64,000 bases of DNA from Anadara kagoshimensis (lineage: Eukaryota > Mollusca > Bivalvia > Arcoida > Arcidae). A program made the position numbers and the translations under genes. Below the pieces are notes generated by a model. The model was not told the DNA's origin. It did not search any database and saw only the letters and a program-made list of their open reading frames with translations. Positions 1 through 64,000 of the stretch are shown here, one piece after another (position 1 is the first letter of the stretch; each line of letters opens with the position of its first letter). The stretch lies in NCBI GenBank assembly GCA_021292105.1, contig CM037864.1:6009143-6073142 (forward strand), in the 5' to 3' direction.

Positions 1-937
1 TAATCCCCCTGCACGTGTAGGATTATTAACATCTAAGTAAATTTTAAACTAGAACTGTCTTTTGAGAGCAAAATACCCCCCAACCAACCGGACCAACTTA
101 GATTTGACCTTGTCTTTGGCTCTAAATGTGGTACGTGGCACATATAATCTCATGTTGGTATGTATTTTGTAACAAGTTTGATTAAAATCCATCTATAGAT
201 TTAAAACGTATTATGCGGACACGATCTAACACGGACAGGTGAACAGACTAATAGAATCTATTATGAGTATCCATGTAGGATAGGGAAATCTCACTCGAGG
301 CTTGTGTTTTTCTCCCATTTTGATGACAATTTTTGGCTTAAAAAAGAAGTTACATTGGCATCGACGCCATCTTTAAAAATCAAACTTTTTATTTAAAGTT
401 TTACATAAAAATAAATATGACCATCGGACATTATGCACCTGAATAAGGTTTATACAAAATGTATAAACTAGAAAACAAAGCTATTTATTCTAATCTCTCT
501 GAATAAACATTTGAAACGCATCTAAATTTTTGAGATGTCATTTTCCCGCAAGACAACGTCATGTCCCCACAGAATGACGTCATTTAATTGTCCTTTGATT
601 GTTACGTCACTGAAAATCACGTGATAAAAGACAACAAAACCACGTGATGAAAGACAGCTTTCCTACACTTGAAACTTCGATCTTTCATATTTAGAGAATT
701 CCAACGTTTCCGTCAACTTAGTTAGCTGGGGTATAAAATGACTTAGCGAGACAAAGAACGCGCTAGGAGGAAATGCATGGTACAAACATAGAAGGTTGTT
801 GACTTGTTCATGATTTAATAACAATATATTGTCTTTTAGAAGAATTTACCATCTTAAATATAAGTGTGAGTTTTGCTGATCAGGCAATTTGGTCGAGAAG
901 CCGTGAATATTAAAATTCTCCGACAGTTAGTTGCCAT
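1..937. other. Intergenic, no gene seen
   Basis: AT-rich sequence with no convincing coding exon, no long open frame and no clear repeat. It contains a run of TGACGTCA-like and CACGTG-like words around 550-660, which may be chance. Nothing further can be supported here. Confidence 0.5.
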
Positions 938-2198
938 CAAAATCGTAAAATTCCCATTTGTACCCATATCGTCTGGACACAGAGCCATTATGTTCTTAAT
1001 ACGATTCGATATATACATGGACTTGTAATTTTTATATTGAATAGATAAACATAGACTAGAGTTTCGCCGTCACCAAAATTACTATCATTAGACTTGTCAA
1101 AGTATCAAAAAGCCACATCAATATCAGAAACAAATTACTACCTTACATCATTTCTTGAAAAACGGTTCAAAACATTTGACCATTATCTATACCGCTGAAA
1201 ATCCTAGTTATATGGGAAACCAACCATTATGATACAGTTCAGTTATTGAGTTTTATAAGAGGTTTTATAAGAGGCATAAATGTAGTGGCCATTATTTCCA
1301 GAGTATTTAATTTTTTTGGTGTCTGCCATTACTAATTAGATATTTCCTGAAACTTAATAATGCGTTACATTGGGGTGAACTTTAATCTAGTGCTTCTGTA
1401 CTTAACATACCAAAAGACAATGAGAAAGTGCGACAGTAACAAAACCAAAACAAGTTTTAAATAACAATGTAAACTGATTATAAAAATCCCGATTTTGTTT
1501 TTACCAGACATATGGTATTCATTCTTTTGTATTAGGCGTTCTAAGAGTCTTTTAACTCATTTTACAACATCAAAATTATAATATTCCCATTTGTACCCAT
1601 TTCGTCTTGACACAGAGCTATTATGTTCTTTATACGATTCGATATATACTTGTAATTTTTATATTGATACATAAACATAGACTCGAGTTTCACCGTCACA
1701 AAAATTACAATCATTAGACTTGTCAAAGTATCAAAAAGTCACATCAATACCAAATACAAATTACAACCTACCTATTCTTGAAAAAGGGTTAAAACAGTTG
1801 GCCATTATCTATACTGCTTTAAATCCTGGTTAAGTGAGAAAACCAACCATTATGATACAGTTCAGTTATTGAGTTTTATAAGAGGTTTTATAAGAGGCAT
1901 ACATGTAGTGGTAATTATTTCCAGAGATATTTAATTTCTTGGTGTCTGCCATTACTAATTAGATATTTCCTGAAACTTAATAATGCGTTACTTTGCGTTG
2001 AAACATAATCTAGTGCTTCTGTACTTAACATGCCAAAAGACAATGAGAAAGTGCAACAGTAACAAAACCAAAACAAGTATTTTTTAAGAACAATATCAAC
2101 CAAATAAAAATATCTGACTTAAGATCTGCGCCAAACATATGGTATTCAGTTCTTTTTGCTAGGCCTTCAAAGAGTCTTTAAACTGATTTTACAACTAG
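938..2198. repeat. Two-copy direct tandem duplication, about 0.63 kb unit
   Basis: The block from about 938 to 1569 recurs at about 1570 to 2198, offset roughly 633 bases. Both copies run collinearly through the words TTCCCATTTGTACCCAT, ACGATTCGATATATAC, ATTAGACTTGTCAAAGTATC, AACCAACCATTATGATACAG and TTTTATAAGAGG. They differ by scattered substitutions and small indels, so this is an old tandem duplication rather than an assembly echo. Neither copy carries a credible coding frame. Confidence 0.85.
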
Positions 2199-2466
2199 AA
2201 GTCTAAAATATGAGCATTTTGAAATCAGTAATCTCAATATCGGTGTTATGTTCACGGTTGTATTGGTTATTGTCAAACTGTTTTCTTATTTTTCAGAATG
2301 TTACTTATTTTATTTTTATTTAGAAAATTGAACAAATTCTTTCGAATCGGATCTTAAGTCAACCCTGGCTCATACAGCCAATTACATCTATTGTAGTCGG
2401 TCCAAACATTTTTTTCATAACAAAGGGAAATCACACATACGTATATTGCTGTGGAGTGGTATCTTA

Positions 2467-2990
2467 CACATGCCAAAGCATTCCAATTGTAATACATACC
2501 AAAAAATCCCAAAATGCAGTACATGCTAAAGCTTTCAAAATACAATATATGATAAAGCATATACCGCAGCATTCCGATAGCAATATATGTCGAAGCATTT
2601 CAAATGCAATACATGACAAAGCATTCCGAAAACAATACATCCCAAAGCATTCCGAATGCAATATATGCCGAAGTATTTCGAATGCAATATATGGCAGAGC
2701 ATTCCGAAAACAATGTATCCCAAAGCATTCCGAATGCATTATATGCCAAAGCTTTTCGAATGCAATATATGACAAAGCATTCCGAAAACAATATATGCCA
2801 ACGCATTCCAAATGCAAAATATGCCAAAGCATTTCGAATGCAATATATGAAAAAGCATTCCGAAAACAATATATGCCAACGCATTCCAAATGCAATATAT
2901 GCCAAAGCATTTCGAATGCAATATATGAAAAAGCATTCCGAAAACAATATATGCCAACGCATTCCAAATGCAATATATGCCAAAATATTC
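2467..2990. repeat. 26-bp satellite-like tandem array with 78-bp higher-order unit
   Basis: About 20 copies of a 26-base monomer of the form ATGCCAAAGCATTCCGAATG plus CAATAT are arranged head to tail. Three monomer variants alternate towards the right end and give a 78-base trimer, with near-identical trimers at about 2790-2970. Many monomers carry the palindrome GCATTCCGAATGC. Because monomers lack stop codons, several frames on both strands stay open for 130-200 codons. Those frames are a by-product of the repeat and not genes. Confidence 0.9.
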
Positions 2991-3000
2991 CAATATTCTA

Positions 3001-5903
3001 TTTCAAAATAATTCGATTACTCTTAATCTCCACACATTCCATCAACAGAAAATAATTAAGAAAGATAAATTAACAAACATGCAGTATCACATTTTTCACA
3101 AAGTTTTATTCCTAATGGTAATAGCATACCAGTATAATTTTAAAATACATTATCTGAAAACGAACATTTGGATTGATTAAATAGTTTTCGTCGTTAAAAT
3201 TAAAAATTTGAAGATTCTAGCCTGATAGTTTTATGTGACAAGAGTGATTAGTCATGGTAACCAATATGGAAAATATCGATGAAGTGCAAATACGCATAAC
3301 GCCATAAAATATTAACGCCATTATGGATTTTTTAAAAAAAAATTTCTATTTTAAAAACGAATTCCTTGATTTAAAGTCAATATGCGGGGATACTAAGAAA
3401 TGATTTAAGAATTTTGCTTCAAATATAGATTAGCGAAAAATAATGAATTATGCTACTGCACATGAATGATTGATTTAAAAGCAGACCAAAGAATAAAAAC
3501 AGCAAACTTGTTGAAATTCCAAAGAAAACAGGATAAAAAACTAGGACCTTAAATAAATGATGTAAAACCAACCCCCAATAGGATTTACAATGATGTTTGC
3601 CCTCCCACTAGTTCTACTTCCGCTTTTCTGCAATGATAAATGTATTAATGCCATATCGTATTGCACTGTTTAATGATTAATTCGTTAAGAAGGAGATTTT
3701 GTATGGAATTATCCACGTTTCCGTGACAGATGCGGTATTTGCTGTCAGTCTGTTTGATATTACCGCTGTGTTTTAATCCTGAACTATTCATGATGTTCTA
3801 ATTCATCAGGAAATGCTCTTTGCTATTATATAACTTTGATTTATTGGTAGAACGACCCAGATTTGTAAAATACCCAAACATATTGATAACATGCCAATTC
3901 TCGATTGCATGGTTCCGACTGGATTCTTGATGCTTGAGGTTACTTTTGTGTTACTTAACGTTTATTCCTTAGTTTTATTTCCTACGTTGATTGATTGATT
4001 GATTTATTGATTGAGTAATTGATTTACACTGCAGTGCTAGGGGCGTCTAATCACTTGTGTTCAAGGGCAAAATCTTCATATTCATATAAGATTCATTAGA
4101 TGAACTTCTCCGATAAAACCAGACATGAAAAAGTTTTAGACCAACATATATTTCAGTGACACATTCTGCTGATTATATAAGTTCATTTTGCAGATCATTT
4201 CCCTTCTCTTTCATTTCGACTTTCTCTTATACTTTCTTATATTGCCGTCCTTTATAGTGATATTGTCTTGGTGATAGTAATCAGAACGAAATGAATTGAT
4301 ATCTATTGCTAAATACTGTCATTTATACGTTTGACTATTCTGGTGTGGTTAAAATGACATTTATATTGAAATAGATTAATTGTGTTGTGGTTTCCAAACT
4401 TTGATTTCTCAGATTTTGAGAGAATTCAACGGAAGGTATTTTTTTTAGATAATGGTATATATCTTGAGGTTATGTAATTTATTTGAAGCGTTAAAAGTTT
4501 TGTTGATTTAATGAAATATGGTTCAATCAGACATTTTGGCTGTGAATATTACCAATTTCAGATACAATACATATATTTTATGTTCAAATTTTCGGGATTT
4601 TAGCATATCCTTAAAAGGTAGGGTTGTTATTTTTTGTTGTTGTGTCCTTTACATGATTGTTAGAAGTTGTTCGTGACTTTGGACGTAAGCGTTACATTAC
4701 ACGGATCTAATTCAGTAACTGAGTGCTATGAAGCCATTCAATAACATTTAGCAGTGTGGCACAATATTGTATTAGTGCTTTTTAAAACAAATTTGCACTT
4801 AAACAGTTGCAAATGATTTCAATTTATCCAGAATAATCATTGAGATTTTAAGGAAGATTTATAGAATTTCAATTCCATTACGCTGTTACCATGGCAATAA
4901 CTGTCAAAGCAACAGAGTTATTTACCACATGGAAACACGCAATCTTCAGAAAAAGCAGGATCTTCACACTCTGTACATCTGTAAACATGTGTTTAGCATA
5001 CAAAATACTGTTTAATTACAATGTTAGAAGAATTTTTTATTCTTTGGTTTTTAAATCTTAAAATAATTTAACTAGATGCAGTATTAATACATTTTGTATC
5101 TGAATTTACGATGATGTCATTAAATACGTTCCCTGTTTAAACAACATTGTCTTTGTATTCATAAATTTTTGTCTTCCAATTTATTATTTATTTAACTTTT
5201 AACCTTCAATCACATTCATATAGTGTTTTACTTTTGTTGTCTTTTTTATATTTAACTTCTGCTTCCGATTACCCCTGAGCTCGAGGGTTCTAAACATTTC
5301 GACAGAAAAACATTGGTGTCATAAACCCTAAGTAAGCACCAGCAAAACGGGATCATAATTATCCGCGTGTACGGATTCGAGCACCACATGAAGTTGTTTA
5401 CAGGTTAGGTTTTGAGATATAACTGAAATTGTGACCTGTCCAGAAAAAGCTGATATTTTTTTAGTGTGACGTCAAGCAATATATGTACCGATAACCAAGA
5501 ACAATTTTGATGATTAGCTCAATATTTTGTCTTCAAATAAACTACTTGTCTTCTCATCAGAAGGCGTATCTGTACAGATTTCGTGATTTATTTGCTGAAA
5601 AAAAGATAAATAAATGGCAGTAGATTTAGAGGGTTTCAATCTGACAAATTACAATATCCTTATATTGAAATATATTCCAAAATAAACTACAGATTTGTGT
5701 CACATTGATGCATATTACTCACGGTTGTATACATGGGATATATTTACATTACTTGAATTAGTACTGTGATATATGAGGGGGAGGGATGCTTTAAGTTTAT
5801 ATTTTGCAACAAACGCAACCATGAACATGACAAGATACAAGCAAATGATAAAAAAGCCAAAGCAACTAAGACACCGTGCAAGTAATCAAAATCAAACATA
5901 CTA
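3001..5903. other. Intergenic, no gene seen
   Basis: No long open frame, splice-flanked coding segment or RNA gene could be recognised. There are short ATTG and TGAT runs near 3990-4020. The only point of note is an X-box-like palindrome at 4885-4898, listed separately. Confidence 0.5.
4885..4898. promoter_or_regulatory. X-box-like motif (RFX type)
   Basis: GTTACCATGGCAAT fits the RFX X-box consensus GTNRCC-N(0-3)-RGYAAC except for its last base. It is not next to any gene recognised in this window, so it may be a chance match or serve a gene outside it. Confidence 0.2.
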
Positions 5904-6047
5904 AAGAATTGACTTCCTTTTTATTCAGGGACATCAAGTAATGACCCAGATTTTCAAACTAGCAAATCGCAGTTCATTTAAGATTTGCTAGTTTCAAAAT
6001 CTGGGTCATCACTTGATGTCCCGGAATAGAAAAAAAAGTCAATTCTT
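5904..6047. mobile_element. Fold-back (hairpin) element, MITE-like
   Basis: A left arm from about 5904 to 5968 (AAGAATTGACTTCC through ACTAGCAAATC) is mirrored by a right arm from about 5982 to 6047 (GATTTGCTAGT through GTCAATTCTT), with a spacer of roughly 13 bases. The arms are about 65 bases each with few mismatches, so the whole 144 bases could fold on itself. There is no coding capacity. It is probably a non-autonomous DNA transposon or an inverted duplication. Confidence 0.8.
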
Positions 6048-6444
6048 ATATTTACAATATTTTTTCTAGTACTCTTTTTACAATCTTCTCGATTGCATCA
6101 TACAATTAAAAAAAAATCAAGATAATTCCCGCCAACCCATTGATGATATGACGTAATAGGCGGCTTAAAAAATAGTACGCTGAAAACAAAAGAACATTTC
6201 ATAAAATTTTATTCGAATTGACAAACAAAGTTACAAATTCATATTGATTGTCAAATTAAAACTGTTGAATTTGTTAAAAATCCCGATTGTATATAGATGA
6301 CAGGTTATTCGAAACACAATGCGCGATGTTTTGTTGGACTGCGTAGTGCACAGGTGTATTAATACGCACAATGTATGTGAAAAAGCGTGGGTCATTGCCG
6401 AATGTCCAAAATTTTCTACAATGAGTTCATCATAGGCATTCAAT

Positions 6445-6785
6445 AGGTATTGTAAATATTTATCCATGTCCGAATTACAATCCAGAAGCAAGGGTAAAAA
6501 CTTTGGAAATGATGAAACAGCCATTAAGACAAGAAAACAGAAAACATATTAAAACACATTCGACTTTAAACGAAATAAATGTCAAGTGGTATGGTTATAG
6601 TACTATAAAAGGGACCCAACCACCACCAAGTACTAAAAACCAGTGGCCCACTATTAAATTGAACCTTTTTCCACGATGCTTACATGTACATACATCATGG
6701 ATATATAAGGGGCACCTGCTTATAAAGGCCACTTTTACTGGTTCTCTTGGGTGGCCTTTATAGACAGGTTTGACTGTATACGTCA
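6445..6785. repeat. Fragments of two dispersed repeat families
   Basis: At about 6455-6510 there is a copy of the CCATGTCC-x-AATCACAATCC family seen many times in the window. At about 6595-6780 there is a copy of a second family containing CCACTTTTACTGGTTC and ending ACAGGTTTGACTGTA. Relatives of the second family occur at about 8640-8700, 17030-17340 and 35945-36130. No gene is implied. Confidence 0.65.
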
Positions 6786-7307
6786 TTAATAAAAGCCCAA
6801 TAAAAGATTATAAAACAAAGTTCATCAGGTGTTTTGATGTTTTGAACTTGAAGACACTGATAACAAATTTTATAATCATATCATGCTTACATATGTATTG
6901 TAAATGTTTATCTATGTTCAGAGGTTCAAACCTTTTCTTCCTATCAATAAACATATACGGCCTTAAGGACCCCAAAGACAAGTTGCTTTTGACGTAAGAA
7001 CGGTAAAACGTCTTGTATTTTCCACGAACCTTTCTAATAGAAGCACTTAAATGTGAATTAATTACCCATATGTATTTATATATGTTTAAACGCTAAAATA
7101 TAATATTATAAACATAATGCTTTTATCTACTTCAGATAAAACATATAATTGTAGTTTTGTATTGATAATATAAAACTATTTTCAACGTGCTATGTTAAAC
7201 CAAGTCCTTTTTTCAGAATCATTGATAACATAGATTTTCCTGTAAATTTTTGGCACTGCATCGAATAAATCTTTTGACTCTCAGTATTGAGGTAAGAGAG
7301 TTTGTTT

Positions 7308-7484
7308 ACGAAAGCTTATCATTCCACTTTGTAATTTTTTTTAAATCGTAGGTACATTTTTTTAATCTTACGAACTGAAAAATCGTACAAACGAATTCGA
7401 ATTTCAAAATCGTACATACTAATAAAAATCGTACCTACGATTTGAGAAAAATCAGATTACAAAGTGGCATGAACAAGCTTTCGT
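7308..7484. mobile_element. Fold-back element, MITE-like
   Basis: The ends are ACGAAAGCTT (7308) and AAGCTTTCGT (7484). Further inside, CACTTTGTAAT pairs with ATTACAAAGTG, and AAATCGTAGGTAC pairs with GTACCTACGATTT. The core repeats the word AATCGTAC. It is about 177 bases with no coding frame. Confidence 0.75.
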
Positions 7485-7928
7485 GTTGATGTCATTACAT
7501 AAGCTTAGAATAGTTTTTAAAAGCCACCTTTTAAATGTTTTAATCTTGCCAGCAATTTATTATACCCTTAAAACATTTAAGAGCTGTTATTTTAATTTTA
7601 TTTTGCCTTTTAAATTACGGCTTGGAAAGCATTGCTAGGGGTGTCTAGTCACACTTGGTGCCATATTGAAAACTTCATTATGACTGATAAGATAATTACG
7701 TAATATACAGATCACAATAATTGAGCAAACTTTCGCAATATATTTTTGAAACTATTGAAAATATTTTTGAAAATGTGAAAACAGATTTTCGAAGCTTACG
7801 GAATCATCTCAAAGATAACATCTTAAAACCTTTGGATATCAGGATTTCAAATTTACCAGATTAAGTTAAGAAGGGATAAAAAAAATAGGACCAGGCCTTA
7901 ATATACCAAACAATAAACCAGTGCAACA

Positions 7929-7930
7929 TT

Positions 7931-7985
<55 letters not shown>

Positions 7986-8003
7986 TGTTTATTTATTTAT
8001 TAT
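7929..8003. repeat. (ATTT)n microsatellite
   Basis: About 18 nearly perfect tetranucleotide units with one TGTTT interruption near 7986. Confidence 0.95.
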
Positions 8004-9090
8004 TACCATAAAGAGAAAAACATACAGCAACGCTTTCACCAAAAAGGTTAAGACGCATGTTCGTTCCGAGTCTCAATGTAATTATTGATGGTAAGAATAG
8101 ATCGTTATGTTTGTTAGACAAAAGCATACACAATGATGACAATCCCGGCAAGACGGAAATAGCACCGGAAAGTAATTTCCGCTCGGTACACCACAATAAA
8201 TTAGGGCTAACACGACCAACAAACAACTTATTTAAAGAATATTTATAGCTTTATGATTTGTGAGTGTCTTATAAATTGTTAGAGTGAAAATGTCAGTTTA
8301 AGATTGTATTCCTTTTAATACAAATGGTTAAGTAAAAAGGGACTTTGTCAATTTTAATTTCAAACGACATTTGTTCATAGCGGAAACAATTAAATTATGT
8401 TTATATAATGTACACACTTAGGAATATATTGGACGTAAAATGGTCCTGTTTGTCCAATCCGAAATTAATTATATGGATTTTTTTCTTTTTCTTTCAAATA
8501 AATTTGCTAGGCTGTTTTAACGTACAATGATAGGGAGTGCCTAGTTGCTTACTATGAAAAATATTGGAAGATTTTTTTTAAGTAATCGTGTTCTGGAATT
8601 GCATCCCAATTGTTCTTCATTCATAATATTTGAATCTGTATATAAAAGCCACCTGGCCATAAAGGCCTGGTTCTCATAGATGGCCTTTATAGACAGTTTG
8701 GCGTCTTGTTTGACGCACAATTGGAATACACAGAATGATAATAACAATCTACGTGACTTGATTTACTTGCAAAATTCTGATATTTCTAGAATATACTTAC
8801 AATATGAGTCTACATACAATAATTACGAGCATGGGGTTGTATGATGTGACATGGTTCATTTCATTTTACATTAAGACATTGATGTACCAATGAGATGCGG
8901 CTCATTTCATCTATTGATGGTTTGATGAGGCGAGAATTAAGATATGATATCAATCATTGAATTTGTCTGAAAATTTGTAAACCTGTTTACTCCGTAGGAA
9001 AAAAAATATTACTTCTATTTTAAACATAACGTTTCACTCGAATGTGCCCATATATAACAAACTATTTAATGTTGAGACAATGTATCACAT
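8004..9090. other. Intergenic with a short dispersed repeat
   Basis: No coding exon was recognised. At about 8640-8705 there is a partial copy of the repeat family that contains AAAGCCACCTGGC and TGGCCTTTATAGACAG. The rest is anonymous AT-rich sequence. Confidence 0.45.
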
Positions 9091-9097
9091 CAAGAAC

Positions 9098-9545
9098 AAA
9101 CATACCAATCCATGTCTGAATCACAATCCCAAAGCAAAGTAAAAACAAACATAACAATCCATGTCCAAATCACAATCCCAAAGCAAAGTAAAAACAAACA
9201 TACCAATCCATGTCCAAATCACAATCCCAAAGCAAAGTAAAACAAACATACCAATCCATGTCCAAATCACAATCCCAAAGCAAAGTAAAATTCAACATAC
9301 CAATCCATGTCCAAATCACAATCCCAAAGCAAAGTAAAACAAACATACCAATCCATGTCCAAATCACAATCCCAAAGCAAAGTAAAAACAAACATACCAA
9401 TCCATGTCCAAATCACAATCCCAAAGCAAAGTAAAATTAAACATACCAATCCATGTCCAAATCACAATCCCAAAGCAAAGTAAAACAAACATACCAATCC
9501 ATGTCCAAATCACAATCCTAAAGCAAAGTAAAAACAAACAGAAGT
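9098..9545. repeat. 48-bp minisatellite derived from a dispersed repeat
   Basis: About nine tandem copies of a 48-49 base unit containing CATACCAATCCATGTCCAAA, then TCACAATCCCAAAGCAAAGT. The unit is the same as one end of the dispersed family found singly near 6455, 15980, 26420, 48755, 58030, 59660 and 63170. The array is followed at about 9580-9640 by the next segment of that family (the GAAACTTCTACCAGGGAAGT region), so it appears to have expanded inside one family member. Confidence 0.9.
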
Positions 9546-9659
9546 TACAATCCTAAAGCAAAGTAAAACTATTGACATTGGCAAAATTACGTAAAACACT
9601 GAAACTTCTACCAGGGAAGTGAGGTCGGGTGCTCAGCTCATACATAAGTGTTTGTCTTG

Positions 9660-10299
9660 CTCATTTCTTTTGTACGGCATAAAAAGAGGAGGGGTGGGGA
9701 GGTGGGGGTCATAGTTGAGAGGTCTAAAAATATTAGATCACAGCGTCTTTAGCCGCCTTGGTTCGTTCCCATTCAAGCAGATCCTAGTGCGAGAAATTTT
9801 GTCAGTGCGCTTTCCAAACATCGTAAAATTTCCTCAACCATTCCAAACTAACCGGTGAGAGACTTTGTTCGGAAAGGTAAACACCTTGACGCCATGCTAC
9901 TCATTTAAAACCTTACTCTTTTATAGGTTTATTAAGAAACATTGCGATTTTTCAGAGCGTTGCTTTAAAACATGCGCTTAATGTATTAATATGATTTTGC
10001 CTTGTCTTCATAAACACAACGAAAAATGCGTGCTCAGTAACTACTTGTTTTATGATATATAGGATGATTTGGAGGTCTCCAGAAGTACATAGACCACGAC
10101 ACTGGATGTATATTTCCAATTACATCCAATACACAGTTAGGAGATTTATAATCAGTGGTCTCTATATGTGTTAAACCTGTTATTCAATATTTATATTATT
10201 TTCCTTGTTCCTAGTAATATTGTCTTATAACAAATGCTGATGTCAGCTTCATATCACTTTAATTCATTGGCAATAATGTTTTAACGTGTCTGAACGTGC

Positions 10300-10301
<2 letters not shown>
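9660..10301. other. Intergenic, no gene seen
   Basis: No exon, RNA gene or structured repeat was recognised. There is a G-rich run (GAGGGGTGGGGAGGTGGGGG) near 9690-9710. The short segment at about 9760-9900 (GTTCGTTCCCATTCAAGCAG to CTTGACGCCATG) resembles degraded SINE sequence. Confidence 0.4.

Positions 10302-10347
<46 letters not shown>
10302..10347. repeat. (CA)n microsatellite
   Basis: An uninterrupted CA dinucleotide run of about 22 units. Confidence 0.97.
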
Positions 10348-10351
<4 letters not shown>

Positions 10352-10851
10352 TGCTGCTACGTAAAAATCCTATTATTTATAATAATATTAACATCTTGGT
10401 TTTCAATCATTTTCAGTTTTCAGTTTGTGTCGAATTTATTTATTTATTGATTTATTTTATTAGAATCTTAAGAAAAGTTATAAGGTATAAAATATTAAAA
10501 GTTTTGGAGATTCGGTATAATATAACAAATCGACGGCCAAATGGCAGTTTATGGACCGGACAGTCAGCGAAAAAATTATATGTGGACCGAAGGGAGGCTA
10601 ATTTGTTAAGTATTGAGTGTTCATTAAAGCTTAGCTAAAAACATTAAGGCTAATTTTAATTTGCAGGTATATTTTCAACGCCAAAGTTATATCATATCTG
10701 GGATTTCCAATATATATTTATTTAACCACACCGGTCCATGCTTTGTCCAGTTTGAACTGAAGCCTTTGACATTCCTTTGTGTTATAATACATGTATATAA
10801 ATAACGTTTAACAAGACAATTTAAAACTTCAAATCTCATATGTAATACAGG

Positions 10852-11079
10852 TAAAGGCAAGCCAAATTGACCTGTCCGCTTGACTTTTTATTACCCAATG
10901 CATTTGTAGTGTTAGTGTTGACAGGTAATACATGCACAATACACCTGTTCTTTCCTTGTATTAAGTGTTTCCCATAACAGAAGAAATAAATACTTGTGGT
11001 TCCAATAGATAAATGCTATGGTCCATTATAAATATTTAAATTAAAGGTCAAGCGGACAGGTCAATGTTGCTTGCCTTTA
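10852..11079. mobile_element. MITE with long terminal inverted repeats
   Basis: The left end reads AAAGGCAAGC then TTGACCTGTCCGCTTGAC. The right end is the mirror image: GTCAAGCGGACAGGTCAA, then GCTTGCCTTTA. The arms are about 37 bases around a 228-base element, with TA at both borders, as in Tc1/mariner-type MITEs. There is no coding capacity. Confidence 0.85.
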
Positions 11080-11253
11080 TACCCCTATATACATACTTCA
11101 TTGTATAATCTGTTCAGGTTTATACATGTTATTTACGTTATTTAAAATGCGCCATTTTGATATGCCACAAATAATCTATCAGAGAGAAAAGTTGAAATTA
11201 CTTAAAAAATTTAACAAACAGCTGAATAGAGAGATACACATCACAGGTAAGAA

Positions 11254-11254
11254 G

Positions 11255-11325
<71 letters not shown>
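11254..11325. repeat. (CA)n(GA)n compound microsatellite
   Basis: A CA run with one CATA interruption passes directly into a GA run. Confidence 0.96.
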
Positions 11326-11329
<4 letters not shown>

Positions 11330-11565
11330 TTGATATACAAATTTAATAGTAAATGGCTTGATACATATTATAACCTTTCCTAAAAAAAGATGTTTATGTC
11401 CATGCTATTCCTGGTTTCATTCATAATACCGAATGAATACACTCAAATATACTATTATTACTTCTATTTACAATCACAAAAGTTTTGCAAGCATGGCAGA
11501 AATGACTATGGGCACCGGTAAGCAGGGCAATATACGCATGCCAATGTCTAAAATGTAAGCGCAGG

Positions 11566-11905
11566 AGTGAGTGAGTAATGGTGTTTAACGTCCCAGTCAA
11601 GAATATTTCACTTATATCGAGACGTCGCCAGCTGTAGGCGAAGGTGCAGAACTTTTGCTTGTGCGTTGCGCTGATGGCATTATACAGCAGGGTTCTTTAT
11701 CGTGCCAAGCCTACCAAGACACGGGACCTCGTTTATTTTAAGTTCCCATCCGAAAGAACCGTTACATTCATTTCGTGATGCCGAGTGCTTGGCAAAAGAA
11801 CCGTCACTATCCACTTTTAAGTCTTGGGTTAGACCCGATCGGGTTCGAACCCACGACCTCCCACTTACGGGGCGAGCACTCTACCAACTGAGCTACCGCA
11901 GTGGT
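11566..11905 (-). mobile_element. tRNA-derived SINE, full length
   Basis: Read on the minus strand, the head at 11905 has a tRNA-like A box, TAGCTCAGTTGG (11895-11884), and a B box, GGTTCGAACCC (11851-11841). These are spaced as in a real tRNA and form an internal RNA polymerase III promoter. The body contains GAGGTCCCGTGTCTTGG and the tail reads GATATAAGTGAAATATTC, then TTGACTGGGACGTTAAACAC, ending in (TCAC)n. Related heads or tails recur at about 20.9, 45.98, 50.85 and 52.5 kb. It is a retroposon and not a functional tRNA. Confidence 0.85.
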
Positions 11906-12299
11906 AGTAAGCGCAGGAATAATGAGAGGATGTAAAATACTATTGGTGATAGTCAAGATCATATATTTGAGTATTTTATCATACAATTATAACAAGAGCT
12001 GTCAGAATACCAGCAAAATAAGTCTGTCTGCACATTTAGTCAGTAAAGTTATAAAAATTTAACCAAAAAAGTAATCAAAATCTCAAGAATGGATGGTGAC
12101 AATTTCAATTTGCTCACGACATTGGTCCTCAAGGGGCTGAAAAAATGTGTGAGCTTTCAGACGCATTTTAACGTTTCCAGTCAGAATACTGTAACTGATT
12201 TTGTTTTCATGAGCACTTTATTTTTTGTACAACGAAGCAGGCTACTTGCAAATAAATTGTTGACCCAGGCTTGAATGCTGACCAATCAAACAACGCATG

Positions 12300-12654
12300 A
12301 CGTAATAGGACGTCATCTGAATGGTTACATTTACGTAATCAGAAATCATTACCTACACCTTACCAATGATCGATTGATTGGAAGCAAAAACTATAGGGTT
12401 TATGTAAAGAATGTCAATTTCAATTAGATTGCCACATGCTTATAAATAATGCTCAAATTTTGTTACACACTAACGTTTTCACAGTTGATATAATAAAGAA
12501 CATAATGAAATATTCTACCTCGATGAATCGCATGCCATGGACACGAGAGTATTTCGACAAGCTAATGACGTCATTTTTTTTTTCAAGCCATGTAATACTA
12601 ATCAGAATTCTCGTAATACCTGGTGAACTGATGAATCTTAATCTTATGTTTCAG
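12300..12654 (+). other. Upstream region of the TRIM-like gene
   Basis: The open frame of the TRIM-like gene extends upstream to 12436, but this 74-codon extension shows no domain and includes runs such as FFFSS. A splice acceptor, TATGTTTCAG, ends at 12654, three bases before the preferred start codon. The extension is therefore read as intron and the 5' UTR exon lies further upstream, unidentified. Confidence 0.55.
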
Positions 12655-12657
12655 AAA

Positions 12658-14331
12658 ATGGCAGAGTCAGAAAAACCCGACGCTCAGTGGCCAGTTATCC
12701 TTGACCAGAAATGTGAACTTTGTGAAATTAACAGCATATCTTATAAGTGCTTAATTTGTGATGAAATGATATGCGACACTTGTACAAAAGCACATTTAAA
12801 AAGCAAAGCATCTAAAGACCATAAAGTAGTATGTTTAAAATCAGCTGAGATATATGAAAATAATCAAATTGGGAACAAATGTCCGATTCATACTAAGGAG
12901 GATTTACTTATGTATTGTAATACATGTAATTGTCCAATCTGCAGAGAATGTGTTACCAGTGGTACCCATCCTAACCACCCCATGGTTAAAGTGGAAGAGG
13001 TTATAGATATCAAACATAAACAGCTGTCAGATATCATCAGGCTGACAAACGAAAAGTCCACAAAATATAAAGATGTCATCAAAACTATCGCTCAAAATAA
13101 ACTTGCATTCTCCGAGTCCATAACCAAGAAAATCAAGGAAGTGAAAGCGAGAAATAACCAGTTTAAAAATAGACTAGACAAAATGGAATCTGACTACATA
13201 AACCAATTACAAAATATAGACAAAGATAATAAGAAGACAATGACAGAGTTGGAACAGAGATTACAAGGAGATATGTCCGATATTAATCACATGGTACAAC
13301 AATGTGAGCGCAAACAGAGAGACAGGGATATAGAGATGGTCAAGTTTGTGACAGATGTTACACAAAAATTAGATAAATACAGACCATGTGATCCACCAGA
13401 CCCAGTAAGTCCACCAGACCTGATAAGCAGGCCTGTGGATGATGAAGAACTTATAGATCTGTTTGGTCATCTTGATATAAAGACGACACAGAAACTATAT
13501 CAGCCATTACCTTTGAGAAGAAAATCATTATCAGCTGAACCCGGCATAGATGTTAAGACAGTCGGAAGCTTTACTGGTAAACAGACCCGTGTATTAACAA
13601 CAGGTGATGATCAGGCTTGGTTATGGAGCTGGGGTGTGAGAGATGTATCAATGGTGACATCAGAAGGAGAAGTTATACAGAACATCTACACTAGCTTTAA
13701 TGTTCATGACGCTGCTGTCTCTAAATCTGGAGAGCTTCTTTTGACAGAGTATAGGGGTAATACAGTAAAGAAGTTAACAGGAAAGAACACATTTACAAAC
13801 ATATACACAGCAGCAGACGACTATGAGACACGAGGAATCACTGTAACAGATACAGGGACTATTCTTGTTGTTTTGCATAAGGACAAAGACAGTAAGATAG
13901 TAGAGATAACGACCAGTGGACAACAGATCAGAACAATACAACATGATACATTGGATAACAGACTACTGTTTGAGAATGCCTGGCGTATCTCTACTAACAT
14001 AAATGGTGATATTATAGTCTTAGATGGTTATAACTTACAAGTTGTTAACGAGCAGGGGCAGAAGAGATTTATATATCAAGGAAAAAGGGAAAAAATGAAG
14101 AAACCATTTGATCCATATGATGTAGTCACAGATCAGTATGGACATATAATAATCAGTGACTATGACAACTCTGTAGTACATGTCTTGGATAAAGATGGGA
14201 AGTTTGTACAGTTTCTGATAACACCTGAACAGGGATGTGACTGGCCAAAGGGAATGGACATAGATAGTTCTGGTAGATTGTGGCTGTGTAATACTAGAAG
14301 TAACAAAATCGTTATAGTGAAATATGTGTAA
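12658..14331 (+). CDS. RING-less TRIM-like protein: two B-boxes, coiled coil, NHL-type propeller
   Basis: The product is 557 residues if it starts at the Met in MAESEKPDAQ, just 3' of the acceptor TTTCAG. Residues about 19-58 form a B-box 1-like zinc finger (CELC...CLIC...CDTCTKAH). Residues 75-108 form a B-box 2 (CPIH...YCNTC...CRECV...HPNHP). Residues about 115-290 are a charged, heptad-like coiled coil. After a proline-rich linker (DPPDPVSPPD), residues about 345-557 form an NHL-like beta-propeller with blades such as WRISTNINGDIIVLD, YDVVTDQYGHIIISD and GMDIDSSGRLWLCN. The protein ends on a blade strand, NKIVIVKYV. The layout is that of TRIM2/3/45/71-like proteins expanded in bivalves, but no N-terminal RING is seen, so ubiquitin-ligase activity cannot be assumed. 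Its ligand or RNA target is unknown. The whole coding part is one exon. Its 3' end is duplicated several times just downstream. Confidence 0.88.
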   Translation: MAESEKPDAQWPVILDQKCELCEINSISYKCLICDEMICDTCTKAHLKSKASKDHKVVCLKSAEIYENNQIGNKCPIHTKEDLLMYCNTCNCPICRECVTSGTHPNHPMVKVEEVIDIKHKQLSDIIRLTNEKSTKYKDVIKTIAQNKLAFSESITKKIKEVKARNNQFKNRLDKMESDYINQLQNIDKDNKKTMTELEQRLQGDMSDINHMVQQCERKQRDRDIEMVKFVTDVTQKLDKYRPCDPPDPVSPPDLISRPVDDEELIDLFGHLDIKTTQKLYQPLPLRRKSLSAEPGIDVKTVGSFTGKQTRVLTTGDDQAWLWSWGVRDVSMVTSEGEVIQNIYTSFNVHDAAVSKSGELLLTEYRGNTVKKLTGKNTFTNIYTAADDYETRGITVTDTGTILVVLHKDKDSKIVEITTSGQQIRTIQHDTLDNRLLFENAWRISTNINGDIIVLDGYNLQVVNEQGQKRFIYQGKREKMKKPFDPYDVVTDQYGHIIISDYDNSVVHVLDKDGKFVQFLITPEQGCDWPKGMDIDSSGRLWLCNTRSNKIVIVKYV

Positions 14332-15410
14332 CAGAAACAGGGACAAAATTATAACAACATTCTGTGATCATTTGGGTAATGACATTGTTTATTTGTGACA
14401 GTTCAGTGGGAATGGACTTGGGTAGTTCTGGTAGATTGCTGGTGTGTTATACTGGAAATAACAAAATCCCCATAGTGAAATATGTGTAACAGAAATGGAG
14501 ACAAAGTCATAACAACATTCTGTGACCATTTGGGTAATGACATTGTTTATCTGTATCAGGCCAGTGGGAATGGACTTGGATAGTTCTGGTAGATTGTTGA
14601 AATAACAAAATCCTCATAGTGAAATATGTGTAACAGAAACAGGAACAAAGTTATAACAACATTCTGTGCTCATTTAGGTATTGACATTGTTTATCTGTGA
14701 CAGGCCAGTTGGATTGGACATAGATAGTTCTGGTAGATCGTGGGTGTGTAATACTGGAAATAACAAAATCCTCATAGTGAAATATGTGTAACAGAAACAG
14801 GGACAAAGTTATAACAACATTCTGTGATCATTTAGGTAATGACATTGTTTATCTGTGACAGGCCAGTGGGATTGGACTTGGATAGTTCTGGTAGATTGTT
14901 GAAATAACAAAATCCTCATCATCGTGAAATATGTGTAACAGAAACAGGGACAAAGTTATAACAACATTCTGTCATCATTTGGGTATTGACATTGTTTATC
15001 TGTGACAGGCCAGTGGGATTAGACTTGGATAGTTCTGGTAGATTGTTGAAATAACAAAATCCTCAAAGTGAAATATTTGTAACAGAAACAGGGACAAAGT
15101 TATAACAACATTCTGTGATCATTTAGGTATTGACATTGTTTATCTGACAGACCAGTTGGATTGGACATAGATAGTTCTGGTAGATCGTGGGTGTGTAATA
15201 CTGAAAATAACAAAATCCTCGTTATCGTGAAATATGTGTAACAGAAACGGGGACAAAGTTATAACAACATTCTGTGATCATTTAGATATTGACATTGTTT
15301 ATCTGTACCAATATAAATGGTGAAATTATAATTAAAAAAGATAAAATTGGTAATTTTGAAACAGTAGTGACAGCGGAGAATTATATATCGGGATAAGGGG
15401 AGAATACTGA
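14253..15410 (+). pseudogene. Tandem decayed copies of the 3' end of the TRIM-like gene
   Basis: The last blade codons plus 3' UTR (AATGGACATAGATAGTTCTG through AAATATGTGTAACAG and ATAACAACATTCTGTG) recur about six more times. Copies start near 14411, 14569, 14712, 14871, 15018 and 15160, with spacings of about 142-159 bases. Several copies lack the segment between GGTAGATTG and GAAATAAC. After the last copy, 15303-15410 resembles an earlier part of the coding sequence (AATATAAATGGTGA...ATT, then AATTATATATC..GGATAAGGGG), so a second decayed gene copy may lie there. None is open over a useful length. Confidence 0.85.
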
Positions 15411-15814
15411 AAAAAAACGGTTAGAGAAGATACAAATATCTAGTGCTAAACAGCGTTTCTGGTTATTTTGTCAAGCATCATACAGATTCCAACAAAAAAC
15501 TGAATATACCATCAACAAAATGTTGTAATTTTTTATAGACAGCATATGAGTTGTGTTTGGTAACACAATGTTCAAGGAAACAATCCGTATACCAATGGGT
15601 TTAAACTGTGCACTATTGCTTGCTAGTTTGTTTCCTTTTTTATGAACCAGAATTTATTCAGAACCTTATTACGGTAAATAATTTGTTGACCCAGTTATAT
15701 TGCCTAGGCTTATCAGGGCCCTCAAAACGTTTTATGGCCGTCATCACAGTGTTGTTGATAAGTTTGATGTCTCTGTGTCAAGGATTACCCTAGATATATT
15801 TGACGTCCCATAGT

Positions 15815-16025
15815 TCCATGTTCCTTTCACTCAATTTTGATTACATACGTGGCCGGTGAAGCAAGCTTAACAGAGGTGCTTACCCTTCCAGAGCACCCGG
15901 ATTCACTGCCCTGGTGGAAGGTCACATGTTTAACCTTAATTGTCAGTTTCAAAGTTTTTACTTTGCTTCTTGATTGTGATTTGGACGTGGATTAGTATGT
16001 TTGTTTTTGATTATTAACAAAATTA
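15815..16025 (-). repeat. Dispersed repeat family copy (CCATGTCC/AAAGCAAAGT family)
   Basis: The copy runs from TAGTTCCATGTTCCTTTCAC through GGTGGAAGGTCACATGTTTA, TCAAAGTTTTTACTTTGCTT and TTGTGATTTGGACGTGG to ATGTTTGTTTTTGATTA. It is one of the most complete copies in the window. Its reverse complement carries the same unit that is amplified at 9.1-9.5 kb. There is no coding capacity, and the class is uncertain: SINE-like or Helitron-like. Confidence 0.7.
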
Positions 16026-16078
16026 CTACATGCATTTAGGATTTTTGCCAGTTAAAGAATGATTGTTAAACAGGGGCT

Positions 16079-16100
16079 ATATATATATATATATATATAT
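16079..16100. repeat. (AT)n microsatellite
   Basis: Eleven perfect AT units. Confidence 0.95.
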
Positions 16101-16167
16101 CATTACACATACAGTTTTTTAACCTTGGACATACAGTGTTTTTTCTCTCTGACTTATCGATTATCCC

Positions 16168-16250
16168 CTCCAGGGATTATGTAGAGATTAATTGTCTCTG
16201 TATCCTCATGATGAGGTGATTAACTATACCTTTATTACTAATCCCTGGAG
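16168..16250. repeat. Short inverted repeat
   Basis: CTCCAGGGATTA at 16168-16179 is mirrored by TAATCCCTGGAG at 16239-16250. It may be the two ends of a tiny non-autonomous element or a chance hairpin. Confidence 0.45.
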
Positions 16251-16289
16251 AAGTGTTGTCGGGTTCGGTCGTTAAACACATATAGTGCT

Positions 16290-16990
16290 TATTTGTCAGA
16301 ATTTCATTGTGCTTATTTGACAGAATTAAGAGTACTCATTTCTCAGAATTTTTGATATAAAACATTTTAAACAAATAGTTTGCCTGTTTCACAGAATTTC
16401 TTATATAAAACACATATATATTTTTGTCAGAATTTCTTATATTAAACATATAAAACACATAGTGTGTTTTTGTCAGAATTTCTATATTAAACATATAAAA
16501 CATAGTGTTTTTGTCAGAATTTCTATATTAAACATATAAAACTCGCAGTGTGTTTTTGTCAGAATTTCTTATATTAAAAATATAAAACACATGGTGTGTT
16601 TTTGTCAGAATTTCTTATGTTAAACATATAAAACACAAAGTGTGTTTTTGTCAGAATTTCTTATATTAAAAATATAAAACACAAAGTGTGTTTTTGTCAG
16701 AATTTCTTATGTTAAACATATAAAACACAGTGTGTTTTTGTCAGAATTTCTTATAATAAACATATAAAACACACAGTGTGTTTTTGTCAGAATTAAACAT
16801 ATAAAATTTGTTATTAAACATATATAGTGCGTATTTGTCAGAATTTCTGTTATCAAAACATATGTTATTTGTCAGAATATGTTATTAAACACATTGTGCT
16901 TATTTGACAATTGTCTGATATAAAACACAAATCTTATTTGTCAAAATTCCTGTTAAACGTGTATAGTTGTTACTTACCAGAATTTCTGTT
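16290..16990. repeat. Minisatellite, about 46-bp unit
   Basis: About 15 degenerate copies of a unit reading TTTTTGTCAGAATTTCTTAT, then ATTAAACATATAAAACACA. Copies are most regular at 16420-16790 and decay towards both ends. There is no open frame of note. Confidence 0.9.
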
Positions 16991-17029
16991 ATTAAATACA
17001 TGCATTGATCGTCTATTAAGGTCAGTCAA

Positions 17030-17345
17030 GGGAACCAATAATGCCCTTGATGGCCAGGTGACCTTATGTACAGGTTAAAAAAACAAGAATAAAGAGAAAA
17101 TGGGGGAAAATTTTGCTTGCCTTTAAAAGCAAGTGATCTTTAAGGCAAGTTCGACTGTACAAATATACTTGCCTTAAAGGACACTTCTATATAAGGACCA
17201 CCTGCTTATAAAGGCAAGTAAAATTGTATCCCAATTGTTCTTTATTCATATCATTTGAGCCTGTTTATAAGGGCCACCTGTCTATAAAGACCACTTTTAC
17301 TGGTTCCTTTGGGTGGCCTTTAAATACAGGTTTAACTGTAGTGCT
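17030..17345. repeat. Dispersed repeat (ACAGGTTTGACTGTA-type family)
   Basis: This stretch contains TATAAGGACCACCTGCTTAT, CCACTTTTACTGGTTCC and ACAGGTTTAACTGTA. The same words occur near 6600-6780, 8640-8700 and 35945-36130. Class unknown. Confidence 0.65.
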
Positions 17346-18339
17346 TATTTCTCAGAATTTCTACCATTAAACATGTTGAGTTCTTATTTATACCATATAC
17401 ACATATAGTGCTATATTTTTGCCAGAATTGCTGTTTTATTAAAAGCAACCTCCTTATTTGTCAAAGTTTTTGAAATAAAATGCCATCAGCCTTTTTAAAT
17501 GTTGAATATACTTTACATTTTGATTAAAGATGTTCTATTTTGGTATCAACTGCTGTGATATACATGTACAGATGTGATTAAAAGGAAACATAATAATCTG
17601 AATCAAATTTTAAACCCCATTAGCAATATTACACTTACAAACATCATCATCAGCTTAAAGCTGGAAACATTATGTCTGTGTTCTCTTTTGAATTATTTGA
17701 AAGCTGCATCATCATCATTACAGCTGTGTTCTAAAAAAACCAAATTATTTTCCATTTTCAAATATTTTATAAATAAATCCAGAGTACTTTACTTAGACCA
17801 TGATTTCAGAACAGCTAAATTAACGGACCATGTTTTATCAAGATAATATCTAAGATAACATAAATCTGCTCTATGAAGTTGCACTTCATTTCTTGTGTGT
17901 AAAACTTTAGTTTAGATCATTAAACACAACAAGACTTGCATTTTATTTGAATTTAATTCTTGAGAATGTTTTATACTTTTTTGCCGCTTTTTCTCTTTTT
18001 TCACACCACAAACTGTATGAAAAAATGTGCAAAATACCGTGGAATTTAATTTGTTGCTCCAAATGTTGAAGTAAAACACAAATTCATTCTTGAAATACTA
18101 AAACATTTTGTAAGATATATGGAAATCACAGAGCATCCATATTGAGAAATGGAAAAAGAGAACACTTATTGTAGTAAAACTACTAACTTTGTACAAGTAC
18201 TGAACACAATGACTAAAAGGCTTTAGAATAGAGTATAAATTCAAATGATGATTATAATTATGTACGGTTGTGGAAGGGAAATCTTTGATCAATATATTCA
18301 AGAAGGAAATTGTTTTAGTTTCTTTGTGATTATTTCATA
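17346..18339. other. Intergenic, no gene seen
   Basis: AT-rich sequence. The longest frame (about 90 codons from 17574) has no recognisable domain and low-complexity composition, so it is not called. Confidence 0.4.
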
Positions 18340-18600
18340 GGTATGGCTTGGAAAACTGTTAAAAAGCTAAAAGTGGGGGTATATAGTGATAGGGTGTCCG
18401 TCCTTCCGTTCACCTTAGGGTACCTATCTCTTATCCGCAACTCCTCCTAAACCCTTCAATGGATTTTCATGAAACTTTCACACAATCTTTGTGATATAAT
18501 GTAGATGTGCATCTCCTATTTAAAAATTTGATCCAATGGATTTTTGGGAGCGGGGGTATTTTTTGTGAGCTTGTGGCTCACAGTTTTTCTAGTTTTTACT
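18340..18600. repeat. Dispersed repeat of GTCCGTCC...TGTGGCTCAC type
   Basis: The segment runs from TATGGCTTGGAAAAC through GTGTCCGTCCTTCCGTTCAC and TGGATTTTCATGAAACTTTC to GCTTGTGGCTCACAG. Its wording is recalled as that of an abundant repeat in mollusc genomes, but only this copy is seen here. Class unknown. Confidence 0.4.
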
Positions 18601-18944
18601 TGTATCTGTTGTAGCTTAGTGGCATTGACACATTTTATCTTCATTCTGTAATCTCTATGTTAAAAATCTCAGTTTCTATCACAAGAATCATGACATTTAT
18701 TTTTGAATTTTCACAGGTTTCTACAATCTAGGCTCTAACAAATCAACACTTATAAGTAGTCATTTATTTTTGACTACTTTATTTTTGGAATAATGATGAC
18801 ATACTTCTGATTAAAAAAATATTAATGTTTAAGTGATAAATATCAAGTCATTGACTTCTTGATTGGATATATTTTAGGCCATAAAACACCAACCAAATAC
18901 ATCAAAATATTTTTGGACAAAATTTGCTAATCAACACAAAACTT

Positions 18945-19452
18945 GTTTCTTTTTTAAAGATTCTCCTTCATAAATGTTGATCAGAAAACATATTCATGCA
19001 ATGGTTATAGCCAGAATTAAATTTTGTCTCACATAAATGCTTAAGATTTTTAACTAGCCACTTGGTCTCCACAAATGTCAAATGGAAAAGATTCCGACAA
19101 CGCTTCTGCAACATTCTGCCAAAATTAAATTTTTGTCTCACTTGAATACTTAAGATTTTTTAAACTAGTTACTGGATAATCCAAGTCATATCTTCATAAA
19201 TGTTAATCGGGAACAGATTCATGCAACAGTTCTGCAACAGCTTAAAAGCCGGAATTAAATTTTGTCTTAATTGTATGCTTTAGATTTTAACTACGGTAGC
19301 TAATGGGTCCTCCAAGTCATACCTCAAAAAAAATTTCATCAGAAAAGATTCATGCAATGCTTCTGCAACATTTAAATACTCGGAATTAAATTTATCTCAA
19401 TTGAATGTTTTAAGATTTTAACTACAGCAGATACTGGGTCATTCAAGTCATA
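18945..19452. repeat. Degenerate tandem repeat, about 107-132 bp period
   Basis: Four copies share the core GGAATTAAATTTTGTCTCA, a downstream AAGATTTTAACTA, then CCAAGTCATA and a following TTCATGCAACAGTTCTGCAA. Anchors fall near 19014, 19121, 19251 and 19383. The array ends about 40 bases before the probable poly(A) site of the ropporin-like gene, so it lies just beyond its 3' end. Confidence 0.75.
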
Positions 19453-19495
19453 AAAAGAACAAGTAAAACAGATTTGTGATGTTCTTAATATAAAT

Positions 19496-19501
19496 TTTAT
19501 T
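19496..19501 (-). terminator. Candidate poly(A) signal of the ropporin-like gene
   Basis: A minus-strand AATAAA lies about 700 bases 3' of the stop codon. It is a plausible end of the transcript, but there is no transcript evidence. Confidence 0.35.
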
Positions 19502-20193
19502 GGAAATCTATAACATTTAACATATAATGAAGGTCAGTTGAGAAAGATAAATTTACAATTATAAAATAAATAAAAATTAAATTAAAAGACTGGGGAATAA
19601 TTTACAATCATATAAACTAAATTACAATAAAAAAAACATTTTTATAGAAAGTTTTTCTAAGTTTTCCAATTTATCCTATCAAAATCTTAAGACTTGTAAT
19701 GATTTGAAAAAAAATATCTGATAACTGATAGATTTAACCATAAATTCAAAGATTTATGCAAAGTGAAATTTCTCCTGTACAAATAAAATAAGAAAGTATT
19801 ATTTTAATTAAAGCCCTAAAACAAACTGATTGAACTTAGCAGCTAGCTACCAACAAGACATTAAGATTATCGTCAACAGTTGATGGAACAAAATCTCGAT
19901 CAATCATGGTGTCCTCCAAGTTACATTTTCCTCCAAATATTATCCATAAATGAATTAAAATAGATAAAGCAACGTGTCTATATAATCAAGGATTCTTAGT
20001 AATAAAATTTACAGCCCGATGGTTAGATTTCTCTTTTACATTCCGCTGATAATGGCGTCCAACGACTTTAAATACTGCTGACAAATTAGTTTAAGTTTGG
20101 TAGTTCACTGATTATTATAACAAGTCTTGGCATTGGTTGGAATTACAAACAATGTTATCAATTGGTCCATATAAAGTAACAAAACGGCACAAA

Positions 20194-27948
<7,755 letters not shown>

Positions 27949-28133
27949 CTACATGAATTACTTCTCAAGATAATACCAAACACATTTTTTACTTAAGCCT
28001 GAATATCAATGTGATAATTCTCTGTTACTATGAAGGTTCTCTCTCTTTAAAATTTCCCAACAGCTCGCCTTGTCAGTGGAAATGCACCTAAATTTGGAAT
28101 TTCCAAACATGTTATTATGCAATTACTGGTACA

Positions 28134-28440
28134 TTATAAGTTATACAGCGTTTTGGCAGGTAACATGGGGCCATGTACCTTTTCAAATATGTATACATGT
28201 ACACTGAGCCGCAGATGAAGGGTATGTTGATTTTTGACAGGGTACATGGGGTCGTGTAAAATGCCATAACACTGTATAATGTTTTTGTCACCCTTTAAAA
28301 CAATTTTGTTTGGTCTCGTTGACTTAAGACTTCGCAGTCTGACATTGTTACCATGCATGTTTGATTACCATAACTAAAGTTTCAAAATGTACAACTTACT
28401 TCCCTTTTACTGCTAAATGTTGCATGCATTAAATTTAACC
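28134..28440 (+). mobile_element. MITE-like family copy, with ends TACAGCGTTTTGGCAGG / CACTGTATA
   Basis: At about 28144-28276, CAGCGTTTTGGCAGGTAACA and its mirror TGCCATAACACTG face each other, with ACATGGGGCC / ACATGGGGTC inside. The following segment to about 28430 (GTCACCCTTTAA, GTTACCATGCATGTTTG, CCATAACTA, ACTTACTTCCC, TTTACTGCTAAATGTTGC) matches, in reverse orientation, the block at 39440-39755. So the two loci share one family. Confidence 0.7.
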
Positions 28441-28559
28441 AATCACTCTGTATGATCTTAATTACATACTTAATTGTAAATTTCACGAGATGTCGGATGA
28501 AATTAATTTGGTTATTTCATGACACTGCTGGAAATATAACTGATATTTCATGACAATAT

Positions 28560-29680
28560 TTATCCACCACCACCAACAACACCCCCACCCCTTTATTTTC
28601 TGGTGTACATATAATTTGTGGTGATAACATTGTGTTGACGTTTAATCAAATCTCATGCCATAGCTATTACATTTAGTAGCATCCAATACACTCCTTTTGG
28701 ACGAGAAAGAGGGGTTATAACACGATATTGCCAAACTTCATGTGCAAAAATTATGGCAAACTAAGAGAACTTGCACGGACTCAAAATAGAAAGAAATTCT
28801 TCAGATGACGAAGCTACTTTGATCTAGTTAATGCCTAGTTTCTTTCAATATTTTCTGATGGACATTCATTTAAAGAAAACTATACCTACAGCACTTAAAA
28901 CGTTGTTTTCTTGATTACCAAGAGCTTTCGAAAATACCTCTTTGACCGGATGCTTGATTGTTGTTGTTGTTAGCAACGGCGCAAGTGCAACGGCTAAAAC
29001 CCTTATCATTTAGACGCTTGTGATTTGAATCATTCATGAAAGCGCCTTGATGACGCAGATATAGTCCCGCCAAAAGTCAAAATAAATAATAACAACATAG
29101 AAATATCAACAACAGCGTCTACGAATACTGAAAAAAGGTATACTAAAAAGGCCTATCGGTATTTTATCGCTATTATTAACCAATAAATCTATATTTGGTT
29201 TGTAAAAAATATTAATCAACAGACAGGGCGCGTCTGCTTTCTCACCGACACCTGCTCACGTCGTCTGCTACATGCTTCCGGGATAACTTTGTCATAAGTT
29301 GCGGACAAACTCAACTACTGTTTGTCACCTTCCCATTCAAGATAATAGCTGAAGACACGGCCAACGGTAACAGTCATAACATGATCCTGAGAATTTGATC
29401 TGCCAAAAATTATTTGACTCTTCCAAATCTTGAGACGTGAAATTTTTAGAAAGTCCAGCTTTCAGGAACTTTTAGTTTTATTTTGTAGAGCTCAAAACCA
29501 AAATTATGACACCCATTGTGTAACAATAAGACTTTGCCATTTGGTGCCAAACAGAGTTTTCACATAAAACTTAATTTCATGTGAAATTATTGACAGAATT
29601 TTTAACTTTCTAGCTAGGTTATCGATACAGTGGCAGACTGAGCTAGATGGTTGAGTAGCTCGGTGAGTAGAGCGCCCCAC
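28560..29680. other. Presumed shared 5' region of ROPN1L and HORMAD1
   Basis: This is the gap between the head-to-head genes, left of the Tc1 insertion. No coding exon was found; 5' UTR exons and promoters of both genes probably lie here. It has higher GC than its surroundings near 28960-29060 and 29220-29290 (GACAGGGCGCGTCTGC, CCGACACCTGCTCACGTCGT). GTTGTTAGCAAC at 28966-28977 resembles a weak RFX half-site pair. Confidence 0.4.
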
Positions 29681-29682
29681 TA

Positions 29683-31050
29683 CACTCACAGGTCAAAAGT
29701 GTTTCCGCACAATGGCCGCCGTTGTTTTTTTTAAAACAACATTTCAAAACTGCTAAGTTGAATATCAGGGAAATAAGAAAACTATGACGATTTCTTACCT
29801 CAGTATTTGGAAATGGATCCATTTGCCCTGAATACTTGACGGATTCTGTTTGGAATAGAGGCATACAATGATCGGATATAAGTTAAACTGATGGAGGCCC
29901 AGATTTCAGTAGCAGCATCAATCAGTTGTTGTCTGTTCCTAATGTGCGCTCTTCTCTGCAGCCTGATTTTCATATGCCTCCAAACATTTTCTATTATATT
30001 TATGTCTGGACTTTGCGCAGGCCATTACATTGTAGGTATAGAGTTTGTCTCTTTGAAATGCATAGTATGCCGAGACCGGTGGGGGGTGGCATTGTCATCT
30101 TGGAATATCCAGGGGCGGTTTTCAAAAACTTTAGCAACAACTGGCCACAGATTTTTGTCCAAGATAGTGGTATACTTTTCTGAATTAATGTTGCCATCTA
30201 CTGCTACAAAGTCCCTACACCATCGAAGGTGATACAACCCCAAAACATTACACTTGTAACTACCTGGGGGGTTCCATAACTGCTTTCATCAAGACAGTAT
30301 GATGACCACTTTTCACATTCTTTGCGCCACACATGACACTTACCACTCTTGCCCAATACAATCTGAGTCTCGTCTGAAAATATAACTCTATTCCAGTAGC
30401 TATTGACAGTTTTATGAAGCTGAGACCGACACCATGCCCTCCTCCTGAAACGGTTAGTCCTCGATATAATAATTTTCTTTTTTACTATCCTTCTTTCGTA
30501 TCCATAAAATGCCAAACGTCTTTTTACAGTTGATTCACTTAATTTTACTGGTGTTGATTCATTATAAGTGTTTGTAATTTCCTTTAAAGTTTTCCTCCAA
30601 TTTGTTTTCACTACTCATAAAATCTGCCTGTCAACTCGGTCATTGTATTTTGTTGGCCTTCCACTTCTACTTTCGTTTTCAACGTAACCTCTTTGTCTGT
30701 ACCGTTTTAGAAATTTTTGAACTGCAGAAGGATTAATTTTCAAGATCTCGGCAATCTTTCGCCCACTGAAACCATCCTCGCTTAAAGTTAAAATAGTTTG
30801 TTTCGTCTCGACTGACAGTTGTTTCCTGCGCTCAGCCATTGTTGCTAGCAAACGACATATAAACAAAAGAGAGATAACTCTAACAAAATTTTATAACCAT
30901 TGATCGCGGAAAAACCATCAGTTATAACCCTGAAAATTTTGCACGCTTCCGTTCGATATTAAAAGCATACTAGTGAAAAGTCAGATGTGAATCGGGTGCG
31001 GAATTTTTTTTTGGCGGCCATTGTGCGGAAACACTTTTGACCTGTGAGTG
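29683..31050 (-). mobile_element. Tc1-type DNA transposon, decayed
   Basis: The 38-base terminal inverted repeats at 29683-29720 and 31013-31050 are perfect mirror images (CACTCACAGGTCAAAAGTGT ... and ... ACACTTTTGACCTGTGAGTG). The element is 1368 bases and is flanked by TA on both sides (29681-29682 and 31051-31052), the Tc1/mariner target duplication. It lies between ROPN1L and HORMAD1 and carries a broken transposase on the minus strand. Confidence 0.96.
29800..30839 (-). pseudogene. Tc1-type transposase, inactivated by two stops and a frameshift
   Basis: The reading begins at MAERRKQLSV. The N-terminal part holds a paired-like helix-turn-helix (SEDGFSGRKIAEILKINPSA, VQKFLKRY). The catalytic DDE region shows all three motifs: VIFSDET, WIFQDDNATPH and SPDINIIENVW, the last giving the E of a D-D-E triad. 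A premature TGA lies at 30615-30617. There is a frameshift between 30204 and 30243, where the frame passes from the FWGCITFDGV segment to the FVAVDGNINS segment. A TAA lies at 30025-30027 just before the third motif. The natural end is a TGA at 29800-29802. The length, about 345 codons, is that expected of the family. The product cannot be made intact from this copy. Confidence 0.95.
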
Positions 31051-31192
31051 TAGTATTGGGAAGGTCCCATCTGGTTTGGCCACTGCTTTTCTGCCTTTTC
31101 TGTCATTTTACCAAAAATGAAAAATGTTTTTTGGAAGTAATTATTAATTATTGGAATTTAAATGTTAAAATTTGTATATTGTGTCTTTTAGA

Positions 31193-34100
31193 TGACTGCA
31201 GCAACAGCACAATTACAAAGACCACAGGAACAAACTGGGAATGTAAGTATTCAGTTGATAAATCCCTTCAAAAAAGTCAATTTGTTGTTTACTTGACATA
31301 ACAAAAAGCATGCTTGAACAGTGTAAGCATCTGATTTGGTTGAATTGCTCTAGTTTACTTGCTTGTTTTTATAAATAATCAATAGCTAAATGACCAATTT
31401 TATGGGCAAACAACATTGACCAGACCCTCTTGAACTTTCATTAGGAATATTGATATTAGAGATTAAAATGTTGTATAATATGGAAAGTGTGCTTGTGTTA
31501 GAATTCACAGGTAAAACATACAAAATGCAATTATTTACTCTTTGAAAATAGTGTTTCCTATGCATAAATGTCCTCATCCGTATATTAAGCCAATAAAGTT
31601 CAATCAGACAGATCAGTGTTGTTTGCTTATAACAAAGTCCTTTACAGCAAGCTTGGTAAGTTGTTTTAATCAGAAGTACATGTATATCCTCGACTGTCCG
31701 TGATTCGAGACTTTAATAGAAAACGAACTAAATTTGCTAACGCAACAAGAATTTGGGAGCTGAAAAATAGACAACTGATTTTTCTGGATAGTTTCACAGT
31801 AAATACCTAAATTTTGTCTTTAATGCATGAAATCGTCACTGCAGAGACGATACTCGCGTATAATAACTGAAAACAAAAATGGCCTCGAATCTTAGGACGC
31901 TCTCGATTTTAGGACGGTCGACGATACATGTACAATGTATTCGCAAATCAACATCATAGTGTACCGGTACTTAAAGTATGGTATACTTTGTGTTGCTACA
32001 GGCTTTTGCCTAAAATGAAATCTTTTTAGAATGAGCAGATCATTCAGCCATAATTTTATAATCTTTTATAAATTAATCAATGAAAGTTGGTTCTTTTTGA
32101 GTGAAGTCTCTTATAATTATAATTCAAAATTTAATTTTAACCAGTTAAATAAATTTTGACTGCACTTATTGACTTAGGTAACTTTAAATATTTTGTTTTT
32201 TAGTGGTCGGCTATTTTTCCAAATGAACAAGTAACAGAAACACAGTCAGCATTATTTGTCAAGAAGCTGTTAGCAGTGTCAGTTTCTAATATTGCCTATC
32301 TTAGAGCAATCTTTCCAGAACATGCCTTTGGAGATAGATGTCTTGAAGGTTGTATCATAGTTATGTCCTTAACAATAGTGCTTACTCCATTTCTTTGCTA
32401 CTTTTCTCAAAAACTATTTAACAGATCATTATGGAATTAACTTCACTGGAACAATCTTTGTTTTGAGTAGATGTGTCACTTGCTATTTATATTTTAGATC
32501 ATATACATGGTTGAGAAAACATGCATTTCCCATATGGCTCAGAAGGAGGACACTTTTGAAATGACATTTTATTTCAACTACAACTTGTTTTATTTCTATT
32601 AATTTTCAGTATTGAAAAAGTTTGTAGAGCTTTTATCTGTATTTGAGTGGTTATATTCTAGCTTTGTAGCAGAATTAATATTTAGTTTTCAATTTGAAAA
32701 TTTTATTTGTTTTTAGACTTGGGATTGAAGATTTTAAGAGATGACAGTTCTTGTCCTGGTGCTTGTCAGGTCATTAAATGGGTGAAAGGCTGTTTTGATG
32801 CATTAGACAAAAAATATGTAAGTATTTTGTGAAATAAATGAATATACAATTCTTTTACCTACCTGTTCACATGCACTTCACTTTTGGAAGAAAATAAAGT
32901 AAGATACAGATATCTCCATCTTGGTCTGTCTTTGGCTGCAATTTCAGGGTTTTTTTCAGCATGACCATCTCATATATTTCCTTCTGTATTGTTCTAAGGG
33001 TTTCTCTTCAGATGTTCCAATAATTTAATCGATTTTAATATATGCAGTATATCACTCAAATCAGGATGCACCAAGTTAACAAAATATCAACTGTTTTCAG
33101 CAATCTGGACATACTATGATATATCACTATTTATAGTTTCATAATTTTAACATTTTTGAATAAGTATGTGAGAACCAGGGCCTTGGAAATTTCGGTCCAG
33201 CCTGTCGGACATTTTTTGTACGTACAAGCAAAAAAAAAAAAAAAAAAAAAAAAAGGTCGTCGGCATAGGGCTGTCTATGCATGCATATTGCACGGATTTT
33301 GTCACTAACCAAATAAATTTTTTGAGAGCTACCGCGATTGCCAATTTTAATCCATGTGCGTTATTAGATCACGATGTTGATTGTGTATTAGGTTAACTCG
33401 AAGACTAGGATGTTTACTGCTTTTCTAAGCTTCCGCAATATTCTGTTATTATCAATTTTCGTTACTATCCACGATGCTTGATACTACACGTCCGCCATAT
33501 TGTTTACTAACAATCGTGAACTTTCGTATTCCGAAGATACACGAATAGTGTAATGTCCGAAAACAAAAAATGTCCGACTGGTGATTTTTCACGTCGGTCA
33601 AAATAAATTTTTGTCGGACATGTCCGGCAAATATGACCGTTTCCGGACCTCTGGTGAGAACTATTAATTTGTCATTTATGTTATTATTTTTATTGGGAAT
33701 TTTGAACAGTCCTGCAGGTTATATTACAGTATAAAAGATATTGAGGATGATAATTGAGCTAACACAATATCTAATGATAATATAATTAATCCCTATCTTC
33801 ATATTGAGCTTTTAGGGGAACAGTGTTTTAGGCAGTCAAATCAGCCTGTTGCCGGTTCCTATGGAAAACACTGGGGGAATAAAGGATTTAAATTCAACTA
33901 GCTAATGATTTGATTATATGAAATATCAAAATGTTTTATAGTTTCTGCACAATGAATTTCAATATTAAATTTTTATTTTCAGTTAAGAATGCTTGTTATA
34001 GGGGTAAGTACAAAGCTACTGTATTTGATTAACAAGTTTTAGACTAACTTAATATCTATAATAACATTGAGATGGTATGGTTTTAAAACTGTTGAAGAGT

Positions 34101-37100
34101 AAGGGTTCCACATATAGAATTTTCTTCGAAAGATATGCTCATCATTTTATGATATGTTGTCATCTACACAACTTTGTAAAAATGTACTTAGTCTGTTAAA
34201 AGATTGATTTCCAGACCATTTGACCAGTAATGATTGTATAAAGAAGGAATTACATACATCACAAACCCTATACAAATCACAAATACTTACTAGTGACAAT
34301 TGAAGTTTGATTAACAAATTCAGGGTTCGATTTTAGCGATATTTACCACTAGCAAAAATTAGCTTGTACAATTTTTATTCACTAGCTAAAATGAAAAATG
34401 ACTAGCTAAAATTTATGAAACAGTTTTAATAGCTCATAATTAACATCCAATTTGTTGGGCCATGTGGGGCACCGTCACTTTCATTGGATTTATCCTTTTT
34501 TTTACTCGGCAATGTTCTGAATATAGATTTCCAGGACTCTTACAAACACGATGCTGTTTTCTGCTGCTTCAAATTTGTATATCGAACTGTAAAGCTAGCT
34601 GCTATTGTCGAGCATAGATGGGAGCACGAACACTTACAGGTGTAATTAGTCAACCTAACGATCATAACTTATACTGCAATTCTCGGTCCACATTCTGATG
34701 ATAAGTAATGTAACTCCTTGTTGGTAGGGACAGTACCCAATCACTTGTGTGTTTACTTTGGCTATCATTCAAATGTTGGTCCGAGTAAATCATAATCGTA
34801 ACTGTAAATAAACTATTTTCTTTTTTGCATAGATGGAAGCACGAACACTTACAGGTGTAATTAGTCAACCTAACGATCATAACTTATACTGCAATTCTCG
34901 GTCCACATTCTGATGATAAGTAATGTAACTCCTTGTTGGTAGGGACAGTACCCAATCACTTGTGTGTTGCTTTGGCTATCATTCAAATGTTGGTCCGAGT
35001 AAATCATAATCGTAACTGTATATAACTTATTTTCTTTTTTGTTCTCTTCGAACACAACAGCGTACTGCTCTTTATTCACCATTTGTATATTTATATATAC
35101 TATATATGAATCCTAATATTGTTTAACTACTGTATTTTGTGTCTTGTAAATGTGTTATTTTGGTGTTTGTATGTTATAATTCATATATTTGTAAAATGTT
35201 ACTTAACATTCTTATATCTCTACATATATAGAGGAAATAAATAAAGAATGAATGAATGAATGTGGGGCACCGTCACTTTCATTGGATTTATCCGCCGGCC
35301 GTTTGAAAAAATTTGTAATGGACTTTTGCGACATTTTTTTTTACTTCTTTATTCACGTGCTACAGTAAAACATGACGGTAATGGGATTTCCACTGGTCTA
35401 TTTTAAACAACAAATCAGAGACGAAGACTAAATTAAGCAGCCAATCGTAGCCACGTGTTCCGGGAAACCTATTATACATTGACGTATATGCCCGAGTAAT
35501 CCAAATTTGTTTACGATAGAGATTCCCAGACAATATGACTTATTTCGGCCGCTTTTCATTTTATTTTTTTTCGTTTTAAATTTCATTTGGAACATACAAT
35601 GTGACAGTTAATTGAAAAGTAGATTGTAAATAATTTAGCTTCTTTTTTTATTCACTCGCTCAACTATGCGAGTGGCTTTTATTTCCACTCGCTATTCGGC
35701 AGATCTACAAGCTATTAGCGAGTATGCGTGCCTAATTTCGAACCCTGAAATTTGAATGGAAGGAAGATAAAACCAAATTGTCTTACTTTGTTTCTATACG
35801 CAGATGCATTTTACAGGTTTTATGTAAACATTTACCATTTAGTGTGTAACAGGAAGGAGAGAAAAATGCAAGGTCAGACAGGGAATCCAACATAGGACCT
35901 ACCAAACTGTAGATGAGTGCTCTACCAACTGAGCTACCCACACTGTTACAACTAGTCAAACCTGCCTTAAAAGGCTAATCTATATTAGGGCCACCTGCTT
36001 TAAAAGGCCAGTAAAATTTTTATCCGAATTGCTCTTAATGTATGTTCTTTAAACCTCTATATAAGGGCCTCCTGTCCATTTTACTTTTACTGGTTCCCTT
36101 TGATGACCTTTAAAGACAGGTTTGACTGTAAATACACATGGAAGCCTTTCTGCTGTGTCTTTTAAGACTTACAAAATAGACTTACAGATTCACCCAGTCA
36201 CACATGTTTTATATTTTTAGATATATGTAGACCCAGATGATCCAGATGTAAGTATATGAACCATCTCAAACATTTTATCTGAAAAGAGAAATGTTGTTTA
36301 AAATATGGACATTTAAACAGGAAATAAAAACATGTCTAATAATGCCTCATGCACGCTGTTTAATAAGATAATAATAAAATCCATTTTAGATCTGTTTTGA
36401 ATGTTAACTCTATAAAACTTAGTTTGCATAACCTTTACATGTGTTTATAAATGGAGTTTATTAAGTAAAACTGGAGGTCTACAAATTTGGATATCACCTA
36501 AATAGGTCTAGAAACTTAAGTTTTTCTGAAAGTTTGAAATTGATTTATGAAATAAAAATATGCACTTGTTTTTGAAACAGGCCTGTTGTTTGTTAGAATT
36601 TAATACCATTTTCTGTGACTTTTACTAAAAGCTTAAAACACAAGAACATTAAAATGGTTATTCTCATTTCAGACTGTGATAGAATCCTACACATTTAAAT
36701 TCTCATACAACAATCAAGGAGGCATGGATATATACAGGTATTTTTATTTCTTTACGTTTAATAATACTCATTTTCTTTTATTTTCTGTATTGATTTTGTT
36801 TTGCACAAGCATTTTTTAATGTTATAATATTTTGACCACAGTAGGTGCCAGGAAGATTAAACAATGGTGATTTATTGAGTTCAAAATTTGCCTCCTTGCC
36901 TCACATGTGTCTAGAGTGACAATTCTCTTGCCGACAGGCTGGCTTTTTATATTCTACAATGATTTAATGCTTAAAACATAATTTTGAAATTGCTGTTTTG
37001 TCAGTGAAAAAAATTTCTTCAAATTACACCAAACTTAAAAGTCAAACCCATTTCAAAGTCAGAAAGTGTAAAGTTTTTTAAATATTCTGCAAAATATATG

Positions 37101-40100
37101 TAGCATGGGTTTATATTTTATATATATTTCTTGTTTAATTTCAGAAATGACAAGAAAGTTTCCAGTGCCTATTCTGAAGCAGAAACAAAGAAAGCCACAA
37201 TAAGATTACTACGTACCATTGTAGTATTAACTCAGAATTTAGATTCTTTACCTGATGATGTTATGATGACCATGAAACTCTTGTACTATGACGATGGTTT
37301 GTATTATGTTAACTTATAAAGATAAACTCTATTTGATAACCTCTAACAAGATAACAAGTTTTGAGTAAAGGGGAGTGGAGTAATAGTGTATTATACATGT
37401 AACACTTCAGTCAAGATTTTTCACTTATATCGAGGTGGTCATGTTTTGATTGATGGAGAAACCTGAGTAGCTGGAGATAACTATCAACCTTTGGCAAAAA
37501 ACTGAAAAAACTTTCTCACATTGGAATTTGTCCCAAGTGTGATTTGAACTAAAGTGTTGAGAAGCAGTGTGATTTGCAAGATGGTGTTTTACACCACTCA
37601 GCCACCAAGGCTCTTCAAACAATAGAACATGACGTGGAAACATAAGTATAGGTGTTTATACATGGAAACATCAGTAGTTTTTAATGCTAGGATTGCATAG
37701 GTTTAACATTTAGAATTCTTAAAGTTGCCATCAGTTGATTGAGTAGAAGCATGTTAGGAAAACTTAAACAATTTAAAAAACTGATCACAAAGATTTTATC
37801 TTTATATTGTGTACACTGATATACAGTCTTGTTCGAGGTAAATCGGTAATTAGTGTAGGATATATTTTTCAATTGACATAATGGCAATAATTTAAACTTT
37901 GAGAGATATTTACTTGGTAAAATTTTAGTATGACACATATAATTGATAACATATTGTTTGATTTGTTTAGTTACACCAGCAGATTATGAACCACCAGGCT
38001 TTAAGGCTGCTGATTCTGGCTCGTTTCAGTTTGAAGAAGAACCTATGAACATTAAGATTGGTGATGTTTCTACAGTAAGTATCATTGATAGACCTTTCAA
38101 GCATGAAAGAGTGAAGAAATTGATTTTTGCACAAAATCAAATTTTTTTTCACTTATATTGAGACCAACATTTCAACAATGGTGAAGAAAAACAGAGTACC
38201 CAGAAAAAAACCACCAACTTGGGCAAATAAACTGACAAACTTTCTCACATTAGGAGCTGTCCCTTGTGCATGTTGTGGGATTCGAACCTAAATGATCTGT
38301 AATTCCACACTTGGCTTCATAACTCACAACTTACATGGTCCTCCTCTATCTCTAATGTCAAATTCTTCTTGCCAATCACCTGTTTCAGAAGTAGTTTCTG
38401 TCAAGTCTGCCACTTTTAACAATTATTTGTCTGGTCGAACCCCTTATGAAATGGATAATTTGACAAATCCAGTCATGCAGACTTTCCAACCATGCGTTTG
38501 AATTGGAAATGACCATCATAATCTTGTAATTTCTGAATTTTTTGTCTAGAACATTCTATTCAGTTGTTTATAGGAGAGCAAAACGTCTTTCTTATAATTT
38601 CAAATTTGTTTATGAAAATGGACTCGCAAAGTGGTTACAGGTTTAAGAAATATAACATTTGTATACATTTAATAAGGTAGATAGAAACTATGCATGCAGG
38701 AAATTGTTTCCTATATGATTGTGCTAAAAGAATGTATTTTAAATTACGGTAATTACCTGCTAATGCCTTGTGTGTGGTTTTTTGGTTACATAGTCTTATG
38801 TCAATGGATAATGGGAGGTGATATTTTAATAAGGGATACTTTTTCCATGGATGTATTAACTCCTGAATTAATTCACAATATACAATATATTTGATATTTT
38901 GATTTTATTAGCCATTTCACACGTAAGTATATAGTTTTGATCTGTTGTTGTTTTTAAAAGTTACATTGTTATAAATTTAACAAAAGTTATGAAAAATTCC
39001 CAACTTCCATTTTAACTATAATATAATACAATGTACTAAATTAACCTTTCTAAACTTGTCTGCAGTTGTAGTGGTGAATAAGAAAATCATTTTCAGTTAC
39101 CTTAACATTGTTTTGATGCTGTTTTAAATTAGAAATTCTTGAGTAAACTATTGTGATCAGTCTGTCTTCCTTCTGGTACCAACAGTCCATTGTAAATACT
39201 CTAGAGACAACAATTTTTGTGCAATATTAAACTTTTCCAGAGTAATTCTCGTGACAAAAGCTAGGTCAAGTGTGTATATGGGTCATGTCGGGCCAATAAG
39301 TCAGTAACTACCGGTAGGTCAAATCATGGAAAACCTTGTTAACAGTCAAGAAGCCAAATACTTGACCAATCTGCATCTAACTTCCCCAGAATTATGGCCA
39401 GTTCGATACTTTGAAACAAAACATCAGTAGGATATTAGATATTGTCACCCTTCAAAGAAATTTCTCGCATAGATTGGTTAACTTGCCTGGGTACATGGAA
39501 CTATGTTCGGAAATCTAGCAGGATACATAAACACAGGCAACATTTAGCAGTAACAGGGAAGTAACTCTTACATTGCGGACGTCTAGTTATGGTAAACAAA
39601 CATGGCGACAAAGTCACACAAAATACGAAGTTAAAAAGATCAAACCAGTATGGGTTTGAAGGGTGATAAAAACGCCTGCAACTCAAGGTACATAAATTTT
39701 TGACAGGGTACATGGGGCCATATAACCTGCCAAAACCCTGTATAACGTATACTGTTTATCTTTTAGAGGTGACATAATTCCAAATTTGAGCTAAATCGTA
39801 ATGCATGGCCTCATTTGTTTATTTGATTAATCCTTTCCCTTTGTTGATTACGTTAATTTGTCTATAAAGCATGCTTTATTGTTATATTTAAAAATTGTTA
39901 CCAGTTCTCTATTGGGAGATGAAAACATGAATAAATTAATTGATTTTATTTTAATTTTTTTGCAATGTTTTATGTGATTTCTGAAATACTCTGTTAGCAC
40001 ATATTATTTATGTTATTAGCTTTTCTTTTTTGAAAAGAAAAATGAGTTTAAAAACTAATGAAATGTTGGCAGAGATGTAACTAGTAAAGATTTTAATCGG

Positions 40101-43100
40101 TGGTGATTATGGAAATTATGAAATTTATCGGGTACAGAGTAAAGTATGAAGGTGGATTCAAACCTTGTGAGAGGGGCTGTGGTCCGTAAGCAGGTGCTGT
40201 AGGCCACCCAGTTCCCAAGGTCCTTTATAGGGTGTAAATAGCTATGTAATTCATGGTTAATAATAACTGAATTTAAAGAATATTATAAATACTCTAATTG
40301 GTTGTAATATGAAGGATGGTCCTCATCATTCCCTAGTCAGTAGGATAGCCAACCCGCCCAGCGCATTGATTCATCAAACAAAATTTCACGCGCAGACAAA
40401 GTGAAAAAAATTGTCAAAAATTTGAATTCACTCGAGGCGGTAAAATTACATAATATTTATTTCACTGCGAGTTTTTAATACTATTTGTAGTATTTTATCG
40501 TCTTTTGAGGACAAAAGTAAGTCATTAGAGACGATTTTTATCAAAGTCTGTGAGAATTTAACAATTTAAATCGTAATTGAATGTTAGGCACCGGCGAAAA
40601 ATTGAAAACTTTAAAAAATATCATTCTGTGTATGCAGTTCCTCATGCACCATAGATGTTTTTACATGAACGGAAAGAACTTTTTCTCACGGTTATTTTAA
40701 TGTATAATTTGTCAAACAATTTTCTTTACACAAAAAACGTACTAGTTTCAAATGTCGAAAAAATTGATGACATTGCCGGATTCTCGATCATGGGCCGCCC
40801 CCTTTCCGGCTAATTTGACACAGAAAAAATGCTAAGACGGCTTCCTTATTGTATGTAATGTATAAATTTGATAATCGAGAGACGCTGTGGAGATATTTTT
40901 GTTGAAATAAAGTAAGTTTTTCCTTAAAAATATTGTATTTTCACTCCATTTCTCGTCTAATCTGCCGATTTTTTTGGAACTACTTCCAGTCTGACATATT
41001 TGATTAGCATTCGTCCCGCTTCAATCACAATTTTAGCATGCAGAAAATGTCATCGTGTATTTTGGACAAAATAGTCAAGCTTTTTTGCCTTATTTGTCAT
41101 GTATGATTGATCTGCATGGCTGTCGAACACATTAGATACGCCTGTGTTCTAATTTTACCCATATGGACTCCGGATCTGTACCAATACAGTGTACAGTGCA
41201 ACCTGCTCATGTAGGGCTAGTTAGGGACTCAGAATTACTGAAAATTACCAACTGATTTTACTTTGCTGGCAAAATAAAAACAGGACCAGTCTGTCATATT
41301 AGTACATATCATTGGATAAATAAGCTAACATCATTAAAGAGGGTTAGACTGGATTTTTCTTTATGAAATATTTCCCAAAATGAGGAAACATCTCCCATGT
41401 TAGTTTAGCCAGAGTCAACACGACATTGGTCTTTATTATTTAAATTTTTGTTTCTGTTCTGATGCCAATAACCCCGACATTATTATTTTAGTACAATTTA
41501 GACATGAAAAGTTGATTATTTTGCTTCATTAAAGGTTTTAAGTCAACTTGACATAGCACAAATAACATTTAAAATAGTCTATGTGGAAGTAGGAAATAGG
41601 AAAGGTGAATATCAATCATGTGGATTTCATTTGACTTGGTTAAAGATTTAACTCCATATTATAATGATTAAATACAGATCTGTAAAATATTTAGGAATTT
41701 CAGTAATTTCTGTAAAATTGTAAAATTCTGATAAATAAATATCACCTTCTTTCAGGAAAATTCATGGGAACTGGTTTGATAATAACATTAAGAAATAAGT
41801 TTATGCAAATGCAGTGAAATTCATGACACAGTGTATCCAAATGGGCATTATTAGTTTGAAAGAATTCAAAATAACTGTAACACACTAGGCCTATTCCAGA
41901 TTTATTGAGTTTTCATTTAAATTTAGAAATGATTGGTTGGTATACACACTCCATTCAAGATTATTTCAATTATAATCAGGTAAATGAGATTAAGGGGGAA
42001 ACTAGGTACAGGGATGAAGATTTGCAGGGGCCCAGTAGCCAATGGCTTCTAAAATCGAGTGTTGGTCACTTAATGTTTACACATTTAAACCATTTATTAC
42101 TGTTACAAATTCTTTTATGAAGTGAGCTGGCCCCAAACTCAAAATAGTTAGGCTTCATCCTTGAGGTAAAACACACCCTCAACAAGAGAACTGGCAAACT
42201 TCCTGACATAGTAAGATTTTAACCTATGCTGTTACCTGTATGCTACACTTTAGACAAGGGTGCATAAAAAGCATTTCATGTGGTGAAAAAAGGAGGTATT
42301 CAGTATCAAGAGAAGCATTCAACTCATAAATGTGTAATGGTATATAATTCCCAGTATGTTAAGGATATTGATATGTGTTGATTTTTTAATTCTATATAAA
42401 ATTAAACATTCATATCTAATTCCTAGTGTATTAAAGATATTGTTATGTTTTAATTTTACATGAAATGAGACATTCAACATTATTACAATTTACAAAGTTG
42501 GTTTAGTCACACATAATGCATTTTTCTTTGAAAAATGTTCCATTATGTGTAAACAGTAATAACCATGAGTGTTCATTCTAGGATTTTTTTCAGATGGGTT
42601 CATTTCTAATAAAATTCCTCTAATAACAAGTTGGATAACATCAATAATTTTGCATACAGCTAATGTTTGATGTGACTTGTAGTTTTTAAGGCTGATGTAA
42701 AAGCTTTTGTAATGAAGTATTTAAAAGTTTCATATAATGTAGCTTTTACATATGACAATGCTATCAAATATTTTGAACTTGCATTTGAAATCTAATTTCA
42801 AATGTGGTCCACTATGGCCTTTACAATGGTGCCATTTGGCAAAATACTGTAGATTACTTTTTTATCGCGAGAGATTTATTAACGCGTAATTTCGCGAGGA
42901 CTCTCAGTCGCGAATTCAAATATCACGCGAATATTCCCAGAATCGCGAAAATTAATAAGCCAAATTTAAAATATGACAGCAAAAGACTATGACCGTAAAA
43001 GTGATATATAGCATGTATTATAAGATGCAATAAAGTACCGTATATTTCCATAGATACATCCAACTTTGCTCTATTGTATTTTTGTTATTATTATTTGTGA

Positions 43101-44492
43101 TATTTTTTTTAACTAAATTTGACCAATAAAGTCTTTGAAATACATAAATAATAAATTAATTAAGGTAAGTACGAGTCTTTCTTTAAAGTTGTCACTCGTA
43201 ACAGAATAGCCGTCGGCAAAGAAGTAAAAACCTGGTCACCTGTAATTAAATTTAATCAAGTCTTCCCGGTAAGACCTCGGGTGTGTCTTGTTTTTTTAAT
43301 GATTGAAGCCATTCTCGATTTCTTCTTCAATGATATAATCGTCCATAATTACCGGTACCTATTATTATATGTTGAAGAAGAAAGCGCCGCCATTACAAAC
43401 AATAATTATATATTCCTATGCATATGCCAGAGGTAATACGGCGCTTTCGTATCAGCCAGTTTTGAGTAAAAGGTGTCAGGGTTCGACAATCGCTTATCGG
43501 GATATTAATAAAATTTATTAAAATTTAATTTGCAATTCCAACGACATGTTTAGATTTCAAAGTTGAAATGTAACAAAATAATGAATACGAATATTCTTTC
43601 ACAAAAGTTCAAACAACCGGAGGACTTCCATTGTCGGTGACAACAAAATGTGTATTACCCGATCTCATGACCGGGAGTCAAAAAGTACATGCTTTATTCA
43701 AGCAATCTTCATCGTTTGTATCCACTATTCATACATGTAAAAATAATATCTACATACATGTTTACTTTACATCAGCTATTTGGACAATATTTATTAAAAA
43801 GAAAATAATAAATAACACAGACTTTTCTACGTATCTATTCGGGCGACGTATATACGGAAGTGGACGCGAAATTAAATATGCACCTGGACTGTTGACGCGA
43901 ATGCACGTATTCGCGAAATGAAGCTCAGTGTTAAGTACGCGAAATTTGATACTCGCGATATTAAAGTAATCTACAGTAAAGGATCAACAGCCCCTTTCTA
44001 GAATGAACACTGCCATATGATCCCATAGTTTTTGATTTATTTGTAAATGATTTATCTATTTATCACAGCCAGAACAACTAGAAAGTACCTGTCCCCCATA
44101 AAATCACCTGTTTTTGTAGTTTATAAATTAAATTTGATAATTTAGACAATTTTAGTCCTTTTAAATGTTATTATGGCCCACTTGTCATTCATTTAACAAA
44201 CAACAGTATGACAAAATTTCTAACTATCTGCCTGTTCATAATTTTTTTTAACTTTTTAGTAATTCAATATCTTTTATTTTTTAAATGTTAATTTTGTTCA
44301 TATAAAAATAAATGTTTTATTTTTCCAAAAAATATCTGAGGTTACTTTCCATGGTACCCATGCCACATTTCATGTTAGTACCTTGAGGAAATTATTTGGA
44401 TCTCTTTTTATGTATTTACTCTATTTATCATCACTAACCTGCTCAACATACTGTGTCCCAACTCTAACTTATTTCTTTGTAGAATATCTGAT

Positions 44493-44539
<47 letters not shown>

Positions 44540-44702
44540 TTATCATCTCTAACCTGTTAGACATTTTGTAACCTGCTCAACATACTGTGTCCCAGCTCTA
44601 ACTTATTTCTCTGTAGAATTTCTGATTTATTTATTTATTTATTTATAAACTGCTGACATATTCTGTCCCAGTTCTAACTTATTTCTCTGAACAATTTCTG
44701 AT

Positions 44703-44733
<31 letters not shown>

Positions 44734-44816
44734 TTATCATCTCTAACCTGCTAGACATTTTGTAACCTGCTCAACATACTGTGTCCCAGCTCAAACTTTT
44801 TTCTCTGTAGAATTTC

Positions 44817-44867
<51 letters not shown>

Positions 44868-44945
44868 TTATCATCTCTAACCTGCTAGACATTTTGTAAC
44901 CTACATACTGTGTCCCAGCTCAAACTTTTTTCTCTGTAGAATTTC

Positions 44946-44996
<51 letters not shown>

Positions 44997-47900
44997 TTAT
45001 TATTTTTTTTTAATGTAGGTCCTATTTATTTATTCGTGTTAAGGTCCTAAAGTATCTCCATCAACAAACACATGTCATATGATGTGTGCCAGATGAGGAT
45101 GCCTGTTGCAAAAAAAAATTGATAAATACAGTACAGACCTGTACAAAGTTTAGCATCCAGCTAGAAAGAATTAGTGCCGACAGCCCATATTGGTCCCTCG
45201 TTTGGTGTTTATAAATATCGACAGCAGTTGCCATCTATCTCTCGGCAGCTTTTCGACCGCTACCTTTCCATACCTTAGGCACTCGGCAGTCGAGCTTTGA
45301 CTTCTTTTGGTTAGCTTAGTGTTAAACTTTCGACAGGTCTGTACTGTACATTGCGTGTACTGTGTATACAGTAGACAGTTGACCTATATATTTGACACGG
45401 GGAACGTTGTTTACGTCATTACGTTGGAACAATGCTTATCAAGGTCGCGGCCATATTTGTTTTCATTGACAACAAGACGTACTGAAATCATGCTGTTGGA
45501 TTTTTGCGATTTTCGCATATTTAACCCTCATGCACCAGGTACGATAATTTACTGGCGTAAACTATAATAATTTTCTGGCATTGTATTAAAATTTCTAGGA
45601 AAAGTATTCTTTACACAAAAAACGTACCAGTTTCAAAAATGGAGAAGAAATTTTTGTTGATTTTCAAGAGAAATCGGTTATCGTCGGGATATCAGTAATT
45701 TTAAGTAAATGTGGCATTTTATCTAGGACTTTTTGATACATGTAGAAAGTTTAGTTATTCCTCACACGCTTGCATCATATTCGTAGCTAGAAATGTTAAT
45801 TTTATGGTATAAAAACGATTCTGAAAATGGCGAATTTTTTGGGGGTTCAGACACTTGCCAGAAAGTAATCCCTTTTTATTTACCGCGGAAGGTCTCAAAT
45901 TTTAAAACCAACGCACAATTTGGACTTGGCTATCCTACTGAGTATGTTTCATTAAGCTACCTATCTATACTTTATTTTGTAGCGTGCTCACTTCTTATGT
46001 GGGATTTCATAGGTTCGAATTCTGTCCGGATCCGACCAAGCCTTGAAAATTGGTAGTGACTGTTCTTTCACCAAGCACTTGGGTCCTTCAGAAGAGAACT
46101 TTAAAACCGATTCCCCGTGTCATTTTAGGTATGGCACATTAAAGAACACTTCCTGCACATTGGGCCTTGTAATGCAAAGGTGAAAACTTTTGTCACTTCA
46201 TATATAGCTGGTGACATTTTGATATAAGTAAAATATTCTTAACTGGAATGTACAACCCCATTCAATAATCATTCAATCAATCAATTTATTTTGCATTTTC
46301 TTACATTTTAGTGTGAAGATGAGAATAAGAACAGACCGTAAACAGTTTGAGGTTAGAGAGGATAATGTAGAAGGTGAAGATATAAAACAGCCAGACCAAG
46401 TCAGTGATCAACATGAAGATGGAAAGATGGAAACAGATCAGGTTTGTATGGAAGATTAAAAGTGTGCACTATTTCAGGAAATCTCTGAAAATATAAAACA
46501 CCGAATCCCACTGTATAAATGCCGAAAAGGAATTCCTTATGTTCCCCTTATATTAACGGACAATGTGATTGAAAGAAAAGAAATAGAACAATATTTCATT
46601 GGGGCCTTATGCCAAAATAGTTTTGCATAATTGATTAATCTTCAATTGTTATGATGTCATAGTATTGTCTTATTGTCTAAATGACATCAGTACTTGTTAC
46701 TCTGTTTGTTACTATGTTTATTGTCTAAAAAAAAGTAATGCTTTACGAAATCATGTTGAACCTCATTTAAAAATATTGTCAAAATCAAAGAGTACATGGA
46801 AAAGAGTTTCATTGTTTTACATGTATTGATATTGTAGGAAGAAATGAATGAAGAAAATATGAAAGGTGTTAATAATAATAATTTTAATGAAGAAAATATT
46901 GAGAATGAACCACCAATTAAGGAAAAACCAAAAAGAAATCCCTCAGATGTTGCTATTCCAACAGAAAGCCCAGCAAAGCCAGGTATAATAATCTAGATAG
47001 ATCAAATTCACAATGTTTTCGCTTAATGCAGAGTAAATTTTCTAGAATTATTGAATACAATTTTAATTTGGTGTCAATAATACTTATTGATAATCACAGG
47101 AAAATAAATGCAATTACCACAGATCCAAAACAATGAATTGTGGCATATATACCTATGTATATACATGTATATATATTGTTTTATTTATTTTGCATTGATG
47201 TTTTAGCCAGGAAGTAAGTGGATTTAATGAAATGTTGGTTTATTATCTTGTTCTGCTGTCACTGTCTTTTACTATACAGTAGAACTTCGATAACTCGTGC
47301 ACGGGACTTCGATAATGACTTCTAGTTATCGGGGTGTTTGAGTTTTCGAAGTTGAAGAATGACATCACAATATAGACTCATTTCTATGAGAGAAATGTTG
47401 GATGGCGATAAACTGTTTACTGATACACCAGTGTAATATGTATGCATAACATAACACTAGTAAATGAATTAAAATGAATTTATTATGTTTTTATAAAGAT
47501 ATGATGACGACAACAAACGCATGCATTAAAAACACAAAATGTTTATTACTAACACATTATCACAATACATTCAAAGAACTGAATTGGATAAACATATCCA
47601 TGTACCTTGTATGTAATAATAATAATAATACATGTACGTAACATAAGACGCGCGTTTTATAGAAATAATTAAATTATTGTGTGTACCATGTGTAAGTCAT
47701 TAAAATCCAGTTTGGATAAATCATTTGCCATTATTGCCAGCGGCACAAAACTTGACCACTACTATGGGAGTACACGGTTACACTCCATTGCCCTTTACGA
47801 GATGGAGTACTAATCCCAGGGATTTATCAGGGTCTTTTGGGAAAAGGCCCTAAACTAAAAATTGGGAAAAACTTCAACTTTTTGCTCATTTTGGGAAAAC

Positions 47901-50900
47901 TTTGACATCATTTTTGTGCCATTAATGATTAAATCTAATGCTTTTAGTGTATTGAGTTGATTGAAGATTGAGAAAAGCAGCCACATTTATGACCAGACTT
48001 CAGCTATGTATCTGGTACAATTTTCTAATTGGGAATTTTCTCAGCCCATTTTGGGAAAAAATCAATGTTTTTCCATTGGGAATGGGGCCGAATTTCGGCC
48101 CTAAATAGGCCCTTGATAAATCCCTGAATTAATTGATACTAATTAATACAGTAGCAGTACCTTTGATCTGTACAACTACTACTCTCATTAAACGGATTAT
48201 ACACAAGCCTATAGCTGATTACCGATTAACTCCTGTGATTTCACTGATCGTTCTGTTGATCACCTACTCAATGTTAAAAATATTTCGAGTTTTAGAAGGT
48301 TGTTTGTCATACAATTTATTATTTTGCATCTTAACATTACTTCATGTTATCGGGGTTATTCGAATTATAGGAGTTTGAGTTATCAAAGTTGTATTTATAT
48401 AGTTTGTATAGAAAACCAGTCGGGACAAAATACTGACTTTGAGTTATATGTGGTATTCGAGATATCGAAGTTCTACTGTAACCATATTTTTCATAAAACT
48501 TGTACGGTTTTGATAAATGTTTTATTAAGAGGTCTAGACATGCTTTGATGAGGGTTAATTTACTATCTATTAAAATTGCATACATGTCTACCAACAATGA
48601 TACTTTATTATACAGGTTGTAATGATAATGCAGTGGATACTACAGGATCACAGAAGAGTCAGGTATCAACAGCTGAACAAGAAGATTTTGGTGTGAGATG
48701 TCCATGTGGATGTAATGAGGTAGGTGCATGTATATAAAAAACCAATCATACCTAGCCATGTTCAAAACCACAATCCCAAAGCAAAGTCAAAACTTTGAAA
48801 CTTGCAACTTGGGTTAAACACATGAACTTGCACCAGGAAAACGAGATGGAGTGCTCCAGAAGGGAAAGCACTCTCTGTTTAGCTAGCTTCAACTGGCATG
48901 TGTGTAATCAAAATTTTGAATGAAAGGAACATGGAACTATGAAACATCAAATATATCAAATAATGTTAGATATAGAAACATTATACTTATCAACAATATT
49001 GTGACGGCCATGAAACTTTAGGTCCTTGATATGCCTAGGCCTTGGGTCCACAATAAACCTAGGCCTGCAATTTCCTTGTAGCAACAATTTATTTATGAGC
49101 AGCTTGATTTGTTGTATAAAGTTCTCGTAGTTTGATATTGATATTTTACAATTAGCAAATGCCATTAACTTGTACTTTCAGTTGGTGAATATGACTAACT
49201 ATATCTAAGGAATCACTTTCTGTCAGTTTGCTTGTCCATCTGTGTATTCATTTAGACACTTCCAAGGATTTATCTTCATGTATATTTCATCGACTCTTCT
49301 AGCTTAGTGTTGATGGTCTGTAAATTGGTCAGTCCATTTGTCTTCCTGTTCTCTGGAATTTTGAAAAATGAGGGTTTGGCAGTATTAGTTCTAACTTATT
49401 TTTCATAAAAATTAAGTGTCTTTTCAGAATCTTGAGTGTCTTTGCCATGAAGCATATTTCATAATTTGATCTATGATTCTGTCTTTAATTGTCAGTAATT
49501 ATTTTTTGTAGGATGATGGTTTGATGATATTGTGTGCTATATGTAAATACTGGCAGCATGGTATTTGTTTCTTGATTCAGTCAGAGGATGAAGCACCTAC
49601 TCATCATGTTTGTGATGTTTGTGCTGTGGTAAGATCATGGTTTTCAATGTTTACAATCGTAGGCTGACGTAATTACCAATAATGTCACCAGTATGCTTTC
49701 ATGGATTTATTAGAATTTATTTCAAAACATTTTAACAAATTAAAACAATTCTGAAAATGTTAATTTGACATTTATTTCATTATAAGAAGAGAAGAACCGA
49801 AGTTTTTTTTAGTGTTGATTGCTAAATTTCTTGATTTATTATTAAATTTTGATCTACCCATATTGGAATTTAGATCAGATATTTCTATTTTATCCTATAC
49901 AAGAATGTTAATAAGTTTTTATCCTTAATGATGTAAGAATAGCTTAATTGTTCTTTGATATTTAAATCAAGACTTGAATAATAATAAAAATTTGTGGAAA
50001 TTATATTGGGAAGCACACCAGCTTATGATGTTCAAGACTCATAAATACAAGTATATAAATATTGTATGTACTGTAGATTTACTTTTATTTCGTGAGAGAT
50101 TTATTTTGGCGTAAATTCGCGACTCATTCCATTCGCGAATTCAAATATCACGTGAATATTTCCAGCACACAGGTTTTCTATGTTGCCATACATATGTTTT
50201 ATTCAATAAGATTCCAAACGTGAATTCAAATTTTCGCGAATAAGGCCAAGATGGTCTCGACGTGAATTCTTCTACTCGTAAGTAAGTGATCTACAGTATT
50301 AGATTTCTGTTTAAAATTTGCAAGACTAGTGGGGCATTATTTGATTTACCGTGAAGAGTACCATGACAATTTCATATTTACTAAGTACATTATAGATTAA
50401 CATTCAGAAGAAGGGGAAAAAGAAACAATTATAGAGAGTAACATTTATTTGGAACACAAAATAGTTTTATCATCATGCTTTGTTCAGAATCTTAAGAATT
50501 GGGACACTAAAATGCATTTATATTTATTCTTTAATTTCAGCCAGGTGAGCAGGATAAACATCCTACTGATACATACTTATGTAACTTATCCTCAATAGCA
50601 GTTCAGGTAAGTACTTGTACTTGATCTCTGTTTGTCTCATAAAAAACACACAAGATTAAAAATTTAATGGGGATTTTAATTTAAAATAAAAAAAAATTTC
50701 AATAATAAAAAACTTAACCATTGATAGTAAATTTCAAAATGTGACATTTTAACTTGCTTTAAGATAAAAATTATTACAAATTCTTTGTAATAGTAATTAG
50801 GTTTAGTAAAACAACAGTAGCAGCTGACTTCAAATAGTGGAGGCTTTGATGGCCAAGTGATCTAAAGCGCATATTTACAGATCACAGCACTTCTTGCCAC

Positions 50901-53900
50901 CTATATGCTCAAACCCTACTCTGGACAGATTCGAGTGTGCTAAACTTTGTTAGTTTACTTTCTAAAGGATGGTGGTTTCATCCAGGCACTTTGGTTTCAT
51001 CTGCCATCCCTGTGTTAATCACTGATATAAGTAAAAAATAAAATTCACCTTAATCCACCTTTCAATACCATGAAAGATTTAATCATTTTTGTCATGTATT
51101 CTGCTCTGTTCAGTATGACTTTTTTTACCTTTGATGATCCTCTATCTAAATAATAATGTTTGAAATGAAACTATTTTAGGCAACATGCTTATGGAGGAGA
51201 GCTTTGTTAGCTGTTTCCGAAATGAACAGAGTTTTGGCACCAAACTTAGCAAAAAGATTGGGAATTGAGATTACTGTGGCACAAGGTGTGATAAATCGAC
51301 TAGAAAAGGAAGGATTCATCAAAAATCAAGGGAAAGGAAAAAGGTAGTTAATCAAGTTTCATATAATGCAGATTCAGGCACATGTATTAGGCTCTAAACA
51401 TAAATATTTAATACCAGGACCATAATTAATAATGATGAATTACAAATGAAAAAAAGGTTAAAGTTAACTTTCAAATATGGGAACCAAGGTATAGTGGAAC
51501 CTGTTTGAACTGAATCCTGAGTAAACTAGATTAACAATTTAGGACACACTATTAATATTGATTAGTCGGTTAACTTGTGTAAACAGAATACCCATCTTAT
51601 TGGAACAAAATCTTTGGTTCTTTTATCTGCTTTTCATTGTAACATGGTCAAGATGTCTTAATTAAGGACAAAAACAATACCCTGTCTTCTCATATCTTTT
51701 ATATTGCTATTAACATGATCAATATGATTAAAGGCAGTTATCCAAAATCGGATAACTTAGTAATTTAATTATATATCAAATATTAATAAATTATTCTAAT
51801 CATGTCTTGATCTGAAGTTAGTGTCTATTGAAAATATAAAATAGAATTTAAACTTTTTCTGTAGGCTTGGTAAAATTGTAGACAAAGATAAAATTAAGAA
51901 GTGTGGTTTTGACAAGTATTTGAAGAGAAGTCAAGTCCCTGTTGAACAGAAGAAATCAGAAGATGAGAAAAATGAAGTAACTATGCAGGTTTGTTTATTC
52001 TATTATGATATCATTGTATAGAGACTTCTAGCTCTTTTGAGACCAGCACTGTATTTGTCACCATTTCCAGCCTATCTTTTATTTCTTTATCAAGGAATAT
52101 TTTCCATGTCTCTTTTGGTTTGCCTTTTTACCTCTTGCCTGGTAGTGTACATTGCATTGCTACCCTTGAGATTGGTTCAGGACCTATCTTGCAAATTTGC
52201 ATTTCCATATCTTCTTGCTTGAAATGGAGGCATGGTGTTTGTTCTCTCATAGACTTGACTAAAGAAAAATCGACATCTAAAAGGATCATCAACTTCTGTT
52301 TAAGGTTTATGTTGATGGACTAAATAGTAATATAGGTATTGGTTAAAGTGTTTTGATGAGTACGTGAGCTATCCTCTGACAACTATATTTGTTAGAATAA
52401 AAATTTCATTTCATTTTCATTAAGGAAGAAGAAACGGAGAAAGAACCTAATATGCCAAAAGAGGAAATATCTAACAAGGTAATAATACTGTGTGGTGTAT
52501 TTGAGCAATTTAAATATAAAGTGAAAGTGAAATTCTCAAGTACAGGAACTACTCAGTTGGTAGTGTGCTCTGAATGACCCTGTAAATGACAGGTTGACAT
52601 TCCAGCCCTGTCTTGGTCTGATCAAAACTTTTAAGCTCTTTTGCCAAGCCCTCAGTATTTGAAAATGGTCTTTGGAAGATACCTTAAAATTGCTCCTTGC
52701 TCATTATCCTGAGTGCACTGCAAAAGTAAAACATTTGGTCACTTAACTATAGCTGGTAATTTTCATATATAATTAAAATATTTACTTGGATGTAAACTCT
52801 CTTTCTTAATCTAATAAGACATGAAGATGAACACCACCCCCTTGAAATCTTTTGAATCGCAATATCCCAACATTAACTATTTTGTCACATGCCTTCTTAA
52901 ACATCTTCATTGATTTACCATTGTTGAAATATTGCTTATATTATACATTGATATTTATGACTGTTTTTGTTGGTTTAGATTTCAGAAATAACAACAATGA
53001 CAAATGATATGATGCTTTCCAAGAGTAGGAAGAAGAAAAGATTACATGATACAGTCAACAAAATTAATGAGGTAAGATTACTTTGTTAAATTGTTACTGG
53101 TTCTTTTATAATAGCAATTAATCTTTGTAACAATAATTAAAATGTTTGTGGAGTTTTCAATACTAATTTCTAATTTTTTTAGCCAATGTAACAGTTGTTC
53201 ACCATAGCATGTCATAGTAACTTAGTAAGTTTCTGCATCAAGCATTTTATTTATAGATTTTAATGGACTAGGTGTGCATGTGGGCCAACAGCTCTTGCTT
53301 TGTTCAATTTTCTGGCAGGCACAATTATATTAGTTAAATTTGTTACTTTGGCTGTAAAGAAGTACATGTGTACAAGCCTTTCGTTTACGAATTTTTTTTT
53401 GTTTTTCGTTGATTTATGTCCATAGGTGGATGTGTCATTGCTTTGTCCGTTCTTTTTATAAAGGTCAGACATAGTCCAAGAATTACTGCTAGGGAAAAGA
53501 AAGAAGAATTAAAAAGAGGAAAAAAGAGGGCATTTTCTAAAGTGGACCAGGTAAGAACTAAATGGTAATATAATAACCATGATAAAGATACTATAATGAT
53601 GTTTGCAGATCATTTTGATTTTTACCAGCTTAGTTTTAACACAAGATCATAAATGAATTGAATCGTGAATTCAGATCCTGGCAAGGATTTCCATTATCAA
53701 ACATCTTGGTTGAGTGTAAAAACCACCTCTCATTCCACTCTGTTCCATGAAATTTTAATGCAATTTGAGTTGTATTTACATGTTAAACAATCTGCTAACA
53801 ATACATTTACATTGCCAAAATTATGCCTTTTATGTGAGAGAATTTAACAATATTTTCTCTTTCAGGGTTGTGAGTTTGATATTGCAGATAGCCAAGATGT

Positions 53901-53967
53901 TATTGATGAGTCTAGTGGTTTGACAAGGAAAAAAGCCAGTATTGTGTCAAAGGCCATCAGAGTATGA
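31193..53967 (+). CDS. HORMAD1: HORMA domain protein HORMAD1 with C-terminal PHD and winged-helix region, 20 exons
   Basis: Coding exons: 31193-31243, 32204-32348, 32717-32817, 33983-34003, 36221-36247, 36673-36737, 37145-37296, 37971-38074, 38912-38922, 46312-46441, 46838-46982, 48616-48719, 49512-49628, 50541-50606, 51180-51343, 51865-51988, 52425-52478, 52979-53071, 53464-53550, 53866-53967. All borders are GT/AG and phases join to 620 residues plus stop. The N-terminus ([10 protein letters not shown]) and residues about 20-235 form the HORMA domain ([44 protein letters not shown]). It is the meiotic axis factor that guides synapsis checkpoint and crossover control, binding partners by the HORMA safety belt. 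Residues 269-340 are acidic and disordered. Residues 346-391 form a PHD finger, about 395-475 a winged helix, and the rest a basic tail ([19 protein letters not shown]). A shorter 394-residue form is known in humans. The upstream acceptor CTTTTAG implies a 5' UTR exon. Confidence 0.94.
33176..33653. mobile_element. Non-autonomous hAT transposon with 8-bp target duplication
   Basis: A 478-base element in HORMAD1 intron 3. It is flanked by the perfect 8-base direct repeat GTGAGAAC at 33168-33175 and 33654-33661, the hAT-type duplication size. Its ends, CAGGGCCTTGGAAATTTC and the reverse complement of the other end, CAGAGGTCCGGAAACGG, are imperfect inverted repeats starting CAG, as in hAT. Inside there is an A run of 24 and the words TGTCGGACAT / ATGTCCGACA mirrored near each end. 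No transposase frame. Confidence 0.9.
33983..34003 (+). other. HORMAD1: HORMAD1 exon 4, 21-base microexon
   Basis: It encodes LRMLVIG in phase 0, between TTTTCAG and GTAAGT. It matches the LRMVVLA strand of the vertebrate HORMA domain. The next exon (27 bases, 36221-36247, IYVDPDDPD) continues the same strand. Confidence 0.9.
34496..35260 (+). mobile_element. LINE-like retroposon insertion with a 33-bp target duplication
   Basis: The 33-base segment at 34463-34495 (TGTGGGGCACCGTCACTTTC ...) recurs exactly at 35261-35293, on either side of 765 bases of unrelated sequence. The inserted DNA ends GGAAATAAATAAAG, then (GAAT)n, i.e. a poly(A) signal and a microsatellite tail, as in 3' ends of non-LTR retrotransposons. 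It contains a tandem duplication of 215 bases (34613-34827 and 34828-35040). It shows no reverse-transcriptase frame, so it is a 5'-truncated copy or a passenger. Confidence 0.75.
34613..35045. repeat. 215-bp two-copy tandem duplication
   Basis: Both copies read CATAGATGGGAGCACGAACA (or GGAAGC) and then ACAGGTGTAATTAGTC, to GTAAATCATAATCGTAACTG and CTATTTTCTTTTTTG. They differ at only a few sites, so the duplication is recent. Confidence 0.9.
35848..35945 (-). mobile_element. tRNA-like SINE head
   Basis: A minus-strand A box TAGCTCAGTTGG (35937-35926) is followed by AGAGCACTCATC, a degenerate B box and the tail TTTCTCTCCTTCCTGTTAC. It is related to the copy at 20622-20726. A copy of the ACAGGTTTGACTGTA family follows at 35945-36130. 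HORMAD1 intron 4. Confidence 0.7.
37375..37625 (-). mobile_element. SINE with Leu/Ser-type tRNA-like head
   Basis: On the minus strand, GAGCCTTGGTGGCTGAGTGG is followed by a degenerate B box and AATTCCAATGTGAGAAAG. The plus-strand left end (ACTTCAGTCAAGATTTTTCA, CTTATATCGAGG) is the shared SINE tail. HORMAD1 intron 7, just after exon 7. Confidence 0.7.
38140..38310 (-). mobile_element. SINE fragment with perfect B box
   Basis: GGTTCGAATCC on the minus strand (38288-38278), CTAATGTGAGAAAG, and the tail CTCAATATAAGTG. The head beyond the B box is missing or unclear. HORMAD1 intron 8. Confidence 0.65.
38912..38922 (+). other. HORMAD1: HORMAD1 exon 9, 11-base microexon
   Basis: The eleven bases CCATTTCACAC lie between TTTTATTAG and GTAAGTAT. 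Spliced in, they encode PFH plus two bases of T and restore the frame between exon 8 (ending GDVST) and exon 10 ([10 protein letters not shown]). The vertebrate protein has PFHIFKVKV at this place, which supports the exon. Confidence 0.85.
38930..42840. other. HORMAD1: HORMAD1 intron 9, left part
   Basis: No coding exon seen. At 39440-39755 there is a reverse-orientation copy of the family at 28134-28440, ending ACATGGGGCCATATAACCTG, then CCAAAACCCTGTATAA. Near 40130-40220 there is a SINE-like piece (GATTCAAACCTTGTGAG). A block near 40700-40780 (TTTACACAAAAAACGTACTA, GTTTCAAATGTCG) resembles one at 45610-45650. Confidence 0.5.
42847..43976. mobile_element. 1.13-kb non-autonomous DNA transposon (CTGTAGATTACTTT ends)
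   Basis: The ends CTGTAGATTACTTT-TT-TATCGCGAG and its mirror (CTCGCGATATTAAAGTAATC, then TACAG) match over 25 bases with two differences and are flanked by TA. Subterminal regions are rich in CGCGAA/TTCGCG words. No transposase was found, so it is a non-autonomous element of a TA-targeting family. A shorter relative lies at 50071-50296. HORMAD1 intron 9. Confidence 0.85.
44428..45010. repeat. Compound repeat: (TTTA)n blocks spaced by a ~75-bp unique unit
   Basis: Five blocks of TTTA (about 44486-44540, 44624-44645, 44699-44733, 44819-44869, 44948-44999) are separated by copies of a segment reading CTCTAACCTGCTAGACATTT, TGTAACCTGCTCAACATACT, GTGTCCCAGCTC and TTTTTTCTCTGTAGAATTTC. The period varies because block lengths vary. 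HORMAD1 intron 9. Confidence 0.92.
45129..45346. mobile_element. 218-bp MITE (CAGTACAGACCTGT ends)
   Basis: CAGTACAGACCTGTACAAAG at the left end is mirrored by CTTTCGACAGGTCTGTACTG at the right end, with TA on both flanks. No coding frame. HORMAD1 intron 9. Confidence 0.85.
45960..46265 (+). mobile_element. SINE, tRNA-derived
   Basis: The B box GGTTCGAATTC (46012-46022) is followed by the body CACTTGGGTCCTTCAGAAG and GGCACATTAAAGAACAC. The tail reads TGATATAAGTAAAATATTCT, then TAACTGG. It shares body and tail with the SINEs at 11.57 and 52.5 kb. It ends about 45 bases before HORMAD1 exon 10. Confidence 0.75.
47277..48478. mobile_element. 1.2-kb pogo/Tigger-like non-autonomous element
   Basis: The ends CAGTAGAACTTCGATAACTC and the mirror GAGATATCGAAGTTCTACTG differ at one base and are flanked by TA at both sides. 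The CAGTAGAAC...CGATAA style resembles pogo/Tigger-type ends. The frames inside (about 80 codons) show no transposase motif. A second element is nested at 47817-48126. HORMAD1 intron 11. Confidence 0.85.
47817..48126. mobile_element. Nested MITE (CAGGGATTTATCAGGG ends)
   Basis: CAGGGATTTATCAGGG and its mirror CCCTTGATAAATCCCTG bound about 310 bases containing several TTTTGGGAAAA words. Further inside, TTTTGGGAAAAGGCCCTA mirrors GGCCGAATTTCGGCCC only loosely. The CAGGG start is hAT-like, but the 8-base flanks do not match. Confidence 0.75.
48616..49628 (+). other. HORMAD1: HORMAD1 exons 12-13: PHD finger
   Basis: Exon 12 ends [10 protein letters not shown] and exon 13 begins [20 protein letters not shown]. 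The eight zinc ligands C346, C348, C360, C363, H368, C371, C386 and C389 give the C4-H-C3 order. W366 is two residues before the histidine, as in PHD fingers. The intron between them (48720-49511) splits the finger. The known family precedent is the PHD of the Hop1-type chromatin-binding region. Histone binding is not shown by sequence alone. Confidence 0.88.
48745..48960 (+). repeat. Dispersed repeat family copy, near full length
   Basis: The copy runs CCATGTTCAAAACCACAATC, CCAAAGCAAAGTCAAAACTT, GTTAAACACATGAACTTGCA, GTGCTCCAGAAGGGAAAGC, TTTAGCTAGCTTCAACTGGC, then TGTAATCAAAATTTTGAATG to GAACATGGAAC. It is the reverse of the copy at 15815-16025 and lies just after HORMAD1 exon 12. Confidence 0.75.
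50071..50296. mobile_element. 226-bp MITE, short relative of the 42.85-kb element
   Basis: The left end CTGTAGATTTACTTTTATTT, then CGTGAGAGATTTATT, and the right end GTAAGTGATCTACAG are flanked by TA. ATTCGCGAATTCAAATATCA is shared almost exactly with 42910-42930. HORMAD1 intron 13. Confidence 0.8.
50541..51988 (+). other. HORMAD1: HORMAD1 exons 14-16: winged-helix region
   Basis: Spliced, the segment reads through [20 protein letters not shown], then [20 protein letters not shown] and [20 protein letters not shown]. Helix-turn-helix ([22 protein letters not shown]) followed by a basic wing (KNQGKGKR) is the classic winged-helix order. It directly follows the PHD finger, as in the Hop1-type chromatin-binding region. 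Confidence 0.8.
50838..51060 (+). mobile_element. Degenerate SINE
   Basis: GAGGCTTTGATGGCCAAGTG is a Leu/Ser-type tRNA-like head. CAGATCACAGCACTTCTTGC and GACAGATTCGAGTGTG follow in the order of the 20.9-kb SINE, and ATATAAGTAAAAAAT is the tail. HORMAD1 intron 14. Confidence 0.65.
52530..52800 (+). mobile_element. SINE, tRNA-derived, degenerate
   Basis: The head GGAACTACTCAGTTGGTAGT is A-box-like. The body (GGTCTGATCAAAACTTTTAA) and a GGTCACTTAACTATAGCTGG segment match the 45.96-kb copy. It ends ATATTTACTTGGATGTAAAC. HORMAD1 intron 17. Confidence 0.65.
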
Positions 53968-54443
53968 AAAAAATGTTGTACAGACACCTATGTCTTATAT
54001 GTAAGAAAAGACGGCATCTACCACAGTATTATGTTATGGTGTTTGTAACTTCATCATTCACTTTTGTTAGAATGATGTAAATGAATTCTATTACATTTTA
54101 TTTTGAAAATTTCAAGTTATCTAGCGTCAATGCAAAAATGCAATCATTGTTTTTAATTTCAATTTGCAGCAAATTTTATTTATTGTATTTCTTTTGTTTC
54201 AATTGATATATATTATGAAGTATATTCATTCTGTTGATAAGAAAAGATTTGTTTTAACATTTATATTGGATTTTAAGATTGTTTAGTTGTTTAATTTTTT
54301 CTTTGTTGTTAATTTATTAACTCGTGTGATATCTTGTTAAACATGTTATTTATCAACTCGTGTGATATCTCGTTAAACATGTTAAGAATTTTAACCGTTA
54401 GAACTAAGTGTTGTCTACAAAGGTTGTTTTTAAGTATCATATC

Positions 54444-54449
54444 AATAAA
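54444..54449 (+). terminator. HORMAD1: Candidate poly(A) signal of HORMAD1
   Basis: AATAAA about 480 bases 3' of the HORMAD1 stop codon, followed by a T-rich stretch near 54470-54490. Plausible but not proven. Confidence 0.4.
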
Positions 54450-54499
54450 TGCAGTATAACTGATCTCTGGACTTTTTTGTTTTTAATTTACTTTTGCCA

Positions 54500-57400
54500 G
54501 TTTTGTATGAAGGTTCCTTAAAGCATTTCTGTCCTTCATTATGAGGTTGTCTTCAGATGGTTTATTTGCTTAATCTGTTCCAATCCCTTCTAATTGTGAA
54601 CATCCTCTGTAGCTGGACAGGTGGCCTACTATTTTTCCAACTCTACAGAGACACGGGACCTCGTTTTTTAGCTGAAAGACTACTATGTAAAAAGCATTTT
54701 ACAGCTCTAGTATTAGCAGGAGATGAAAATCATCTAAAAAAAAATTCAAAGTCCCAAGTGAGGTTCAAGCACACACCCCTTGACATTGAAAACTAGTGAC
54801 AGTGACAGTGCCAATCGGCCATGTTTGCCCATACATTTTAGTTTTTAGTTCAGATGGTACTTCTACATTTGAATGGAGATTTCAATAAACCATTGAATTC
54901 ATTAAAGTTGAAGATTGGTTGTTAACTTAACATTAATGAGCAACTAGTCATGAAAACTGAATACAGGCAAACAAACAAAAATAGTTCGCCAAAGAAAAAT
55001 CTTCAGCCTATAGTTTGATGTCATTTGAACTTTGGTATTTGTTCATACTTGCCTACCCTTAATATTTTGATGAAGTTGTATGATTTTGAACTTTCTCCAA
55101 TTCCATTTTAGCAAATGGTAATGTGTAAATGCTGTTGTGCAAGACTGAGATCAAGTATTGTACATTTGTTCATAAATGGCTTCTTAACCTTATGGTCATG
55201 AAAGTGACAATCTTGATTTAAGCCCAGGCTTTGCAATGTCCTTAAGTTTATTGACCATCACCACAATATCCTCGATAAGTATGATGTCTTTGTAAATTAA
55301 AAAAAAATATATTTGATGTCCCATAGCTTCACGTTTCTTTCTCCATTTTGATTTTACATGTGTTGTAGCTAGCTAAAGTTGAGGTGCTTACCTTTCCAAA
55401 GTTTCGGGCATCACTTCACACGTTTTACTTAATTTGATTAAGTTTTCAATGCTCTTTTCAACTTTAAGGTTTATGGTTTGGACACAAACCGATAAGTTTG
55501 TGTTTGATATAAAAAAAACATTAACATTGACAAAATGATCAAATTATTACTAAAACTGTTTTAATTTTGCAGCTGTAGACGACTGTTTCAGAATTAAATT
55601 TCTTGTCAGTAGTCCTCTGACCAAAATTTGAAAACATTTACACAATAATTACTGAAAATCATAATAAGATTTAAAAAATAAACATTTACAAGCGAAAAAT
55701 GTGTCTGTGTATCCTCTCTCTTCATGAGTCTTTTTTTGATGACCTACGTTGTATAAATGGTTCATACGCTGTTGTAGATCTTGTTTATACTACATGAACT
55801 TTGTACAAATACAAAAAGCAACCTCTACCATAGTGTATTGACAATTAATAGTTGAATGGGTTTGAACAACATTAAAATTAATATACTTCAATGTGAAATA
55901 AAATTGTCATGTTACCTCTTGACATTAAGATTCATCATTTACAGATTTAAATTGGTTTTCAAATTTGAATAGATATTTTAATGAAATCACCATAACTTAT
56001 TCTCTTTACATCAGGTTTTCAGTTTTTGATTGTAATATTATCCTTTTAACATTGTGTAGAATAATTCATTAAGCGGATTTGCACGAACTCATCGTAAGAA
56101 GATTATGAAGAATTCACTTTTATATTTTTATTATCAATGTTCTTTGTGCTTTTGTGTCTATAGTGAATCCAGACCAGGAGGAAAAAACAATTGAAATGAT
56201 GTTCTTCATTATTTCTTCATTGAATTTACACCTTTATAAATTTTACATAGAAAAAGCAAAGCTAATAAAAAGTCAATGCCCTTACTTTACGAACTTCGTG
56301 ATGATTATACAATGTTGTTCAGAAAATATTTGACATAAACTTTATTTTATTTTACCCATTATTATATCATTAAAACTATTGTGCTACTATTAGCGGCGTC
56401 AAGTCACTAGTAGCGAAGTAAACTTGAAGTAAAATTTTGCAAAACCACATTTTATACAAAATAAACGGTTGCATGCAATAATTCTAACCAAAACTGTAAA
56501 AGAATTTCTATACTCGCAATGGTTAAATAGAACAATAAATGACAATGACGTTCAAAGATTCCTTGCTCTACATAATGATAACTTATCAAAGGCAAACATA
56601 TGGACATATTCGAAATCACCTGTTCAGTTACACACATCCTTCTCAATCACTAGAGTACGGACCTTGCCGATGGAATTTAGTTATTATTTTTGCTCTTTCT
56701 TGACTTTACTGGTGATACAGTTACACATATTTAACAACTGTCCTGCATTTCACAAATCTCTGAATTCGTTCTACAGCTAAATTCAAAGATTTGACAGAAC
56801 ACTCCACGAATGTTTTTGCAACAGTGGCAATGAAACACGTGTGAATATACTATTAGGGGCAAACGTGATCATTGACCATGATTTATTGGGCATTTGAACA
56901 ACAGGTTGTTTTAAGATTTAGATTTAATGATCGTCTGTTAAGAATATATAGTAACGCATCACCAAGCATAGACTGAATACCCCAAACTATGTTACTTTAT
57001 TCTTGTTCCACTTTGCCTTACCGGTATTACTTAATATGTACATACAACTATTTTTAAGTTATTATTTGCAGAGGAATTAAAGAAATGATGATGATGTCAT
57101 CAGTTGGTATACATTACCATTTGCATTTCCATATATTTAGGCTTTAAAATTAGACAGTATTGTAGACCAAAAGAAAAGCCACTGACTCACTGCAGACAAG
57201 GTAGGAATACATAAAAAGGATAACACTAGATTGCCAGTAAATAAGCAACGAAAAGACAAATAAAGTTAATGTAGACATTATACATGGAATAAACAAAAAT
57301 ACCAGTTCATGTTCAAGTCGGAATCCAAAAATGGTGAAAAAGGTTAAAAGTAAAATCATTATTTATTATCTTTGTCCTTTTGTCACTTTTGGCAGATTTT

Positions 57401-60394
57401 GTAGTAAGTAATAACATTAGTGTCCAATTGCTTATCTTTACCATGTAAACATAATGATTTGCGAGTTTTAGCCTTTATTTCATTTCTTGAAATGTCTTTC
57501 AAAATTGCGTCAAAGGTACCTCTTGTCTTGCGATAGCAATAATGAACGAACATTTCTCTGTTAAATTATTTTTATTCGACAGTTCTAACTTATTGTCATC
57601 ATTTGATGTATATTTACATAATGCTTAAAACTGGACAAAACCACATGTCATAATTTTAAATAAACAATATAAAGTAACAAAACAACAAATAATGTATGGG
57701 AGCAGTACGTGTACATTACTGCGACTCTCTAATTGTTGATGTAATTGAGCTAAGGCACACATAATAAACATAAAATTGAATGTAAATATGGATCCATACT
57801 AATATTCGAGAATTGCTGCTTTTTGTTTTGTTTCTCAACGAAAAAAATGCCCTTCAGTGTTTATCTGAGTGCTTGTATACCCTTGTCAATATCTATTGGA
57901 ATTAAAAATAAACTTTTTTCTCCAAACAAAATAAATGTAAGGAGTAGCGTAGCGGAGAAAGCTAAGTGTCACAATTCAAAATGTCGCAACGCAAAACTGT
58001 TGTCAGTTCCAAAGTTTTTACTTTGCTTCTGGGTCCTGATTCGGACATGGATTAGTATGTTTGTTTTTGATTATACCGATTTTGTTCTGTTCAAGTGGTA
58101 ACACTGGCGGTTTTGGTAAGCATCAGCAGATGTATTTTTTACATAGTTATGATAAAAGATTAGTGTCTGTAAGCAAAATCAAATGATGATAAATGCATTT
58201 ACACAAGAAAACCATTCAGAGTTTCGTCACAAACACTATGCAGTACAATATAACATGTTAACATCTACATCTATTTTCAGACCACAAATAATGTTTCTTT
58301 AAAGTAATATTGATGAAACAAATATGAGATAAATGGTTGTACATCTCGCCAGATGATTTTTTACACATTCAAAGTCAGCTCATTATTGATCAAGTTTTAC
58401 CATCAACCTGCTTTTATATCATTAGTTGTACGAAAGTAAATGTGACAATTTGACCTACGTGGACTCACGTAAAGGTCCGTCAAGTTTGGTGCACCCCTTC
58501 TTGTTTTGTCTTCGTTGGGCCATGAATTATGTTGTGTTCTTGCCGGTAATGAATGTTGTTAAGTACATGTATATTTCTCTCTATTTATAAAGTAGCATTT
58601 TGAACCGATACAACTGAACTTGAATCGTAATTTGCTCCAGAACTCTATGGCTTATGATTCAACTTGTTCTTTCTGACGTTAGAATTTGTTGATCTAACGC
58701 ATCACCTAAAATGAATAAACGAAAATGTACTAAATTTGAGAAAATGCCGATAACAATACTAAAAAATGGCATGGTACGCACTTCAATTCAAGGAGTGGGT
58801 TATGTAGCGGGGAAACTGAAAATTGAAGCTTACGATTTTATAGCACTTCTAACCACATGATTCAAATGCCACTCGTAAAGACGGATAATTGCAGATGTCT
58901 TCCACCACCATATGATTTGCAGCTTCGATACAAGTTAAAGAATCTTGACTGGAATGAAAAGCATAATTAGTCCATTTCACTCAATTCTGTGAATGACTGA
59001 TAGATCGTTTTTAGTAATATTAGAGGGATTGTGTTATGAAATATATGAATCTACTGAAAGGTATATCATCTGGCTGAATGTATCCAACGCAACAATGTGT
59101 ATTTGATTTAAATTTGCTGTTATATGAGCGACTCAAATATCAGGATTTTAAATAAATAGAAGTTGCTAATGGTAAAGAATATACATTAATTAAATGAAAG
59201 AGAAAGAGAATGTTCTGATAAAAATAAGCTCAGAAGCAAAACCCGTTATCCTCACCACTGGTTTGATAGTATAATAAGTAACTGGCCCCGGTTTCATAAT
59301 CATTAACTTAAATCAAGCAAAATTTCAAGTCTTTATAATTTTGTTAATTTTCAAGATATTCATGAATTTAAGGTGTCATTTTTAAGATCACTTTAGATTC
59401 AAACATTTGCATTAGTTTTGACAAAAATATTCACCAGTAGTTCCAGAAACAGATTACCCAAATTTGCTGAATTTAAGTTAAAGAAAACCTTAGCTAAGGA
59501 ATGATTGTGAAACCGAGGATTGGAGTTTTAGTTTTAGCTGTAGTCTTACCTTCCATCACTAAACAAGTCAGGCTGTTGCTTCATTGTTCATATGTTCATA
59601 TCGAAGCTTTCTTTCACACTAAAATGAAATTATTCGTATGAAAAACAAATATACTAATCCATGTCCGAGTCACAATCAAGAAGCAAACTAAAAAAAATTA
59701 AAACTGACAAATTAGGTTAAACACGTGAACTTCCACCAGGGAATGTAAGAATATATGGTAATGGACACCGTGCATTAAAAACACTTGTATTAACATGGGC
59801 ATACTTTAACATACTATCGGAATATCGGTCAGAGCGACAAGTAAAAAAATCATATTTTTATCACGTGGACCAATGCTAAACAGTCTATTCTACATGTATA
59901 TTACTTGTCACATTAAAGAGGAAATATCAAGTAGACTATAAAGCATAGACTGTTAATTTACTTATGTGTGATTGGTCAGAAATAATCACCACAAATTCAT
60001 ATGTACATAAAGTAATTTCTTTATCAATAAAAACTGAAGAGCATAGGGCAGAAAATCAAATTTGTGATTTAAAAAATCGTTGGAAATGGCATGGTTCTAA
60101 ATATAATATATACAATGTAATCAGACACAATTTCTGCATTTGCTAGCAAATTATATCTCGGATGAAAAACAATGGGGATTGCCTTTGTACCAATACTTCT
60201 TAACGTTTGTGCGGAACATTTTGGAACAGGCTAACGCCGCAAAGTCCCGTAATAACGTCGCTTTTACGGGAAAACGCCATCTTATCCAATGGAAATAAAG
60301 TTCCAAACAAATGTTAGAGAGTATCACGTGGTACAACGGCGAGCCCCATTGAATGAATACAATTATTAAAACTACATATATATATATAGGTTAC
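54500..60394. other. Intergenic between HORMAD1 and GABBR2
   Basis: No further gene was recognised. A degenerate minus-strand SINE lies at about 54600-54835 (CCAAGTGAGGTTCAAGCACA). Copies of the CCATGTCC/AAAGCAAAGT dispersed family lie at about 55180-55440, 57285-57350, 57985-58080 and 59640-59760. The 3' exons of GABBR2 should lie here. One weak candidate at 59618 has a TTTTAG acceptor and an in-frame stop after 16 codons. Confidence 0.45.
60171..60350 (+). mobile_element. MITE, copy 2 of a two-copy family
   Basis: The ends AATGGGG and CGGCGAGCCCCATT, with TATCACGTGGTACAACGGCG inside the right end, match the element at 24606-24806 in opposite orientation. CTTCTTAACGTTTGTGC, GGAACATTTTGGAA and TTTTACGGGAAA are shared. 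The left terminal repeat is partly degraded. It lies about 45 bases from the GABBR2 exon donor. Confidence 0.85.
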
Positions 60395-63300
60395 CTCTTC
60401 TATGGTTCTACTCAATGTTGATGGTTCAACTGAACTCGACGGCATTCCTTCAAGTGGAGCAATTTTAAACTTTGCATTCGATGTCGATGTGGTAAATCTA
60501 CTGTGATTAGGGTTTACTGATATACTCACTTCTCCCAGTGGATTCTTTCTCAATTCTATTATCTGTGTTAGTGAGAAAAATAATTTAATGCAATGCATGT
60601 AGTAGCAGTTAAGTGCTTATTATACACATAATGAACATTCTTTCCATCAATATATCTGTCCATTCATTTGTCCTTCTTTCCATCATTTTCTCAATTCTTT
60701 GAATTTTCAGTTTTTAAAACAGTAATTGCAATAATTCTTGCACTTTACAAGTACCTTCATAAATTGCCGTCGAGAGAATGGAAATGGTGAGCATCCATGT
60801 AATATTAAATATTTATCAAACAAAAGAGAGAGAGAGAGAGATCATGAACTGTGTAAAATGCAGATAGTGGTTACCTTTGGGACAAACACCAGACACAACG
60901 TTATTGTAGTAGATAGTATTATGAATAGAGAGGTTATGACGTAACCCCCTACAAATTGCTCGTCTCCGACTAAAAATCCAACAGGTACTCCCATTACGCA
61001 CATTAATGCTACGTTATACACACACATTCCAATATATCTGAAATATTATAGAATACAGTCTTAATTTATAAAAAATTTTCTTTCTATGTTTTTGTCTCTA
61101 TTTGTCTCTTTTAATTGACTTATTTGATGCCTATCATCCTGATTTAAAATGTAAGAAGGAATTTTGCAAATTAAAAACTCGTGCTTGGCAACCGTCAAGC
61201 AGAAAAGATAAGATATATCGATACCACTTATGATAAAATTTCCTACTTTGCACGGAAACAGTACTAAATGGTCATTTGTGTTGTTATAGTACTCTTGTAT
61301 TCATACACTTTTTATGGCACCTTAGTCCTTTGCTAAACAAAACACAATTTCAAGTTTATGTTCTACTCTTAACATAACATTGTCTTTCCTTGCCAAATTT
61401 GATCGTGGACTTGTAGTGTACAGTGCCTTTGGTTGCGCTGGATATTGCCAAGTACACATTGGCAAACTTTTCTACCTTTTTGCCTCGGTTTGGGATAAAT
61501 CAATACAGGGAATTTCCCCCTTAAATATTTTATTTTTATAGACCATTGTTTTACCAAAGATTATCCAAAGTATGAGTGTGTATATTCAGTTTCCATAATA
61601 ATAAAAATAAAACATACCCAGTAAATGTTCGTTTGCATTGAGAATAAAATGGCATATGTAGTGTATTCATTTGAATGGTAAACCTATAAATAACATTAAA
61701 ATTTCTCCACTTCGTAAACAAATACACTTATGTTTGAAAACGACAGAAAATGGGGATTAAAATATAAAGTTTATTAAGAAAGTACGTAATGACGGAGGCA
61801 ATTTATTTCTGCCTTACTTGCTATCATTTAGCGCATCAATGCGGACATTCCTTGTTTCCCAAGCTAGAAATAGCCCCAACATCAGCAACAGACCTTTATA
61901 AACTATAATACCGCCAATCCAGTACACTGTAAAATAAACAAACAAAACATGTGTTTAAGTTTCGTGTTCAGAATAGGACCTGTATTGAATTGTTTCGTGA
62001 TCCTAGTTCCATTGAATATTATTGAGCACATGGCTTTCTGTTACAAGTTTCTTCCCTCTTATAGTGTTCATTTTAAACGATGATAATTAGTTACTGTAAT
62101 ATCGTTGAGGGGTCGCTTGTTCTATCAGAAGGAGGCGAAAATTAAGTTTTATCGTAGAGCTTGCAATGTCTTTCTGAAAGAAGGTTCGATGCTTAACAGA
62201 ATTTAATTGTCTTAGAATGTAGTTATAAATAGATATTGTTAGTATTCTATTTCTTAGTAGCTTTCATACAATGGAGCTGAAAAATATTCATTCGAATATT
62301 AAGAGCAACTGATTTGCATAAAATGTTTCCAAGGCAAGATATTGACTTTTTAGAATTATGAATGACGCGTTCACCTAAATTAATTCGTAAAGGAATAGTT
62401 ACCTTCATAGGAACTATGACAGAATGAAACCTCCGGTAGCCACACGTGATCATCATCAACGGGATCTACCTGTAATACCAATAACACTTGTTGTTTATAA
62501 ATTATAAGAAATAAAAAAATCTAAAACAAAGCAAAAGTCCACATGGTGGTGGAATGGTGTTTAACTCATCGGTTAACATTATTATTTCGCTTATATGAAG
62601 GTATCCACTTCTGAATTACAAATATATTGGTTTTTGTTCATTTCAATATCCAAGACTTCTGTATTTTGTTTAGTTTCAGAAATTGATCATTGTCATCAGC
62701 ACATATGACCCATCAATTAAATTAGTGATAACACAGAATCTGCTATGGATTTAGACGTTGGTTTAATGATCAACACGAAAACTCTGTAAACAAGTCGAGA
62801 TGTTTATAATCTGTGGTCCCATTTTGTGATTCCTTGTTCAGATGTTTGTATCATTATCTTGTATGGTCTAATGCTCTTTTTTTATTGTCTGTGCCCATGT
62901 GCAGTCTATTCATTCTAAAACTTTAAGATCTTACTTACGATTTCGTCAAAAGTCTTGATGAAAGCTACAAACGGATCGATACCAGTCCATATTGCAAGAA
63001 AAAGCGAGTCGATTACAACAAGTGCCAAGACTTTAATAGCTAAATGCCAATCCGTAACAATTACCTGAAATAATAACATTACAAATTAACTAAACAGGAG
63101 GTCCTTACACTTTCCTGTAAAAGTTCACGTTTAACCTAACTTGTCAGTTTCAAAGTTTTTACTTTGTTTCTGGATCGTAATTTGGACACGGATTAGCGTG
63201 TTTATTTTTTTGATTACATTAGTTAATCAAAAACTAACATATTAATCAATTTTCAAATAACAATCCAAAAGCAAGGTAAAAATCCAATACTTGAAAATTA

Positions 63301-63935
63301 CGTTAAACACGTGAACTTGCACCAAGGAAGTGAGGTCAGGTGCTCCTCAGGGTAAGGTTATTTAGATACTTAGATCCAATGCCCGTCTAAATTATGTGTA
63401 TTGAGGATTGTATGGTGACAAACCAGGAAAAGAATGCCATCTGGTCATTGTTAACTATAATATATTTTCTCGTGCAACTACTATGTTGATATTTCGGACG
63501 TTTTTGTCAAAAAGAACATGTACTTGTATATTTAGAATGAGACTTTAATGATTTGAACTCTTCATTAATTTTGCCTCTAATGAACAAGGAACGGTGAGGT
63601 GACGCTGACACTAATAAGCTCACTCGTAACAACCTGAGTTTGTCTGTATTACACGACTCGCGTTGAACTCGTCATCAGAATGTTACCACTGAAAACACTT
63701 ATTTATAAAACGGTTCGAAATGTGTTTTGTTTCTGCTAACACATATCAAACTACATTATAAATCTATGGTAGAATAGAAACAACAAGCTATTCGGTTGCG
63801 TTATCTCTAGACACGATTATAATAACTTACTCTTTGTTTCGTCTTTTGGGACATTATCACATGTACTCGCCACGTCTTCGAAAACATAGCCCCAAACGCA
63901 AGACTGAAGGCACATGTTAGAACCCATATTCTGAG
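60395..63935 (-). CDS. GABBR2: Metabotropic GABA-B receptor subunit 2 (partial, six exons)
   Basis: Exons on the minus strand are 63935-63831, 63064-62939, 62469-62403, 61926-61818, 61037-60875 and 60562-60395. All have GT/AG borders and consistent phases, giving 246 codons. The order is TM3 and intracellular loop 2 ([19 protein letters not shown]), TM4 ([20 protein letters not shown]), extracellular loop 2 with its conserved Cys (VSFCHSS), TM5 ([18 protein letters not shown]), TM6 ([19 protein letters not shown]) and TM7 ([17 protein letters not shown]). It ends with the start of the cytoplasmic tail ([12 protein letters not shown]). The class C GPCR pairs with GABBR1 and couples to Gi/o. 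[10 protein letters not shown] and the NDSKYIGM loop are subunit 2-like rather than subunit 1-like. The Venus-flytrap domain and TM1-2 lie beyond 64000. The tail coiled coil was not found. Exon 60395 ends in a donor, so more exons follow. Confidence 0.93.
60823..60842. repeat. (AG)n microsatellite
   Basis: About nine AG units, 30 bases 3' of a GABBR2 exon on the gene strand. Confidence 0.9.
63112..63365. repeat. Two opposed copies of the dispersed family, forming a hairpin
   Basis: One copy (CACGTTTAACCTAACTTGTC, TCAAAGTTTTTACTTTG, AATTTGGACACGGATTAG) is followed, about 30 bases on, by an inverted copy (AATCCAAAAGCAAGGTAAAA, TTACGTTAAACACGTGAACT, TGCACCAAGGAAGTGAGG). Together they form an imperfect inverted repeat of about 250 bases in a GABBR2 intron. 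Similarity between arms is clear but not high. Confidence 0.75.
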
Positions 63936-64000
63936 CTGTAATATATACAAACATCTGATTCATATGTAATAGAGTGTGTTGCCTGTACTTGTAAAAATAC

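Follow-up and report, generated by a model that had tools for sequence, protein, structure and literature searches.

The window, a stretch of 64,000 nt of Anadara kagoshimensis DNA, contains on its forward strand a gene (31192-53967) whose 20 exons, joined by reading frame and splice signals, encode a protein of 620 amino acids that ends at a TGA codon and contains no internal stops. All 19 of the 19 internal junctions have GT 3′ of the donor exon and AG 5′ of the acceptor exon, and the phases are consistent. The interval between 48616 and 53967 corresponds to exons 12-20 of this HORMAD gene. The exons are listed in Table 1 together with the neighbouring features of the window. The very short exon 9 lies between introns of 837 nt and 7389 nt, and it is supported by the STPFHTVK motif, conserved in the alignment of relatives, which is completed only when this exon is included. 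The ATG is placed directly 3′ of an AG acceptor-like site, and an additional untranslated first exon upstream of 31192 is possible. No inverted repeats of at least 18 nt were found around the transposase fragment between 30000 and 31100, and no tRNA genes were detected by ARAGORN (bacterial settings) in the 64-kb window.

Table 1 Exons of the HORMAD gene and neighbouring features of the window
Feature	Coordinates	Strand	Evidence or remarks
TRIM-like open frame of 644 aa	12397-14331	+	matches to a B-box zinc finger and to NHL repeats
Tandem array of ~150-nt units	14236-15306		begins over the 3′ end of the TRIM-like frame
Tc1/mariner-like transposase fragment, 5′ flank of the gene	30204-30614	-	Pfam HTH_Tnp_Tc3_2, E 3e-08
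Exons 1-9, N-terminus and HORMA, aa 1-225	31192..38922	+	gene model, Pfam HORMA, 8J69
Exons 1-5	31192-31242, 32204-32348, 32717-32817, 33983-34003, 36221-36247	+	
Exons 6-9	36673-36737, 37145-37296, 37971-38074, 38912-38922	+	
Exon 9, microexon of 11 nt	38912-38922	+	codes for P-F-H plus codon positions 1 and 2 of T within STPFHTVK
TTTA/TTAT arrays and duplicated unit of ~129 nt, intron 9	44491-45009		
Exons 10-11, HORMA end followed by a weakly conserved acidic linker, aa 226-317	46312-46441, 46838-46982	+	gene model, alignment
Exons 12-13, PHD finger, ligands aa 346-389, pocket M357 and W366	48616-48719, 49512-49628	+	PHD_5, 9MYP/9MUG, conservation
Exon 14, PHD-to-winged-helix linker, aa 392-413	50541-50606	+	gene model, alignment, within 9MYP match
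Exons 15-16, winged helix-turn-helix, ~aa 414-489, predicted DNA contacts R453, R468, K471	51180-51343, 51865-51988	+	9MYP, sub-cut-off Pfam, conservation
Exons 17-20, Lys/Arg-rich low-complexity tail and conserved C-terminal segment	52425-52478, 52979-53071, 53464-53550, 53866-53967	+	gene model, alignment

The encoded protein comprises a HORMA domain (residues 32-225), an acidic linker, a C4HC3 PHD finger (344-391), a winged helix (wHTH, approximately 414-489), a Lys/Arg-rich tail and a conserved C-terminus. The Pfam HORMA model matches residues 32-225 with E 5.7e-65 and the best PDB match of this domain is human HORMAD1 (8J69, E 1.8e-79); the N-terminal domain is a HORMA domain of the meiotic type. 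The gene may be HORMAD1 in the strict sense or represent the single ancestor from which vertebrate HORMAD1 and HORMAD2 arose, and in the databases the relatives are named both HORMAD1 and HORMAD2. The PHD finger is recognized by Pfam PHD_5 at 344-389 (E 3e-06) barely above the threshold, scoring 27.7 bits where 27 are required; the scores of the general PHD model and, within 418-469, of several winged-helix models all lie under their Pfam cut-offs. The ligands C346, C348, C360, C363, H368, C371, C386 and C389 form two zinc sites, C-C-H-C and C-C-C-C. The decisive evidence for the predicted domains is provided by the matches to PDB structures (phmmer), in which 9MYP covers residues 344-489 with E 1.7e-59 and 9MUG covers residues 342-480 with E 6.2e-32; the wHTH predicted after the PHD finger carries basic residues in the putative DNA-contact positions. 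The first-pass annotation, made from the DNA alone, had described a 620-residue protein over 20 exons in continuous phase, with a HORMA domain, a C4-H-C3 PHD finger with ligands at 346-389 and a winged helix following it, and this description stands: the frame is uninterrupted and the phases agree, the Pfam and 8J69 matches identify the HORMA domain, all eight ligands are present beside the PHD_5, 9MYP and 9MUG matches, and the 9MYP match continues through the winged helix to residue 489. The structure prediction proposed as a check was run on the Mytilus relative, whose model, of modest overall confidence (mean pLDDT 62, pTM 0.37), matches best the animal HORMAD PHD-wHTH structures 9MYP and 9MUG.

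Conservation was assessed in an alignment of 28 rows, composed of the window protein and 27 relatives hand-picked from the best 120 of 321 to span phyla. The zinc ligands are identical in 28/28 rows. A lysine pocket is defined by W at position I, M or L at II, a small hydrophobic residue at III and an acidic one at IV; here W366 corresponds to I, M357 to II, and D353/D354 lie at the likely place of IV. W366 is present in 27/28 rows (L in the horseshoe crab), M357 in 27/28 (L in Bolinopsis), D354 in 27/28 and D353 in 25/28. In the winged helix R453 is kept in 27/28 rows, Nematostella having K there, and a basic residue, R or K, occupies position 468 and position 471 in 26/28 rows each. The numbering of the sea star Patiria miniata was transferred to the window protein via the 9MYP alignment and residue spacing; the mutated P. 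miniata residues W376, R463 and R477 are kept as W366, R453 and R468, while R480 is replaced by K471 and one extra residue precedes the basic patch of the wing. Identity to the named bivalves is 63-74% over the region as compared with 49-63% over the whole protein, as expected for a region under constraint. In the HORMAD of the horseshoe crab Tachypleus tridentatus (P0109) the zinc ligands are kept and the pocket tryptophan is changed to L, so the histone-tail pocket may have been altered or lost in that lineage.

With the whole protein as query, 321 relatives were retrieved at E ≤ 0.001; the best 120 were inspected and their domain pairs counted by eye. Both PF02301 (HORMA) and PF20826 (PHD_5) are found in 111/120, a figure that does not give the share of animals with the module since the relatives were ordered by similarity to a query that itself carries the module. 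Among these best 120 of 321 the carriers include molluscs, the annelids Lamellibrachia and Owenia, the nemertean Lineus, Lingula, echinoderms, Saccoglossus, Branchiostoma, the crustaceans Amphibalanus and Oratosquilla, cnidarians and the sponges Ephydatia and Sycon. The suggested search of mollusc and annelid HORMADs thus returned the same architecture in molluscs and in both named annelids. As for the remaining nine proteins, P0112 (the ctenophore Bolinopsis) and P0109 (the horseshoe crab) have the zinc ligands in their aligned sequences, the former above the general PHD cut-off and the latter with sub-threshold PHD hits only; P0060 and P0114 match the PHD-wHTH region in the region search described below, P0080 has a general PHD match, and P0091, P0107, P0111 and P0117 complete the set lacking the two Pfam matches together. 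Five further proteins of 356-392 aa (P0121, P0122, P0123, P0124 and P0126, with two Patella species, Elysia marginata and Ptychodera flava among the sources) have PF20826 without HORMA and may be partial gene models or genuine short forms. In a 25-row tree the window protein shares a fork of support 87/93 (not starred) with Mytilus, Pinctada, two scallops and Crassostrea, so its placement among pteriomorph bivalves is likely, though not secure.

The bivalve HORMAD1-like proteins of Mytilus, scallops and oysters (538-615 aa) share the architecture of the window protein, are 51-63% identical to it over their length and differ from it by ordinary sequence divergence only. The P. miniata HORMAD (9MYP) has HORMA, PHD and wHTH without HTH-C, and the Schistosoma mansoni Hop1 (9MUG) has the same PHD-wHTH arrangement with a more diverged sequence. 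Saccharomyces cerevisiae Hop1 also has a HORMA domain followed by a PHD-wHTH region (PMC10907721), but is reported to carry an HTH-C extension, to have a lysine pocket that is not conserved and to bind DNA non-canonically (PMC10907721, PMC12365614). Human HORMAD1 (394 aa) has the HORMA domain in common and neither a PHD finger nor a winged helix: the significant alignment of 8J69 is restricted to query residues 4-276, a second stretch (484-565) scoring negative, which indicates that the module is absent from the human protein. It had been claimed beforehand that human HORMAD1, of about 394 residues, lacks these domains and that a PHD/winged-helix region is known from Hop1-type proteins; the end of the significant 8J69 match at residue 276 agrees with the former, and the homology to the animal Hop1/HORMAD chromatin-binding regions 9MYP and 9MUG with the latter.

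The same annotation had concluded that the module persisted in this lineage and was lost in vertebrates. The loss is a published reconstruction, Milano et al. (2024) reporting that PHD-wHTH regions occur in Metazoa and were lost in Vertebrata and in chromadorean nematodes (PMC10907721, Fig. 9C); the persistence is not peculiar to the lineage, as the module is widespread in animals. According to the same article mouse and C. elegans are without the region, 36/149 meiotic HORMADs have PHD and wHTH without a clear HTH-C and belong to Opisthokonta except Saccharomycetaceae, Metazoa included, and the PHD-wHTH of animals and of yeast Hop1 are derived from one opisthokont module (PMC10907721). When residues 340-490 alone were used as a query, with shared exact words required, 72 proteins out of 365 candidates matched at E ≤ 1, and no vertebrate-named protein was among these 72, some rows being nameless. 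This is a weak check, since known carriers, among them Hydra (P0076), Sycon (P0097), Strongylocentrotus (P0054) and the barnacle (P0089), were missed as well. The region search is consistent with vertebrate loss and adds little to the claim, which rests on Milano et al.

The module is real, and it has already been described, crystallised and tested by others; the central inference of the first-pass annotation was right and had been published. Rodriguez et al. (2025) report 9MYP and 9MUG as the chromatin-binding regions of P. miniata and S. mansoni Hop1, which contact DNA canonically via the wHTH and bind it with a Kd of 16 μM each, binding being abolished in Arg mutants (PMC12365614). The P. 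miniata region binds nucleosomes in a bipartite manner, weakened by W376A or R480A; nucleosomes with the H3K4me3 analogue and unmodified ones are bound about equally well, and histone-tail peptide binding was undetected for the two animal regions in the assays reported there (PMC12365614). A scallop HORMAD1-like transcript is reported to increase as the testis matures (PMC3774672), which is consistent with a meiotic role of the bivalve relatives.

Taken jointly, these data are best explained by an ordinary bivalve orthologue of Hop1/HORMAD whose PHD-wHTH region would grip nucleosomes, and we regard this as almost certain. The HORMA domain of HORMADs attaches the protein to the meiotic chromosome axis. 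In the Anadara protein it would close around the closure motifs of axis-core proteins and of HORMAD C-termini, by which the protein would be loaded onto the axis. The PHD finger may hold the histone H3 tail (possibly H3K4me3) in the W366/M357 pocket, and the winged helix alongside it would bind DNA through R453, R468 and K471, so that the nucleosome would be gripped directly; this grip might place or stabilise the axis protein and thereby favour double-strand-break formation on particular chromatin. By analogy, the bivalve protein is presumed to behave in gonads like the sea star region; we infer the histone-tail contact and any influence on break location. The H3K4me3-reader step is weak because the sea star region shows no clear H3K4me3 preference and peptide binding was undetected.

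The manner of binding could be sought in budding-yeast Hop1, where PHD and wHTH would form one composite surface for bent nucleosomal DNA and a histone-tail pocket would be lacking. The domain order is alike, there is a distant homology to the yeast region (PMC10907721), and the failure to detect histone-peptide binding by the two animal regions (PMC12365614) would fit such a mode; however, the pocket residues W366 and M357 and the canonical basic residues of the wHTH are conserved, S. cerevisiae Hop1 is reported to have a poorly conserved pocket and the HTH-C extension, and the animal regions bind DNA canonically (PMC12365614). The yeast mode is accordingly improbable, and since the region is of the PHD-wHTH type, binding would be expected in the animal mode, by canonical wHTH-DNA contact together with the PHD finger. 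It is even less probable that the module has become functionless in A. kagoshimensis and is retained only structurally: the leucine in place of the pocket tryptophan in the horseshoe crab demonstrates that such changes do happen in animals, yet here every zinc ligand is in place, the pocket retains its W and M and the wHTH positions carry basic residues, and the excess of bivalve identity over the region is what constraint would produce. An artefact of the gene model or a recent fusion, in which a HORMAD1-like gene was wrongly joined across introns to a neighbouring PHD gene, has the least probability of all, close to negligible. The exons are known from DNA alone, joined by reading and splice signals, and intron 9 is 7.4 kb long and contains tandem repeats, but the phases are consistent over all 20 exons and relatives from many animal phyla have the identical domain order and align co-linearly. 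The fusion artefact was rejected on these two grounds, and the earlier argument that continuous phase speaks against it is upheld.

With the orthologue reading adopted, the gene is a further bivalve example of the animal meiotic HORMADs with PHD-wHTH, a widespread form, and mouse and C. elegans, reported to be without the region (PMC10907721), are unrepresentative of animals. Whether the region steers meiotic breaks in animals is testable in bivalves, a question posed already for sea stars (PMC12365614). A bolder proposal, that the region reads H3K4me3 promoter-type chromatin and steers breaks by a route dropped by vertebrates relying on other targeting, is tentative and rather unlikely to be correct. 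The general idea that PHD-wHTH regions direct breaks to H3K4me3 has been put forward before (PMC12365614); if the proposal is true, its novelty would be confined to the test in bivalves and the connection with the loss in vertebrates.

The tail had been described as basic, and a Lys/Arg-rich tail is indeed present, only moderately basic however, with a net charge of +5 over residues 481-620 and +6 over residues 560-620. Beyond residue 489, where an HTH-C extension would follow the wHTH in a protein of the budding-yeast type, conservation is poor until the C-terminal segment, and the model of the Mytilus relative is there mostly of low confidence except for one short helix. The protein ends in a conserved SQ...(K/R)KAS...I.V segment, absent from the first-pass annotation, in which Q597 is invariant and S612 near-invariant in the 28-row alignment; a PDB search with the last 53 residues gave no match at E up to 10. 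HORMADs are reported to carry closure motifs in their own C-termini (PMC10907721), and by analogy the conserved C-terminal segment is likely to be such a motif.
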